From: Moorella glycerini
Lineage (GTDB): Bacteria > Bacillota > DSM-521 > Neomoorellales > Neomoorellaceae
Direction: 5' to 3'
DNA: 64,000 nucleotides
Assembly: GCF_009735625.1 (NCBI RefSeq)
Contig: NZ_CP046244.1
Location: forward strand, 1,736,001-1,800,000
Below, in pieces: positions 1 to 64,000 of this stretch (position 1 is its first letter; every line of letters starts with the position of its first letter). Made by a program: the position numbers and the translations under genes. Under the pieces are notes generated by a model. The model had not been told where the DNA came from and ran no database searches. It was given only the letters and a program-made list of their open reading frames with translations.

Positions 1-23
1 TCAAGGACGGGCGGGGTGATATT

Positions 24-779
24 TTGCGATTGCAAGTGACTTTAGCACCACAACATGGTAGCATAACTGAAGTTATGCCCAACTATAACCATTTTTTACA
101 ATCGGCTATTTATGCTAACTTATCGCCGGCCCTGGCCAATTACTTGCATACACGCGGCTTTCGCCACGGGGAGAGGGCATTTAAGCTTTTTACCTTTTCA
201 CGTCTCATGGGAAAAAGGCTGAAAGGATTGGATAATGGCAAGTTAGTTTTTGAAGGGAAATTAAATTTAGTTATATCATCTCCTATAGATGAGTTTATCA
301 GTGACCTGGGGTTTAATTTGCTTTGCAATGGTAAATTAAAGCTCGGGACAATTGATCTGGCTATCGAGGGGATAGAAGCCAGGCAAGAAGAAATTAAAGG
401 CAAGGAATTAATAGTACATACTTTATCTCCAGTTGTTACTTGTAGTACCTTAATTAAGCCTGGTGGAGGGAAATATACCTGCTATTACCAGCCCGGTGAA
501 GGGGAATTTCTCCAGCAAATTACAATGAATTTGCTGAAAAAATACTATCTATGGCAAGGTGATGTCATTAATCCAAAAGAAGCCAACCTTGAAATCAAGG
601 CGATGGGCCCATCACGGCAGATTATTACTACTTTTAAAGGCATAATCATTAAAGGTTACATGTGCCGATTAAGGATAAAGGGTCCTATTAATTTGCTTCA
701 TTTAGCTATAGATGCAGGTTTGGGGGCAAAAAACAGTATGGGATTTGGTTGCCTGGAGGTGGAAAGGAACTGGAGGTAA
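24..779 (+). CDS. cas6: CRISPR endoribonuclease Cas6
   Basis: Metal-independent RNase that cuts the CRISPR transcript inside each repeat and leaves the 8-nt ATTGAAAC handle on crRNAs. The 251-aa product has the RAMP layout and ends in the glycine-rich loop GLGAKNSMGFGCLEV (about residues 231-245), the family hallmark. A histidine-containing stretch near residues 42-48 (YLHTRGFRHG) is where the catalytic His of this family usually lies; that placement is inferred. The start is TTG at 24, preceded by GGGGTGAT. It is the first visible gene of the cas operon, 43 bp before cas8b; the operon promoter lies left of the window. Cas6 together with a Csh2-type Cas7 supports subtype I-B and argues against I-C, where Cas5 does this job. 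Confidence 0.9.
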   Translation: MRLQVTLAPQHGSITEVMPNYNHFLQSAIYANLSPALANYLHTRGFRHGERAFKLFTFSRLMGKRLKGLDNGKLVFEGKLNLVISSPIDEFISDLGFNLLCNGKLKLGTIDLAIEGIEARQEEIKGKELIVHTLSPVVTCSTLIKPGGGKYTCYYQPGEGEFLQQITMNLLKKYYLWQGDVINPKEANLEIKAMGPSRQIITTFKGIIIKGYMCRLRIKGPINLLHLAIDAGLGAKNSMGFGCLEVERNWR

Positions 780-822
780 CTGAAGTAAATTCCTGAAATC
801 CTTTGAGTGGGAGGTGAATTAT

Positions 823-2976
823 TTGTTTATAGAAAGGCTTGTAGCCCAGGGACGGCCTTTTTTAAACTGCGATCTTAAACCTTCTGAAACTTTAAGGTTA
901 ATTTCTGATGTAGCCGGAGAAAGCCGTTGTTTAGAAAATATCATTATAATTGAGGCGGAAAAGGAAGATGATTTTAAAGCTGTTTTATTACCTCTTCAGA
1001 CTTGGGGGGATTATATAGAAGAAGGTGATAGTAATAAAAGAAAGAAGAAAATTACCTTTATCCCGGATATAGAACGGGGTCTGGGTTTACCTTTTATTAA
1101 ACCCGGTACTGGTAACCCTACAGCACCCCAGGGTAAGTACGGTGTTCCTGTGTACCTTATATTCCCCAAACAAGTATCAGAGTTCATAACAAATGAAAGC
1201 AAAGTCAAGGCCTTCTGGCGCGGGCGCCTGGAAAGAACTCTGGCTTTACCATGGCAACTTTCTGATACAGATGTCTTTATCCTTGGTAATCTTTTAAAAG
1301 TAGCGGCGGGACAAGTAGAAGCAAGGATTAAAGAGAAGCAAAGCCAGGGCTATGGGTTAGTGAGTCTGGTTTTTCCTAATACCAGTGGTCCCTATCGTTA
1401 TAGTGATAAGAGACCGGTGAAAGGTGATCCTGACCATATCTTGGTAGGAGAAAGTGTTCTGAAACCAGGCAAGTTTATTGTAGCCCATTTACCAACGGTA
1501 GCAGAATTATTTTGGTTTTCCAAGATAGAGGAAGGTGCGGAAGAAGGAAAAAGAACAAAATGTAGTTTTTGCGGGAAAAATGGGGAAGCAGTTTCCGTTT
1601 ATAGTAAGGCCTGGTCATGGCTTGCCTACACCTGGGATTGCCCACTCTCTGAAGAACTAAAAACAAAAAAAAGAGAGATTAACCTCGCTCAAGCTATTGG
1701 CGCTCTATGTCCTGATTGTTATCGAGCCCTTATCGTTGGAGCAGGTATATTTAATGAACTGGCTGGTTCCCTGGCCCCGCAGTTAACTAAAGAAATTTTT
1801 TTACCTGTTGCTTCAGCGGGAGGAAGAGAGGAAAAAGCTAAATCAAAAGTACGTTTGCCGGATATTCGTGGAGTAGCCCTGGTCTTACCTTTACTCGAAG
1901 AAGATGAAGAGGCGCCTGAATATTTTACTGAGGCATTAACAACTTTGAGACAAAAAAATGTTCGTCAAGGGAAAAAGGATAGATTTCTCAAAGCTATAAC
2001 TGGTTTTGAAGCTGTATTACCTGACGAATTTAATTCTGATAACTACCGCTTGACTCTTGTTTATTTTACAGAAGCTAATGCAGATGTACATTTACGGGCA
2101 GTTATTGAAGATGTCTTACCTTCAACGGTTAGCAAATTACTGGATTTTATACCACAAGTAATAGGAGAAGCAGTTCAGATCTGGCGTTACTTAAAGGGGG
2201 GTGAAATCCAGGGTCCGCAAAATAGTAACTATGGATCATTATTTTACCTTTTAAACAGGGCTTATGGAGGTTGTTATCTATGGCATACTCTGGAAGCGAT
2301 TTTGCATAAGAAACCTATTGCCTGGGACACTTTTGTAGCTGGAGCAGCTTCCAGGATGAATGGTTGGGGACGGGTACAGGATGAAAATAGGGGGGACAAG
2401 AAAAACTATTATAATCTAGAAAATGAAGTGATCTTTTACTGGACTTTCCGTTATTTCTATAGCCTTTACAATAGTGTGTTGCTGAAAGGGGGAAAGGTAA
2501 TGGCGAGCTGGAGAGAAATGATAGACAAAATTTCTACTACAAAGATTGAAGAACTATCCATTAATGATGTTGAGGAATTGGGTTTTGCGGCCGGCTACTT
2601 ATTAGGGCAGTTCAAGTCGTGGTATTGGAGGGCTACAGGGGGACAGAATGGCGGCAAAGATTTTATAAAACACAGGATAATGTCCTTCGGTTCCACCCTT
2701 ACCCCGGATGTTATCTGGCGTAGAGGACTAAGCCGTGTGCAGGAATATGCTCTTAAGTTAAATATACCTTTATCGGATGATTTTCGCCATCGCGTTGGCG
2801 TTGTCGAAAGTGAATACCGCCGGAAAAAGGAGGAGGTAAATGCTAAAAAAGATGAATTTATCGGGGCTTTTTGGAGTGGTTATGTCCTGGCCAATACTGT
2901 AAAGAAAAATAAATTGGCTCCTCGCTATTTCGTGTGGGTAAAACCAATTATCGAAAAGGAAGTAAATTATTTCTAG
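823..2976 (+). CDS. cas8b: Type I-B Cascade large subunit Cas8b (Csh1-like), tail replaced by an insertion sequence
   Basis: Large subunit of the type I-B interference complex, expected to recognise the PAM and recruit Cas3. The protein has a probable zinc-binding pair, CSFC near residue 248 and CPDC near residue 296, as in Csh1/Cas8b-type proteins. TTG at 823 is preferred because GGGAGGTG ends 7 bases upstream; the in-frame GTG at 814 lies inside that ribosome site. The ISL3 element begins at 2916, so the last 20 residues are encoded by the IS end. The native gene can be rebuilt across the 8-bp duplication: it ended KNK-FNEGVE with stop TAG at 4374-4376 (703 aa, against 717 now). Assignment to Cas8b rests on gene order and cysteine pattern, so the exact Cas8 family name is less certain than the role. 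Confidence 0.82.
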   Translation: MFIERLVAQGRPFLNCDLKPSETLRLISDVAGESRCLENIIIIEAEKEDDFKAVLLPLQTWGDYIEEGDSNKRKKKITFIPDIERGLGLPFIKPGTGNPTAPQGKYGVPVYLIFPKQVSEFITNESKVKAFWRGRLERTLALPWQLSDTDVFILGNLLKVAAGQVEARIKEKQSQGYGLVSLVFPNTSGPYRYSDKRPVKGDPDHILVGESVLKPGKFIVAHLPTVAELFWFSKIEEGAEEGKRTKCSFCGKNGEAVSVYSKAWSWLAYTWDCPLSEELKTKKREINLAQAIGALCPDCYRALIVGAGIFNELAGSLAPQLTKEIFLPVASAGGREEKAKSKVRLPDIRGVALVLPLLEEDEEAPEYFTEALTTLRQKNVRQGKKDRFLKAITGFEAVLPDEFNSDNYRLTLVYFTEANADVHLRAVIEDVLPSTVSKLLDFIPQVIGEAVQIWRYLKGGEIQGPQNSNYGSLFYLLNRAYGGCYLWHTLEAILHKKPIAWDTFVAGAASRMNGWGRVQDENRGDKKNYYNLENEVIFYWTFRYFYSLYNSVLLKGGKVMASWREMIDKISTTKIEELSINDVEELGFAAGYLLGQFKSWYWRATGGQNGGKDFIKHRIMSFGSTLTPDVIWRRGLSRVQEYALKLNIPLSDDFRHRVGVVESEYRRKKEEVNAKKDEFIGAFWSGYVLANTVKKNKLAPRYFVWVKPIIEKEVNYF

Positions 2977-4349
2977 CATGTTGAGATTCCATAAATGGTA
3001 ATTTTAGCCTACAAGACTTGCTAACATTTATGTAAATAAATGACAACAAGAAGGAATATCGCCTTATAGTGTAGAAATGCTGGTCAATACTGGTGGTAAA
3101 GGAAGTGGCCAGCATTGCCCGACCAAAACGCCTTATTTGCCCATGCCCTGGGTCTAACCCCTCCCTGGAAGGTTACCGAAGTTATTTTCTCAAAACAAAA
3201 AGGGTGCCTCGATATCCATGTTGATTTTGAGCGCGGTGCAAGCTTTAATTGTCCAGTCTGCGGCAAACCTGGAGCCAAAGCCTATGATACGGAGAAGCAG
3301 GTTTGGCGCCATCTGGACTTCTTTCAATATCAAGCCTTCATCATCGCCCGTGTACCCCGGGTAGAGTGTAAACACGGCTGCGGGGTCAGGCGAGTTGAGG
3401 TACCCTGGGCTCAAGGGGAGGGCGGGTTTACCCTCTTGTTTGAAGCCCAGCTCATGCGCCTGGCCAAAGATATGCCTATGGCTGCCGTAGCCAGATTATT
3501 AAACGAACACGATACCCGGCTGTGGCGGGTAGTAAAACATTACGTGGTGGCCGGCAGAGCCAAGGCCGACTTTAGTGGTGTAACCCGCATCGGTATCGAT
3601 GAAACCTCCGCCCGGAAAGGACACGATTATATCACCCTGTTTGTGGATTTAGATAAGGGCGCATTACTGTTTGCCACCCCGGGCAGAGCTAAGGATACCA
3701 TTGCCGCTTTTGTAGAAGATTTTATCCAGCATAACGGTAATCCAGAAGCCATTAAGGAAGTGTGCTGCGACCTTTCACCGGCATTTATTGCCGGCCTTAA
3801 GGAGCACCTTTCCCATGCCACCATAGTTTTAGACCGTTATCACCTCATGCAAATAGTCAATCAGGCCCTTGATGAAGTACGACGCCAGGAGAGCCGGGAG
3901 ACAGACCTTTTAAAGAAGACCCGTTATCAATGGCTTAAGAACCCTGCCAATCTGACCAGTAAACAAAAAGCAAGCATAGAGGCCCTTAGCCGTTGCCATC
4001 TAAAAACCGGGCGAGCCTATCGCATCAAGCTGGCCTTCCAGGATCTTTTTAACCAGCCTGATCGGAAGAGTGGCGAAGCCCATCTCAAGCGGTGGTATTT
4101 CTGGGCGACCCATTGCCGCCTGCAACCGATGATTGAGGCTGCTAAAACGATTAAACGCCACTGGGAAGGAGTGCTAAGTTGGTTTAACAGCCGTATTTCT
4201 AACGGCCTCCTGGAGGGTACCAACAGTCTATTGCAAGCTGGAAAAGCAAAGGCTCGTGGCTATCGTAATAAGGCTAACTTTATTACCATCTCTTATCTTA
4301 TTGCTGGTAACCTGGATTTTGGTTTACCCACTTGATGTAGCGAGGAGCC
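2916..4349. mobile_element. ISL3-family insertion sequence in the 3' end of cas8b
   Basis: The 1,434-bp element has imperfect inverted ends: GGCTCCTCGCTA at 2916 on the left and its complement TAGCGAGGAGCC ending at 4349, with similarity continuing over about 30 bp. It is flanked by the 8-bp duplication AATAAATT (2908-2915 and 4350-4357), the length typical of ISL3. It carries one transposase gene in the same direction as the cas operon. The insertion replaced the last six cas8b codons and moved cas7 about 1.4 kb away from cas8b, with possible polar effects on everything downstream. Confidence 0.93.
3115..4335 (+). CDS. ISL3-family transposase
   Basis: A 406-aa DDE transposase. It has an N-terminal zinc-finger region (CPVCGKPG near residue 42 and a CKHGCGVRR segment near residue 83) that binds the IS ends. 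The catalytic core includes IGIDETSARKGHDY near residue 160, VCCDLSPAF near 220 and the DRYHLMQIVNQALDEVR block near 241, all typical of ISL3. The start is TTG at 3115 with AAAGGAAGTGG just upstream. Length is close to the family norm and no frameshift is seen, so the gene is probably functional. The stop falls 14 bp inside the right IS end. Read-through from this gene could supply transcripts to cas7 and the genes after it. Confidence 0.93.
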   Translation: MPDQNALFAHALGLTPPWKVTEVIFSKQKGCLDIHVDFERGASFNCPVCGKPGAKAYDTEKQVWRHLDFFQYQAFIIARVPRVECKHGCGVRRVEVPWAQGEGGFTLLFEAQLMRLAKDMPMAAVARLLNEHDTRLWRVVKHYVVAGRAKADFSGVTRIGIDETSARKGHDYITLFVDLDKGALLFATPGRAKDTIAAFVEDFIQHNGNPEAIKEVCCDLSPAFIAGLKEHLSHATIVLDRYHLMQIVNQALDEVRRQESRETDLLKKTRYQWLKNPANLTSKQKASIEALSRCHLKTGRAYRIKLAFQDLFNQPDRKSGEAHLKRWYFWATHCRLQPMIEAAKTIKRHWEGVLSWFNSRISNGLLEGTNSLLQAGKAKARGYRNKANFITISYLIAGNLDFGLPT

Positions 4350-4378
4350 AATAAATTTAATGAAGGAGTGGAGTAGAC

Positions 4379-5350
4379 ATGTCTTTATCAACAGGCGAAA
4401 TTTTATTTATTAAAAGTGTTAAAGACGGCATACCTAATCGCGATCCCTTAAATGATAGTGATGCCAGGCGTATTTTTGGTGAAGAAGATGGGCGGATTTC
4501 CCTTTCTGACGTTAGTATTAAAAGGGATGTCCGGGATTACATACTGGCCAAGTACCCTGATGGTGGCCCGGAAAAGCGTTATTTTGTCTGGTGTCGCGGG
4601 GAACGTACTCCTGATGGGAAGCTACTCGGACGTGATAAGCTGGCTGAGGCCATACTTGAACGTGCAGGCCGGCAGAAAGTAGCAAACAAAAGCGAGGCTT
4701 TGCTAGAATTAGCATTTGATATGCGAGTATTTGGAGCCGTTTTTAGTGTGGAAAAGCAAAGTTTTCATAAAACAGGTCCTGTACAATTTGGCTGGGCCCA
4801 TTCTTTGCATCCAGTAGAAACAAAGTATGTCCAGGGGACAGTTATTATGCCCAGTCAGGATGTAACTACAAATGAAGAGGGGACCGAGACAGGTAAAGGC
4901 CAGGGTAGCATTTGGACGACTTATACTTTACCTTTCGCCGTATTTGCTGTGCCTGGGGTAATCAATGCATCTATTGCTAAGGAAACAAAGATGGACGAAA
5001 AAGATCTAGAATTGTTACTTGAGGGGCTATGGAAAGGAACGATATATCGCCAGGCGCGTGGGAGGGGTATACAGCAACCGCTATTATTAGTTCATGTGGA
5101 ATATAATGATCCCTTTTTCCGCATCGGCTACCTGGAGGACTATATTAGTTTAGAGCCGGAAAGGGATGCGTGGCTTGGTAGTACCCCTCCTACTTCTTTG
5201 GCCGATGTCGTCCTGGATGTAGAAGAACTGGCGAAGGTTATTGGATCAGAAAGTCCTTATGCAACGAAAATCAAGCAGGTCCGCTGGTGGAAAAACCCTG
5301 AATTAGCGCTAAAAGGAGAACTCCCCGGAAAAGAGGAGAACATATGGTAA
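4379..5350 (+). CDS. cas7: Type I-B Cascade backbone protein Cas7 (Csh2)
   Basis: Backbone subunit that polymerises along the crRNA spacer in Cascade. The 323-aa protein opens GEILFIKSVKDGIPNRDPLND and continues with SLSDVSIKRDVRDYIL, which matches the Csh2 signature (xxKDxxPNGDP, then SDVxxKRxxRDY). FGAVFSV near residue 118 and the Gly/Gln-rich GPVQFGWAHS near 132 also fit the family. The start is ATG at 4379 with AAGGAG 9 bases upstream; this ribosome site originally overlapped the end of cas8b. It is the only cas gene here starting with ATG. It lies immediately after the ISL3 element and 28 bp before cas5. Confidence 0.9.
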   Translation: MSLSTGEILFIKSVKDGIPNRDPLNDSDARRIFGEEDGRISLSDVSIKRDVRDYILAKYPDGGPEKRYFVWCRGERTPDGKLLGRDKLAEAILERAGRQKVANKSEALLELAFDMRVFGAVFSVEKQSFHKTGPVQFGWAHSLHPVETKYVQGTVIMPSQDVTTNEEGTETGKGQGSIWTTYTLPFAVFAVPGVINASIAKETKMDEKDLELLLEGLWKGTIYRQARGRGIQQPLLLVHVEYNDPFFRIGYLEDYISLEPERDAWLGSTPPTSLADVVLDVEELAKVIGSESPYATKIKQVRWWKNPELALKGELPGKEENIW

Positions 5351-5378
5351 GGCAACTATAAAGGGAGGTGCCACCAGG

Positions 5379-6113
5379 GTGGCAGACTGTATAAAAATAC
5401 TTAGCTTCTCACTCCGGGGTAAAATTGCCCATTTCCGCCAGCCGGATACCGTTGTAACCCAGGCCACCTATCCTTTTCCACCGAGACCTACCTTACATGG
5501 CCTTTTGGCTTCCATAATGGGAATCGACTTTTCTACTGAGGAAGGTCGGGCTTTTTTAAGAAGCCGGCATTTTCTAGGATTATCATTGCTGGCTCCAGTC
5601 AGGACTATATGTAGTCAGATGTCACTGCTTGGCAAGGCTTTTGTAAGTGGAAATGGTAATACCTTTAACCGTCCAACAGTAATAGAAATGCTGGTAAACC
5701 CCCATTACCGAATCTTTTATAGCGGTGATTGGATCGAAAAACTGGCCACATTTATAAGAGAAAGGAGAAGTGTATACCATACTTATTTAGGTAGCGCTTA
5801 TTGCTTAACTTTTCCCGAATACGAAGATATATTTGAAGCAGAGTTATTGAACCCAGATTCTAATGAATTATTTTCCATCGCTACAGTTGTACCCCGGGAG
5901 ATTGTAACCAGGATAGATGTAGAAGCGGGAGCTACATATGCTGCTGCCAGGGCCATGCCGTACTGTCATAATGGCGGGAGAATATTTGAAGGTACAGTTA
6001 CAGTTTTTTATGAAACTCGTGGGGGGCCTTTAAAAGTGGCTCTCAAAAATAATGCTTCTATTGAGTTTTATACGGCACGCCTTCCAGGGGGGGAGGTGGT
6101 TTGTCTGTGGTGA
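5379..6113 (+). CDS. cas5: Type I-B Cascade subunit Cas5
   Basis: Cascade subunit that holds the crRNA 5' handle next to the large subunit. The 244-aa RAMP protein begins ILSFSLRGKIAHFRQP and has YPFPPRPTLHGLLASIMGID (residues 28-47), the typical Cas5 N-terminal segment. The start is GTG at 5379, after AAGGGAGGTG. Its last 13 bases overlap cas3, indicating translational coupling. Gene order after Csh2-type cas7 places it in the Cas5h/Cas5b group of type I-B. No defect is visible. Confidence 0.88.
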   Translation: MADCIKILSFSLRGKIAHFRQPDTVVTQATYPFPPRPTLHGLLASIMGIDFSTEEGRAFLRSRHFLGLSLLAPVRTICSQMSLLGKAFVSGNGNTFNRPTVIEMLVNPHYRIFYSGDWIEKLATFIRERRSVYHTYLGSAYCLTFPEYEDIFEAELLNPDSNELFSIATVVPREIVTRIDVEAGATYAAARAMPYCHNGGRIFEGTVTVFYETRGGPLKVALKNNASIEFYTARLPGGEVVCLW

Positions 6114-8530
6114 GAAAATATTCTTTTGCCGAATGCATTGCTCGCCCTGATGGAGTAAAAGGGGAAAAATATTCTTTACAAGAACATCTCTTAGCAGTTG
6201 CCCAAAAAATGGGAGAGGCTGAAGGTAATGCTTATGAACGGCTACGTTTTTTAGCTGGCTTATTACACGATGCTGGAAAAACCCAGACAGCCTGGCAGGA
6301 GTATGTTCGCCAGCCGGACAAGTTAAGGGGTGTACCCCATGCTTATGCTGGAGCAATGTTATTTGCCGTTTGCCTGGATCAATTATTAAAGATATGGCAA
6401 CCTAAAATGAAGGAAAAACAGGCCCTCCTCCGCCTCGGGGTGGGCCTTACCCATTATCTTTATAACCATCATGGGGAAGTACCCGATATAAATGGTGAGT
6501 ATCCCCCGTGGGTTGGTAGATACGTTGCTGGCGATTTAATAAATTGTGATCTAAAGGCCATTTTCACTCTTACCGGCAATTACTTTCCGGAATTAAATTA
6601 CTTTGTAAGGGAAGACGGATTATTAACTGCTATAGAGAGCACGTTGGCTGATATTACCGTTCGCTGGCCTAAATGGTGTAATGAGGCAATAAAATATTCC
6701 TTCAGGCTTCTTGAACAAGGCAACCGCTATATAATAGGAGCAAGTTTAGCATTACAATTAGAAAACAGCCGCCTTATATGTGCCGACCGGGTACATGCGG
6801 CTGGATTTCTTACGGAGGATTCGCCGGAGGAGTATATAACTTCAGAATGCGCCAGGCAAATCCTTCAATCAATAGATGACTTTTGTAAAAAGCGAAGGCA
6901 GGCCTTAGAGGCAACTGGAGCTGCTAAGTTATTGCTAGATGGTAGGGAAAAGTGGCGCCAGAAAGCCCTCAAAGAATTTTCTAAAGAGGCAGGAGCAAAT
7001 GTTTTTACCCTTGAGCTACCCACGGGTTATGGAAAAACACTAACTTCTTTAAGTATAGCTTTAAAGGCTATAGAACAGGGATTATGCCGTAAGATTATTT
7101 ATGTAGCTCCATACCTTTCAATCCTATCCCAGGCAACAGAAGAAATTGCCCGGTCTACAGGCCTGGAAGTAATGACTCATCACTATCTTTCAGCTCTAAA
7201 CAGACTATTCGAAGATGAGAAAGAGAAAGAAGAAGATATACTGTTAGAAACCTGGCGAGCGCCTGTAGTAACTACCACTTTTAATCAATTATTTCTAGCT
7301 CTTTTTCCGTCCAGGGCCCAGCATACCCTCAGGTTAGAGGGCTTAAAAGACGCTTTTATAATTATTGATGAACCCCAGATCTTGAGTGCTAATGTATGGA
7401 ATCTTTTTCTGGCTTTATTAGAAGCTTGTACAAGAGAATTAAATACTAAAGTGCTACTTACTACAGCGACTTTACCAGCACTGGAAGGGGGACTTTTTGG
7501 ACAAGTAGTATCCCTCGGAAAAGCTGTGCCAATCTTATCACGTTACAGTGTCACTTCTCTGAGTGAAATAAATGAGCAGCACCTTGCTGAAGAAGCAGTT
7601 CAGGCCTATAGGGATTATCGGTCGGTATCAGTTATATTGAATACCATTAAAGATGCTGCCAGGGTATATCACCTCATTAAAGAATTAATACCAGAAGAAC
7701 CGGTTTTCTTTTTGTCAGGCAGGCTTACCCCACTACATAAGAAAGCCAGAGTTGATGAGATTAAGAATGCTTTGGCGACAGGTAAGGGTGTACTGGTAGT
7801 AAGTACTCAGGTGCTTGAGGCAGGCGTAGATTTAAGCTTTCGGGTGGTTTTACGGGCCCGACCAGTAATACCTTCCATTGTTCAAGCAGCTGGAAGGGCT
7901 AACCGTCATGGTGAAGGTGAAATTGGGAATTTATATGTAGTTGATTTTAGAAGGGAAAATGAAATAGATACTCGCTGCTATGTATATCGGGACCGTGATC
8001 AAAGGGAAGTAACAGATTGGTGCTTAACGAAATACACTAAATTCACGGAATCCGAGGCAGCCAGGATTATTAGGGATTATTACGATGAATGTTTCCGCCG
8101 TAATACCCATCAAGCAATTTTGGAAAAGGTTATTCAAGCTGCTGCTGGTCATTACAGTACCTTTGCTGGCTTACATCCCTTTGGCACAGAAATATTCCAA
8201 TATGGTGTTTTTGTACCCCATTTAATTTGTGCTCTTCCAGAAACCCTTAAAAACGTTATGACCAAATTTAATATTGACACCCCCGAACAAATATGGGAGC
8301 GCTATGTTGCCAGAGGTTATCTTAATTCCCTAAAATTTAGGGAACGGAAAGCTTTCATGGGGCTCATGAATTATTTTACTGTACATGTACCCGAAAAAGT
8401 AGCTAGTAAGGTAGGAGAAGCTGTAGAAGGTAAAATGTTATTGAGATTAAAACAAGATGCTTATTATAAAACAGATACAGGTCTATCATTAATAGAAGCT
8501 GAAGATGAACAAGAAGTATGGTTTATATAG
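6101..8530 (+). CDS. cas3: CRISPR helicase-nuclease Cas3
   Basis: Single-chain HD nuclease plus superfamily 2 helicase that degrades DNA marked by Cascade. The 809-aa protein carries the HD motif LLHDAGK at residues 54-60 and further metal ligands around the NHHGE segment near 125. It has Walker A LPTGYGKT near 306, the Walker B/DExH-like IIIDEPQ near 420, TTATLP (motif III) near 452 and the arginine-finger motif QAAGRANRHGEG near 594. TTG at 6101 follows a purine-rich GGGGGGAGGTGG and overlaps cas5 by 13 bases; in-frame GTG codons at 6107 and 6110 are alternatives. The cas4 ribosome site lies just after its stop. All motifs are intact, so interference is probably active if Cas8b tolerates its altered tail. 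Confidence 0.93.
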   Translation: MSVVRKYSFAECIARPDGVKGEKYSLQEHLLAVAQKMGEAEGNAYERLRFLAGLLHDAGKTQTAWQEYVRQPDKLRGVPHAYAGAMLFAVCLDQLLKIWQPKMKEKQALLRLGVGLTHYLYNHHGEVPDINGEYPPWVGRYVAGDLINCDLKAIFTLTGNYFPELNYFVREDGLLTAIESTLADITVRWPKWCNEAIKYSFRLLEQGNRYIIGASLALQLENSRLICADRVHAAGFLTEDSPEEYITSECARQILQSIDDFCKKRRQALEATGAAKLLLDGREKWRQKALKEFSKEAGANVFTLELPTGYGKTLTSLSIALKAIEQGLCRKIIYVAPYLSILSQATEEIARSTGLEVMTHHYLSALNRLFEDEKEKEEDILLETWRAPVVTTTFNQLFLALFPSRAQHTLRLEGLKDAFIIIDEPQILSANVWNLFLALLEACTRELNTKVLLTTATLPALEGGLFGQVVSLGKAVPILSRYSVTSLSEINEQHLAEEAVQAYRDYRSVSVILNTIKDAARVYHLIKELIPEEPVFFLSGRLTPLHKKARVDEIKNALATGKGVLVVSTQVLEAGVDLSFRVVLRARPVIPSIVQAAGRANRHGEGEIGNLYVVDFRRENEIDTRCYVYRDRDQREVTDWCLTKYTKFTESEAARIIRDYYDECFRRNTHQAILEKVIQAAAGHYSTFAGLHPFGTEIFQYGVFVPHLICALPETLKNVMTKFNIDTPEQIWERYVARGYLNSLKFRERKAFMGLMNYFTVHVPEKVASKVGEAVEGKMLLRLKQDAYYKTDTGLSLIEAEDEQEVWFI

Positions 8531-8601
8531 GCTTTTCGGAAGATAATGAGGGTCATGCCATCTTGCTATTTGCAAGTTTTAAAAACCAAGGAGTGATCTA
8601 C

Positions 8602-9108
8602 TTGTCTGATGCCGATATTGGTGTAGGAGGAACCCTGGTATGGTACTACTATATTTGTCTCCGGCAGGTATGGCTTATTTCTCACCAAATTACACCTGAT
8701 GCTGATGATGGTAATCTCATCTTGGGGCGGTTTATCGGTGAAACTTCCTATAACCGTGAAAAAAAGGAACTGGCAATAGGTAGTAGTAAAATGGATGTCT
8801 ATCATTTTAATAATGGCGAAATGGTGGTGGGAGAAGTAAAGAAGAGTTCTAAGTATAATCAAAGCGCCCGCATGCAGCTTGCCTTTTATTTGAAAGAGCT
8901 TCATAAAAGGGGCATCCAGGCTCGAGGTGAATTACGTTTCCCTCAAGAAAAGAAAAAGGAAGAAGTAATTCTCGATGAGGATACTTTAGCTGAAATAGAA
9001 AGGGTTGAAAGGGATATTTTGCGTCTGGTCTATTTACAACAACCACCCCCACCGGTTAAAAACCGCTTTTGTAAGAAATGTGCCTACTCCGAATTCTGCT
9101 GGTCTTAA
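8602..9108 (+). CDS. cas4: CRISPR adaptation exonuclease Cas4
   Basis: RecB-like nuclease with an iron-sulfur cluster that trims prespacers and helps define PAM and length. The protein contains GTLVWYYYICLRQVWL (first cluster Cys near residue 19), LILGRFIGE, the nuclease motif GEVKKSSK near 83 and QLAFYLKEL, then CKKCAYSEFC at the C-terminus, giving the four cluster cysteines. TTG at 8602 is chosen because AAGGAGTGAT ends 4 bases upstream and the product (168 aa) has the usual family N-terminus. An upstream in-frame ATG at 8518, overlapping cas3, would add 28 residues without family resemblance. Next is cas1, 32 bp downstream. Confidence 0.88.
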   Translation: MSDADIGVGGTLVWYYYICLRQVWLISHQITPDADDGNLILGRFIGETSYNREKKELAIGSSKMDVYHFNNGEMVVGEVKKSSKYNQSARMQLAFYLKELHKRGIQARGELRFPQEKKKEEVILDEDTLAEIERVERDILRLVYLQQPPPPVKNRFCKKCAYSEFCWS

Positions 9109-9140
9109 TAATTAAAGATATCAGGGGAGGGGGAGGTAAT

Positions 9141-10136
9141 TTGAAAAAAACCCTTTACATTTTTACCAACGGTCAGTTTCATCGTAAGGATAATACCATC
9201 TATTTTGAAACAGAACAGGGGGAAAAACGGTTTATTCCTGTAGAAGATACAGGAGAAATAATGATATTTGGGGAGGTTGATATTAATAAGAGGTTCTTAG
9301 AGTTTTTGAGCCAAAAAGAAATTATCCTTCACTATTTCAGTCACTATGGTTATTATATGGGTAGCTTTTACCCCCGTGAACATTTAAACTCAGGTTATAT
9401 GATACTCCGGCAAGCTGAACATTACATAGATGAAAATAAACGTCTTAGTATAGCCCGTCTTTTAGTAGAAGGAGCAGGTAAAAATATTTTACGGGTCCTT
9501 AAATATTACAAAGCTAGAGATAAAAAAGTTGATAACTCTATAGTTACCATTGAAACTCTTCTTGGTACTATAGCAACCTGTAACGATATCCCTTCATTAA
9601 TGGCCATTGAGGGGAATATGCGGGAGGCATATTATAAAGCTTTTGATGAAATCATTGAGTTGCCCGATTTTATTTTTGAAAACCGTACCCGTAGGCCCCC
9701 AAAAAATTATCTTAATACCCTCATAAGTTTTGGCAATTCTTTGCTTTATACAATATGCCTGGGAGAAATTTACCGGACCCATTTAGACCCTCGAATTGGA
9801 TTTTTACATACCACCAACTTTCGCCGTTTTACCTTGAACTTGGATATAGCGGAAATCTTTAAACCGTTAATAGTAGACCGGGTGATTTTTTCATTACTTG
9901 GGCGCAAGATGATTACTACAGATGACTTCGAACGTGGTAGCGAAGGAATTTTGATGAAAGACAGGGCAAAGAGATGTTTTATAGAACAGATGGAAGAAAA
10001 ACTTAAAACTACAATCAAACATCGCGAAATAGGTAGAGCGGTTTCTTATCGCCGGTTAATTCGCCTAGAGCTATATAAATTAGAAAAACACTTAATGGGC
10101 GAAAAAGTATATGAGCCTTTTATAGCGACATGGTAA
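9141..10136 (+). CDS. cas1: CRISPR integrase Cas1
   Basis: Metal-dependent integrase that with Cas2 inserts new spacers at the leader end. The protein shows KKTLYIFTNGQFHRKDN, VEDTGEIMIFGE, and the catalytic segments IEGNMREAYYKAFD (Glu near residue 154) and FLHTTNFRRFTLNLDIAEIFKPLIVDR (His near 221, Asp near 234). The start is TTG at 9141 directly after GGGGAGGGGGAGGTAAT; the longer frame back to 9078 adds residues with no Cas1 similarity. Length (331 aa) is normal for type I-B. It overlaps the longest possible cas2 frame by 7 bases. Confidence 0.93.
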   Translation: MKKTLYIFTNGQFHRKDNTIYFETEQGEKRFIPVEDTGEIMIFGEVDINKRFLEFLSQKEIILHYFSHYGYYMGSFYPREHLNSGYMILRQAEHYIDENKRLSIARLLVEGAGKNILRVLKYYKARDKKVDNSIVTIETLLGTIATCNDIPSLMAIEGNMREAYYKAFDEIIELPDFIFENRTRRPPKNYLNTLISFGNSLLYTICLGEIYRTHLDPRIGFLHTTNFRRFTLNLDIAEIFKPLIVDRVIFSLLGRKMITTDDFERGSEGILMKDRAKRCFIEQMEEKLKTTIKHREIGRAVSYRRLIRLELYKLEKHLMGEKVYEPFIATW

Positions 10137-10150
10137 AGTGGTGCATTAAA

Positions 10151-10414
10151 TTGTTTGTGATATTAGTATATGACGTTAACGTTAAGAGAGTAGCCAAAGT
10201 ATTAAAAACCTGCCGGCGATATTTACATTGGGTTCAGAATTCAGTCTTGGAAGGAGATATTACAGAAGCAAACCTGAAAAAATTAAAAGTAGAATTAATG
10301 AAGATAATAGATAAGGAGGAGGATTCGATAATTATTTATATCCTACGGACTACTAAATATTCTGCGAGACAGATTGTGGGCCTCAACAAGGGTGGAGAAA
10401 ATTTGTTTATTTAA
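10151..10414 (+). CDS. cas2: CRISPR adaptation protein Cas2
   Basis: Small ferredoxin-fold protein that bridges two Cas1 dimers in the spacer-integration complex. The sequence has FVILVYDVNVKRVAKVLKTC, the conserved beta-strand with the Asp of the family, followed by YLHWVQNSVLEGD and a SIIIYIL strand. TTG at 10151 is preferred because AAGTGGTG lies 7 bases upstream and the product (87 aa) starts at the family's usual position; ATG at 10130 would add seven residues and overlap cas1. It is the last cas gene and is followed by a terminator. Confidence 0.88.
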   Translation: MFVILVYDVNVKRVAKVLKTCRRYLHWVQNSVLEGDITEANLKKLKVELMKIIDKEEDSIIIYILRTTKYSARQIVGLNKGGENLFI

Positions 10415-10464
10415 AATGAACAGCAGATCTTGATCGGGACCAAAGTATTAATGAAAATTTATTT

Positions 10465-10517
10465 GTCGTCGAACTCCAGTAGTGTAAAAACTAACGGAGC
10501 TCGACGACATTTTTTTA
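10465..10517 (+). terminator. Rho-independent terminator after cas2
   Basis: A 13-bp stem with one mismatch (GTCGTCGAACTCC at 10465-10477 pairing with GGAGCTCGACGAC at 10496-10508) is followed by ATTTTTTTAT. It closes the cas operon and makes read-through into the IS110 element or array unlikely. The remaining interval to about 10700 is AT-rich, with only a short hairpin (GATGCA/TGCATC, 10655-10672) near the presumed IS110 end. Confidence 0.85.
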
Positions 10518-10704
10518 TAAAGAAAAGGCATAAAATCTTGATCTTTTTACCTTAAAGTTTAAAATAACCTTAACACGAAAATAACCTAACAAATGATCTT
10601 CATCAAGTAAATAACCCTACCAGGCAGGGCGTAAAAAGGCAATAATAAGCTAGCAGATGCATGAACTTGCATCAGCCAGGTTAATCCTTTTTGAGGGTAT
10701 AGTG

Positions 10705-11951
10705 TTAAACGACCTGGGCGACTTCCCTTACCTCGAGTCCCAGCTTCCGGGCCTCAGCAATAATTTTCTTGATCCGAAACCTTTCTTGCTTTTGTTTGGC
10801 TTTCTCAAATGCAGTCTCGTCGTAGTCTGTACCGTTTTTTAGTAAGTTGTAAATGATTACCAGGAGCTTTCTGGCTAAAGCGATAAGGGCTTTCTTGGCC
10901 CCGCGGCGTTGCTTGACCTTCCAGTACCAGGACGATAAATAGCTGTCGCGTACCCGGGTGATGGACCAGGCAACTTCGCAAAGAATTCGCTTTAGATAGG
11001 TGTTACCGTGGGTGGTGCGAGTGGACTTTTTTTTCCTGCACTTTCATTATTGCCGGGGCTTAAGCCCGCCCAGGAACAGATATGTTCCGCAGTTTTAAAG
11101 CGGCTCATATCGATGCCAATTTCCGCCAGAATAGCGGCGGCAGCGGTTTTGTCAATCCCCGGGATGCCGTCCAGTTGTTCCAGTTGTCTTTGGTATTGAT
11201 TAAGTTTTTCCTCCAGCTTTTGCTCTACCAATCGAAGATGCTCGTAGTGCTGATCCAGCCAGCCCAGCAAAAGCTTGAGGAACTCCCTTTGGTGAACATC
11301 CATTTTGCCATTGACAGCCTGCTTGATTTCCTGAAGCTTACTCTTGGCACGACCCTTTACCAAAGTCTCTACTTCCCGGGCGGATATCTTCCCGTGACGG
11401 CAAAGGTGATCCATAATCGCCCGGCCCGATACCCCGAAGATATCGGTGAGGAAGGTGGAGAGCTTGAAACCGCAGCTTTGTAAGTGCTTTTCGATGCGGT
11501 TCTTTTGCGACGCAATCTCTTCGATAATACTTTTGCGGTACCGGGTTAGATTACGGAGTTCCCGGATAGGTTTGGAGGGGATAAAACTTCCTTCCAACAA
11601 TCCGGCGCGTAAAAGGGTAGCTATCCATTCAGCGTCCTTCATGTCAGTCTTTTTACCGGGAACGTTTTTCATGTGCCGGGCGTTGGCAACAATCAAAACC
11701 ATACTGCCGTCAAAGGCTTCTTCCAGGACGTTATATACAGGCTGCCAATAAACCCCGGTGCTTTCCATGGCCACATGGCGGCAGTTCTCTGCTTCCAGCC
11801 AGGCTTTCAGTTCATCAAGCCCGGGCAGAAGGGTGGAAAAGGTGCGGATGGTTTTTGTCGGTTCCTCGCCAATATTGCCTTTTAATAGGCAGGCAACCAC
11901 GGTATCTTTATGGACGTCCAAACCACAGCAGGTTTCCAAGATGTCTTGCAT
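10705..11951 (-). pseudogene. IS110-family transposase, frameshifted at an A8 run
   Basis: The first 319 codons (11951 to 10992) encode the DEDD catalytic half (CGLDVHKDTVVAC, MESTGVYW, KKTDMKDAEWIATLL) and the start of the C-terminal domain (GIPGIDKTAAAAILAEIG, SWAGLSPGNNESAGKK). The frame then ends early. Shifting by one base at eight consecutive A residues (T8 at 11027-11034 on the + strand) restores KKKSTRTTHGNTYLKRILCEVAWSITR and continues to a stop at 10705-10707, giving a full-length protein of about 415 aa. The cause could be a one-base deletion, a sequencing error, or slippage on the A run. The ribosome site GGAGGAG precedes the ATG at 11951. Confidence 0.75.
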
Positions 11952-12150
11952 AAGAACTCCTCCTGCTTCATTGGATTTCAGGGATGATTGCCCGAGAAAG
12001 TAAGAAGTTTAACACCCGTGCTGTTCCCAAGTCCTTAAGAACAAGGGGCGACAATTGGCTGTGCTCAAAGGCAATCAGGTTAGGTTAGTACTCGAGGTTA
12101 TACCATCAAAATATACTCAACCTTTGTCCCTGATAAGTCCAATGTAGCAG
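11952..12150 (-). ncRNA. Possible IS110 bridge-RNA region
   Basis: This non-coding stretch lies directly upstream of the IS110 transposase on its coding strand. IS110-group elements are known to transcribe a structured bridge RNA from this position that pairs with both donor and target DNA. No gene is seen. I did not establish loop sequences, so the call rests on position alone. Confidence 0.3.
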
Positions 12151-12260
12151 AAAATCAGATGTTTGTAATCACTTCTTTCTATTTTCATGATTGTTTGTGC
12201 CTTCCAGGCATGGCCGGTTAGTAAGAAATTTAATGTCGTTGATTTCCTGACTTTAAATGG
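12151..12260 (+). promoter_or_regulatory. Probable CRISPR leader
   Basis: This AT-rich stretch lies directly before the first perfect repeat at 12261. Repeats ending in ATTGAAAC are transcribed toward the spacer that follows them, so the leader and array promoter should be on this side, next to the cas genes. The boundary with the IS110 element is not resolved, and I see no unambiguous -35/-10 pair. The IS may have shortened the leader. Confidence 0.55.
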
Positions 12261-13451
12261 GTTACCATCCTACCTATGAGGCATTGAAACAGTTCATCGA
12301 GACAAAGGGCACCGGCGGGGCGAGTATGTTACCATCCTACCTATGAGGCATTGAAACATAGCTTCCTCTAGCTTCTGTCGAGCCTCTTCCTCGTTACCAT
12401 CCTACCTATGAGGCATTGAAACACATGAAAAGGCAGGGCCAATATACTGATGCGCTTGAGTTACCATCCTACCTATGAGGCATTGAAACCTGAAGCGGGT
12501 CCTGAGGCTGTAATTCCGCTTGCTTGTTACCATCCTACCTATGAGGCATTGAAACACCTTCCAGACGCCTCAGCGCAAGCATACATCTCCGCCGGTTACC
12601 ATCCTACCTATGAGGCATTGAAACTCCGTGTATTTCAGGAGCTTGCCGCAGTTCAGGCAACGTTACCATCCTACCTATGAGGCATTGAAACCCACCTACC
12701 GTAACCGGCTCGCACATTTCCCGTAAGGTTACCATCCTACCTATGAGGCATTGAAACACGGCATCGTGGCCCTCGTGATGGCTCTGGACAGGGTTACCAT
12801 CCTACCTATGAGGCATTGAAACTCCCGCTGAACATGGTGCCTGCCGGAAGCGCCGGAGTTACCATCCTACCTATGAGGCATTGAAACAACATCTTTAAAA
12901 AGCATTTTAAATGGGCTATGTGAGTTACCATCCTACCTATGAGGCATTGAAACATCTCAGCCCGTCTGGCGGCTATGACTTTCCGGTGGGTTACCATCCT
13001 ACCTATGAGGCATTGAAACGCATAGAGGAGGCAGCTTTCGGGCTGCATATCGCACCCGTTACCATCCTACCTATGAGGCATTGAAACACAACATGGAAAC
13101 ATATGGAACCTTATGGACAAAAAACGTTACCATCCTACCTATGAGGCATTGAAACACCGGAGCCCCGGCGGTGGAGATGGACCTTTTCTCCGTTACCATC
13201 CTACCTATGAGGCATTGAAACAAGGAGGAAACCCTGGATGAAGTTACTGAGGCTAAGTTACCATCCTACCTATGAGGCATTGAAACTGCCAGTCGCCGCA
13301 TACCCATACCTCATCGCATAAAGAGGTTACCATCCTACCTATGAGGCATTGAAACCACTCGGGAACGAATTCGGTTGGCTGGCGGTGGCCAAGGGTTACC
13401 ATCCTACCTATGAGGCATTGAAACTAGTATCAAGTGTCTTGAAGCCCTTAT
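12261..13451 (+). CRISPR. CRISPR array segment 1 (leader-proximal, 18 repeats)
   Basis: Eighteen perfect 30-nt repeats (start GTTACCATCC, end GGCATTGAAAC) at 12261, 12328, 12393 and on to 13395, with 17 complete spacers of about 35-39 nt. The spacer after the last repeat is cut at 13451 by transposon copy 1; its 27-nt left part ends CCTTAT. The spacers nearest the leader should be the newest. The handle and direction match type I-B. The rest of the interrupted spacer lies 18.6 kb away at 32018-32031. Confidence 0.97.
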
Positions 13452-13587
13452 TGTCATTTAGCACATTAAATTAACCACCGTTTTTCAAATTAAAGTAACT
13501 CACGCCGCCGGCACAAACTGCAAGATTATCAAATTACAGCACCCCAAATTCTCAGGAATTGCACATTAGCACAATAAAATCCCCAAA

Positions 13588-13609
13588 GAAAAAAGCCGCT
13601 CAACGCGGC
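13588..13609 (-). terminator. Terminator of the transposon operon (copy 1)
   Basis: Read on the minus strand, GCCGC-GTTGA-GCGGC (13609-13595) is followed by six T residues. It lies directly after the stop of the 103-aa gene and should stop transposon transcription before it runs antisense into array segment 1. The same hairpin is present in copy 3 near 37197-37218; in copy 2 it survives near 27097-27119 but the ISLre2 insertion separates it from the operon. Confidence 0.7.
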
Positions 13610-13921
13610 CTAAAAAGAAGGGGCCTTGAACCGTTCCGCCAATTTTTTATCAAGGGCAGCCAGGCGTTTTCTCTGGAAATCAAATCCTTGTTCCAGTTGC
13701 AACTGGCAAATAAAGCTGTAATAATGGGGTTCCTCGCGGGCGGTATAGAAAGACTCCAGGTATTTTAGCAATTCAGCGTAAAGGTCGCGGGCGAAATCCA
13801 ATACCGGGCGTTCCAATTCCTCACCGTAGGACCCAAAAGTATTCGCCCAGAGGACGAAAGCCAGGATCTCCAGGAGACTTTCCACGTCTCTGGGGGAAGC
13901 AAGCTTAAGCATAGCCACCAC
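13610..13921 (-). CDS. Transposon 103-aa accessory protein (copy 1)
   Basis: Unrecognised small protein. It is mostly helical by composition: VESLLEILAFVLWANTFGSYGEELERP, then DFARDLYAELLKYLESFYTAREEP, and a basic C-terminus RKRLAALDKKLAERF. It is the last gene of the transposon operon and starts 2 bp after the ATPase stop, suggesting translational coupling. Conservation in copies 1 and 3 suggests a real gene, but ISLre2 has truncated it in copy 2. A role in transposition is inferred from position only. Confidence 0.7.
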   Translation of the reverse strand: MVAMLKLASPRDVESLLEILAFVLWANTFGSYGEELERPVLDFARDLYAELLKYLESFYTAREEPHYYSFICQLQLEQGFDFQRKRLAALDKKLAERFKAPSF

Positions 13922-13923
13922 CC

Positions 13924-14724
13924 TTAGAGGCCAATTTCGGCAGCTGCCTGGCGGACCACATCAGCACTAATCAGCTGGGCTTTAAGCTGGGCGCCCCAGA
14001 GGAGGGAAGTCAGGGCCAGGTTGTTCACCAGGCGCGGCCAGCCGCGGGAGCGAGAAGCGATGGCCTCGACGGCAGGCGGCTCAAATAAAGGCCTGGTAGC
14101 CCCCACCAGGGATAAATGGTGCTCCAGGTAGGCGCCCACCTCCTCACGGTTTAAAGGTTCCACCTGGAAGCGAACCACCAGGCGTTGGGCCAGAGACTGG
14201 GTCTGGTTCAACTCCAAGCGGCTCAACAAAAAAGGCAAGCCGGCCAGGACCAGGATAAAAGGATTAAAGGCGTCCATGGCGAAATTAAAGAGCAGGGCCA
14301 GGTCCAGCAGGAATTTGGGGTTAGCCAGGTGCATCTCATCCAGGATGAAGACGGGCGTAATCTTTTTATCCCGGAAGAACACCTGGACCGCCTGCTGGAT
14401 CTGGTGAAAAAGGTCAATCTTGCGGAAAGACGGTTCTTCCCCCAGGCTCCGGGCCAAACCGCGGTAAAAATCCATGACCGTCCCTGTGGCCAGGGGCAAA
14501 TAAATAACCTTAAAGAGGGCCGGGTTTAAATTAGCACAAAAGACCCGCAAGGCAAAGGTCTTACCGGCTCCCGGTTCTCCCACCAGGACCCCCATGCCCC
14601 GGACGCGGGATAAATACTCCAGCCGGGCCCTCGTTTCTTTTAAACTGCAGGAAAGGAAGGCATCCTGGGGTTTTAGCTCCTTGCCAAAAGGAGCCCCTTT
14701 TAAGCCATAAAAAGCCTGGTACAT
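13924..14724 (-). CDS. Transposon AAA+ ATPase, ExeA/TnsC-like (copy 1)
   Basis: A 266-aa ATPase expected to select or activate the target for the adjacent integrase. It opens MYQAFYGLKGAPFGKELKP, typical of ExeA-like ATPases. Walker A is GVLVGEPGAGKTFALRVF (near residue 54), Walker B is VFILDEMHLANP (near 126), and an arginine-finger region follows at QRLVVRFQVEPLNREEV. ATG at 14724 is chosen because the family N-terminus begins there; it sits 1 bp past the integrase stop, and the longer frame back to 14841 overlaps the integrase. Copies 2 and 3 have Thr where copy 1 has Ala next to the P-loop. Confidence 0.85.
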   Translation of the reverse strand: MYQAFYGLKGAPFGKELKPQDAFLSCSLKETRARLEYLSRVRGMGVLVGEPGAGKTFALRVFCANLNPALFKVIYLPLATGTVMDFYRGLARSLGEEPSFRKIDLFHQIQQAVQVFFRDKKITPVFILDEMHLANPKFLLDLALLFNFAMDAFNPFILVLAGLPFLLSRLELNQTQSLAQRLVVRFQVEPLNREEVGAYLEHHLSLVGATRPLFEPPAVEAIASRSRGWPRLVNNLALTSLLWGAQLKAQLISADVVRQAAAEIGL

Positions 14725-14725
14725 T

Positions 14726-15982
14726 CTAGTTTTGGCCCCCTCCCTGTAAGCTGGCAAAAGAAAGTTTGCTCTCCCGCTTTGCCCGGGCGTTAACACTGAG
14801 CGCCACCGGCTGTGCCACCGCCACCTCTTTACCGGCCACAAAAATCAAGACCCGCTCCAGTTTTTCCGGGTCAAAGCGCACCTCCACCCGGTTGCCGATA
14901 AATTGAGGCGGCACCTCAAAAAGGCGCTTGTTAATGGAGATAGTAGCATCATGATGTACCCGCCGTTCCTCCCGCTTGAAAAAAAGCGGCTCCAGAACAG
15001 CCGGGTCGCTCACCATCTTAACCTGGCTGAACTGGGACATAAACTTATCCAGGGGGCTCATACCCAAAGCACTGTGGACCTGGCGGTGATAATCTTCCTC
15101 CAGCCACTGCCAGAAAGAGCGGTTCAAGTTATCCAGAGATTTAAGGTGTTCATCTTTAACCAGGGGCAAGAAACGCTGCCTGACGGTCAAGAAGAACCTT
15201 TCGATCTTACCCTTGCTCTGCGGGTCATAGGGTTTAGTATTGATCAAGGCTATCCCCAGGGCCGCGCAGGCCAGCTGCAGCTGCTCCGAACGATAGATTT
15301 TACCATTATCCACGTAGACCATCTGCGGAATGCCCCGGCGTAAGATAGCCTCCTTGAAGACCACCTTCAAAGACTCAAACTTCTCGGAAGTAAAAAACTG
15401 GGCAAAAGTCACCAGGCGGGAACAATCATCGATAAAAGCAAAGAGGAAAGTAGCCACCTTTTTGTTGCCAACGCGAAGGTAAGGCCCGGCCGCCACATCC
15501 CCCTGCCAGAGGGTATTCACCGTATCATAGGCAAAGCGTTTCCGTTCCGGCTCCCGCCGCATCTCCCGGCCTAAAAGCCCCCTGGATTTCAGGAAACGGT
15601 AAATGGTAGCGTAAGAAACGGCGTCCGGTAAAATAACACCTTTAGCCACCAGTTGTTCATAAAAGACAGAAGCCGGACAGGAACGCTCCTCCTGGCGCAG
15701 GGCCAGGAGTTGCTCCTGTAACTCCGGGGATAAGGCCCGCGGCCTTCCCCGGTCAGAACGCCTTTTCGGTTTTAACCCCTCAAACCCCTCGCGGCGGTAA
15801 TCCCTGAGCCAGCTGGCAATGGTCTGGGGGCTATAGTCGCAGAGGCCATAATACGGTACTTCATGGGGTCTGGCCGTAATACTCTCCAGGTAGGCCTTCC
15901 TGCTGGCTACCTGACCCTGCAACAACGGCGCAATCAAGCTAAAGCGAAAAAGAGCGATATTTTCCCGGTCCTTCTCGTCCAT
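14726..15982 (-). CDS. Transposon DDE integrase (rve type, copy 1)
   Basis: A 418-aa retroviral-type integrase that should cut and join the transposon ends. The N-terminal helix-turn-helix region includes YSPQTIASWLRDYRREGFEGLKP. The rve core has the three acidic residues in LWQGDVAAGPY, QMVYVDNGKIYRS and DPQSKGKIERFF. A C-terminal Mu-type beta-barrel follows (KRLFEVPPQFIGNRVEVRFDPEKL). ATG at 15982 has GGGGAGGGG 8 bases upstream; a longer frame to 16024 lacks a better ribosome site. Length is shorter than TniA or TnsB (over 500 aa). It is directly followed by the ATPase. Confidence 0.88.
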   Translation of the reverse strand: MDEKDRENIALFRFSLIAPLLQGQVASRKAYLESITARPHEVPYYGLCDYSPQTIASWLRDYRREGFEGLKPKRRSDRGRPRALSPELQEQLLALRQEERSCPASVFYEQLVAKGVILPDAVSYATIYRFLKSRGLLGREMRREPERKRFAYDTVNTLWQGDVAAGPYLRVGNKKVATFLFAFIDDCSRLVTFAQFFTSEKFESLKVVFKEAILRRGIPQMVYVDNGKIYRSEQLQLACAALGIALINTKPYDPQSKGKIERFFLTVRQRFLPLVKDEHLKSLDNLNRSFWQWLEEDYHRQVHSALGMSPLDKFMSQFSQVKMVSDPAVLEPLFFKREERRVHHDATISINKRLFEVPPQFIGNRVEVRFDPEKLERVLIFVAGKEVAVAQPVALSVNARAKRESKLSFASLQGGGQN

Positions 15983-16001
15983 CACAACCCCTCCCCAGGA
16001 T

Positions 16002-16060
16002 TTAAGGTTAACCGGTCCGGTCATTTACCAGTTTAACCTTAACCTGTCCCCCAGGACAGG
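16002..16060 (-). promoter_or_regulatory. Inverted repeats upstream of the transposon integrase
   Basis: Two nested symmetric sites lie between the zinc-ribbon gene and the integrase. TTAAGGTTAA (16002-16011) pairs with TTAACCTTAA (16033-16042), and CCTGTCC (16043-16049) pairs with GGACAGG (16054-16060). Both recur in copies 2 and 3. They could be an operator or internal binding site, or an attenuating hairpin that uncouples the integrase from the upstream gene; the function is not shown. Confidence 0.4.
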
Positions 16061-16124
16061 CAAAAGGTGTGTGGTGGCTAATGTAGCAGGGAGGCTTTAC
16101 GGAACCGGGGAAAGCATGGTAAAA

Positions 16125-16655
16125 TTAATTAGCCATAAAATTGCGCCGGAAATGATTATGGAACCTTTGGGAAAAGGTTTCGGCGTTGGGGAACGCGGCA
16201 ATCATTTCCAGCAATTTTATGGCCCTTTGTTTAAATTCCGGCGGGATTATTTCCTGGTAACCCTGCTCCCGGAAGAAGGCCTGGATGCAATTCATGTTCT
16301 TCGCCCAACGGCGGCGGTAGAACTGGAGCAGCTGGTAGTAAATAAGGAGGCGGGCCTTGGAGAAGAAATATATGAGACAGTCCAGAATGAACTTAAGGGA
16401 ATACTGGTAATACGGCAGGAGAAAGGAAGGCAAAAGAGAGAAGGTGTGCCGGCAGGAGCGGCACCAAAAGCGGCAGATGGGCAGCTGTAGCCACTTTTCC
16501 GAGTCACTACCGGCATTACGCCAGTAAAAACCATGCCGCTTTAGAGCCTGCCGGGCCATACAGATAGGGCAAGACTCTATGACGGGAAACTCATTTTTCT
16601 TACCCCGGGCAGCATAATCCTCCAGGGAAATACCGAAATTGTATACCAGTTGCAT
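16125..16655 (-). CDS. Transposon zinc-ribbon protein, DUF6431-like (copy 1)
   Basis: A 176-aa protein with a zinc-ribbon pattern, CPICMARQALKRHGFYWRN then CRFWCRSCRHTFSLLPSFLLPYYQYS, and a helical C-terminal part ending in a basic FSQRFHNHFRRNF. Zinc-ribbon N-termini of this kind occur in transposon target-selection proteins such as TniQ/TnsD, but no TniQ similarity is clear, so the DUF6431-like label and a DNA-binding or targeting role are inference. ATG at 16655 has GGGGGG upstream, and the gene lies next to the right transposon end, about 140 bp before the integrase. A diverged relative lies at 48561-49127. Confidence 0.7.
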   Translation of the reverse strand: MQLVYNFGISLEDYAARGKKNEFPVIESCPICMARQALKRHGFYWRNAGSDSEKWLQLPICRFWCRSCRHTFSLLPSFLLPYYQYSLKFILDCLIYFFSKARLLIYYQLLQFYRRRWAKNMNCIQAFFREQGYQEIIPPEFKQRAIKLLEMIAAFPNAETFSQRFHNHFRRNFMAN

Positions 16656-16779
16656 AAACAGCCCCCCAGAATAATTTGCTAAAATTATATCACTTTGGGG
16701 GAACTGTTACATGTTATCTCGATATTTTAAATTGATAAAGTTAGGACTAGTTTTAAGGATGATAGTGTGCTAAATGACA

Positions 16780-19700
16780 AATCTGCACCTGCATTGGTTA
16801 CCATCCTACCTATGAGGCATTGAAACGCAAAACTCCTGCCCGAATCCGCGAGCCGGGCCGTCGTTACCATCCTACCTATGAGGCATTGAAACCACCGGGC
16901 AGGATAAAAACCTCCGGGCCTGTCCCGCCGTTACCATCCTACCTATGAGGCATTGAAACTTCAGACAAATAACCCGATGAAAATGAAAGATTTGCGTTAC
17001 CATCCTACCTATGAGGCATTGAAACCGTGACCCAGCAACGACTGCACGGCAACCAAATCCGCGTTACCATCCTACCTATGAGGCATTGAAACCAGGGCGG
17101 GCCGGGGCACCCTCGTCGCCCCGGCTAAGTTACCATCCTACCTATGAGGCATTGAAACATGACATAACGGCGCAGTAGGACTTTTATGCGCAGGTTACCA
17201 TCCTACCTATGAGGCATTGAAACCTCTCTCCCAATGCTACCGCCGAGCAAAAAGCCGTCCGTTACCATCCTACCTATGAGGCATTGAAACTGCTGATAAA
17301 TTGTGTTATTAAATTGACAGATGCGCGTTACCATCCTACCTATGAGGCATTGAAACCTGAACACCTCCGGTCAATTTAGCAATTTCCAGGTTAAGTTACC
17401 ATCCTACCTATGAGGCATTGAAACGCGGTTCGTAGTCAGGGGCCTGGAGTAATCCAGGGAAAGTTACCATCCTACCTATGAGGCATTGAAACTCAAAAGC
17501 GGATAGGAAACGCGCATATCTTTTGGGAGTTACCATCCTACCTATGAGGCATTGAAACCGGATAAACTCTCATTCAAATTAGCCAGCAGGGTCCGGTTAC
17601 CATCCTACCTATGAGGCATTGAAACCCGGAAAAACCTTCCGGGCCGGTCCGGGTAAAGATAAGTTACCATCCTACCTATGAGGCATTGAAACGCCTTTGC
17701 AAAAGCCGGGGCTATAAAGTCCCTTGCCGCGTTACCATCCTACCTATGAGGCATTGAAACTCGGTTAGCTCGACCGGAAAAGCCCCTTTATCATCCGTTA
17801 CCATCCTACCTATGAGGCATTGAAACTGAGGACCCGCCATTACAGGCCGTAGATGATAACATGTTACCATCCTACCTATGAGGCATTGAAACGCCCGACT
17901 GCACTGCGCGTATTTTGGCTACGCGCGGAGTTACCATCCTACCTATGAGGCATTGAAACTCGTTTCACATCAATGCAGGCGGCGGGTCCGGCCCGGGTTA
18001 CCATCCTACCTATGAGGCATTGAAACTTATCTAGCTTTTTTCCTGCTTATTGTATTGCTTATGTTACCATCCTACCTATGAGGCATTGAAACCGGCTTAC
18101 CGGACCGTTTTTCTCCTGGCTGACGGCGTTACCATCCTACCTATGAGGCATTGAAACATTATCCTGCTGTTTATGTTGTGGCTTATCCTTTCTCCGTTAC
18201 CATCCTACCTATGAGGCATTGAAACCTGTTGGTATTCGGCCATGGCCTGTCCCTGGGCCGGTTACCATCCTACCTATGAGGCATTGAAACGCAGAGCAAC
18301 AGCGGACCCTGCTGGCGAATTTGACGTTACCATCCTACCTATGAGGCATTGAAACGTATCCTGGCGCTGTTGTTTATCGTTATCGGCAAGGTAGTTACCA
18401 TCCTACCTATGAGGCATTGAAACTTACTACCTGCTGGTAGGGCTGGCAGGGTAGCCACGTCCGTTACCATCCTACCTATGAGGCATTGAAACTCGCTGTT
18501 TGGCTGCTTTTCCGCGACGCCCAGGAAAGTTACCATCCTACCTATGAGGCATTGAAACCCAATAACCTCGCAATTACCCCACCAATCATTATAGGGTTAC
18601 CATCCTACCTATGAGGCATTGAAACACCCATATCGCTCTCTCTAGTGCCGGATTGTAGTAAGTTACCATCCTACCTATGAGGCATTGAAACTGTCAAGGA
18701 CCATGCGGCCACCTGTAATTCCCGCCCCGTTACCATCCTACCTATGAGGCATTGAAACATGTTGCGGCCGGGATATAATCCTTTTTTCTTCCATGTTACC
18801 ATCCTACCTATGAGGCATTGAAACTCCTTTTCTTCATATGATTTGCCACCTCATTTCTACCGTTACCATCCTACCTATGAGGCATTGAAACAACTTGTCC
18901 CCGCGCCACAGTGGTACCAGAGCCTCAAGTTACCATCCTACCTATGAGGCATTGAAACCTCGGTGCCCCGGATGCCGTACGCCTCCAGCACCAAGTTACC
19001 ATCCTACCTATGAGGCATTGAAACTGCCGGAAATCCCTAAAGTTGAAACAAGGCAGGTTTGTTACCATCCTACCTATGAGGCATTGAAACATAAGGGTTA
19101 ACTGATGGACCACGTTCCCGTCCGGTTTCGTTACCATCCTACCTATGAGGCATTGAAACTTCAAATTCTTCCCTAGATAAAGTTAGGCCATGTATCCCGT
19201 TACCATCCTACCTATGAGGCATTGAAACTCCTACCCGTCAATTATATATTACCACGAATGTCACGTTACCATCCTACCTATGAGGCATTGAAACCTCGTC
19301 AACCGCACCTTGTCTAGATTAAAGGATACGGTTACCATCCTACCTATGAGGCATTGAAACATAAGGGTTAACTGATGGACCACGTTCCCGTCCGGTTTCG
19401 TTACCATCCTACCTATGAGGCATTGAAACTTCAAATTCTTCCCTAGATAAAGTTAGGCCATGTATCCCGTTACCATCCTACCTATGAGGCATTGAAACTC
19501 CTACCCGTCAATTATATATTACCACGAATGTCACGTTACCATCCTACCTATGAGGCATTGAAACTGGGAGGCGGTGCGGTGAATAAAGCTGATTTTTGCA
19601 GTTACCATCCTACCTATGAGGCATTGAAACTAATACTTGTGCCGGGCTTAATCCTTGTTCCCGGCAAGTTACCATCCTACCTATGAGGCATTGAAACGGG

Positions 19701-22700
19701 GTGGGTCTTAAAAAAGCGGTGGCCCTGGCAATTTGTTACCATCCTACCTATGAGGCATTGAAACGGATAAACTCCGGTTCGGGCCGGAAAACAATCCAGG
19801 GTTACCATCCTACCTATGAGGCATTGAAACTCGTTTAAGAAGCGAGGTGGAGGACCTGGAACGGCTTAGTTACCATCCTACCTATGAGGCATTGAAACTT
19901 CGGCACGGCGGCCCTGCTTTTAGGCCCGGTATGGCAGGTTACCATCCTACCTATGAGGCATTGAAACAGCTGCCGACCGGTACGACATACCGCAAAATCA
20001 TTGGTTACCATCCTACCTATGAGGCATTGAAACTGTATTTCAAAATATAGAACAAGTGTTCATCATTTAGTTACCATCCTACCTATGAGGCATTGAAACG
20101 TGAAGTCATTTGGCCCAGAGTTTGCGGCAACGGTGAGTTACCATCCTACCTATGAGGCATTGAAACTCCTGTCCCGGTGTTCATAAGTGCCGTCGTCCAG
20201 CCGGGTTACCATCCTACCTATGAGGCATTGAAACCTATAGCGGACCGCAGTATTACCATCCAGGACAAGGAGTTACCATCCTACCTATGAGGCATTGAAA
20301 CTGGCTCCCGGCAAAACGTAAACTTCCGGGCCGCTTCCGTTACCATCCTACCTATGAGGCATTGAAACTTATCTAGCCTTTTTCATGCTAGTGGTGCTTT
20401 TAATGGTTACCATCCTACCTATGAGGCATTGAAACCTGGTTGAGGGGACCGTCACGGTCACCCATGCCAGGTTACCATCCTACCTATGAGGCATTGAAAC
20501 CTTTCGTTTATTATTTTATCGACTAAATTTTAGTATGTTACCATCCTACCTATGAGGCATTGAAACGTCGTTATCGTTGCCTTATTTGCGGCTTACCTAG
20601 TAGTTACCATCCTACCTATGAGGCATTGAAACCCGGGCCGGGTTTCCCGGCCAAACTTCTTAAACTCCAGTTACCATCCTACCTATGAGGCATTGAAACG
20701 GAGGTGGTGAGAATGCCCCTTAAAAAGGGTAAATCGTTACCATCCTACCTATGAGGCATTGAAACTGGTATCCTCTCCAGCTTGCGGAATATTTTTGCCC
20801 TAGTTACCATCCTACCTATGAGGCATTGAAACCTCATTTATCACCCCTCCTTTTATTTTACCTTACAAAAGTTACCATCCTACCTATGAGGCATTGAAAC
20901 ATAAGACTGCTATTGCGATTAATCCAGCAATGACTAGTTACCATCCTACCTATGAGGCATTGAAACATAAATGGCTTCCGCCAGGGCCAGGGCCATCCGG
21001 TCCGTTACCATCCTACCTATGAGGCATTGAAACTAAAAGTACTCCTGGGTCTTCGTTTCTTCATCCTCAGTTACCATCCTACCTATGAGGCATTGAAACA
21101 TGATTTTTTCTCCCTCCCTCGTGGTACACTATCTGTTACCATCCTACCTATGAGGCATTGAAACCCGGAGGGGGTGTCAATGATTGGAATCGCTGTTCAA
21201 AGTTACCATCCTACCTATGAGGCATTGAAACTACATCCCTCCATATTTCGCAATATACTTTCTCGCTGGTTACCATCCTACCTATGAGGCATTGAAACTT
21301 TTTTCGTTACTTCGCCGGCAGAAAATTCCCCATTGTTACCATCCTACCTATGAGGCATTGAAACGAATACTGGCCCGCCGGGAGCCTATCCTGGCAAAAT
21401 GTTACCATCCTACCTATGAGGCATTGAAACAAGGCATCCATGCCGGTGACGACAAAATCGATATGCGTTACCATCCTACCTATGAGGCATTGAAACGCGC
21501 CCCCTGGACAGCAGCCCTACCTATAATCCGACCGTTACCATCCTACCTATGAGGCATTGAAACAGTTGTTTCGGCAAACTGGAAATGCGACCCTTGCGGG
21601 TTACCATCCTACCTATGAGGCATTGAAACCTGATATGGCGGCTACCCTGCAGCAGGCTCCATGCAGTTACCATCCTACCTATGAGGCATTGAAACACCGT
21701 CTGGACATACTCCTTCCAGCCCCCCGAAGCAGTTACCATCCTACCTATGAGGCATTGAAACACATGGTCGCTCCACAGTGCAGTTCCAGACAGGGTTTCC
21801 GTTACCATCCTACCTATGAGGCATTGAAACCAAAAACTTCTGCCTTTCAAGCTCCCGCAGGATAAGTTACCATCCTACCTATGAGGCATTGAAACGTGTA
21901 TTCGCGATACACATACACAAACCCCTGCTCAGTTACCATCCTACCTATGAGGCATTGAAACACGCCTGGGCCAGGGATGTGGCACACAAACTGTTCAGTT
22001 ACCATCCTACCTATGAGGCATTGAAACCCGTTTTTGCGGCTCTCCTTGTCTTGGTAGCCTTCTGTTACCATCCTACCTATGAGGCATTGAAACTCGGCCA
22101 CAACGCCAACTTTCACCTGGGAACCGCCAAGTTACCATCCTACCTATGAGGCATTGAAACTTCGTCAGGAAAGAAAGGCGGTGAGAACATGGCAGGGTTA
22201 CCATCCTACCTATGAGGCATTGAAACAGGATATTTGCATAGACGAGGCCAGCCAGTTTACTGAGTTACCATCCTACCTATGAGGCATTGAAACTCCGCTG
22301 TCAGCATGGGCAATGTTTCAATCAGCTTCGGTTACCATCCTACCTATGAGGCATTGAAACCGGTTCCGCAGGGCATTGTAGCGGCGCTGTATGGGGTTAC
22401 CATCCTACCTATGAGGCATTGAAACTTTTGCTTACCATGTCTTAGCCCCACCCATTGTTTTAGTTACCATCCTACCTATGAGGCATTGAAACTTTGCGGT
22501 AGCTACAGTAACAACATCCGAACTGGACAGTTACCATCCTACCTATGAGGCATTGAAACTCCTGTCAGCCAGAAGCAAAGCCGGGTTGCCGCGCCAGTTA
22601 CCATCCTACCTATGAGGCATTGAAACACGCTAAGGACGCTATTATGGCGGCGACTACTGAGGAGTTACCATCCTACCTATGAGGCATTGAAACAAGATAT

Positions 22701-25700
22701 AGACTCCTATGTACTTCTCATTGCGGAGAATGTTACCATCCTACCTATGAGGCATTGAAACTGCGAGTGGCGGCTGGAAAGAGTTTGTGCAGACAGTGTT
22801 ACCATCCTACCTATGAGGCATTGAAACAGGTTACGTAGTAGCGGTTCGCCGTCGCTCCCGCAGCCGGTTACCATCCTACCTATGAGGCATTGAAACTGGC
22901 TACAACTTGGCATTATGTCCGCAACACGTCTACGTTACCATCCTACCTATGAGGCATTGAAACTACGGAAAACCGAAATGAGCATCTCATCTGCGGTGAG
23001 TTACCATCCTACCTATGAGGCATTGAAACAGCCATACCATAGTCAACATTGAGGCTGGCTTTATGTTACCATCCTACCTATGAGGCATTGAAACTGCGGC
23101 AGGTATTAAATGAGCAGCTTGACCGTGAGCATAGTTACCATCCTACCTATGAGGCATTGAAACCCGGTGATGTAGTCGGGCGTGGTGCGGACGGCGAGCC
23201 CGTTACCATCCTACCTATGAGGCATTGAAACCCGGAGGTATGGGTATTGCTGGTGAGGCTGGAGAAGGTTACCATCCTACCTATGAGGCATTGAAACTGG
23301 TATCCCCCTACGGGGATTTCCTGAAAATGAAAAGTTACCATCCTACCTATGAGGCATTGAAACCGCCCTTTTCTGCCTCCTCCTTTCCAGCATCCTTTCG
23401 TTACCATCCTACCTATGAGGCATTGAAACTAATAAAACCCATTCTCGCGTGTTGACCGGAAGCGGCCCGTTACCATCCTACCTATGAGGCATTGAAACGT
23501 CACTTCAATGCGCAGAGGGATCATATCGTCACCTCGTTACCATCCTACCTATGAGGCATTGAAACTCCGATGCAGATCCACGCCGTCGCCATCCAACCAG
23601 GGTTACCATCCTACCTATGAGGCATTGAAACGGCCTTGCCCCATGTTTCCCGCTTCTGGGTTGACCATGTTACCATCCTACCTATGAGGCATTGAAACAT
23701 CTATAAGACATACCGAACTGGGCGATATCGCTGCGTTACCATCCTACCTATGAGGCATTGAAACTTCAGTGCCGCGGTCATGCGGTCATGAAGCTGCAAG
23801 ACGTTACCATCCTACCTATGAGGCATTGAAACATCGCCGCGGTGTCTCAACAGGGTGTGGTGCCCTGGAGTTACCATCCTACCTATGAGGCATTGAAACC
23901 CGGGTCATCGATGATCGCTACATGGGCGCCGCGGCCTGGTTACCATCCTACCTATGAGGCATTGAAACAAATCCGCCGGGCATGGGAACAGGGGAAAGCC
24001 ATTGTTACCATCCTACCTATGAGGCATTGAAACATGCGGCGAAGGTCTCCTCATCGAGGTTGAGCAACGCGTTACCATCCTACCTATGAGGCATTGAAAC
24101 ACCATCTCCAGCTCGGCGGTCAAGGCCGCCTTTTGCGTTACCATCCTACCTATGAGGCATTGAAACGACGATTGGTGATATGGGCGGAGGTGGTGGAGAT
24201 TGGTTACCATCCTACCTATGAGGCATTGAAACGACGAAGGTGCGGCGGCTGCTCTCCGGGCGGCGGAAGTTACCATCCTACCTATGAGGCATTGAAACCC
24301 GTCAATCCAGATGATGCCGTCGTTGTCTGGCCGGTGTTACCATCCTACCTATGAGGCATTGAAACCCCAGCTTCAGGCCGCTTATCTCGGCCCCCTCCCG
24401 GGTTACCATCCTACCTATGAGGCATTGAAACATGACATACTTGCCGCCCCATTCGGGAAGCACCACTAGTTACCATCCTACCTATGAGGCATTGAAACTC
24501 TTTATAACTCGCATATTTTATGCCCACATTATAGGTTACCATCCTACCTATGAGGCATTGAAACACGGGCTCCAGGGCTATAGGTATTATCCGGGCCGCC
24601 CGTTACCATCCTACCTATGAGGCATTGAAACTCGTCCCGCCCGTATCCAGGGCTACCGTATACCCTAGTTACCATCCTACCTATGAGGCATTGAAACTTG
24701 CCTGGGAATTTGTAACGCCGGTCACGCCTGCGAGTTACCATCCTACCTATGAGGCATTGAAACGGTTACTGCAATGATAAAGAAGAGTCCCTGGAACAGT
24801 TACCATCCTACCTATGAGGCATTGAAACTGCTACCGGGCAGCTGGCGCAACAGGCATCCGCTAAGTTACCATCCTACCTATGAGGCATTGAAACTACTCT
24901 TCCACTGCCTGTTGAAAGCCCAGAGCGGCCCCAGTTACCATCCTACCTATGAGGCATTGAAACTACGTCACTGCATAAAATATAATTAGCCCACGGAAGT
25001 TACCATCCTACCTATGAGGCATTGAAACGCGATATAGGCGTCTACCTCCAACCCTACTGGCCCCGTTACCATCCTACCTATGAGGCATTGAAACTCCAGG
25101 GCCTCGCTGAGAATGGCATGAAGATACGTAAGTTACCATCCTACCTATGAGGCATTGAAACACTTTGAGCCGGAGCAGCTGAATAAGGCCGCGGTTCCGT
25201 TACCATCCTACCTATGAGGCATTGAAACCCTGGATCCCAGAACAGCCCCTGATCTCCCTTATGCGGTTACCATCCTACCTATGAGGCATTGAAACGACGG
25301 CAAGAAGTCCAGGGAGCTGAACTTCGGGCGCAGTTACCATCCTACCTATGAGGCATTGAAACAAAACATCTAATCCATAAGTATAGGTTACAACAAACGG
25401 GTTACCATCCTACCTATGAGGCATTGAAACCCCGGTAGCCAGGGCGCGGCAGGACATACTACAAAAAGTTACCATCCTACCTATGAGGCATTGAAACTGC
25501 GATCCGCTTCTTCGTTGCCGAGGTTGCCGCGCCGTTACCATCCTACCTATGAGGCATTGAAACCCCCGCACCATTCGCATTTCCTTGACAGTTTGGCAAG
25601 TTACCATCCTACCTATGAGGCATTGAAACTTGGAAACCGTGCCAATCTAATTAAGTTGCAGGGCGCGTTACCATCCTACCTATGAGGCATTGAAACCCAG

Positions 25701-26959
25701 TTACATCCCAGGTCAATCTCTCCGCCTTTGCGCAGTTACCATCCTACCTATGAGGCATTGAAACAGGGTGAATGGGTGCTTGGAAGCACCGGAGTGTGGG
25801 GTTACCATCCTACCTATGAGGCATTGAAACATCAACCTCCTGCAAAATAAGTCTGACAGTTACAATCAGTTACCATCCTACCTATGAGGCATTGAAACAA
25901 GGCACCCAATTTGCCGACCAGCAGCTGGAACAAGCGTTACCATCCTACCTATGAGGCATTGAAACTTGCCACATACTCGCCAACCGTTATCACCCGGCTT
26001 CGTTACCATCCTACCTATGAGGCATTGAAACACCGTCGCTGGTAGCAATAATAGTCCCGGCCTCGTCGTTACCATCCTACCTATGAGGCATTGAAACGTC
26101 CAGGGCCTCGCTGAGAATGGCATGAAGATACGTAGTTACCATCCTACCTATGAGGCATTGAAACCTTGATGAGGTACCTGATAGCCGTCGCCAGGGTGAG
26201 TTACCATCCTACCTATGAGGCATTGAAACAAAAGTATCAAGCAGAGCTAAAGCTACCCCCCGTGAGTTACCATCCTACCTATGAGGCATTGAAACCTCCT
26301 TGCAGGCGCCGGTATTTTTTAGTACCGCCAGTTACCATCCTACCTATGAGGCATTGAAACTCACCGCAATTTCTCAAGCATATCCAAAACTGCTTTGTGT
26401 TACCATCCTACCTATGAGGCATTGAAACTCCTTCCACCGTCACCGCCTATGAATTGACCTGCACCGTTACCATCCTACCTATGAGGCATTGAAACAGGTC
26501 AAACGCCATCTCCGCCTCTATACGGTCCGAAGCGTTACCATCCTACCTATGAGGCATTGAAACTGGTTAGCACGCTCTGCGTCTGGCTGGTGAGAAAGCT
26601 CGTTACCATCCTACCTATGAGGCATTGAAACCTGTACTGCTACCCCGGCTCCTAACGACATAACCGAGTTACCATCCTACCTATGAGGCATTGAAACCTA
26701 TCCGGCAAGACCTTGCCGGCAATACTCTGCAACGTTACCATCCTACCTATGAGGCATTGAAACTGGTCTTTCTCTCCCCCACCGCGATCGGCACTGGCTC
26801 GGTTACCATCCTACCTATGAGGCATTGAAACACTAATGCTGTGCCAGTATACCTGACCGATGATAAAGTTACCATCCTACCTATGAGGCATTGAAACGAA
26901 GCTAAACCCTATGCTACCTCCTTCATCGACAGCGTTACCATCCTACCTATGAGGCATTG
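16780..26959 (+). CRISPR. CRISPR array segment 2 (153 repeats between transposon copies 1 and 2)
   Basis: It opens with a 17-nt spacer remnant (16780-16796), then 153 repeats from 16797 to a truncated last one at 26934-26959, cut after GGCATTG. Repeat-to-repeat distance stays within 65-69 bp. Repeats are practically invariant. A 3-spacer block is duplicated 270 bp apart (19061-19534), one spacer recurs with a 1-nt shift (25095 and 26098), and several pairs encode homologous peptides. The segment has no leader of its own. Short open frames here repeat SYHPTYEALK or FQCLIGRMVT and are not genes. Confidence 0.98.
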
Positions 26960-27289
26960 TGTCATTTAGCACATTAAATTAACCACCGTTTTTCAAATTA
27001 AAGTAACTCACGCCGCCGGCACAAACTGCAAGATTATCAAATTACAGCACCCCAAATTCTCAGGAATTGCACATTAGCACAATAAAATCCCCAAAGAAAA
27101 AAGCCGCTCAACGCGGCCTAAAAAGAAGGGGCCTTGAACCGTTCCGCCAATTTTTTATCAAGGGCAGCCAGGCGTTTTCTCTGGAAATCAAATCCTTGTT
27201 CCAGTTGCAACTGGCAAATAAAGCTGGTACGTGTCAAGATGTAGTAGGCAAAAAGAGACCTCACATAAAAATCCCATATATATCCAACA

Positions 27290-27414
27290 CCTTTTCCGGC
27301 TCCGGAGTATTGTGCAGTAATTCTCTGCGCCTGTCAAGGTTAAAGCCTGCGGCCGCCTACGGCGACCTTGACAGGCTTCGCGAATTACTGCCTGCTCTAA
27401 TTAAGCCGGAAAAG
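27290..27414 (-). other. Nested palindrome downstream of the ISLre2 transposase
   Basis: The outer arms CCTTTTCCGGCT (27290) and AGCCGGAAAAGG (to 27414) enclose inner arms AGTAATTC...GCCTGTCAAGGT and ACCTTGACAGGC...GAATTACT. The transposase stop lies immediately beside it. The transcript could fold into a long hairpin, acting as a terminator or barrier, or the DNA could form a cruciform near the IS end. Confidence 0.6.
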
Positions 27415-27417
27415 GGG

Positions 27418-28848
27418 TTAGAATATAGCTCCACTAATTCTTGTTAGTTGCCTCAAGGTATATTTAACCCAATCTGTTCCCGCCTCAGGGCCAACAAGGG
27501 CTGGTACTCTCTTCCTTAACCATGCTTCTACGTCTTCTTTAACTATCTTCTTTTCTTTTATTACTTTAACGGGATTCTTTTCTACTTGTGGCATCTTCTT
27601 TTCTAGCCATGCGGCTAATTCTCCATTGGCTTTGAGCATAAGTAATGCTACCATGGCCGTTGCTCCTGCTTCGCTCCAGCTCATTCCCCTCTTTTTCATG
27701 CGAATGGCTATTTTTTTGTCTACTGTTGTTTCGGCTACGCCCATCCCGTATAACTTTAGCCCTTCCAGTTGTCGTGGTAACCGCAAGCGGTAATCTAACA
27801 GGTTATCGCGATATCTTTGACAGTAGTCATATACTTTTTGGCGTTGTTGCTTGTTTTTGCGGTTCGGTGCTTCTTCTATGAGTGCTTCCATGGTGTCCAA
27901 AAAGACCTGCTCTTGACCTTTGGCTAAAATCTCCATTAATCCTCGCGCTGTTTCGTTCCCATAAGCCTGCCTTATATCCCGGTGGAGGTGGTAGCGGTCC
28001 AATTGTACAATGGCTCCTGGTAACTGTTCTTTGGCTGTCTTCTGGATCCAGCTGGCTCCGTCGCCATTGACCACATATATTGTTTTTTCGTCTATCTCGT
28101 AGTACCTGGCTATTTCCGTGGTGAGGGCTTCCCAAAATTGTTCTCCATCTTCATAGATGCCCATTACTACCCGCGGGTTCTTGAGATGCCGGGCATTCCC
28201 TTTTTCTATCCACCCTTCGTATACTATTCCTACTTTTACTTCTATCCGCTCTTGCTTGCTCCTTTGCAGGGGAATCATTATGCCATCGGCTTCGATAAAT
28301 AGTGCCGGTACTTTTTTCTTTTTGCCTTGGGGCTCTTCCCCGCTCACGAATAGCTTGTTGCGCAGGGCTTCTTGCAGTCCTTTTTGTTCCAGTCCATTTC
28401 GTTTTACTTCGCTATGGATGGTCATATGGCTTAATTGGCCCATCCCTGCTTCGGCCATTATTTCCGCTGCCTGCCTGAAGGGTAACCGGGTTGCCAGCGA
28501 TACGGCTAATTTGAGCAGTCTTCCTGTCAGGCGCTTTCCTTGGCGTAAGTTCAGGGCTTCGTCTAACAGAAACCTTCCCTCGCCTCTTTTCTTTTTGCGC
28601 GTCGCTTTGACATATAGTCGGCGCTTAAAGGTTATATCCCCGTACAGGCAGGTGATTGTGCGGTAGCGGAAGCCAGCTATCCTATATCTCTTGGGTTTTG
28701 CTGGCATAAGGGCATCATCCAGGGCTTCCAGTACGGCTACCAATAATCGCCTGGCTATTTGCAGGATAACTTCTTCTAGAGTGTTGAAATTCTCGATACC
28801 ATCTAATAAACTAAAGATGGTAGCGGTACTGGTATTACCGTTTACCAT
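27418..28848 (-). CDS. ISLre2-family transposase (UPF0236)
   Basis: The 476-aa protein matches the ISLre2/UPF0236 type. It has an N-terminal region with YRTITCLYGDITFKRRLY, then a DDE core with FIEADGIMIPLQR, VVNGDGASWIQKTAKE and QLDRYHLHRDIRQAYG, and a C-terminal helical part with MKKRGMSWSEAGATAMVALL. Length is normal and the frame intact. The start is the ATG at 28848, preceded by AAAAGGAGTGAGGTC. It is transcribed in the same direction as the host transposon. Confidence 0.92.
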   Translation of the reverse strand: MVNGNTSTATIFSLLDGIENFNTLEEVILQIARRLLVAVLEALDDALMPAKPKRYRIAGFRYRTITCLYGDITFKRRLYVKATRKKKRGEGRFLLDEALNLRQGKRLTGRLLKLAVSLATRLPFRQAAEIMAEAGMGQLSHMTIHSEVKRNGLEQKGLQEALRNKLFVSGEEPQGKKKKVPALFIEADGIMIPLQRSKQERIEVKVGIVYEGWIEKGNARHLKNPRVVMGIYEDGEQFWEALTTEIARYYEIDEKTIYVVNGDGASWIQKTAKEQLPGAIVQLDRYHLHRDIRQAYGNETARGLMEILAKGQEQVFLDTMEALIEEAPNRKNKQQRQKVYDYCQRYRDNLLDYRLRLPRQLEGLKLYGMGVAETTVDKKIAIRMKKRGMSWSEAGATAMVALLMLKANGELAAWLEKKMPQVEKNPVKVIKEKKIVKEDVEAWLRKRVPALVGPEAGTDWVKYTLRQLTRISGAIF

Positions 28849-29161
28849 AAAGAGACCTCACTCCTTTTACGGTGTTTTTCTTCTTGTGAGGTCTCTTTTC
28901 TCTTTTTTGCTCCTTTTTCCTCCTGCCTACTGTAATTTTACACTAACATAAAGCTGTAATAATGGGGTTCCTCGCGGGCGGTATAGAAAGACTCCAGGTA
29001 TTTTAGCAATTCAGCGTAAAGGTCGCGGGCGAAATCCAATACCGGGCGTTCCAATTCCTCACCGTAGGACCCAAAAGTATTCGCCCAGAGGACGAAAGCC
29101 AGGATCTCCAGGAGACTTTCCACGTCTCTGGGGGAAGCAAGCTTAAGCATAGCCACCACCC

Positions 29162-29962
29162 TTAGAGGCCAATTTCGGCAGCTGCCTGGCGGACCACATC
29201 AGCACTAATCAGCTGGGCTTTAAGCTGGGCGCCCCAGAGGAGGGAAGTCAGGGCCAGGTTGTTCACCAGGCGCGGCCAGCCGCGGGAGCGAGAAGCGATG
29301 GCCTCGACGGCAGGCGGCTCAAATAAAGGCCTGGTAGCCCCCACCAGGGATAAATGGTGCTCCAGGTAGGCGCCCACCTCCTCACGGTTTAAAGGTTCCA
29401 CCTGGAAGCGAACCACCAGGCGTTGGGCCAGAGACTGGGTCTGGTTCAACTCCAAGCGGCTCAACAAAAAAGGCAAGCCGGCCAGGACCAGGATAAAAGG
29501 ATTAAAGGCGTCCATGGCGAAATTAAAGAGCAGGGCCAGGTCCAGCAGGAATTTGGGGTTAGCCAGGTGCATCTCATCCAGGATGAAGACGGGCGTAATC
29601 TTTTTATCCCGGAAGAACACCTGGACCGCCTGCTGGATCTGGTGAAAAAGGTCAATCTTGCGGAAAGACGGTTCTTCCCCCAGGCTCCGGGCCAAACCGC
29701 GGTAAAAATCCATGACCGTCCCTGTGGCCAGGGGCAAATAAATAACCTTAAAGAGGGCCGGGTTTAAATTAGCACAAAAGACCCGCAAGGTAAAGGTCTT
29801 ACCGGCTCCCGGTTCTCCCACCAGGACCCCCATGCCCCGGACGCGGGATAAATACTCCAGCCGGGCCCTCGTTTCTTTTAAACTGCAGGAAAGGAAGGCA
29901 TCCTGGGGTTTTAGCTCCTTGCCAAAAGGAGCCCCTTTTAAGCCATAAAAAGCCTGGTACAT
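29162..29962 (-). CDS. Transposon AAA+ ATPase, ExeA/TnsC-like (copy 2)
   Basis: Same protein as in copy 1 apart from Thr for Ala after the P-loop (GKTFTLRVF), a state shared with copy 3. Walker A and B motifs are intact. It lies 1 bp after the integrase stop and 2 bp before the truncated 103-aa gene. Confidence 0.85.
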   Translation of the reverse strand: MYQAFYGLKGAPFGKELKPQDAFLSCSLKETRARLEYLSRVRGMGVLVGEPGAGKTFTLRVFCANLNPALFKVIYLPLATGTVMDFYRGLARSLGEEPSFRKIDLFHQIQQAVQVFFRDKKITPVFILDEMHLANPKFLLDLALLFNFAMDAFNPFILVLAGLPFLLSRLELNQTQSLAQRLVVRFQVEPLNREEVGAYLEHHLSLVGATRPLFEPPAVEAIASRSRGWPRLVNNLALTSLLWGAQLKAQLISADVVRQAAAEIGL

Positions 29963-29963
29963 T

Positions 29964-31220
29964 CTAGTTTTGGCCCCCTCCCTGTAAGCTGGCAAAAGAA
30001 AGTTTGCTCTCCCGCTTTGCCCGGGCGTTAACACTGAGCGCCACCGGCTGTGCCACCGCCACCTCTTTACCGGCCACAAAAATCAAGACCCGCTCCAGTT
30101 TTTCCGGGTCAAAGCGCACCTCCACCCGGTTGCCGATAAATTGAGGCGGCACCTCAAAAAGGCGCTTGTTAATGGAGATAGTAGCATCATGATGTACCCG
30201 CCGTTCCTCCCGCTTGAAAAAAAGCGGCTCCAGAACAGCCGGGTCGCTCACCATCTTAACCTGGCTGAACTGGGACATAAACTTATCCAGGGGGCTCATA
30301 CCCAAAGCACTGTGGACCTGGCGGTGATAATCTTCCTCCAGCCACTGCCAGAAAGAGCGGTTCAAGTTATCCAGAGATTTAAGGTGTTCATCTTTAACCA
30401 GGGGCAAGAAACGCTGCCTGACGGTCAAGAAGAACCTTTCGATCTTACCCTTGCTCTGCGGGTCATAGGGTTTAGTATTGATCAAGGCTATCCCCAGGGC
30501 CGCGCAGGCCAGCTGCAGCTGCTCCGAACGATAGATTTTACCATTATCCACGTAGACCATCTGCGGAATGCCCCGGCGTAAGATAGCCTCCTTGAAGACC
30601 ACCTTCAAAGACTCAAACTTCTCGGAAGTAAAAAACTGGGCAAAAGTCACCAGGCGGGAACAATCATCGATAAAAGCAAAGAGGAAAGTAGCCACCTTTT
30701 TGTTGCCAACGCGAAGGTAAGGCCCGGCCGCCACATCCCCCTGCCAGAGGGTATTCACCGTATCATAGGCAAAGCGTTTCCGTTCCGGCTCCCGCCGCAT
30801 CTCCCGGCCTAAAAGCCCCCTGGATTTCAGGAAACGGTAAATGGTAGCGTAAGAAACGGCGTCCGGTAAAATAACACCTTTAGCCACCAGTTGTTCATAA
30901 AAGACAGAAGCCGGACAGGAACGCTCCTCCTGGCGCAGGGCCAGGAGTTGCTCCTGTAACTCCGGGGATAAGGCCCGCGGCCTTCCCCGGTCAGAACGCC
31001 TTTTCGGTTTTAACCCCTCAAACCCCTCGCGGCGGTAATCCCTGAGCCAGCTGGCAATGGTCTGGGGGCTATAGTCGCAGAGGCCATAATACGGTACTTC
31101 ATGGGGTCTGGCCGTAATACTCTCCAGGTAGGCCTTCCTGCTGGCTACCTGACCCTGCAACAACGGCGCAATCAAGCTAAAGCGAAAAAGAGCGATATTT
31201 TCCCGGTCCTTCTCGTCCAT
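29964..31220 (-). CDS. Transposon DDE integrase (rve type, copy 2)
   Basis: Translated sequence identical to copy 1, with all three catalytic acidic residues present (GDVAAG, VYVDNGK, GKIERFF). The same GGGGAGGGG ribosome site precedes the ATG at 31220, and the inverted repeats upstream recur at 31240-31298. An active source of mobility together with the neighbouring ATPase is plausible. Confidence 0.88.
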   Translation of the reverse strand: MDEKDRENIALFRFSLIAPLLQGQVASRKAYLESITARPHEVPYYGLCDYSPQTIASWLRDYRREGFEGLKPKRRSDRGRPRALSPELQEQLLALRQEERSCPASVFYEQLVAKGVILPDAVSYATIYRFLKSRGLLGREMRREPERKRFAYDTVNTLWQGDVAAGPYLRVGNKKVATFLFAFIDDCSRLVTFAQFFTSEKFESLKVVFKEAILRRGIPQMVYVDNGKIYRSEQLQLACAALGIALINTKPYDPQSKGKIERFFLTVRQRFLPLVKDEHLKSLDNLNRSFWQWLEEDYHRQVHSALGMSPLDKFMSQFSQVKMVSDPAVLEPLFFKREERRVHHDATISINKRLFEVPPQFIGNRVEVRFDPEKLERVLIFVAGKEVAVAQPVALSVNARAKRESKLSFASLQGGGQN

Positions 31221-31362
31221 CACAACCCCTCCCCAGGATTTAAGGTTAACCGGTCCGGTCATTTACCAGTTTAACCTTAACCTGTCCCCCAGGACAGGCA
31301 AAAGGTGTGTGGTGGCTAATGTAGCAGGGAGGCTTTACGGAACCGGGGAAAGCATGGTAAAA

Positions 31363-31893
31363 TTAATTAGCCATAAAATTGCGCCGGAAATGATTATGGA
31401 ACCTTTGGGAAAAGGTTTCGGCGTTGGGGAACGCGGCAATCATTTCCAGCAATTTTATGGCCCTTTGTTTAAATTCCGGCGGGATTATTTCCTGGTAACC
31501 CTGCTCCCGGAAGAAGGCCTGGATGCAATTCATGTTCTTCGCCCAACGGCGGCGGTAGAACTGGAGCAGCTGGTAGTAAATAAGGAGGCGGGCCTTGGAG
31601 AAGAAATATATGAGACAGTCCAGAATGAACTTAAGGGAATACTGGTAATACGGCAGGAGAAAGGAAGGCAAAAGAGAGAAGGTGTGCCGGCAGGAGCGGC
31701 ACCAAAAGCGGCAGATGGGCAGCTGTAGCCACTTTTCCGAGTCACTACCGGCATTACGCCAGTAAAAACCATGCCGCTTTAGAGCCTGCCGGGCCATACA
31801 GATAGGGCAAGACTCTATGACGGGAAACTCATTTTTCTTACCCCGGGCAGCATAATCCTCCAGGGAAATACCGAAATTGTATACCAGTTGCAT
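31363..31893 (-). CDS. Transposon zinc-ribbon protein, DUF6431-like (copy 2)
   Basis: Identical in translation to copy 1 (176 aa), with CPIC and CRSC zinc ligands. It lies next to the right transposon end, the end whose flank CCTTAT pairs with the left flank of copy 1. Confidence 0.7.
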   Translation of the reverse strand: MQLVYNFGISLEDYAARGKKNEFPVIESCPICMARQALKRHGFYWRNAGSDSEKWLQLPICRFWCRSCRHTFSLLPSFLLPYYQYSLKFILDCLIYFFSKARLLIYYQLLQFYRRRWAKNMNCIQAFFREQGYQEIIPPEFKQRAIKLLEMIAAFPNAETFSQRFHNHFRRNFMAN

Positions 31894-32017
31894 AAACAGC
31901 CCCCCAGAATAATTTGCTAAAATTATATCACTTTGGGGGAACTGTTACATGTTATCTCGATATTTTAAATTGATAAAGTTAGGACTAGTTTTAAGGATGA
32001 TAGTGTGCTAAATGACA

Positions 32018-34976
32018 CCTTATGTGGCTGCGTTACCATCCTACCTATGAGGCATTGAAACCCATGATGGGGAAATAGTTCGCGGGCAATCTCTTTGTTA
32101 CCATCCTACCTATGAGGCATTGAAACCGGTCATCTTCAATAATTCCGGCCTTCTCAAGAATGTGTTACCATCCTACCTATGAGGCATTGAAACACCGCCC
32201 GCTCAAACTGCTGCTGGCTTTTTTGGTACTGTTACCATCCTACCTATGAGGCATTGAAACATAAAATAAGCCAACTTTCCGCTGGCTCCGGGCCAGGTTA
32301 CCATCCTACCTATGAGGCATTGAAACCTGATCAACACCAGATACGAGGCCAAACTGCCGACAGTTACCATCCTACCTATGAGGCATTGAAACTCAATATG
32401 GTAAATGGGCAAGGCTCCTTTGACGTTCGTTACCATCCTACCTATGAGGCATTGAAACTGGCTGTTGCTAGTAAAACTGGCTACAAGCCGAATGTTACCA
32501 TCCTACCTATGAGGCATTGAAACCGGTGGTGGCGAAGGCTACGGGATTCGGGTTATCTTCGGTTACCATCCTACCTATGAGGCATTGAAACTTGCGGCGG
32601 GAGGCTGTGGTAACCATGGACGCCATATTACCATCCTACCTATGAGGCATTGAAACACACTATCAATGTTGACAACATAAATAGCCGTCCCTCCGTTACC
32701 ATCCTACCTATGAGGCATTGAAACCCGGGCTCGAAGCGGGGAACGTTGGCGGCGACCTGGGTTACCATCCTACCTATGAGGCATTGAAACGAGTACCTGG
32801 CTGGTGCTATACGTGCTCTTCCGCAGGTTACCATCCTACCTATGAGGCATTGAAACTTTCCGGTGGCGAAAGTGCCACCACCTCAAGCAGGCGTTACCAT
32901 CCTACCTATGAGGCATTGAAACCCACCTTCTCCACAATCGCCTGCCGCCGGTATCTCAGTTACCATCCTACCTATGAGGCATTGAAACACCTGCAACCGG
33001 GCCACTTCGTAGCCCATGTAGGTGCGTTACCATCCTACCTATGAGGCATTGAAACTTGGATCTTTGTCTACGTAGTAGTCTGTAATGATCCGTTACCATC
33101 CTACCTATGAGGCATTGAAACCCGGTTTCAGGGTTCCATTCGAGTAGGGTAATCGTCATGTTACCATCCTACCTATGAGGCATTGAAACTTGCGGCGGGA
33201 GGCTGTGGTAACCATGGACGCCATCGTTACCATCCTACCTATGAGGCATTGAAACTCCAGTCTATCCTACAGGATCCCGGCCTGCCGGTGGGTTACCATC
33301 CTACCTATGAGGCATTGAAACCGGCTGGAAAGCCTGGCTTCCCGCCAGCTTAATCAAGTTACCATCCTACCTATGAGGCATTGAAACACCGACCGAACTG
33401 CCCGGGGCCGAAGTTCCCGTGGGAGTTACCATCCTACCTATGAGGCATTGAAACCGACCTGGGTATCCGGCTTTTGCGGCAGGCTGGCCGCGTTACCATC
33501 CTACCTATGAGGCATTGAAACTGGCTTACTACCAGTGCATCCGCCGATGTTGGCGGGTTACCATCCTACCTATGAGGCATTGAAACAAAAGAGAGGTTGG
33601 ATTTATCATGACGAGGTCTGTAGTTACCATCCTACCTATGAGGCATTGAAACTTACCAAAGCCGCTCAGAACTAAGGGTGCTATTAGAGGTTACCATCCT
33701 ACCTATGAGGCATTGAAACCTGGATGAGATCGCACGCAAGCCTGTTACGGTAGTATGTTACCATCCTACCTATGAGGCATTGAAACCCCCAGTAGTTTTC
33801 AAGAAAATCCACCTCCTCCTGGTTACCATCCTACCTATGAGGCATTGAAACAGGGAGGCCAAGGTAAGAGACGCGATTACTCAAGCGGGGTTACCATCCT
33901 ACCTATGAGGCATTGAAACATGAGCAATGCGGAATGGGCCGCCCTGGCATTGTGGTTACCATCCTACCTATGAGGCATTGAAACCGGCCCTCCTGCACCT
34001 CGCCGTCCGGGCCGCCCTGGCGTTACCATCCTACCTATGAGGCATTGAAACTCATTGGGACATGGAATAACATCTGGCTCACGGCTTGTTACCATCCTAC
34101 CTATGAGGCATTGAAACAAGACGTCTGGCGGATGACGGTCGGGGCGCTGACGTCTGTTACCATCCTACCTATGAGGCATTGAAACGGGATAGCAACGGGG
34201 CATTAATTGATGTTGCGGCCAAGTTACCATCCTACCTATGAGGCATTGAAACTCAGGTAAATGCCGTATTCCCCTGATTAAATGAGTAAGTTACCATCCT
34301 ACCTATGAGGCATTGAAACGAATTGGCGGTTCTCCAGGGGTTTCCGGCGGTTATGTTACCATCCTACCTATGAGGCATTGAAACCAATTTTGAACGTAGG
34401 TAATTTTTATAGCGGAAGTGTAGGTTACCATCCTACCTATGAGGCATTGAAACTATAATGAGATTGTCCGCTAACGCCTGTTTTAGTTAAGTTACCATCC
34501 TACCTATGAGGCATTGAAACATGACCGGGACCCGGTAGGTTTAATTCTTACTCAGAGTTACCATCCTACCTATGAGGCATTGAAACACAACCTGAGCGAT
34601 GCGACCACTCTGGCAACGGCTATGTTACCATCCTACCTATGAGGCATTGAAACTATACATCCTAACGGGTTTAGGGATTTTTTGGTCTGCGTTACCATCC
34701 TACCTATGAGGCATTGAAACTCGAAGTAAGTACACTGCGCCTTGCATTTCTGGCAAGTTACCATCCTACCTATGAGGCATTGAAACCTCGCAAAGGCATA
34801 TCTCATGCCAGCCGATATTCTCCGTTACCATCCTACCTATGAGGCATTGAAACGGGTCCCCTACAACGTATCCCGCTCCTGAATGATAAGTTACCATCCT
34901 ACCTATGAGGCATTGAAACAGGCTGTTTCCTACCTGTTCAAACGTAAAATCGGCCATGTTACCATCCTACCTATGA
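32018..34976 (+). CRISPR. CRISPR array segment 3 (44 full repeats plus one split repeat)
   Basis: It begins with the 14-nt right part of the spacer cut at 13451 (CCTTATGTGGCTGC). Repeats run from 32032 to 34890; a 45th at 34958 is cut after CTATGA by transposon copy 3 and resumes at 40389. The repeat at 32627 starts with A instead of G. The spacer at 32592 recurs at 33190. Spacers are about 35-39 nt. Confidence 0.97.
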
Positions 34977-35020
34977 TGTCATTTAGCACATTAAATTAAT
35001 CACCGTATTTCAAATTAAAA

Positions 35021-37098
35021 CCCAACTTTGACACTAAAACTTCTATTTCAAGGGCTTAAAGACCACCAAGACTAGTAATATCAACGATCTTTCTCTACCG
35101 AAGTCGGCAAAACGTAGTGAAAACAAATCTGCCTTAGAGTATTTTCACGCCGGGCATCTCTTGGTATAATAGTAATGACGATAACCGAGGTGATGCCCCT
35201 TTGTTCCCCCGTATTATCACTACCAGGCGCGGCGGCCATACCTACCATTATCTGGTCCTGGTAGAATCCTACCGGGAAAAAGGCAAGGTAAAACAGCGCC
35301 AGGTTGGGCATTTAGGCAACATCGACCAGTATTCCCAGGAAGAGATACAGCGGCTTATTAATAAACTGCGGGAATTCCTTAAGGAAGATGAGCTGGGCAC
35401 TGTTAAGGACCTCCAGACCTTCGGCACCAAGCATTATGGTATCCCCTATGTGGTGAATTTTTTCTGGGAGCGACTGGACCTGGACGCCTTCTTTAAAAAC
35501 TATCTCCAAAATCGTCAAGTAGAGATGGATGTGGCCTTATGCACCAAGATTATGATTTTAAACCGCCTCATCGCTCCTAAAAGCAAGCTTGGAGTATCCC
35601 AATGGTTAAGGCAAATTTACCTGCCGGAACTGGAAGAGAAACAGCCTGAGTTGCATCATTTTTACCGTACTCTTGACGTCCTGGAAGAAATGAAGGATTA
35701 TCTGGAACGCCACTTGTACAACCGGCTTACGGATCTCTTGAGTTATCAGCTTAACCTGGTGTTTTACGACTTGACCAGCAGCTACTTTGAAGGTACCCAT
35801 TGCCCCCTGGCCAGGTTCGGTTATTCCCGCGACCACCGGCCGGACTGCCGGCAAATTAATATTGGCCTCCTGGTGACTCCGGAAGGCATGCCTATTGCCC
35901 ACCAGGTATTTGAAGGTAATATACCTGATAAAGTAACCGTGGCTGGCGCCATCGAACAACTTAAGCAAAAGTTTGCCATCAAGAGCTGTATTTTCGTGGG
36001 CGACCGGGGTATGCTGACCAGTCATAATTTAGAAGAACTCAAGGAGGCTAACTTCCGTTATATCCTGGGCTTTCATAAACGCGGCCGGGAAGTGAGCGAT
36101 GAACTACTGGCCAGGTACCAAAACCTCGAAGAATACCAGCTAATAGACGGCGATAACCCCCTCTTTTATGTGGAAGTACCACCAGAGCAGGTACAGGCTC
36201 CCCCTAAAGAAAACTTGGTAGAGGGAGAAGAGGAAGAAAAGGAAAACTTCGAGCCTCCGGTTCGCTATATCCTTTGCCACAATCCTCTCAAAGCCCAAGA
36301 GGATTATGAATTTCGGGTCAAAGCGATAGAAGAAGCCAGGATAAAATTGCAAGAGCTGAAAGACAGGCTGGCCCGGGAAACCCCGCGGCGGGGGCGCAAG
36401 CCTACCACAAAAGGAGTCATGCTTAAAGCAGCTGCTATCCTTAACAAGAAGGGCCTTGCTCCAATTTTTGATATTACTTATGACGGCAAGTCTTTCAACT
36501 TTGAAATTAATGAGCCGGCTCTGGCTAAAGAGGCTTTGCGGGACGGCAAATTTTTAATCCAGACTAATGCTGACCTGCCAGCTGAGGAGGTAATTGCCGC
36601 CTATAAAAACCTGCTCCAGGTAGAAACCGCCTTTCGCCATATCAAGGACTTCATTCGCTTGAGGCCTATCTACCACTACAACGAAAGTCGGGTTAAGGGA
36701 CACATCTTTATATGTGTGCTGGCTTATCTCTTTGAAAAATGGCTGGAGGTGATACATCGCCGATATATTGAAGATGAGATTTTTAAGGCGAAACAAATCC
36801 CTGATCCTGAAAGTCAAGAAAGAGAGTTACGCCGCTGGAAGGTTGCCCATAAAAGCGGCCGCCGTATCCTGGAATTATTAGAAGAGATAAAGGCTGTTGA
36901 CCAGCAGTTTCTTGATAAGCGGATTTATAGTATCACCCAGCCCGGACAAAGCCAGAGTGAATTGTTAAAAATTTTGGGCCTTCCACTTCCACCTAAAATT
37001 TTAACCTTCAGGTAGCCACTAAGAGCCCCAGAAAGGGGTTGTAGTGACAATTGTCCCTATGGACCCCTTGATTTTTAAGGGGCGGTGTCAAAGTTGGG
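35021..37098 (+). mobile_element. IS1634-type element nested in transposon copy 3
   Basis: The inverted ends CCCAACTTTGACAC and GTGTCAAAGTTGGG are perfect over 14 bp. A 6-bp duplication TTAAAA flanks it (35015-35020 and 37099-37104). It lies between the transposon's left end and the 103-aa gene, so the transposon coding region is not broken. Its gene runs opposite to the transposon operon. Confidence 0.93.
35201..37015 (+). CDS. IS1634-family transposase (604 aa)
   Basis: DDE transposase of the IS1634 branch of IS4-like enzymes. The N-terminal FPRIITTRRGGHTYHYLVLVESYREKGKVKQRQVGHLG is typical. Catalytic segments are LVFYDLTSSYFEG (first Asp), SCIFVGDRGMLTSHNLEEL (second Asp) and YKNLLQVETAFRHIKDFIRLRPIYHY, holding the Glu in a YREK-like motif. 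A Glu-rich insert (EGEEEEKENFE) lies near residue 346. The start is TTG at 35201 after GAGGTGATG. The gene is full length with no visible break. Confidence 0.92.
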   Translation: MFPRIITTRRGGHTYHYLVLVESYREKGKVKQRQVGHLGNIDQYSQEEIQRLINKLREFLKEDELGTVKDLQTFGTKHYGIPYVVNFFWERLDLDAFFKNYLQNRQVEMDVALCTKIMILNRLIAPKSKLGVSQWLRQIYLPELEEKQPELHHFYRTLDVLEEMKDYLERHLYNRLTDLLSYQLNLVFYDLTSSYFEGTHCPLARFGYSRDHRPDCRQINIGLLVTPEGMPIAHQVFEGNIPDKVTVAGAIEQLKQKFAIKSCIFVGDRGMLTSHNLEELKEANFRYILGFHKRGREVSDELLARYQNLEEYQLIDGDNPLFYVEVPPEQVQAPPKENLVEGEEEEKENFEPPVRYILCHNPLKAQEDYEFRVKAIEEARIKLQELKDRLARETPRRGRKPTTKGVMLKAAAILNKKGLAPIFDITYDGKSFNFEINEPALAKEALRDGKFLIQTNADLPAEEVIAAYKNLLQVETAFRHIKDFIRLRPIYHYNESRVKGHIFICVLAYLFEKWLEVIHRRYIEDEIFKAKQIPDPESQERELRRWKVAHKSGRRILELLEEIKAVDQQFLDKRIYSITQPGQSQSELLKILGLPLPPKILTFR

Positions 37099-37218
37099 TT
37101 AAAATGACTCATGTCGCTAGCACAAACTGCAAGATTATCAAATTACAGCACCCCAAATTCTCAGGAATTGCACATTAGCACAATAAAAGCCACAAAGAAA
37201 AAAGCCGCTCAACGCGGC

Positions 37219-37530
37219 CTAAAAAGAAGGGGCCTTGAACCGTTCCGCCAATTTTTTATCAAGGGCAGCCAGGCGTTTTCTCTGGAAATCAAATTCTTGT
37301 TCCAGTTGCAACTGGCAAATAAAGCTGTAATAATGGGGTTCCTCGCGGGCGGTATAGAAAGACTCCAGGTATTTTAGCAATTCAGCGTAAAGGTCGCGGG
37401 CGAAATCCAATACCGGGCGTTCCAATTCCTCACCGTAGGACCCAAAAGTATTCGCCCAGAGGACGAAAGCCAGGATCTCCAGGAGACTTTCCACGTCTCT
37501 GGGGGAATCAAGCTTAAGCATAGCCACCAC
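37219..37530 (-). CDS. Transposon 103-aa accessory protein (copy 3)
   Basis: Intact copy with two substitutions relative to copy 1 (LDSPRD for LASPRD, QEFDF for QGFDF). It begins 2 bp after the ATPase stop. The 3' hairpin terminator is kept. Function unknown; see the copy 1 entry for the helical features. Confidence 0.68.
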   Translation of the reverse strand: MVAMLKLDSPRDVESLLEILAFVLWANTFGSYGEELERPVLDFARDLYAELLKYLESFYTAREEPHYYSFICQLQLEQEFDFQRKRLAALDKKLAERFKAPSF

Positions 37531-37532
37531 CC

Positions 37533-38333
37533 TTAAAGGCCAATTTCGGTAGCTGCCTGGCGTACCACATCAGCACTAATCAGCTGGGCTTTAAGCTGGG
37601 CGCCCCAGAGGAGGGAAGTTAGGGCCAGGTTGTTCACCAGGCGCGGCCAGCCGCGGGAACAAGAAGCGATGGCCTCCACGGCAGGCGGCTCAAACAAAGG
37701 CCTGGTAGCCCCCACCAGGGATAAATGGTGCTCCAGGTAGGCGCCCACCTCCTCACGGTTTAAAGGTTCCACCTGGAAGCGAACCACCAGGCGTTGGGCC
37801 AGAGACTGGGTCTGGTTCAACTCCAAGCGGCTCAACAAAAAAGGCAAGCCGGCCAGGACCAGGATAAAAGGATTAAAGGCGTCCATGGCGAAATTAAAGA
37901 GCAGGGCCAGGTCCAGCAGGAATTTGGGGTTAGCCAGGTGCATCTCATCCAGGATGAAGACGGGCGTAATCTTTTTATCCCGGAAGAACACCTGGACCGC
38001 CTGCTGGATCTGGTGAAAAAGGTCAATCTTGCGGAAAGACGGTTCTTCCCCCAGGCTCCGGGCCAAACCGCGGTAAAAATCCATGACCGTCCCTGTGGCC
38101 AGGGGCAAATAAATAACCTTAAAGAGGGCCGGGTTTAAATTAGCACAAAAGACCCGCAAGGTAAAGGTCTTACCGGCTCCCGGTTCTCCCACCAGGACCC
38201 CCATGCCCCGGACGCGGGATAAATACTCCAGCCGGGCCCTCGTTTCTTTTAAACTGCAGGAAAGGAAGGCATCCTGGGGTTTTAGCTCCTTGCCAAAAGG
38301 AGCCCCTTTTAAGCCATAAAAAGCCTGGTACAT
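37533..38333 (-). CDS. Transposon AAA+ ATPase, ExeA/TnsC-like (copy 3)
   Basis: Same layout as the other copies, with ASCSRGWPRL in place of ASRSRGWPRL and RQAATEIGL at the C-terminus. The P-loop reads GKTFTLRVF as in copy 2. The substitutions lie in the C-terminal third and do not touch Walker motifs. Confidence 0.85.
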   Translation of the reverse strand: MYQAFYGLKGAPFGKELKPQDAFLSCSLKETRARLEYLSRVRGMGVLVGEPGAGKTFTLRVFCANLNPALFKVIYLPLATGTVMDFYRGLARSLGEEPSFRKIDLFHQIQQAVQVFFRDKKITPVFILDEMHLANPKFLLDLALLFNFAMDAFNPFILVLAGLPFLLSRLELNQTQSLAQRLVVRFQVEPLNREEVGAYLEHHLSLVGATRPLFEPPAVEAIASCSRGWPRLVNNLALTSLLWGAQLKAQLISADVVRQAATEIGL

Positions 38334-38334
38334 T

Positions 38335-39591
38335 CTAGTTTTGGCCCCCTCCCTGTAAGCTGGCAAAAGAAAGTTTGCTCTCCCGCTTTGCCCGGGCGTT
38401 AACACTGAGCGCCACCGGCTGTGCCACCGCCACCTCTTTACCGGCCACAAAAATCAAGACCCGCTCCAGTTTTTCCGGGTCAAAGCGCACCTCCACCCGG
38501 TTGCCGATAAATTGAGGCGGCACCTCAAAAAGGCGCTTGTTAATGGAGATAGTAGCATCATGATGTACCCGCCGTTCCTCCCGCTTGAAAAAAAGCGGCT
38601 CCAGAACAGCCGGGTCGCTCACCATCTTAACCTGGCTGAACTGGGACATAAACTTATCCAGGGGGCTCATACCCAAAGCACTGTGGACCTGGCGGTGATA
38701 ATCTTCCTCCAGCCACTGCCAGAAAGAGCGGTTCAAGTTATCCAGAGATTTAAGGTGTTCATCTTTAACCAGGGGCAAGAAACGCTGCCTGACGGTCAAG
38801 AAGAACCTTTCGATCTTACCCTTGCTCTGCGGGTCATAGGGTTTAGTATTGATCAAGGCTATCCCCAGGGCCGCGCAGGCCAGCTGCAGCTGCTCCGAAC
38901 GATAGATTTTACCATTATCCACGTAGACCATCTGCGGAATGCCCCGGCGTAAGATAGCCTCCTTGAAGACCACCTTCAAAGACTCAAACTTCTCGGAAGT
39001 AAAAAACTGGGCAAAAGTCACCAGGCGGGAACAATCATCGATAAAAGCAAAGAGGAAAGTAGCCACCTTTTTGTTGCCAACGCGAAGGTAAGGCCCGGCC
39101 GCCACATCCCCCTGCCAGAGGGTATTCACCGTATCATAGGCAAAGCGTTTCCGTTCCGGCTCCCGCCGCATCTCCCGGCCTAAAAGCCCCCTGGATTTCA
39201 GGAAACGGTAAATGGTAGCGTAAGAAACGGCGTCCGGTAAAATAACACCTTTAGCCACCAGTTGTTCATAAAAGACAGAAGCCGGACAGGAACGCTCCTC
39301 CTGGCGCAGGGCCAGGAGTTGCTCCTGTAACTCCGGGGATAAGGCCCGCGGCCTTCCCCGGTCAGAACGCCTTTTCGGTTTTAACCCCTCAAACCCCTCG
39401 CGGCGGTAATCCCTGAGCCAGCTGGCAATGGTCTGGGGGCTATAGTCGCAGAGGCCATAATACGGTACTTCATGGGGTCTGGCCGTAATACTCTCCAGGT
39501 AGGCCTTCCTGCTGGCTACCTGACCCTGCAACAACGGCGCAATCAAGCTAAAGCGAAAAAGAGCGATATTTTCCCGGTCCTTCTCGTCCAT
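38335..39591 (-). CDS. Transposon DDE integrase (rve type, copy 3)
   Basis: The 418-aa product is identical in translation to copies 1 and 2, with complete catalytic residues. This is notable because the neighbouring zinc-ribbon gene in the same copy is clearly diverged. ATG at 39591 has the same ribosome site. Confidence 0.88.
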   Translation of the reverse strand: MDEKDRENIALFRFSLIAPLLQGQVASRKAYLESITARPHEVPYYGLCDYSPQTIASWLRDYRREGFEGLKPKRRSDRGRPRALSPELQEQLLALRQEERSCPASVFYEQLVAKGVILPDAVSYATIYRFLKSRGLLGREMRREPERKRFAYDTVNTLWQGDVAAGPYLRVGNKKVATFLFAFIDDCSRLVTFAQFFTSEKFESLKVVFKEAILRRGIPQMVYVDNGKIYRSEQLQLACAALGIALINTKPYDPQSKGKIERFFLTVRQRFLPLVKDEHLKSLDNLNRSFWQWLEEDYHRQVHSALGMSPLDKFMSQFSQVKMVSDPAVLEPLFFKREERRVHHDATISINKRLFEVPPQFIGNRVEVRFDPEKLERVLIFVAGKEVAVAQPVALSVNARAKRESKLSFASLQGGGQN

Positions 39592-39733
39592 CACAACCCC
39601 TCCCCAGGATTTAAGGTTAACCGGTCCGGTCATTTACCAGTTTAACCTTAACCTGTCCCCCAGGACAGGCAAAAGGTGTGTGGTGGCTAATGTAGCAGGG
39701 AGGCTTTACGGAACCGAGGAAAGCATGGTAAAA

Positions 39734-40264
39734 TTAATTAGCCATAAAATTGCGCCGGAAATGATTATGAAACCTTTGGGAAAAGGTTTCGGCGTTGGGG
39801 AACGCGGCAATCATTTCGAGCAATTTTATGGCCCTTTGTTTAAATTCCGGCGGGATTATTTCCCGGCAACCCTGCTCCCAGAAAAACGCCTGGATGGAGT
39901 TCATATTCTTCGCAAAACGGCGGTGGTAAAACTGGAGCAGCTGGTAGTAAATAAGGAAGCGGACATGGGAGAAGAAATACATGAGGCAGTCCAGGATGAA
40001 CTTAAGGGAATACTGGTAGTAGGGCAGGAGGAAGGAAGGCAAAAGAGAGAAGGTGTGCCGGCAGGAGCGGCACCAAAAGCGGCAGATAGGCAGCCGTACC
40101 CACTTTTCCGAGTCACTACCGGCATTACGCCAGTAAAAGCCATGCCGCTTTAGCGCCTTCCGGGCCATACAGATAGGGCAAGACTCTATGACGGGAAACT
40201 CATTTTTCTTACCCCGGGCAGCATAATCCTCCAGGGAAATACCGAAATTGTATACCAGTTGCAT
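39734..40264 (-). CDS. Transposon zinc-ribbon protein, DUF6431-like, variant (copy 3)
   Basis: The 176-aa protein keeps the CPIC and CRSC ligands and both termini, but carries over a dozen substitutions clustered in the middle. Examples are MYFFSHVRFLIYYQ for IYFFSKARLLIYYQ, RFAKNMNSIQAFFWEQGCRE for RWAKNMNCIQAFFREQGYQE, and EKWVRLPIC for EKWLQLPIC. The flanking integrase is identical to other copies, which suggests gene conversion with a related element. If this protein affects target choice, the variant could behave differently. Confidence 0.7.
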   Translation of the reverse strand: MQLVYNFGISLEDYAARGKKNEFPVIESCPICMARKALKRHGFYWRNAGSDSEKWVRLPICRFWCRSCRHTFSLLPSFLLPYYQYSLKFILDCLMYFFSHVRFLIYYQLLQFYHRRFAKNMNSIQAFFWEQGCREIIPPEFKQRAIKLLEMIAAFPNAETFSQRFHNHFRRNFMAN

Positions 40265-40388
40265 AAACAGCCCCCCAGAATAATTTGCTAAAATTATATC
40301 ACTTTGGGGGAACTGTTACATGTTATCTCGATATTTTAAATTGATAAAGTTAGGACTGGTTTTAAGGATGATAGTGTGCTAAATGACA

Positions 40389-41368
40389 CTATGAGGCATT
40401 GAAACACCTGGTTGTCGCCAAGACTGCGGAAGGGTACTTTTCGTTACCATCCTACCTATGAGGCATTGAAACCCCTTCTAGGTAAGCCTTTTCAAGTTCC
40501 TCCTCGCGTTACCATCCTACCTATGAGGCATTGAAACTCTACTTCCGGTTGTCCCGTTTCTGGGGCCGTCTCCTGTTACCATCCTACCTATGAGGCATTG
40601 AAACCCAGGAAGATGGCCGAGTACAGCGCCGGGATCAAGGGTTACCATCCTACCTATGAGGCATTGAAACCCGGGCTCGTTGTAATGATTTCTCATACTT
40701 CTTTCTTAGTTACCATCCTACCTATGAGGCATTGAAACGCGTATCTATCCCGGAAGCAATGGAAAAGGCCAGCAAGTTACCATCCTACCTATGAGGCATT
40801 GAAACGCCGTTTAATTCCCAGGTAATATCCAGGAATAGGTTTGTTACCATCCTACCTATGAGGCATTGAAACAGCAATGAGGTGGTGCTGGTGTACCCTG
40901 TTACGGCTGAGTTACCATCCTACCTATGAGGCATTGAAACGCATACTCGGATTACCACCTTGGAGCCCGGCTTTATTGTTACCATCCTACCTATGAGGCA
41001 TTGAAACTTCGGCTTTTGAATTTAAAGACAGAAAAAAGGTTAAAGTTACCATCCTACCTATGAGGCATTGAAACCAATATGACACCAAAAGGAATTCAAG
41101 AATTACTGGGTTACCATCCTACCTATGAGGCATTGAAACGAGCAGGCCGGCGTAAAGCTGCCAGCACGGTTTATGTTACCATCCTACCTATGAGGCATTG
41201 AAACAAGTAGAACTCGAAGTCAGGCCCGCTGCCATCATACTTATGGATTAGATGCAATGTTACCATCCTACCTATGAGGCATTGAAACCCAGAGGTCGGC
41301 CCGTTCGCCCTGGGCCAACTCTTTGGTTACCATCCTACCTATGAGGCATTGAAACATAGACGCAATAT
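40389..41368 (+). CRISPR. CRISPR array segment 4 (14 full repeats)
   Basis: It starts with the right half of the repeat split by transposon copy 3 (40389-40405), then full repeats from 40443 to 41326. The spacer between the repeats at 41175 and 41259 is 54 nt, far longer than the 35-39 nt norm. The last spacer is cut by IS21 after CGCAATAT (41361-41368) and resumes at 45830; its rebuilt length is 35 nt. Confidence 0.97.
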
Positions 41369-41486
41369 TGTTGATTGTCAATAGAAATGACCCACTATGT
41401 GCAAATAAAATTGACCCACTGGAGAACAAAAATAATAAGCTTCAAGTCATGCGCCAAAAGGAACGAGATGTAACTCAGTTGCCGAA

Positions 41487-42245
41487 TTAACGGTCGTTGG
41501 CTGCTTTCAGTTTACCCTTGAGCCGGTAGCTAGTGCCGTTAATATAGAAAATAAGGGCGTGATGCACAAGCCGGTCAATTATGGCCGCGGCTACCACCTG
41601 GTCGGAAAATATCTCCCCCCATTCGTTGAAGTTATAGTTGCTGGTCAGGATAATACTCCCCTTCTCGTAACGCATGGAAACCAGGCGGAAGAGAAGGTTG
41701 GCCTGTTCTTTAGTTACGGGCATGTAGCCGAGTTCGTCGATGATTAGAAGGTTGAGCCGGGAGTACCCCAGCAGCTTATCGAGAAGGCCGCCGTCTTTGG
41801 CGCTTAAAAGTAGTTCTTCTAAAAGCTTCTGGGCGGTGATAAATGCTACGCGATATTTAGCCATGCAGGCCTTGATGCCTAAGGCTACTGATAGATGGGT
41901 CTTGCCGACCCCAGGGGGACCCAGGAAGACGATATTCTCCTTTTTTTCCACGAAATCCAGGGAGCCTAAAGCGATAATTTCTTTTTCCCGGATGGAGGGC
42001 TGGAAGCTAAAGTCAAACTCCTCCAGGGTTTTGATGAAGGGGAAACGTGCTTTATTGATTTTCGTCTTGACCGTGCCCTCGTTTTTCCTTTTTAACTCCT
42101 CTTCGAAGAGAAGGGAGAGGTATTCGATATAAGAGAGGTTGTTTTGCGAAGCCTTCTCCGTTACCTCCTGGTAGTGGGCGAGCATCCCTTTTAGTTTTAA
42201 GGCCTGCATCTGGCTTTCCAGGTAAGCGGTTAATTTGTTGCTCAT
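41487..42245 (-). CDS. istB: IS21 helper ATPase IstB
   Basis: A 252-aa AAA+ ATPase that assists the IS21 transposase in target capture. It has IVFLGPPGVGKTHLSVALGIKACM (Walker A near residue 107), NLLIIDELGYMP (Walker B near 170) and the sensor LTSNYNFNEWGEIF near 206. The start ATG at 42245 overlaps the istA stop by ATGA, the usual istA-istB coupling. The gene is intact even though istA is broken. Confidence 0.93.
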   Translation of the reverse strand: MSNKLTAYLESQMQALKLKGMLAHYQEVTEKASQNNLSYIEYLSLLFEEELKRKNEGTVKTKINKARFPFIKTLEEFDFSFQPSIREKEIIALGSLDFVEKKENIVFLGPPGVGKTHLSVALGIKACMAKYRVAFITAQKLLEELLLSAKDGGLLDKLLGYSRLNLLIIDELGYMPVTKEQANLLFRLVSMRYEKGSIILTSNYNFNEWGEIFSDQVVAAAIIDRLVHHALIFYINGTSYRLKGKLKAANDR

Positions 42246-43377
42246 GATACTGCCGCCACCTCGCTCTCCTTTAGGGCATAACAGGAGAGGTCCCGTTTGA
42301 TTTTACCTGGCGGCATATTGCCACTTGCCGGGTCACAGGCACAAGAAAGCGGAGTGATTTCCTTGCACTCTAAAAGCCTTTTTATGCTGTTTTTGTGATA
42401 AGAGCCGATTTTCAGGCATTCTTTGATGGCTGCTATGATATCTTCCCGGCTATATATCTCCTGGTAGCTTAAGATTTCTGCCAGGTGCCAGTAGAGGTTG
42501 GCCCCGTTCTTAGCACGCAGGCCTGCCAGGTATTTTTGACCGTCTGCGCCAAAGGCGCTGATAAACTCCTCCACCAGGGCCGAGCGCAGTTTTAGTTTCT
42601 TTTCCTGGTATTGACGGTTGATGGTTTCGTGTTCGGGGTGAAGGGGACGGACGGTTTGCTTTTTAAGTTCAAGTTCGAACTCCGCTAAAAGCGTCCCTGC
42701 CTCGTCATATACCTTCAGGCGCCGGCCGTAGATGTTTTCGACCCACACCCTCCTTAAGCAGTAGCGCAGGGGTACGGGGTAGAGATTGCCGTCGTGGGAT
42801 ATATAGCCATCATTACTCACCTTCCGGGGTTCTTTATGGTGTAATAAGGCCGGTTCGACAGCCGGTATTTGGAGAAGGCACCCTTTTTCCTCGACAAACA
42901 TCTCCGCCGGCGGCCGGCCTAAGCTGCTGTGGGGCCTTTTATTGTAGGCTTCCTGGAACTCTGAAAGCTTTACAGCGAATTCGTTTAAGTCCCCCACCTC
43001 CAGGCCCCGCAGCAGGTGTTCCTGGACGTAGTAAAAGGGGCGCTCTACCTTGCCCTTGGTCCGGGGACGGTAGTTTTCGCAAGCTGAGGGCTGGATGCCA
43101 TACAGCCCGCAGAATTTGAGAAACTCGTCATTGTACCGGATGATACCGTCTTTCTGGTGAGTGATAACCATTTGCTTGCCGTTGTCAATCACCAATTCCG
43201 GGGCATAACCGCCGAAGAAGTCAATGGCCTCAACCAGAACCCGGATCACATCGGCGGTGGTGATGCTTAATGAGAAGGTGTAGAATTTCATCCGGCTAAA
43301 AGACAGGACCACCTCGTGGAGATATATTTTTACCGGCTTCCCGTCTACCGGTAACGTCCACACCTTCCAATCGTACT

Positions 43378-45263
43378 CCTGACTTTATCAGTTGAATCCC
43401 TAGAACCCGCATAAAACCTAGAAAAATAGAAAACAAGACGCGCATTTTGCCACTACAACCGGTCCTGCCAGCGGGCAGCAAACTCCTCTACACGGGTAAT
43501 GTTTCCCGGCGGTGCAATCCGCATTAGGCGCAGGATCTTTTTGCTCAACTCTGTACTCTGGGTCTTGATAAAGAACACCTCTCCTTTGATCTCTACCTCG
43601 GCAAAGTTGAGGGAGTTTAACGCTTCCCGGATTTCTGCCGGCGAGGCATTTTCCACCGCTTGCCGGAGCTTGAATTCCAGAGTGCGTTCGAGAAGAAAGG
43701 CGAGGAAGCAAATTACAAAGTGTCCTTTAATCCGCCTTTCGGTCCAGTGAAAAACCGGCCGGACTTTCAGGGTGCTTTTCATGACGCGAAAAGATTCTTC
43801 AATCCGCCACAGGTTATGGTAAGCATCCAGGATGTCTTTGGCACTCATTTCTTTCTCGCTGGTCTGGATGCCGTAGTAGCCGTCAAATTGTTTGTCCCGG
43901 GCAATGGCTTCTTCGTCCAGTATCCACGTGCCCGTACAGTCTATTTCTTTGAGGTATTTCTTGCCGCCACGTTTGTTGCTGGCCTGGATTTTGGCCTTGC
44001 TTTCTAAAAGGGTTTGGGCTTTCTCGATTAACCTTTCCCGGTCGGCCCGGTCTTTTTCCGCCCGCCGGCTGGAGTAGGTGACGATCAGTTTTTCGGGTAA
44101 TTTGTATTTTTTCCCTTCAGCGGTGAATTCGTTTATGTACTCGATAACCTTGTAGCGAAGGACTTCTCCTTCATCGTCCTTTATCTCCTGGTAGCCATTT
44201 TCGTCCAATATCATATCGGTAATCTCTTTTTTCATGCTCTTGATGCGGGCGGCAAAGATGTAGCTGTAGCCCCGTTCCACTATGCGTTTTAAGTTAAGCT
44301 TGCTGTTGATCCCCCGGTCGGCGACGATGATCACCCGGCGCAGGCCAAAACGTTTTTCCAGCTTTTCTAAGGCCGTCTCCAGGGTCTTGCCGTCAAAGGT
44401 ATTGCCGGGGAAAAGCTCATAGCCAATGGGCCGCCCCTCGCAATCAATAAGCAGGCCCAATACCACCTGGACTTCGTTGAACTTACCGTCTTTACTGAAG
44501 CCGAAATCGCGTAAAGTGTCGGCTTCGACGCTGGCAAAGGAAAAGGTCGTTACATCATAAAAAACCACATCCACCTGCATGTTAAAAAGGTGGCGGTTCT
44601 TTTGGAACATCTCCTCCTCCAACAACTCTTTATACTCGCAGAGTAAATCCAAGGAGCGGTAGAGGTGGTTTAAGGCTACGTCGGGTAAACTGGCATAACG
44701 GTGCTGGTAGTTGTAGGTACCTAATTTACTCCTGGGTTCAAGGAGGTGCTGGATAGCCATAAGAAAACTGGCGTCGCTTAATTCGAATTGTACCTTACGT
44801 TTGGCACTGATCTTCTTTAAAAGTTTGGGTAGCTCAAATTGGTTCCAGATCTTCTGGTAGACCACATAGCCCCAGTTCTTGATCTGCGCCTCGGAAAAGC
44901 TGGCTAAACTGGTCACCTCCCTGGCCTTGGACAATTCTAAGAGGCGCTTACCAAGTCTTTGAAAGCTGGGGTTGTTTTCAATCTCGTCCAGGCGACCGAG
45001 ATTGAGGAGGACCTTGTGTTTAACAGCTCCATTTTCCCGGTAAGATTGGACTAGCTGGACGTACTGGTGGTTTTTGGTTTTAGTTATTTTGATGAACATG
45101 CTTAAATGATACCACTAACATTGCCTATTGTCTAGATAATATTTGGTATTTCACAATATTAGTTGCCACTACGTTTTTCGCTTTTTGGGCTATTTTTAAC
45201 GCCCAAAGCTAGATTTTATCTGGGTTCTTGAATCAGTAAAATGTCGCAACTGATAAACTCAGG
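43378..45263 (-). mobile_element. IS1634-family element nested in IS21 istA, with 105-bp target duplication
   Basis: The inverted ends begin CCTGACTTTATCAGTTG (left) and CCTGAGTTTATCAGTTG (right, complement). The direct repeats on either side are 105 bp (43273-43377 and 45264-45368) and appear identical. Very long, variable target duplications are a known peculiarity of IS1634-family elements, first described in Mycoplasma. Confidence 0.92.
43453..45099 (-). CDS. IS1634-family transposase (548 aa)
   Basis: DDE transposase with FIKITKTKNHQYVQLVQSYRENG at the N-terminus. Catalytic blocks are VVFYDVTTFSFASVEAD, RVIIVADRGINSKLNLKRI and YHNLWRIEESFRVMKSTLKVRPVFHW (YREK-type Glu region). The start is ATG at 45099 (MFIKITK). 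The gene is intact and reads in the same direction as the disrupted istA. It is clearly different in sequence from the two other IS1634-type transposases in this window. Confidence 0.92.
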   Translation of the reverse strand: MFIKITKTKNHQYVQLVQSYRENGAVKHKVLLNLGRLDEIENNPSFQRLGKRLLELSKAREVTSLASFSEAQIKNWGYVVYQKIWNQFELPKLLKKISAKRKVQFELSDASFLMAIQHLLEPRSKLGTYNYQHRYASLPDVALNHLYRSLDLLCEYKELLEEEMFQKNRHLFNMQVDVVFYDVTTFSFASVEADTLRDFGFSKDGKFNEVQVVLGLLIDCEGRPIGYELFPGNTFDGKTLETALEKLEKRFGLRRVIIVADRGINSKLNLKRIVERGYSYIFAARIKSMKKEITDMILDENGYQEIKDDEGEVLRYKVIEYINEFTAEGKKYKLPEKLIVTYSSRRAEKDRADRERLIEKAQTLLESKAKIQASNKRGGKKYLKEIDCTGTWILDEEAIARDKQFDGYYGIQTSEKEMSAKDILDAYHNLWRIEESFRVMKSTLKVRPVFHWTERRIKGHFVICFLAFLLERTLEFKLRQAVENASPAEIREALNSLNFAEVEIKGEVFFIKTQSTELSKKILRLMRIAPPGNITRVEEFAARWQDRL

Positions 45264-45821
45264 AGAAGGTGTAGAATTTCATCCGGCTAAAAGACAGGAC
45301 CACCTCGTGGAGATATATTTTTACCGGCTTCCCGTCTACCGGTAACGTCCACACCTTCCAATCGTACTGCATCTGCTGGCCTGGGCTGGTTTCCACCCAG
45401 GTGGTGGTTAATTTGGCAGTCTTATCTTCTGCCTTTATGGACCTAAGATAACGGTGGACGCTGGCCAGGGAGCCTTGATAGCCCTTATCTTTCAGTTCTT
45501 TGTAAATCCTTGTGCCGATATATCCTTTGGCAAGCATAATCTTGATTTCTTCCAGAAACCTGTCCAGTTCTTTGACATACTCCCTGGCTTTAAACTGAGG
45601 CGGGTTGGCTTCTTTCAGGTACTTTTTGACGGTATTCCTGGATACCCCAACTGTCTTGGCTATTTGCCTGATGCCGACCCCTTGGGCATGCAGTGCCTTG
45701 ATGCGTTGCCATTTGTACATGCTGACCACCTCTTTTTCCTCCCCCTCTCAGGGGAGATTTTATCATTAGGTGGGTCAGTTTTATTTGACGATCTGGGGTC
45801 AATTCTATTTTACGATCTACA

Positions 45822-46475
45822 CGCAATATAAAAACTCGGTTCGCTCGCCAAGTTACCATCCTACCTATGAGGCATTGAAACAGAGAAGAAGGGTTTTGAA
45901 TACCCTCTTCTCCCGCGTTACCATCCTACCTATGAGGCATTGAAACCCGAAAATCCGAACACGATGAGCATCCACCTTGCCCGTTACCATCCTACCTATG
46001 AGGCATTGAAACTTCAAATTGCGCCCATTTTTCATCTTCTGTTTTCCGTTACCATCCTACCTATGAGGCATTGAAACATCCTCCAATAACCAAGGTTAAA
46101 ATTACATTCCATTTGTTACCATCCTACCTATGAGGCATTGAAACATGTATACGCCGAAAAGGTCGGCCTAAAGCCTGAAGGTTACCATCCTACCTATGAG
46201 GCATTGAAACTGGTGACGCTTACCAAAAACGGCATCCCGCTAATCAAGGTTACCATCCTACCTATGAGGCATTGAAACGTTGCTAACCCAACCATAGCCA
46301 TGGTAGGAGAAGCAGGTTACCATCCTATCTATGAGGCATTGAAACATTACACAGACCCGTTTATAGACCAGTCCATCACCGTGTTACCATCCTACCTATG
46401 AGGCATTGAAACACCTTTACAAGGGCCTCACCCAGATGTTCCCCCGGAGTTACCATCCTACCTATGAGGCACCCT
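45822..46475 (+). CRISPR. CRISPR array segment 5 (10 repeats, last truncated)
   Basis: It begins with the IS21 duplication and the right part of the interrupted spacer. Repeats start at 45852, 45917, 45983 and on to 46383; the tenth at 46449 is cut after GAGGCA by the next IS. The repeat at 46316 has T for C at position 13. The spacer at 45882 contains an inverted repeat (GAGAAGAAGGGT / ACCCTCTTCTC). Drifting repeats fit a trailer-side position. Confidence 0.95.
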
Positions 46476-48405
46476 AGTTCGACAGTTGCTAGGCAAAAAT
46501 GACTGCTTTCTAGATGAAGAGGCCTTATAAATCAAGGGTTTCCGGTTTCGGGAAAGCTCAAAAATCAAAAACTGCCTAGGCACACGATTTCGGAATTAAA
46601 GCTTGATAACGACATAGTACATGCGCTATAATATAGACATGTACATAAGAACTATTTCCCGCAAAAACAAGGACGGCTCTGTTGTCCGTTATATCCAGCT
46701 TGCCCACAACGTCTGGGACCCCAAGGCCGGCTACCCGAAAGCCAAAGTACTCTTCAACTTCGGCCGCGAAGAGGATGTAGACCGGGAAGCCCTGGTCCGC
46801 CTGGTAAAGAGTATTACGCGTTTTTTGGGACCGGAAGAGGCTTTACGCACCCAGGCAGAGTTAAACGGCAGCGCTCCCCTAACTTTTGTCTCCAGCCGGC
46901 CTATAGGTGGCGCCTGGGTGTTAAACGAGCTCTGGAACCAGCTGGGTATCAACCGCGTTTTAGCCGGGCTGCTGGCCAAACGTAAGTTCCAGGCGCCGGT
47001 AGAACGAGCCATCTTCGCTATGGTAGCCAACCGGGCTTTGAACCCGGCCAGTAAACTTAAGACCGAGGATTGGGTCAGCCACGATGTTTTCATTCCCGGC
47101 CTCCCGGACGTGCCGGTGCAAAACCTTTACCGAGCCATGGACTTCTTACTGGAGGCTGCTGAAGAACTGCAAAAGGATATCTTCTTCTCCGTGGCCCACC
47201 TCTTCAACCTGGAAGTCGATCTCCTGTACTTCGATACCACCTCCACCTACTTTGAAGTGGAAGAGGAGGATAATCCGGAGGACCATAAGCAGCACCTTCG
47301 GCGTAAAGGCAACTCCAAGGACCACCGGCCGGATTTACCCCAGGTGGTAATCGGCCTGGCTGTCACCAGGGAGGGCCTGCCGGTACGCTGCTGGGTCTGG
47401 CCGGGTAACACCGCCGACATGGCGGTAATCGAGCAAGTCAAAAAGGACCTGGTGGGCTGGCAACTGGGCCGGGTCATCACTGTTGTCGACCGCGGTTTTG
47501 CTTCGGAAGACAACCTTCGTTACCTCCAGCGCGCCGGCGGCCACTACATTGCCGGCGAAAAGATGCGCAGCGGCAAGGATACGGTGGCAGAGGCCCTGGC
47601 CCGGCCGGGCCGCTACAAAACTGTCAAGGATAACCTTGAAGTTAAAGAAGTTATCGTCGGCGACGGCGAAAAAAGGGTCCGCTACGTCCTGGTACGCAAC
47701 CCCAAAGAAGCAGAAAAAGACAGACTGGAGCGGGAGAAAATCCTGGCCCGCCTCAAAGAAGAACTAAAGGCCATTGGCGACCTCAAAGGCGAACCCCATA
47801 CCAAAGCTTGTTGTCAACTCATCGCCCATCCCACCTATGGCCGCTATCTCAAGACCGACAAGAAAGGGCAACCGTATATCGATATGGCCAAGGTGAAAGC
47901 CGAAGAAAAGCTGGACGGCAAATACCTGTTAAGGACCTCGGACGATACTTTAAGCCCGGAAGACGTAGCTCTCGGCTACAAGCAGCTTCTCGAAGTAGAA
48001 GAGGCCTTCCGCACCATGAAGCAGTCCTTAGAGCTGCGGCCTATTTATCATCGTCTGAGCGATCGCATCCATGCCCACGTCCTCCTGTGCTGGCTGGGAC
48101 TGCTCCTAATCCGGGTAGCTGAAACGAAGGTTGAGGATAGCTGGCGGAACATCCGCCAGACCCTGGAACGCATGCACCTGGGCGAATTTATTGCTCCTGA
48201 CGGCAGGGTACTCCAGAGGACGGAAACGACGCCACAACAGCAGCATATCTTTAAGGCCCTTGGGATAAAGGCACCGCCGCAAATAATCGCGGTCGAAACA
48301 AAAGGCCAAAAGAGGTCCCTAGTAACACGCGCCCAAAAAGCCGATCCCTGAAACCCTTGCGCAACAAGCTGTTGCGCTTATTGTTCACCTAGCAACTGTC
48401 GAACT
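46476..48405 (+). mobile_element. IS1634-type element at the distal end of the array
   Basis: Perfect 18-bp inverted ends begin AGTTCGACAGTTGCTAGG. The left flank is a truncated CRISPR repeat followed by CCCT, and the right flank is unrelated DNA, so no target duplication is visible. One side has probably been deleted or rearranged after insertion. Confidence 0.9.
46639..48351 (+). CDS. IS1634-family transposase (570 aa)
   Basis: DDE transposase with YIRTISRKNKDGSVVRYIQLAHN at the start. Catalytic segments are LLYFDTTSTYFEVEEED, RVITVVDRGFASEDNLRYL and YKQLLEVEEAFRTMKQSLELRPIYH. ATG at 46639 (MYIRTI) is preferred over the longer frame from 46621 because it matches the family N-terminus. No frameshift is visible. 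Codon use is more GC-rich than in the other two IS1634-type genes, indicating a different source. Confidence 0.92.
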   Translation: MYIRTISRKNKDGSVVRYIQLAHNVWDPKAGYPKAKVLFNFGREEDVDREALVRLVKSITRFLGPEEALRTQAELNGSAPLTFVSSRPIGGAWVLNELWNQLGINRVLAGLLAKRKFQAPVERAIFAMVANRALNPASKLKTEDWVSHDVFIPGLPDVPVQNLYRAMDFLLEAAEELQKDIFFSVAHLFNLEVDLLYFDTTSTYFEVEEEDNPEDHKQHLRRKGNSKDHRPDLPQVVIGLAVTREGLPVRCWVWPGNTADMAVIEQVKKDLVGWQLGRVITVVDRGFASEDNLRYLQRAGGHYIAGEKMRSGKDTVAEALARPGRYKTVKDNLEVKEVIVGDGEKRVRYVLVRNPKEAEKDRLEREKILARLKEELKAIGDLKGEPHTKACCQLIAHPTYGRYLKTDKKGQPYIDMAKVKAEEKLDGKYLLRTSDDTLSPEDVALGYKQLLEVEEAFRTMKQSLELRPIYHRLSDRIHAHVLLCWLGLLLIRVAETKVEDSWRNIRQTLERMHLGEFIAPDGRVLQRTETTPQQQHIFKALGIKAPPQIIAVETKGQKRSLVTRAQKADP

Positions 48406-48560
48406 CGGGCGTGTGTGAGGCTCCAAAAGATAAAAAAGGCGCCGGCAACTAAAATTTTAGGTACCCAAAAACCATGACCGGCAAGAAAAATTACCGCTCA
48501 ATCAGGCAAAAAGAATAAAAAGCCCTCCAAGGGCATACGGGCAGAAAATCGCCATATCGA

Positions 48561-49127
48561 TTAAGATTTGCTCATAAAGTGGCGGGTCTGAAAAGCAAAG
48601 TATAAAAGGCTGAAGGGTTCCAGGTGATAGCTAGAGGAAAGTGTGGTAATAAAGGCCCTGGCCCAGGAGGCCGGGTCCGAGGCGGCCAGAACAACGCCTT
48701 CCGAGCCCCAAAAGCCAGTAATGAGGGGGCTGTTTTCCAGAAGGCGGTTACAGTAAAAACAAACATGTTGATAAGCCATCTCGGCCCTATTGGAAGTCAT
48801 GTTAACCTTTATGGCAATATAGGCCATAGGTAGGTGATTAACTAGCCGTTGGTAAAGGACATAAAAAATGCAGGCCAGACTGTACTGAAAGCGCGGGGCC
48901 AAAAAGGAGGGTAGCAGCGAGACCGTCTTTTTACAGGCTGGACAGTAGTAACGCTGGATAACGATGACGTAGGAAGCCGTTAATGTTAAGGCATTACGGT
49001 AGAAAAAACCATGCCTGCGGAGCCGGCCTTCATAACAACAGCAGGGATTGGGACATCCATACAGTTCAGGGAATAAATTTTCCTTTCCCCGGCGATGATA
49101 TTCCTGTACAGTTATAGTTAACCATTT
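48561..49127 (-). pseudogene. Remnant of a zinc-ribbon (DUF6431-like) transposon protein
   Basis: The frame is open from 49127 to 48561. It encodes YHRRGKENLFPELYGCPNP and later RRHGFFYRNAL, CPACKKTVSLLPSFL and APRFQYSLACIFYV, aligning with the zinc-ribbon protein of the 3.3-kb transposon (EFPVIESCPIC..., HGFYWRN, CRSCRHTFSLLPSFLLPYYQYS). No ATG, GTG or TTG precedes the zinc region in frame; the first is TTG at 48902. No integrase or ATPase is next to it. It looks like the relic of a related, older transposon. The 155 bp between the IS end and this frame show nothing recognisable. Confidence 0.6.
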
Positions 49128-49136
49128 TCAGCTGGG

Positions 49137-49183
49137 AAAAGAAGACGCAGGGGTTAGGGAAAACCATCAGAGCGTCTTCTTTT
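49137..49183. terminator. Perfect 12-bp hairpin with T run
   Basis: AAAAGAAGACGC (49137-49148) pairs with GCGTCTTCTTTT (49172-49183) and is followed by CTTTTCC on the + strand; the mirror strand also gives a T run. It may be a terminator left from a lost gene or an attenuator upstream of the zinc-ribbon remnant. A second inverted repeat, GGATAAAATA / TATTTTATCC, follows at 49196-49230. Confidence 0.5.
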
Positions 49184-49303
49184 CTTTTCCCCCCAGGATA
49201 AAATATCGTAACAAAAAATTTATTTTATCCAGAGGGATGAAAACTAAACCAAAATAATTTGACTAAAAACCTTTTATTTCGGGTAAGAGAATTTGACGTA
49301 TAA

Positions 49304-49456
49304 CATCATAGCAAGCCTACCGACCAGAAAGAAATAACCGTTTACATAACTAAATCAGGCAAGAAATACCACTGCGCCGGGTGCAGGTACCTATCTAAAA
49401 GCCAGATCCCGATTAGCTTGAAGGATGCAATTAACAGGGGGTACGAGCCATGTAGT
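49304..49456 (+). pseudogene. C-terminal gene fragment with a YHxAGCRYL cysteine motif, cut by a CRISPR repeat
   Basis: The frame reads QKEITVYITKSGKKYHCAGC then RYLSKSQIPISLKDAINRGY and EPCS. This resembles the small cysteine-containing C-terminal domain found on some secreted nuclease or ComEC/metallo-beta-lactamase-like proteins (pattern VYxTxxGxKYHxxGCxYL...GYxPCxxC). An in-frame stop at 49301 removes the upstream part, and the sequence after PCS is CRISPR repeat instead of the expected Cys. No start codon is visible. The parent gene is uncertain. Confidence 0.45.
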
Positions 49457-49553
49457 GCTTCGAGCCTACCTATGAGGCATTGAAACCGTTTTATGGAGAA
49501 GTACGGGACACTCCTTTACGAAAGTTACCATTCTACCTATCAGTCATTGAAAT
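49457..49553 (+). CRISPR. Degenerate terminal repeats of the array
   Basis: Two repeats separated by a 37-nt spacer. The first (49457-49486) has four mismatches confined to its 5' third; the second (49524-49553) has four (position 9 C to T, two changes in GAGG, last base C to T). Decay of the last repeats is typical of the trailer end and marks the original end of the array. Confidence 0.85.
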
Positions 49554-49815
49554 CGAATAAGGAGAAAGCTATAGAAAATGTTATGGGGTTAATTATTGAG
49601 AAAAACCGGGCAATCCTAGGTGAAATATGCGGATATAATTTAATTCCCGGAGTTATCCTGGCTGCCGTCGACAGCAAATGATAGAAGCCTTTTTAACTGG
49701 CATATCGAGGAAGTATTTTGTTTTAATTTCGATAAAAATTTTTCATCTTCCCAAAGGAATCAAGGAAAAATATGACGAATTAACCATAAGAATATATTTC
49801 CGGGAGGAGCAGGTA

Positions 49816-50840
49816 TTGGCTATCGTCCTTAAGAAGAAGCAATTAGGCATAAATGACGTCAGCCGCCAGTCTTTGGCTCGGATCTATGCTATCCACCGCT
49901 GGATTGCTGCCGGTCGTTATCCCAGTGTAGACTTTATTGCCGAGCGCCTGGAGGTCTCGCCGCGGACGGTGGAGCGGGACATCCAATTACTGCGGGATTT
50001 TTTGGGTGCTCCTATTGTCTATGATCGCTGGCACAAGGGTTATCGTTATGAAAAGACCTTTAACCTGCCGCCCCTGCAGCTGACGGAAGGAGAACTTCTG
50101 ATCCTCTACCTGGGCCAGCAGCTATTAAGCCAGGTCGGCGGGACACCTTTCGGCCAGGTGATCCGGGGTGCTATGGCTAAGCTGAAGGCAATGCTACCGG
50201 AAAAAGTAAGCATGGACCTGGGCTGCCTGGAGCAGGATATCTCCTTTGGGATGGAACCCCTGCGGGGAGATGCCGAACAGTTACTTGCTGTCTATGGTGA
50301 TATTTTTCTAGCCATCCAAGAGAATCGCTCGGTGTATATTACATACTATACTGCCAGCCGGGACGCCATCACCGACCGGTTGATTGACCCCTACCACCTG
50401 CGCTTTTTTCACGGCGCCTGGTATGTGATTGCACTTACTGTCATTACCGCCGGGAAGTGCGCCTTTTTGCCCTGGATCGTATTCGCCAATGGCAGGTGAC
50501 GGAAAAGAGATTTAATGTGCAGCCGGATTTTTCCCTGGAAAACTACCTTCAAGACTCCCTTGGGATCGAGCGGGGACCGCGGGTATATGAGGTGGCCATC
50601 CGTTTTACTGCGCAACAGGCACGGTGGATACGCGAACGGCAGTGGCATTCCAGTCAGGAAATGGAAAATTTATCCGATGGGGGACTAGTTTTAAAAATGC
50701 GTCTCAGCGGCCTGCAGGAAGTCAAGCGCTGGGTGCTCGGTTTCGGCAGCCAGGCCGAGGTCCTGGCACCGCCGGAACTGCGCCGGGAGGTGGCCCGGGA
50801 AGCGGCAGCCCTGGGTGAACTGTACCAGAGCAAATCCTAA
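49816..50840 (+). pseudogene. HTH-WYL-domain transcriptional regulator, frameshifted
   Basis: The N-terminal helix-turn-helix (LARIYAIHRWIAAGRYPSVD, FIAERLEVSPRTVERDIQLL) and first part of the WYL domain (YYTASRDAITDRLIDPYHLR, FFHGAWYVIA) run in one frame to about 50440. The rest (YRREVRLFALDRIRQW, LENYLQDSLGIERG and the C-terminal extension) continues in another frame to 50840. The break is near ATTGCACTTACTGTC. TTG at 49816 follows GGGAGGAG; the open frame further upstream to 49678 overlaps old array flank and looks artefactual. WYL proteins next to CRISPR loci are known regulators in some bacteria, so loss here could change control of the system. The 262 bp before it hold no other gene. 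Confidence 0.75.
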
Positions 50841-50917
50841 GAAGAGACGTCTGAGCCCTGCTTAAGGTTGCTTTTTAATATTGCGGGGACGATTTTCTAT
50901 ACCTAGAGGTAAAAGTA

Positions 50918-50962
50918 AAATTCCCTGCCCGGCAGGAAAACTCAAAATGGCAGGGAATTTTT
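50918..50962 (+). terminator. Terminator between the WYL gene and the acyl-CoA synthetase
   Basis: AAATTCCCTGCC (50918-50929) pairs with GGCAGGGAATTT (50949-50960), followed by a T-rich run. It isolates the array-side genes from the core genome operons to the right. Confidence 0.8.
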
Positions 50963-50992
50963 ATTTATAACTTTTAAAGGAGGTTCTCGGGG

Positions 50993-52468
50993 ATGTTACT
51001 CTGGCAACTACCGCAGCGACACCAGCAACTTACTGGACACCCGGCCCTGGTCTACCAGGGGGAGCAGGTTACATATAGTGAGCTGGTTAAATGGATCGAT
51101 GCCTACGCCAGGTTATTCCAGGAACTGGGCGTAAGGCCCGGTGAGAGGGTAGCTATCTGCGCTCCCAATTGCCCGGAGTTTATTTACAGTTACTTGGGTG
51201 CCATGAAGGCCGGGGCAATCGTTGTACCCTTGAACCTGATGCTGACCCGGGAGGAGATCGCCTTTATTATCCGGGATGCGGGCTGCAGCACTATGGTCAT
51301 TCACCGGGTGATTGTGGAGCGTATGGGCCTGGCGCCGCAACATGCGGCAGCCTTGGGCTTAAAACACCTGCTGGTACTCGATAATAAAACCGCAGCCAGG
51401 GCCCAGGCTGCACCGCCGGCAGTGCCGGTGACGGCATCAGAGGAAGATATCTGCGTTTTCCTCTATACCTCCGGTACTACCGGCCGGCCGAAAGGGGCCA
51501 TGTTGACTCACAGGAATTTTTTGGCGGATATTGAGGCTTTGGATGCTGTTTCCAACTTGGGGCCGGATAATAACTTCCTTTGCGTTTTACCTATGTTCCA
51601 CAGCTTTGCTTGGACGACCTGCGTCCTACTGCCCTTATACCTGGGCAGTACCATTACTATTAAAGAAAGCTTCCAGCCCAAGGATACCCTGAAAACCCTC
51701 TCCGAGGAAGATATTACCATTTTTTGTGGCGTGCCTTCCATGTATGCCGTCCTCCTGCGTATGGGCGAGAAGGGCCAGTTTAAGACCCTGAAGTTTGCCA
51801 TTTCCGGGGGGGCGCCCCTGGCGGCGGAAGTCCAGCGCGGCTTTGAAGCCAAATTTGCCTTTCCCCTGGTGGAGGGTTACGGCCTTTCCGAAGCAGCGCC
51901 GGTGGTCTGCCTGAATCCTCTGTACGGCGTCCGCAAGCCGGGGTCCATCGGCCTGCCCCTGCCGGGGGTGGAGGTTAAAGTGGTGGACGATGATGACCTG
52001 GAAGTCCCGGTAGGCCAAGTGGGAGAACTGGTAGTCCGGGGTCCCAACGTCATGGCCGGGTATCATAACCAGCCGGAAGAAACGGCGGCGGCCCTGCGGG
52101 GCGGCTGGCTCCATACCGGTGACCTGGCGCGGCGGGACGAGGATGGTTATTTCTACATTATCGACCGCAAGAAAGACATGATCATCCTGGGCGGCTTTAA
52201 TGTCTATCCCCGGGAAGTGGAGGAAGTCCTCCTGGCCCACCCGGCCGTCATGGAAGCGGCGGTGGTCGGCGTCGGTGACCCGGTCAAGGGCGAGACGGTA
52301 AAGGCGTATATAGTTTTGAAGGAAGGGGCCTCTGCCGACAGGCGGCAGTTGCAGGACTTTTTGAAAGAGCACCTGGCCGCCTACAAGATCCCCCGTTTAT
52401 TTGAATTTGTAGCAGAGCTGCCCAAAAGCCCGACAGGCAAGGTACTGAAAAAGCTATTGAAGGGGTAG
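50993..52468 (+). CDS. Acyl-CoA synthetase (AMP-forming, long-chain fatty acid type)
   Basis: A 491-aa ANL-family ligase that activates a carboxylic acid to acyl-AMP, then acyl-CoA. It has the P-loop VFLYTSGTTGRPKGAMLTH near residue 155, VEGYGLSEAAPVVCLNP near 298, GELVVRGPNVMAGY near 345 and the hinge/core WLHTGDLARRDEDGYFYI with IDRKKDMIILGGFNVYPREVE. It ends at the catalytic Lys motif PKSPTGKVLKKLLKG. The ribosome site AAAGGAGG precedes ATG at 50993. It stands alone between two terminators. The substrate cannot be fixed from sequence; medium or long fatty acids are likely from overall similarity. Confidence 0.88.
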   Translation: MLLWQLPQRHQQLTGHPALVYQGEQVTYSELVKWIDAYARLFQELGVRPGERVAICAPNCPEFIYSYLGAMKAGAIVVPLNLMLTREEIAFIIRDAGCSTMVIHRVIVERMGLAPQHAAALGLKHLLVLDNKTAARAQAAPPAVPVTASEEDICVFLYTSGTTGRPKGAMLTHRNFLADIEALDAVSNLGPDNNFLCVLPMFHSFAWTTCVLLPLYLGSTITIKESFQPKDTLKTLSEEDITIFCGVPSMYAVLLRMGEKGQFKTLKFAISGGAPLAAEVQRGFEAKFAFPLVEGYGLSEAAPVVCLNPLYGVRKPGSIGLPLPGVEVKVVDDDDLEVPVGQVGELVVRGPNVMAGYHNQPEETAAALRGGWLHTGDLARRDEDGYFYIIDRKKDMIILGGFNVYPREVEEVLLAHPAVMEAAVVGVGDPVKGETVKAYIVLKEGASADRRQLQDFLKEHLAAYKIPRLFEFVAELPKSPTGKVLKKLLKG

Positions 52469-52475
52469 GAAAATC

Positions 52476-52516
52476 ACCTGCCGGTCGGCTGGAAAAGCGC
52501 CGGCAGGTTTAATTTT
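52476..52516 (+). terminator. Terminator after the acyl-CoA synthetase
   Basis: ACCTGCCGG (52476-52484) pairs with CCGGCAGGT (52500-52508), followed by TTAATTTT. The next 130 bp up to the HD-GYP gene hold no gene. Confidence 0.75.
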
Positions 52517-52659
52517 ACCGGCAATTGCCGGCAATTTTTTAACGTGGATGTTAAAGGCAGGCCAGAGATGTTAAATTAAGGCGATTATTCATTAATGATA
52601 CTTGAGGCCTGTCAATTTTTCGGTTAAAATGGTAGCAGGCGGGAAGAGGAGTGGTCCCG

Positions 52660-53241
52660 GTGTCGGTGGCACCAGAAGTGGCAGTTTTGCTGGATCGCCT
52701 GCGTAACCACAGTATGACGACTTACCAGCATTCCTGTAATGTCGGCAATCTGGCCTGCGCCCTGGCCGAGGGGCTGGGGCTCCAGCAGGAAGAAGTGAAC
52801 ATTATTACCATAGGGGGGCTCTTGCACGATATAGGCAAGGCGCGGGTGCGGGCGGCCATTCTTCACAAGGCGGCCCGTTTGACGGCGGCCGAGTGGGAGG
52901 TCATGCGCCGGCACCCGGAATTTGGCGTTCAAATCCTGGCTGGTAATGAGAAGTTTGAGGTTCTTGAGCCGCTGGTGGCCTACCATCATGAACGCTGGGA
53001 CGGGCAGGGTTATTATGGCCTGGGGGGCAGCGATATTCCCCTGGGAGCCCGCATTATTGCCCTGGCCGATGCCTTTGATGCCATGACTTCCTGCCGGGCC
53101 TACCAGTATTCCAAGAATTTGCTGGACGGCATCCAGGAGCTGGCGGCGGGGGCGGGCAAGCAGTTTGACCCCCGCCTGGTGCAGCTTTTTTTTGATATTA
53201 TGCCGGCCATTCTCAAACGCAACAGCCGCCGGGCTTCTTGA
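52660..53241 (+). CDS. HD-GYP domain phosphohydrolase
   Basis: A compact single-domain HD-GYP protein (about 193 aa) likely to hydrolyse cyclic di-GMP. Metal-binding and signature motifs are visible: TTYQHSCNVGNLACALAEGL, GGLLHDIGKARV (HD), MRRHPEFGVQIL, VAYHHERWDGQGYYG (the GYP loop, here GYY) and ARIIALADAFDAMTS. No receiver or sensor domain is fused. GTG at 52660 fits the AGAGGAG ribosome site best; GTG at 52651 is an alternative. A convergent gene follows. Confidence 0.85.
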   Translation: MSVAPEVAVLLDRLRNHSMTTYQHSCNVGNLACALAEGLGLQQEEVNIITIGGLLHDIGKARVRAAILHKAARLTAAEWEVMRRHPEFGVQILAGNEKFEVLEPLVAYHHERWDGQGYYGLGGSDIPLGARIIALADAFDAMTSCRAYQYSKNLLDGIQELAAGAGKQFDPRLVQLFFDIMPAILKRNSRRAS

Positions 53242-53256
53242 ATGCAGATACCTGGT

Positions 53257-53296
53257 AAAAAGCCACCGGGCTTGAGATAAACCGGTGGCTTTAAAT
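53257..53296. terminator. Bidirectional terminator between convergent genes
   Basis: AAAAGCCACCGG and CCGGTGGCTTT (ending 53292) form a strong stem with A-rich and T-rich flanks on either side, suited to ending both the HD-GYP gene (+) and the redox pair on the minus strand. Confidence 0.75.
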
Positions 53297-53740
53297 TTAT
53301 GATTTTTTGCGTTCCTGGTAGGCCTGCAGCAACCTGGCACCGAGATCGTGGTTGTGGCGGCCGACCTGCATCAGGTAGGCGGAAACACTGCCTTCGTATT
53401 CGAAGTTTTCTCCCAGGAGAGCCAGCTCCAGGGCGCGGCGGGTGACGTTGATCACGCATTCTTCCTCGTGGTTGTCGCGGCAGTTCTGGCACTGCAATAG
53501 AACCTCAACCAGGGCAGCGATTAAATCCTGCTGGTAATAGACCCGGAAATCGTCCTGGGGGACAAGTTCATGTCCCCGGGGAATGCGGACGGTGTTTTTC
53601 TGCCGGGCATAGGCCAGGACCGTCTGGGCGAAACCAATCAGGCAGTGGGCTTTACTACAGGTACCACATTCAGCCTCGGTCTTGCAGCAGCGATCAATAA
53701 CCCCCTGGATCTTGTCCAGGTCAACATTGCGGGCAGTCAT
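53297..53740 (-). CDS. Cysteine-rich protein of unknown function
   Basis: A 147-aa protein with eight or more cysteines: RCCKTEAECGTCSKAHCLIG near the N-terminus and LLQCQNCRDNHEEECVINV in the middle, enough to bind one or two metal centres. No family could be assigned with certainty. It follows the siroheme-reductase-like gene by 17 bp on the same strand, so the two probably form an operon and may share a redox role. No signal peptide or membrane segment is seen. Confidence 0.75.
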   Translation of the reverse strand: MTARNVDLDKIQGVIDRCCKTEAECGTCSKAHCLIGFAQTVLAYARQKNTVRIPRGHELVPQDDFRVYYQQDLIAALVEVLLQCQNCRDNHEEECVINVTRRALELALLGENFEYEGSVSAYLMQVGRHNHDLGARLLQAYQERKKS

Positions 53741-53757
53741 CTTCTAGACCTCCAATC

Positions 53758-54468
53758 TTAAAACCCGGCGAAGGCAAGAAAGTCATTTTCCTGCGGCGGC
53801 CGGTACCGGGCCAGGAAATCCTCCGGTGGCAGGAATGGTTCCAGCCCCACCCGGGCGATGGTGTTGCAGAGGCGCTCCCGGGGTTCGGCCAGGGAGTCAT
53901 AACGTTCCAGGATCCAGGCTAGGAGGTTCTCGACCCCCTTGCCGGTTATGCCGGTGGCAATCCGGGTGGCATGGATGGGTTTGCGGCTGCCGCCCCGCCC
54001 CCCTAAATAGACGTCGTAGGTATCGTTGCCGGTGGCAATAATGCCGTAGTCGGCACACTGGGGATCGGTGCAGCCCCGGTGGCAGCCGGCCAGGGCGATT
54101 TTAAAATCGCAGGGGGTGGGCCGGTTCATAAAGCGGTCCTGGAGTACGCCCCCCAGCTCAAAGACATCACTTAAAGAGCGCTGGCAGAGGTCTTTGTTGC
54201 CGGCGCAGGCTTTGATGTTGCGGACGATTTCGCCAAAGACACCAACCTGTAAGCCCAGGGCGGTAACGCTGGCCCGCAGGTCTTCCAGCCTGTCTTCCGG
54301 GATGATAAAAATCAGGGTCTGGCGGGTCGTCAATTTGCAGTACTGGCAGTCAAGGGCACGAGCCAGGTCGCCAAGGCCGGCCAGCTGGGCAGGGGTAAGT
54401 ATACCGCATCTGGCCACGATACCCACGCCCAGGTAGCCGGAGCGCTGCTTAAAAATAGCATCACCCAT
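53758..54468 (-). CDS. Nitrite/sulfite reductase-like siroheme-iron-sulfur protein
   Basis: A 236-aa protein resembling half of a sulfite/nitrite reductase. The ferredoxin-like half-domain comes first (LGVGIVARCGILTPAQLAGL, CKLTTRQTLIFIIPED). The cluster/siroheme domain follows with KACAGNKDLCQRS and IALAGCHRGCTDPQCADYG, matching the C-x5-C...C-x3-C ligand pattern. It is much shorter than assimilatory enzymes (over 500 aa) and closer to small single-module proteins of anaerobes. The electron donor and substrate are unknown. The cysteine-rich protein follows in the same operon. Confidence 0.8.
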   Translation of the reverse strand: MGDAIFKQRSGYLGVGIVARCGILTPAQLAGLGDLARALDCQYCKLTTRQTLIFIIPEDRLEDLRASVTALGLQVGVFGEIVRNIKACAGNKDLCQRSLSDVFELGGVLQDRFMNRPTPCDFKIALAGCHRGCTDPQCADYGIIATGNDTYDVYLGGRGGSRKPIHATRIATGITGKGVENLLAWILERYDSLAEPRERLCNTIARVGLEPFLPPEDFLARYRPPQENDFLAFAGF

Positions 54469-54644
54469 ACTTCCACCTCCATTGTTGTCAGTAGTAGTTC
54501 TCCATAAGAGCAGGAAATCCTGCTTATAAGGTAAACTTTACCGGGCCATACTAAAGTGGAAGCCTGCAAGGAAAGTCGTCCTCTCCAGGAAGAAGGCAGA
54601 AAAGGGGTTTGCCAGAAGATTCTTGCCAAAGGAGGAGAACAAAG

Positions 54645-54800
54645 ATGGGCGCCGATAATGCCCCGCTGAGTTACCGCTGCAGCCGTTGCGGCAATACCTT
54701 TATGGTCAATCCGGGCAGCGCCAGTATCTGTCCTGTCTGCGGTTTTAACTGTGGCCCTGACAAGTGCCGGCGGCTGGAAACCTCTGATGAAGGTTATTAA
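54645..54800 (+). CDS. Small zinc-ribbon protein
   Basis: A 51-aa protein with two CxxC knuckles, YRCSRCGNTF and ICPVCGFNCG, the rubredoxin-like/zinc-ribbon pattern. ATG at 54645 is preceded by AAAGGAGGAGAAC. Any earlier frame to 54609 is unlikely. It sits 33 bp before queG on the same strand and probably shares its transcript. The role is unknown. Confidence 0.75.
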   Translation: MGADNAPLSYRCSRCGNTFMVNPGSASICPVCGFNCGPDKCRRLETSDEGY

Positions 54801-54832
54801 AATAATATAATAAAGAAAGGGGGAACCGGGGC

Positions 54833-55957
54833 ATGCTGGCAACAGAACTAAAAGATTGGGCTGTACGCCGGGGCCTGGTCCTGGGGATAGCCCCGGTCCG
54901 GCCCTTTGAACGGGGTGAAGCGGCTTTAAAATGGCGGGCGGAAAGGGGTCTTAGGACCCCTTTTGCCAGTGGTCGCCCGGAAGAACGCTGCCAGCCCTGC
55001 CTTCTTTACCCGGCGGCCCGTTCCCTGGTAGTGGTAGCCCGGCCCCACCCGGAGCCGGCCGGGCCACCGGGCCCGGGAGAGGGGCTGATTGCCCGTTACG
55101 CCCTGGGACCGGATTACCATGCTGTACTGCAGGGCCATCTCCGGGACCTGGCCGGCCTTTTACAGCAGGGCGGGGCCGGCCTGGCAGCCATCCAGGTTGA
55201 CAGCGGCCCCCTGCTGGAAAGGGAGGCTGCCTGCCTGGCCGGCCTGGGTTATTATGGCGCCAGCTGCAACCTGATTATCCCGGGCCTGGGGTCGGGCGCC
55301 TCCCTGGGCCTCGTTATCACCGACCTGGAACTGGAACCCGGTGTACCCCTGGAACCAGCTGTCTGCGAGGATTGCGGCCGGTGCCTGGCGGCCTGCCCGG
55401 CGGGAGCTTTAGTGGCCCCCGGCCGCCTGGACCCGGAACGCTGCCTGTCCTACCTGACCCAGAAACGGGGGGTGATCCCGGCAGAACTGCGCCCCCTCTT
55501 TGGGCGATATATCTGGGGTTGTGATGCCTGCCAGGAAGTCTGCCCGGCCAACCGGCGGGAGAGGGCGGCATTACGAGAGGTGGCCCGCCGGCAGGAGGGA
55601 AGGGTAGGAGTAGTGGCCGGGGGAGGTCAGGAACTAACCTGGCCGGACCTGGCTACCATCATTACTATGGATAAGGAGCAATTTAATCGAACCTTTGGTC
55701 CCACGGCCCTGGCCTGGCGGGGGAAAACGGTGCTCCAGCGCAATGCCGCCATTGCCCTGGGCAATCTGGGTGACCCCGGAGCCATGGCATCTTTAGCGCA
55801 GGCCCTCCGGGCCCCGGCTGCGATGTTGCGGGGGCATGCGGCCTGGGCCCTGGGGCGCCTGGGTGCGGCCGGTCGCCCGGCCCTGGAAAAGGCCCGCCGG
55901 GAAGAAACAGACCCCTGGGTGCGCCGGGAGATTGAGCAGGCCTTAGCTTTCCTGTAG
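54833..55957 (+). CDS. queG: Epoxyqueuosine reductase QueG
   Basis: Cobalamin- and Fe-S-dependent reductase for the last step of queuosine synthesis in tRNA. The 374-aa protein has the N-terminal DUF1730-type domain with RPEERCQPCLLYPAARSLVVVA, then two 4Fe-4S motifs: CEDCGRCLAACPAGALVAP and CDACQEVCPANRR. C-terminal HEAT-like repeats (AIALGNLGDPGAMASLAQAL, HAAWALGRLGAAG) are also typical of QueG. ATG at 54833 follows GAAAGGGGGAACC. Length and motif order fit the family. Confidence 0.9.
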   Translation: MLATELKDWAVRRGLVLGIAPVRPFERGEAALKWRAERGLRTPFASGRPEERCQPCLLYPAARSLVVVARPHPEPAGPPGPGEGLIARYALGPDYHAVLQGHLRDLAGLLQQGGAGLAAIQVDSGPLLEREAACLAGLGYYGASCNLIIPGLGSGASLGLVITDLELEPGVPLEPAVCEDCGRCLAACPAGALVAPGRLDPERCLSYLTQKRGVIPAELRPLFGRYIWGCDACQEVCPANRRERAALREVARRQEGRVGVVAGGGQELTWPDLATIITMDKEQFNRTFGPTALAWRGKTVLQRNAAIALGNLGDPGAMASLAQALRAPAAMLRGHAAWALGRLGAAGRPALEKARREETDPWVRREIEQALAFL

Positions 55958-55997
55958 AAGGCGGCGGGCGGCGGAGTGCAGAAAAAACCCCGGTTTG

Positions 55998-56732
55998 CTA
56001 CTTTAAAATTTTAAAGGCCTCCGGTTCGGCCACAAAGGCCTCGTACAATGATTTATTTTTAACAATACTTACGGGCTGGGTGAGATTAGGGGCGGCCACC
56101 ATTTTTAGGGCTACCGCATTTTGGTAATGGTTATTTTTTACAAAGTCCCCCTTGCCGTCTTCCCCTTCTAGATAGTAATAGGCGGCACCACGTTTCTCCC
56201 GGAAGGGACCATAAAGGGAAGAAAAGTGGCTCTCAATGAGATTGGCCATGACCAGGGGCTGGCTACCGGGGTTGATGGTTACATGACCATAGGCCGGAGG
56301 GATAAAGACCTTGTCGCCTTTTTTGGCTTCGACGGCCATAATTTCTTCTACTTCACCGCTGCGGTTATTTTTCTGCAGCAGGTAAATGGCTTCCCCGTCA
56401 AGTACCTCGTAGTACTCGGGATAGGTTTCGGAAGAGTGGGGTTTCAGTGGGTGAAAGTGCCCCACGGTTTTAATATACTCTTTACCAATGGTACCCGGTA
56501 AGATAACGGTGATATCGTAACGGATGTCGTGCTGCTGGTATAAATCCCGGTCCTTTTCCAGGCAGACGCCCCGGTACATGTAATAAAGGGGCCGGTCGCT
56601 GGGCGGGACATCGGCATAGAGTACCGGCAGGGCATCAGCGAGGCGCCGGATGTCTGGCTCCGGGGCTACTACCCCGGCGGCAAAAGTTAAAAGACCACTG
56701 GCTTCCAGGGTAAAATGCTTGCCGAAAATCAT
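55998..56732 (-). CDS. Cupin-type glucose-6-phosphate isomerase
   Basis: Converts glucose-6-phosphate to fructose-6-phosphate using a bound metal. This is the archaeal-type cupin enzyme (GPI domain), not the common Pgi. The 244-aa protein has ITVILPGTIGKEYIKTVGHFHP (metal-binding His pair), ETYPEYYEVLDGEAIYLLQK (Glu) and VFIPPAYGHVTINPG (final His), the conserved cupin ligand set. The start is ATG at 56732 after GGGGAGGTTATCC. It is monocistronic, convergent to queG. Such enzymes also occur in anaerobic Firmicutes. Confidence 0.87.
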   Translation of the reverse strand: MIFGKHFTLEASGLLTFAAGVVAPEPDIRRLADALPVLYADVPPSDRPLYYMYRGVCLEKDRDLYQQHDIRYDITVILPGTIGKEYIKTVGHFHPLKPHSSETYPEYYEVLDGEAIYLLQKNNRSGEVEEIMAVEAKKGDKVFIPPAYGHVTINPGSQPLVMANLIESHFSSLYGPFREKRGAAYYYLEGEDGKGDFVKNNHYQNAVALKMVAAPNLTQPVSIVKNKSLYEAFVAEPEAFKILK

Positions 56733-56829
56733 GGAGGATAACCTCCCCGGATTATTTTCTTTTCCATTATAACCTAATGGCCCTGAAAAACAACCCTTTT
56801 TTGGCCAGGGACGCCATTGCGGTTAATAG

Positions 56830-57207
56830 TCAGGCCTGCCTTTGCCCGTACATCTCCCGGAAGATGCGGGTGATAACTGTTTTTTCTTCTTCATCAAACA
56901 GGCGGGTCACGGAAAATTCTACCACGGTGGTCAGGGTACCATCGGGCAGTTCGTAAATCTCTGACTTGACAATATGGCCGTAGCCCAGGACCTCCTCGCT
57001 TTTAGTAACAATCAGGGCTTCCATACCCACCGGATGGGCCAGTTTATGGCCCTGGCGGAAAAAACCCAGGATAATATTACCACTGGTGCGCTTCCACAGG
57101 AGCAGGTTTTCGCCGTCGCCCTTTTGCTCGTTGGGTTTTTGCGGCAATTCATCCACCGGCAGGCGGATCAGCCAGGTAAACTCGTACTTGTACCCCAAAC
57201 CCATCAC
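56830..57207 (-). CDS. Conserved hypothetical protein (125 aa)
   Basis: Soluble protein with no motif I can name. It alternates beta strands and charged loops (YKYEFTWLIRLPVDELPQKP, ENLLLWKRTSGNIILGFFRQ, LTTVVEFSVTRLFDEEEKT), which suggests a small beta-rich fold. GAGGTG lies upstream of the ATG at 57207. It is divergent to prkA. No partner genes suggest a function. Confidence 0.6.
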   Translation of the reverse strand: MMGLGYKYEFTWLIRLPVDELPQKPNEQKGDGENLLLWKRTSGNIILGFFRQGHKLAHPVGMEALIVTKSEEVLGYGHIVKSEIYELPDGTLTTVVEFSVTRLFDEEEKTVITRIFREMYGQRQA

Positions 57208-57274
57208 CTCGCCGATATTTTTTACCGTTCCTCATATAATCATTCGGCTTTGCTCCTTAGTTTTCCTGCTCCTG

Positions 57275-57312
57275 TCAGTACCCTTCTTTTTCCGGTCCTT
57301 CATACATATTAT
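57275..57312 (+). promoter_or_regulatory. Possible promoter of the prkA operon
   Basis: CATACATATT at 57301-57310 lies 59 bp before the prkA start and resembles the -10 of the sporulation sigma factors E/K (CATAxxxT type). A matching -35 is not convincing. The cluster is sporulation-controlled in Bacillus, which is the main reason to consider it. Confidence 0.22.
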
Positions 57313-57368
57313 ATAATACTCCTACCTTATACTCGCTGCTATTTTTCCCTGGAAGGGAGGAAGGGCCG

Positions 57369-59261
57369 GTGAAAATCCTGGAACGTCTGGAGGAATACCG
57401 CCAGGAAGCCAAAAAGTTATACTGGGAAGGCACCTTTGCCGATTACCTGGCCATGGTGATTAAGAATCCCAGGCTGGCGCGGCTGGCCCATGCCCGGATA
57501 TATGACATGATTGCTGCTGCCGGGGTGGAAGAAGTTGACGGCGTTAAGCGCTATCGCTTTTTTAGCGAAGAGATCTTCGGTCTGGAACGCACCCTGGAAA
57601 AACTGGTGGAAGAGTATTTTCATTCGGCCGCCTGCCGGCTGGATGTGCGCAAGCGCATCCTGCTCCTCATGGGGCCGGTCAGCGGCGGCAAGTCGACCAT
57701 TGTGACTATGCTTAAACGGGGCCTGGAAAGGTACAGCCAGACCGACGCCGGGGCCATCTATGCCATTAAAGGTTGCCCCATGCACGAAGAACCCCTGCAC
57801 CTCATTCCCCGGGAGTTACGGCCGGAGTTCCAGAAGGAATACGGCATCTATATCGAAGGTAGCCTCTGCCCCGTCTGCCAGCTGCTGGTCGAAGAGAAAT
57901 ATGACGGCCGGGTAGAGGAGGTACCGGTGGAACGCATCGTCCTTTCGGAAGAGAAACGGGTCGGCATCGGTACCTTCAGCCCTTCTGACCCCAAGTCCCA
58001 GGATATTGCCGAACTCACCGGTAGCATCGATTTTTCCACCATTGCCGAATACGGTTCCGAATCGGACCCCCGGGCCTATCGCTTTGACGGCGAGCTCAAT
58101 ATAGCCAACCGGGGAATTATGGAATTCCAGGAAATGCTAAAATGTGATGAGAAATTCCTGTATAACCTGCTCAGCCTTTCCCAGGAAGGTAACTTTAAGG
58201 CTGGCCGCTTTGCTTTGATCTCGGCGGACGAGGTCATAATTGCCCACACCAATGAAGCGGAATACCGGGCCTTTATCAGCAACCCCAAAAATGAAGCCCT
58301 GCAGTCTAGAATTATGGTTATTCCTATTCCTTATAACCTGAAGGTGCGGGATGAGGTAAAGATTTATCAAAAACTGATCCGCCAGAGCGATATTACCGTC
58401 CACATTGCCCCCTTTGCCCTCCAGGCGGCAGCCATCTTTTCCATCCTGTCCCGCCTGAAGGAATCGAAAAAACAGGGTATGGACCTCTTAAAGAAGATGA
58501 AGCTTTATGATGGTGAGGATGTGGAGGGCTTCAAGCAAAAGGACGTCCTGGAACTCATGAATGAAGTCGAGGGGGAGGGCATGAGCGGCGTCGACCCCCG
58601 CTATGTCATTAACCGCATTTCCAGCGCCCTGATAACTGCCGATACCCGCTGCATCAATGCCCTGGATATCCTGCGGGCTTTGAAGGACGGCCTGGACCAG
58701 CACCCCTCCATTACCAGGGAAGAAAAGGAGCGCCTCATTAATTTCATTGCCCTAGCGCGCCAGGAATACGACGAATACGCCAAGAAGGAAGTCCAGCGGG
58801 CCTTTGTTTACTCCTATGAAGAATCGGCCCGGGCCCTGTTTAACAACTACCTGGATAATGTGGAGGCCTTTGTCAACAAGACCAAGGTCCGCGACCCCAT
58901 TACCGATGAAGAACTGGACCCCGATGAAAAACTCATGCGTTCCATTGAAGAACAAATTGGCGTTACTGAAAACGCCAAGAAGGCCTTCCGGGAAGAGATC
59001 CTCATCCGCCTTTCTTCCTATGCCCGTAAAGGCAAGACCTTCGATTATAATTCCCACGAGCGCCTGCGGGAGGCCATTGAGAAAAAGCTTTTTGCCGACA
59101 TGAAGGATATCATCAAGATTACCACTTCCACCCGGACGCCGGACCCGGAACAGTTGAAGCGTATCAATGCCGTTATCGACCGCCTCATTTCCCAGCATGG
59201 CTATTGCCCGGTCTGCGCCAACGAGCTATTGAAATACACCGGCAGTCTCTTAAATCGCTAA
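57369..59261 (+). CDS. prkA: PrkA family serine protein kinase / AAA protein
   Basis: A 630-aa PrkA protein with an N-terminal AAA module and a C-terminal kinase-like module; in Bacillus it acts during sporulation. The P-loop is LLMGPVSGGKSTIVTMLKRGLERY near residue 97. A metal-binding-like segment CPMHEEPLHLIPRELRPEF is followed by GSLCPVCQLLVEEKYDG. The Walker B/GELNIANRGIMEFQEMLK and LFALISADEVIIAHTNEAE-type sensor regions are present. It ends with HGYCPVCANELLKYTGSLLNR. GTG at 57369 follows GGAAGGGAGGAAG. It is the first gene of prkA-yhbH-spoVR, 8 bp before yhbH. Confidence 0.93.
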   Translation: MKILERLEEYRQEAKKLYWEGTFADYLAMVIKNPRLARLAHARIYDMIAAAGVEEVDGVKRYRFFSEEIFGLERTLEKLVEEYFHSAACRLDVRKRILLLMGPVSGGKSTIVTMLKRGLERYSQTDAGAIYAIKGCPMHEEPLHLIPRELRPEFQKEYGIYIEGSLCPVCQLLVEEKYDGRVEEVPVERIVLSEEKRVGIGTFSPSDPKSQDIAELTGSIDFSTIAEYGSESDPRAYRFDGELNIANRGIMEFQEMLKCDEKFLYNLLSLSQEGNFKAGRFALISADEVIIAHTNEAEYRAFISNPKNEALQSRIMVIPIPYNLKVRDEVKIYQKLIRQSDITVHIAPFALQAAAIFSILSRLKESKKQGMDLLKKMKLYDGEDVEGFKQKDVLELMNEVEGEGMSGVDPRYVINRISSALITADTRCINALDILRALKDGLDQHPSITREEKERLINFIALARQEYDEYAKKEVQRAFVYSYEESARALFNNYLDNVEAFVNKTKVRDPITDEELDPDEKLMRSIEEQIGVTENAKKAFREEILIRLSSYARKGKTFDYNSHERLREAIEKKLFADMKDIIKITTSTRTPDPEQLKRINAVIDRLISQHGYCPVCANELLKYTGSLLNR

Positions 59262-59269
59262 GTGGAGTG

Positions 59270-60439
59270 ATGGCCGTGGATATCCAGTATAGTCTGTCGC
59301 GGGAAGACTGGTCCCTGCACCGGAAAGGCTACCTGGACCAGCAGCGGCACCAGGAAAAGGTACGGGAAGCCATCAAAAAAAATCTACCCCAGATAATCAC
59401 CGAAGAAAGCATCATCATGGGCAAGGGCAAAAAGGTGGTCCGGGTACCCATCAGGAGCCTGGCGGAGTACCACTTCCGCTTCAATTACAACCAGGGCCGG
59501 AACATTGGCCAGGGCAGCGGCGGTACCCAGAAGGGAACGGTCATCGGCCGCGAGGCCCCTGAGGGTGCCGGTAAAGGCCCGGGAGCGGGCGACCAGCCGG
59601 GAGTTGATTACTATGAAGCCGAGGTGACCCTGGAGGAAGTCCAGGAGATGCTTTTCCAGGATCTAGAACTCCCCAATCTCCAGGAGAAGAAAAAACCCGT
59701 CCTGGCTTCCCCCACCTATGAATTTCGCGACGTCCGCCGCAAAGGCCTCATGGGTAACCTGGATAAGAAACGCACCCTCCTGGAGAACCTCAAACGCAAT
59801 GCCATGAAGGGCAAGCTCTGCATTGGCGGCATCACCCCGGAGGACCTGCGTTTTAAAACCTGGGAGGAAAAAATGCGCTATGAAACCAGTGCCGTGGTCC
59901 TGGCCATGATGGATACCTCCGGCAGCATGGGAACCTATGAGAAGTATATCGCCCGGACCTTCTTTTTCTGGATGGTGCGTTTCCTGCGCAGCAAGTACCA
60001 GCAGGTGGAAATTGTCTTCATTGCCCACCATACCCAGGCCAGGGAAGTAACCGAAGCAGAATTCTTTGCCAAGGGCGAAAGCGGCGGCACCCGCTGTTCT
60101 TCGGCCTACCAGCTGGCCCTGGAGATTATTGACAAGCGTTATCCCCCGGCCGATTATAATATCTACCCCTTTCATTTTACGGACGGCGATAATCTTCCCA
60201 GCGATAACGAGGCCTGCCTGGAAGCCGTCCGGCTGCTCTTGCCCAAAATCAATCTCCTGGGCTACGGGGAGATTGTTAACCCCTATTACCGGACCAGCAC
60301 CCTGATGAACGTCCTGAAACGCATCAAGGATGAACGCCTGGTGACAGTGGCCATCAAGGATAAAAGCGAGGTCTACCAGGCATTACGGCAGTTTTTTGCT
60401 GGTGCAAGAGGGAGGGAATCAGGTGGAACAAGAATTTAA
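59270..60439 (+). CDS. yhbH: YhbH/YeaH family protein (DUF444, von Willebrand A-like)
   Basis: Protein of the conserved PrkA partner family; it is induced in sporulating Bacillus. The 389-aa product has a basic N-terminal part (DLRRKGYLDQQRHQEK-like charged region, then GKGKKVVRVPIRSLAEYHFRFNY) and a Gly-rich linker. A VWA-like domain follows, with the metal-site signature AMMDTSGSMGTYEKYIARTFFFW near residue 214. ATG at 59270 has TGGAGTG directly upstream; the longer frame starting inside prkA is unlikely. Its end overlaps spoVR by 17 bp. Confidence 0.9.
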   Translation: MAVDIQYSLSREDWSLHRKGYLDQQRHQEKVREAIKKNLPQIITEESIIMGKGKKVVRVPIRSLAEYHFRFNYNQGRNIGQGSGGTQKGTVIGREAPEGAGKGPGAGDQPGVDYYEAEVTLEEVQEMLFQDLELPNLQEKKKPVLASPTYEFRDVRRKGLMGNLDKKRTLLENLKRNAMKGKLCIGGITPEDLRFKTWEEKMRYETSAVVLAMMDTSGSMGTYEKYIARTFFFWMVRFLRSKYQQVEIVFIAHHTQAREVTEAEFFAKGESGGTRCSSAYQLALEIIDKRYPPADYNIYPFHFTDGDNLPSDNEACLEAVRLLLPKINLLGYGEIVNPYYRTSTLMNVLKRIKDERLVTVAIKDKSEVYQALRQFFAGARGRESGGTRI

Positions 60440-61820
60440 AGCCCTTGCTAAAGCCATCGAAGCTATCCACAACCAGGCCAGGAAATTTGGCCTGGACTTT
60501 TTTCCCATGCGTTTTGAACTCTGCCCGGCCGATGTGATTTATGCCTTTGGTGCCTACGGTATGCCGACCAGGTTCACCCATTGGACTTTTGGCAAACACT
60601 TCTATAAGATGAAGCTCCAGTATGACTTCAACCTCAGCCGCATCTATGAACTGGTTATCAACTCCGACCCCTGCTATGCCTTTTTACTGGAGGGTAACGA
60701 ACTGATCCAGAATAAGCTGGTTATTGCCCACGTCTTTGCCCACAGTGACTTTTTTAAGAATAATATCCACTTTGCCCCGACCTCTCGCCAGATGGTGGAA
60801 ACCATGGCCGTCCATGCTGCTAAAATCAGGGAGTATGAGTTTAAATACGGCCACCGGGAAGTGGAGATTTTCCTCGACGCCGCCCTGTCCATCCAGGAAC
60901 ATATCGAGCCCCCCACCATCTTTCCGGTAGCGGAAGAGGAGGGGGAGAAGGAAAAGGGGCCTTCCCGCCCTCGGGAGACACCCTATGATGATCTGTGGGC
61001 CCTGGATGGCAAACCGAAGGAACAGCCCAGGGAACGTACCCGGAAAATACCACCGCGGCCAACCAAGGATATGCTGGCCTTCATCATGAACAACAGCCCC
61101 GAACTGGAGGACTGGCAGCGGGATATCCTGGCTATAGTCCGGGAAGAAATGCGGTATTTCTGGCCCCAGATGGAGACTAAGATTATTAACGAAGGCTGGG
61201 CCACCTACTGGCACGCCCGCATTATGCGGGAACTGGATTTAACAGAAGAAGAAACCATCGAATTTGCCCATCTCCATGCCAGCGTTACCCAGCCGGGTAA
61301 AATGCACATCAATCCTTATTATGTGGGAAGCAAGATCTTTGAGGACATTGAGAAGCGCTGGGATAGTCCCAGCCAGGAAGACCGGGAACGCTACGGCCGC
61401 CAGGGCGGTGAGGGCCGGGCTAAAATCTTTGAGGTCCGTACCTGTGAAAACGATATCTCCTTCCTGCGCAACTACCTGACCAGGGAACTGGTGGAAGAGC
61501 TGGACCTCTTTCTTTACCAGAAGGTAGGAGCAGAATGGGTAGTCGTGGAGAACGACTGGGAAAAAGTGCGGGATGGCCTGGTCGGCCGCCTCACCAACTG
61601 CGGTTTTCCCTATATCGTCGTTGAGGATGGCGACTACCAGCGCCGGGGCGAGCTCTACCTCAAGCATTGCTATGAAGATCTGGAGCTGGATGTCCCTTAC
61701 CTGGAAAAGACCCTGCCCTACATTTACCTTTTGTGGGGCCGGCCGGTCCACCTGGAAACCGTCATTGACGGCAAGACGGCTGTTTTTAGCTATGACGGCA
61801 AGAAAAATAGCCGCCGCTAA
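60423..61820 (+). CDS. spoVR: SpoVR family protein (spore cortex formation)
   Basis: In Bacillus SpoVR is needed for normal spore cortex. The protein (about 465 aa) shows the family blocks DFFPMRFELCPADVIYAFGAYGMPTRFTHW, KLVIAHVFAHSDFFKNN, MLAFIMNNSPELEDWQRDIL, NEGWATYWHARIMRELDL and HINPYYVGSKIFEDIEKRWD. GTG at 60423 is preferred because GAGGGAGGG lies upstream and the product has the usual N-terminus; TTG at 60396 is possible. It overlaps yhbH and closes the three-gene operon. The linker near residue 160 is rich in Glu/Lys/Pro. Confidence 0.92.
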   Translation: MEQEFKALAKAIEAIHNQARKFGLDFFPMRFELCPADVIYAFGAYGMPTRFTHWTFGKHFYKMKLQYDFNLSRIYELVINSDPCYAFLLEGNELIQNKLVIAHVFAHSDFFKNNIHFAPTSRQMVETMAVHAAKIREYEFKYGHREVEIFLDAALSIQEHIEPPTIFPVAEEEGEKEKGPSRPRETPYDDLWALDGKPKEQPRERTRKIPPRPTKDMLAFIMNNSPELEDWQRDILAIVREEMRYFWPQMETKIINEGWATYWHARIMRELDLTEEETIEFAHLHASVTQPGKMHINPYYVGSKIFEDIEKRWDSPSQEDRERYGRQGGEGRAKIFEVRTCENDISFLRNYLTRELVEELDLFLYQKVGAEWVVVENDWEKVRDGLVGRLTNCGFPYIVVEDGDYQRRGELYLKHCYEDLELDVPYLEKTLPYIYLLWGRPVHLETVIDGKTAVFSYDGKKNSRR

Positions 61821-61893
61821 TTTCCAGGCAGGATTTCCTTTTTTAATGTGGAAATAACTTTATTATGTGCGGCTGGGGAAACCTTGAGGAGGA

Positions 61894-63270
61894 ATGGTTA
61901 TCACAGCTGGCCGAAATGAAAATGCTGGGGGTCAGGGGTTGCCTCTGACTTCTGATATGGGGGAGTACGGTTTGTACTGGAATGAAAGATACGAGTGCCT
62001 GCCGGAGGATGAATTAAGGGAACTCCAGGTGGAGCGCCTCCAGGCGACGGTCAAAAGGGCCTTTTTTAACGTTCCCTTTTACCGTAAGGCCTTCCAGGCC
62101 ATTGGAATAGAACCGGGCGATATCAAGAGCCTGGATGATCTCCAGAAATTACCTTTTACCACCAAACAGGATTTACGGGACAATTATCCCTTCGGCATGT
62201 TTGCCGTGCCCATGAGCGAAGTGGTGCGCATCCACTCCTCATCCGGTACGACAGGGAAACCGACGGTGGTCGGTTATACCCGCCATGATATTGACGTCTG
62301 GGCCGAGCTCATGGCCCGGGCCCTGGTTTGCGGCGGGACAACCCGGCACGATATTATCCAGAACGCCTATGGTTACGGCCTCTTTACCGGCGGCCTGGGG
62401 ATTCATTATGGGGCGGAACGCCTGGGCGCATCTGTTATCCCTATCTCCGGTGGTAATACCAGGCGCCAGATAATGATCATGAAGGATTACGGCAGTACGG
62501 TTCTTACCTGTACTCCCTCTTATGCCCTGCATATTGCCGAGGTAATGGCCGAGATGGGTATCAGCCCGGAGGAGTTAAAACTCCGCTGCGGTATTTTTGG
62601 TGCCGAACCCTGGTCGGAAAACATGCGCCAGGAGATCGAGAAACGGTTAGGGATCAGCGCTGTTGATATTTACGGACTGAGCGAAGTTATCGGTCCCGGC
62701 GTAGGCATTGAGTGCCAGGAGAAGAACGGCCTGCACATTTTTGGCGACCACTTCCTGGTAGAAGTCATCGACCCGGTAACGGAAAAACCGGTGCCGCCGG
62801 GACAGCTGGGCGAGCTGGTCATTACGTCCCTAACTAAAGAGGCCCTGCCGGTCATCCGCTACCGGACCAGGGACATTACCAGCCTGATCCCCGGGACGTG
62901 TTCCTGCGGTCGCACCTACGTCCGGGTGGCCCGCTTCACCGGGCGGACGGATGACATGCTCATTATCCGCGGGGTCAATGTCTTTCCCTCCCAGGTGGAG
63001 AGCGTCCTGCTGGAAATGGGCGGTACCGAGCCCCATTACCTCCTCATTGTCGACCGCCAGGGAGCCCTGGACACCCTGGAGGTCAAGGTGGAGGTTTCGG
63101 ACTCCCTTTTCTCCGATAAAGTCCGGGGCCTGGAGGAACTGGAAAAACGGCTGGTCAATGAGCTGGAAAGCACCCTGGGCATCAGCGTAAAAGTCACCCT
63201 GGTGGAGCCCAAAACCATTGAGCGCAGCGAGGGGAAAGCAGTCAGGGTGATTGACAAGCGGAAGATATGA
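61894..63270 (+). CDS. paaK: Phenylacetate-CoA ligase (PaaK-type)
   Basis: An ANL ligase forming aryl-acetyl-CoA from phenylacetate or a related aromatic or keto acid. The 458-aa protein has [19 protein letters not shown], the P-loop [21 protein letters not shown] near residue 110, [38 protein letters not shown], and [12 protein letters not shown] with [20 protein letters not shown]. It ends with the Lys region [20 protein letters not shown] at 61894 follows GAGGAGG very closely; ATG at 61957 is a possible later start. It is 14 bp before an ACT-domain gene, an arrangement common in anaerobes degrading amino acids. The exact acid is not settled. Confidence 0.88.
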
Positions 63271-63284
63271 GGGGAGGCGCGTCT

Positions 63285-63716
63285 ATGAAAATCAAACAGC
63301 TCTCGGTATTCCTGGAGAACAAGTCGGGCCGGCTGGCGGCAGTAACGCGCCTGCTGGCCGGGCAGGGGATCAACATCCGCGCCCTGTCCATTGCCGACAC
63401 TTCTGACTTTGGCATCTTACGCCTCATCGTCAACGATCCAGAACAGGCCTACGCCGTCCTGAAAGAAGCGGGTTTCACCGTCAGCCTCACCGAGGTCCTG
63501 GGGGTGGAGATGCCGGACAGGCCCGGGGGCTTGAGTAACATCCTGTCCATCCTGGAAGAAGCAGGCATCAACATCGAATACCTCTATGCCTTTATCGGTA
63601 AGGGCGATAACGGCGCCCTGGTGATCTTCCGCGTCGAAGAGCTAGATAAAGCTATTACGATTCTCCAGGATAAGGGAATTACTATTGTGGAGGGTGAAAA
63701 GATCTACCGCCTCTGA
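63285..63716 (+). CDS. Tandem ACT-domain protein
   Basis: A 143-aa protein made of two ACT domains: KQLSVFLENKSGRLAAVTRLLAGQGINIRAL (residues 3-33) and GVEMPDRPGGLSNILSILEEAGINIEYLYA (about 72-101). ACT pairs bind small ligands, usually amino acids, and dimerise. ATG at 63285 follows GAGGGGAGGCG. It is coupled to paaK and may sense an aromatic amino acid or control the ligase; that role is inferred. Confidence 0.85.
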   Translation: MKIKQLSVFLENKSGRLAAVTRLLAGQGINIRALSIADTSDFGILRLIVNDPEQAYAVLKEAGFTVSLTEVLGVEMPDRPGGLSNILSILEEAGINIEYLYAFIGKGDNGALVIFRVEELDKAITILQDKGITIVEGEKIYRL

Positions 63717-63790
63717 AGATCCTACCTATCCCTCCCCAGTATTATGAAGCATTCCTGTAATGAATTAAGGTAGGTGTTGCCAATAAAAAA

Positions 63791-63841
63791 GCCTCCTGGT
63801 AAAAAAATAATAGACCAAAACAAACAAACCCACCAGGAGGC
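63791..63841 (+). promoter_or_regulatory. Hairpin that hides the IS110 ribosome binding site
   Basis: GCCTCCTGGT (63791-63800) pairs perfectly with ACCAGGAGGC (63832-63841). The right arm contains AGGAGG, the only good ribosome site for the transposase ATG at 63852. Such sequestering is a common way for IS elements to limit read-through translation. Confidence 0.6.
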
Positions 63842-63851
63842 GAGAAACCGA

Positions 63852-64000
63852 ATGAATGAAGTGCAAAAGAAATTACTGGTCCATGGAGAAGTGATAATTG
63901 TCGGGATCGACGTAGCCAAGCACAATCACTGGGCACGGATCTATAACCAAATCGAACTGGATGTGGTCAAACCCTTCAAGTTTCATAATAGCAAAGAAGG
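63852..64000 (+). CDS. IS110-family transposase, partial (runs off the window)
   Basis: The first 49 codons are visible: EVQKKLLVHGEVIIVGIDVA, KHNHWARIYNQIELDVV, KPFKFHNSKEG. GIDVAKHNHWA is the first catalytic Asp block of IS110 DEDD transposases. It differs from the IS110 protein at 10705-11951, so this is another member. The 135 bp upstream (63717-63851) include the hairpin above and probably the non-coding left end of the element. Confidence 0.8.
   Translation, partial: MNEVQKKLLVHGEVIIVGIDVAKHNHWARIYNQIELDVVKPFKFHNSKE

Follow-up and report, generated by a model that had tools for sequence, protein, structure and literature searches.

Two spacers in a CRISPR array of Moorella glycerini, referred to here as A and B, are very probably memories of the same phage gene, the longer of two tail-tube genes, taken from two related, diverged siphophage-like viruses. 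Both lie in the window, the whole stretch of 64,000 nucleotides that was analysed, and together they name a phage family and a gene that the CRISPR system of this host has met at least twice. This is ordinary, well-documented CRISPR behaviour, and the finding leaves the known picture of CRISPR unchanged; what it adds is the name of the phage gene.

Two homologous spacers in one array block

Counting near-copies, the repeat GTTACCATCCTACCTATGAGGCATTGAAAC occurs 242 times in the window, always on the forward strand. The repeats are grouped in five main blocks and a two-repeat remnant and together delimit 236 spacers. A and B are exact spacers, each flanked by intact 30-nt repeats, and share one block (Table 1). 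As the initial annotation had reported, the reverse complement of A is identical to B at 27 of 36 positions at offset 0, which establishes both their homology and their opposite orientation, and the peptides that it read from them are indeed encoded in frame 2, ASGGWKEYVQT for A and ASGGWKEFVQT for B, with 10 of 11 residues identical. Its statement that the differences fall almost all at third codon positions needs to be amended: eight of the nine leave the amino acid unchanged, but only six are at third positions. They consist of five lone third-position changes, a three-base serine switch (TCG/AGT) and a second-position change that exchanges Tyr for Phe (TAT/TTT).

Leaving aside exact duplicates and one pair from a single site shifted by one base, A and B are the most similar of all pairs among the 236 spacers. 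Their ungapped score (+1/-1) is 18, compared with best scores of 9, 14 and 11 in three shuffled spacer sets, and at the peptide level they score 58, compared with a shuffled maximum of 40. When nine mismatches were placed at random, 84 of 20,000 simulations (0.4%) retained 10 or more identical residues in the best frame of the six. Counting all pairs in both orientations, one obtains a binomial expectation of about 0.001 for register 0, which rises to about 0.03 when any of the 25 offsets may be used. The latter value is not vanishing on its own, so that a fortuitous likeness between unrelated spacers deserves mention; nevertheless, the pattern of silent changes, and the fact that each spacer is independently homologous to the same codons of a single gene family, leave almost no room for it.

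Two other homologous pairs exceed the shuffled peptide maximum, both in the same orientation: 16893-16929 and 20302-20338 (GPEVFILPG/GPEVYVLPG, score 52), and 18027-18062 and 20369-20405 (YLAFFLLIVLL/YLAFFMLVVLL, score 48). A and B are thus the sole pair of the three in opposite orientation.

Table 1. Positions in the window of the cas genes, the array block with A and B, other spacers matching the same phage family, and transposons
Feature	Position	Strand	Remarks
cas6	24-779	+	over cut-off
cas8b-like gene (Cas_TM1802)	814-2976	+	PF09484
ISL3 transposase gene	3115-4335		between the cas8b-like gene and cas7
cas7	4379-5350	+	TIGR02590 E 2e-43 (below cut-off); TIGR01595 over cut-off
cas5	5379-6113	+	TIGR02593 over cut-off
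cas3	6101-8530	+	Cas3 core over cut-off
cas4	8518-9108	+	
cas1b	9078-10136	+	
cas2	10130-10414	+	TIGR01573 over cut-off
Array block	16797-26963	+	153 repeats; contains A and B, uninterrupted
Spacer A	21696-21731	+	no. 74 of 152 in block; reverse complement encodes the peptide; most likely long tail-tube gene
Spacer B	22762-22797	+	no. 90 of 152 in block; sense strand encodes the peptide; same gene type as A
Spacer	20100-20136	+	tape-measure gene, same prophage; 6 mismatches, PAM TTA
Spacer	21831-21865	+	116-aa ORF two genes after the long tail-tube gene; 7 mismatches; ILRELERQKFL
Spacer	22560-22596	+	624-aa tail-region protein, same prophage; 6 mismatches
Spacer	26564-26601	+	same 624-aa protein; 6 mismatches
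Spacer	32989-33025	+	start of tape-measure region, same prophage; 6 mismatches, PAM TTT
Spacer	34052-34087	+	tape-measure gene; 8 mismatches
Spacer	34118-34155	+	tape-measure gene (DVWRMTVGALTS); 4 mismatches in contig L063
Spacer	46346-46382	+	gene downstream of tape measure, same phage family; 7 mismatches
Transposon, first copy	13452-16779		array break
Transposon, second copy	about 26960-32018		array break
Transposon, third copy	about 37099-40389		array break

The longer tail-tube gene as the probable target

A degenerate pattern of the peptide, run with two mismatches allowed over 22 genomes of the class, matched A, B and, as the sole site outside these spacers, FASGGWKEFVRTVKGWSG in a same-family prophage (FASGGWKEFVRTV in prophage G017), where it is part of a 204-aa protein. 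The neighbouring gene upstream encodes a 128-aa protein of the tail tube (Pfam PF06199, phrog_1407), and before it come genes for a tail terminator (PF12691) and for an HK97-gp10-like protein. Two small genes and then the tape-measure protein follow on the 3' side of the 204-aa gene, and the major head protein is found on the other side. The long protein matches phrog_1407, the phage major tail or tail-tube family, over its C-terminal half (E 9.8e-11), whereas almost the whole of its short paralogue is covered by the match (E 1.1e-25); the short form also matches PF06199 (Phage_tail_2). The additional N-terminal ~95 residues of the long form lie outside the phrog_1407 match, and this form has no Pfam match.

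Homologues of the long protein were found on 22 viral contigs and on 9 genome contigs from Firmicutes MAGs, including Dethiobacter and Fermentithermobacillaceae. They keep the signature T-F-x-S-x-G-W-K-E, in which the alignment shows no variation at T116, F118, S120, G122 and W123 and very little at K124 and E125. The part of the protein that A and B encode is among its most conserved. This family of siphophage-like (pro)phages of Firmicutes has two neighbouring tail-tube proteins, and ASGGWKE(Y/F)VQT is the hallmark motif of the longer one (about 204 aa). The best homologue matches A at 27 of 36 positions (9 mismatches) and B at 28 of 36 (8 mismatches), while the reversed spacers used as a control never came below 11 mismatches. 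Both spacers match the same codons of one gene type, the long tail-tube gene, in the same-family prophage and in viral contigs, and not unrelated sequences in different genes. Judging from these homologues, which carry 8-10 mismatches, the longer tail-tube gene is most likely the target of both, in line with the single phage gene postulated in the initial annotation.

Viral and genome contigs, phage records and one hundred relatives yielded no perfect protospacer for A or B, and no near-perfect one was found in a known virus, where the best matches are those with 8 (B) and 9 (A) mismatches. Degenerate patterns of the full peptide and of a shorter core had no match in the viral contigs, nor had the shorter core in the genome contigs. 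Megablast of the array against GenBank phages returned nothing, blastn of B against phages gave only one weak chance match, and no self-targeting site with two mismatches or fewer was found elsewhere in the genome. Where a nucleotide match is absent, spacer pairs read as peptides can reveal the target. A limited literature search found no direct precedent, which is no evidence of novelty.

In most phages of the family, the motif occurs in two tail-tube genes, one short and one long. A single virus might thus have supplied both spacers, with A and B directed at its paralogues of about 128 aa (short) and about 204 aa (long). The paralogues adjoin in these phages and both contain GWKE, the two copies within one phage also share IQT in L023 and L024, and B matches a short copy there at 26 of 36 positions. 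However, the residue before Ser is Asp (F-D-S) in 16 of 16 distinct short copies and in no long-type row, the labels short and long having been assigned by that same residue, in agreement with gene positions. Wherever both genes were found, the Asp-type motif is in the upstream, short gene. Ala is the commonest residue at this position in the long-type rows (11 of 26, a set that includes one spurious match on the minus strand of L021). As both spacers read A-S-G-G, both point to the long gene. A, moreover, matches a short copy at 23 positions at best, versus 27 for a long one. We consider it quite unlikely that one phage gave rise to both spacers through its two paralogues.

As one long copy is expected per phage, A and B are most simply explained by two different source viruses, or by one lineage sampled at different times with two alleles. 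Between two long genes, 26-27 matching positions in the 36-mer go with 60-75% protein identity, and 29-31 with 75-95%. With 25% nucleotide divergence and a near-constant peptide, A and B resemble members of the family with roughly 65-85% identical tail proteins, which is consistent with the two related viruses that had been proposed at the outset.

PAM sites and the shared boundaries of A and B

The window encodes the effector set of a type I-B system, with Cas3, Cas5b, a Csh2-type Cas7, a Cas8b-like protein and Cas6, and all three adaptation genes, cas1b, cas2 and cas4. Ten protospacers with four mismatches or fewer establish a 5' TTN consensus for its PAM, with T at -3 in all ten, T at -2 in eight and G or A at -1 in nine. 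TTN, TTG and TTA are catalogued as type I-B PAMs, and repeats ending in ATTGAAAC fit that PAM orientation (PMC8482600). Type I-B PAMs vary by repeat type, and the Moorella example of the catalogue is CCA (PMC8482600), unlike the TTN of the present array. In its Cas7/Csh2-like, Cas5b, Cas3, Cas4, Cas1b and Cas2 proteins, its repeat end and its 5' PAM, the system otherwise shows no essential difference from known type I-B adaptation with a TTN-type PAM. A type III effector sharing the array, for which the strand would matter in RNA targeting, was considered and rejected: no Cas10 was found in the genome, with one sub-cut-off match of 78 positions for Csm1 and none for Cmr2. Strand choice is therefore unlikely to matter for RNA targeting.

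Most probably, Cas1-Cas2-Cas4 acted on two separate occasions, each time capturing a 36-bp piece beside a 5'-TTN PAM. The PAM of A would be the reverse complement of the Lys codon in V-K-G, read as TTN, and the TT beside B would belong to the conserved Phe codon of T-F-A-S, presumably as part of the PAM that B used. The Phe and Lys codons face each other at a distance of 12 codons, so that 36-nt spacers share both ends, and A and B would lie on opposite strands because A uses the Lys-side PAM and B adjoins the TT of the Phe codon. Purifying selection on a conserved structural motif probably accounts for the silent differences. In such a scheme, conserved structural codons fix the places of PAMs, so that related phages may be hit at the same 36 bp on either strand.

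In the 26 long-type rows, the upstream flank of A, formed by the codon that follows Val (mostly Lys or Asn) in reverse complement, reads TTN in 17. That of B, which comprises the end of the Thr codon and the TT of Phe, reads NTT, usually ATT, CTT or GTT, and is TTT in only 3. A thus has a standard PAM in the homologues; B would have had one only if its virus used ACT for Thr, or if the machinery slipped by one base. Slipped or flipped acquisition of the second spacer is therefore possible. In the latter case, B would have been captured in a related virus at the site defined by the PAM of A and inserted in the reverse orientation. The exact coincidence of the boundaries and the contrast between the TTN flank of A and the usual flanks of B would fit this scenario, and flipped acquisition is documented in types I-F and I-E (PMC5059440). 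Nevertheless, none of the ten good protospacers of the array has a PAM on the 3' side, and the array itself contains a one-nucleotide shift beside a TTT run: spacers 25095-25131 and 26098-26134 derive from the same protospacer, with PAM TTG for one and TTT for the other, and a 5.9-kb contig from a same-family genome matches this protospacer exactly. Flips in type I-F are estimated at less than 0.5%, versus 7-10% for slipped or non-canonical PAMs (PMC5059440). One-nucleotide shifts around a PAM like those of Pectobacterium type I-F, and possibly orientation errors, are inferred here from sequence in another subtype. Flipping is the rarer alternative to a one-base slip, and we regard it as unlikely for B; if it did occur, the pair would document an orientation error that arose naturally in a type I-B system with Cas4. 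Priming of the acquisition of A by B was also considered and appears to be a poor candidate, as the crRNA of B would have four mismatches at seed positions 4-7 against the source of A.

Other spacers and the history of the array

We compared translated spacers with all long ORFs of the phage contigs, and real spacers scored up to 69, compared with up to 46 for shuffled ones. At least eight further spacers match the head-tail module of the same phage family (Table 1), and the one at 21831 is only two spacers from A. In addition, spacer 12490 matches the tape measure weakly, and spacers 32725 and 26898 match a lectin-domain protein encoded downstream of the tape measure, perhaps a fibre. The host lineage has met this phage family repeatedly.

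Repeat orientation, together with the degenerate repeats in which the blocks end on the right, places the leader on the left, so that A is probably 16 spacers younger than B. Rearrangement by transposons affects the order of the blocks, but A and B share an uninterrupted one. The transposon found at three array breaks encodes a DUF6431 protein, an rve/Mu-C transposase and an AAA ATPase, and has the ends TGTCATTTAGCACA and TGTGCTAAATGACA. The left flank of its first copy and the right flank of its second join as a single 36-nt spacer, with CCTTAT common to both, which suggests that recombination between copies has reshuffled the array blocks. The idea of an array-targeting transposon is unsupported, as 3 of the 12 copies in the genome are in the array region.

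A three-spacer segment is exactly duplicated (19061-19294 and 19331-19564), as is one more spacer at a distance (32592-32626 and 33190-33225). All spacers are 35-39 nt long except that at 41205-41258, whose 54 nt apparently contain a degraded repeat remnant, CATCATACTTATGGATTAGATGCAAT. Finally, the presence of SpoVR and YhbH genes suggests that the host is a spore-former.
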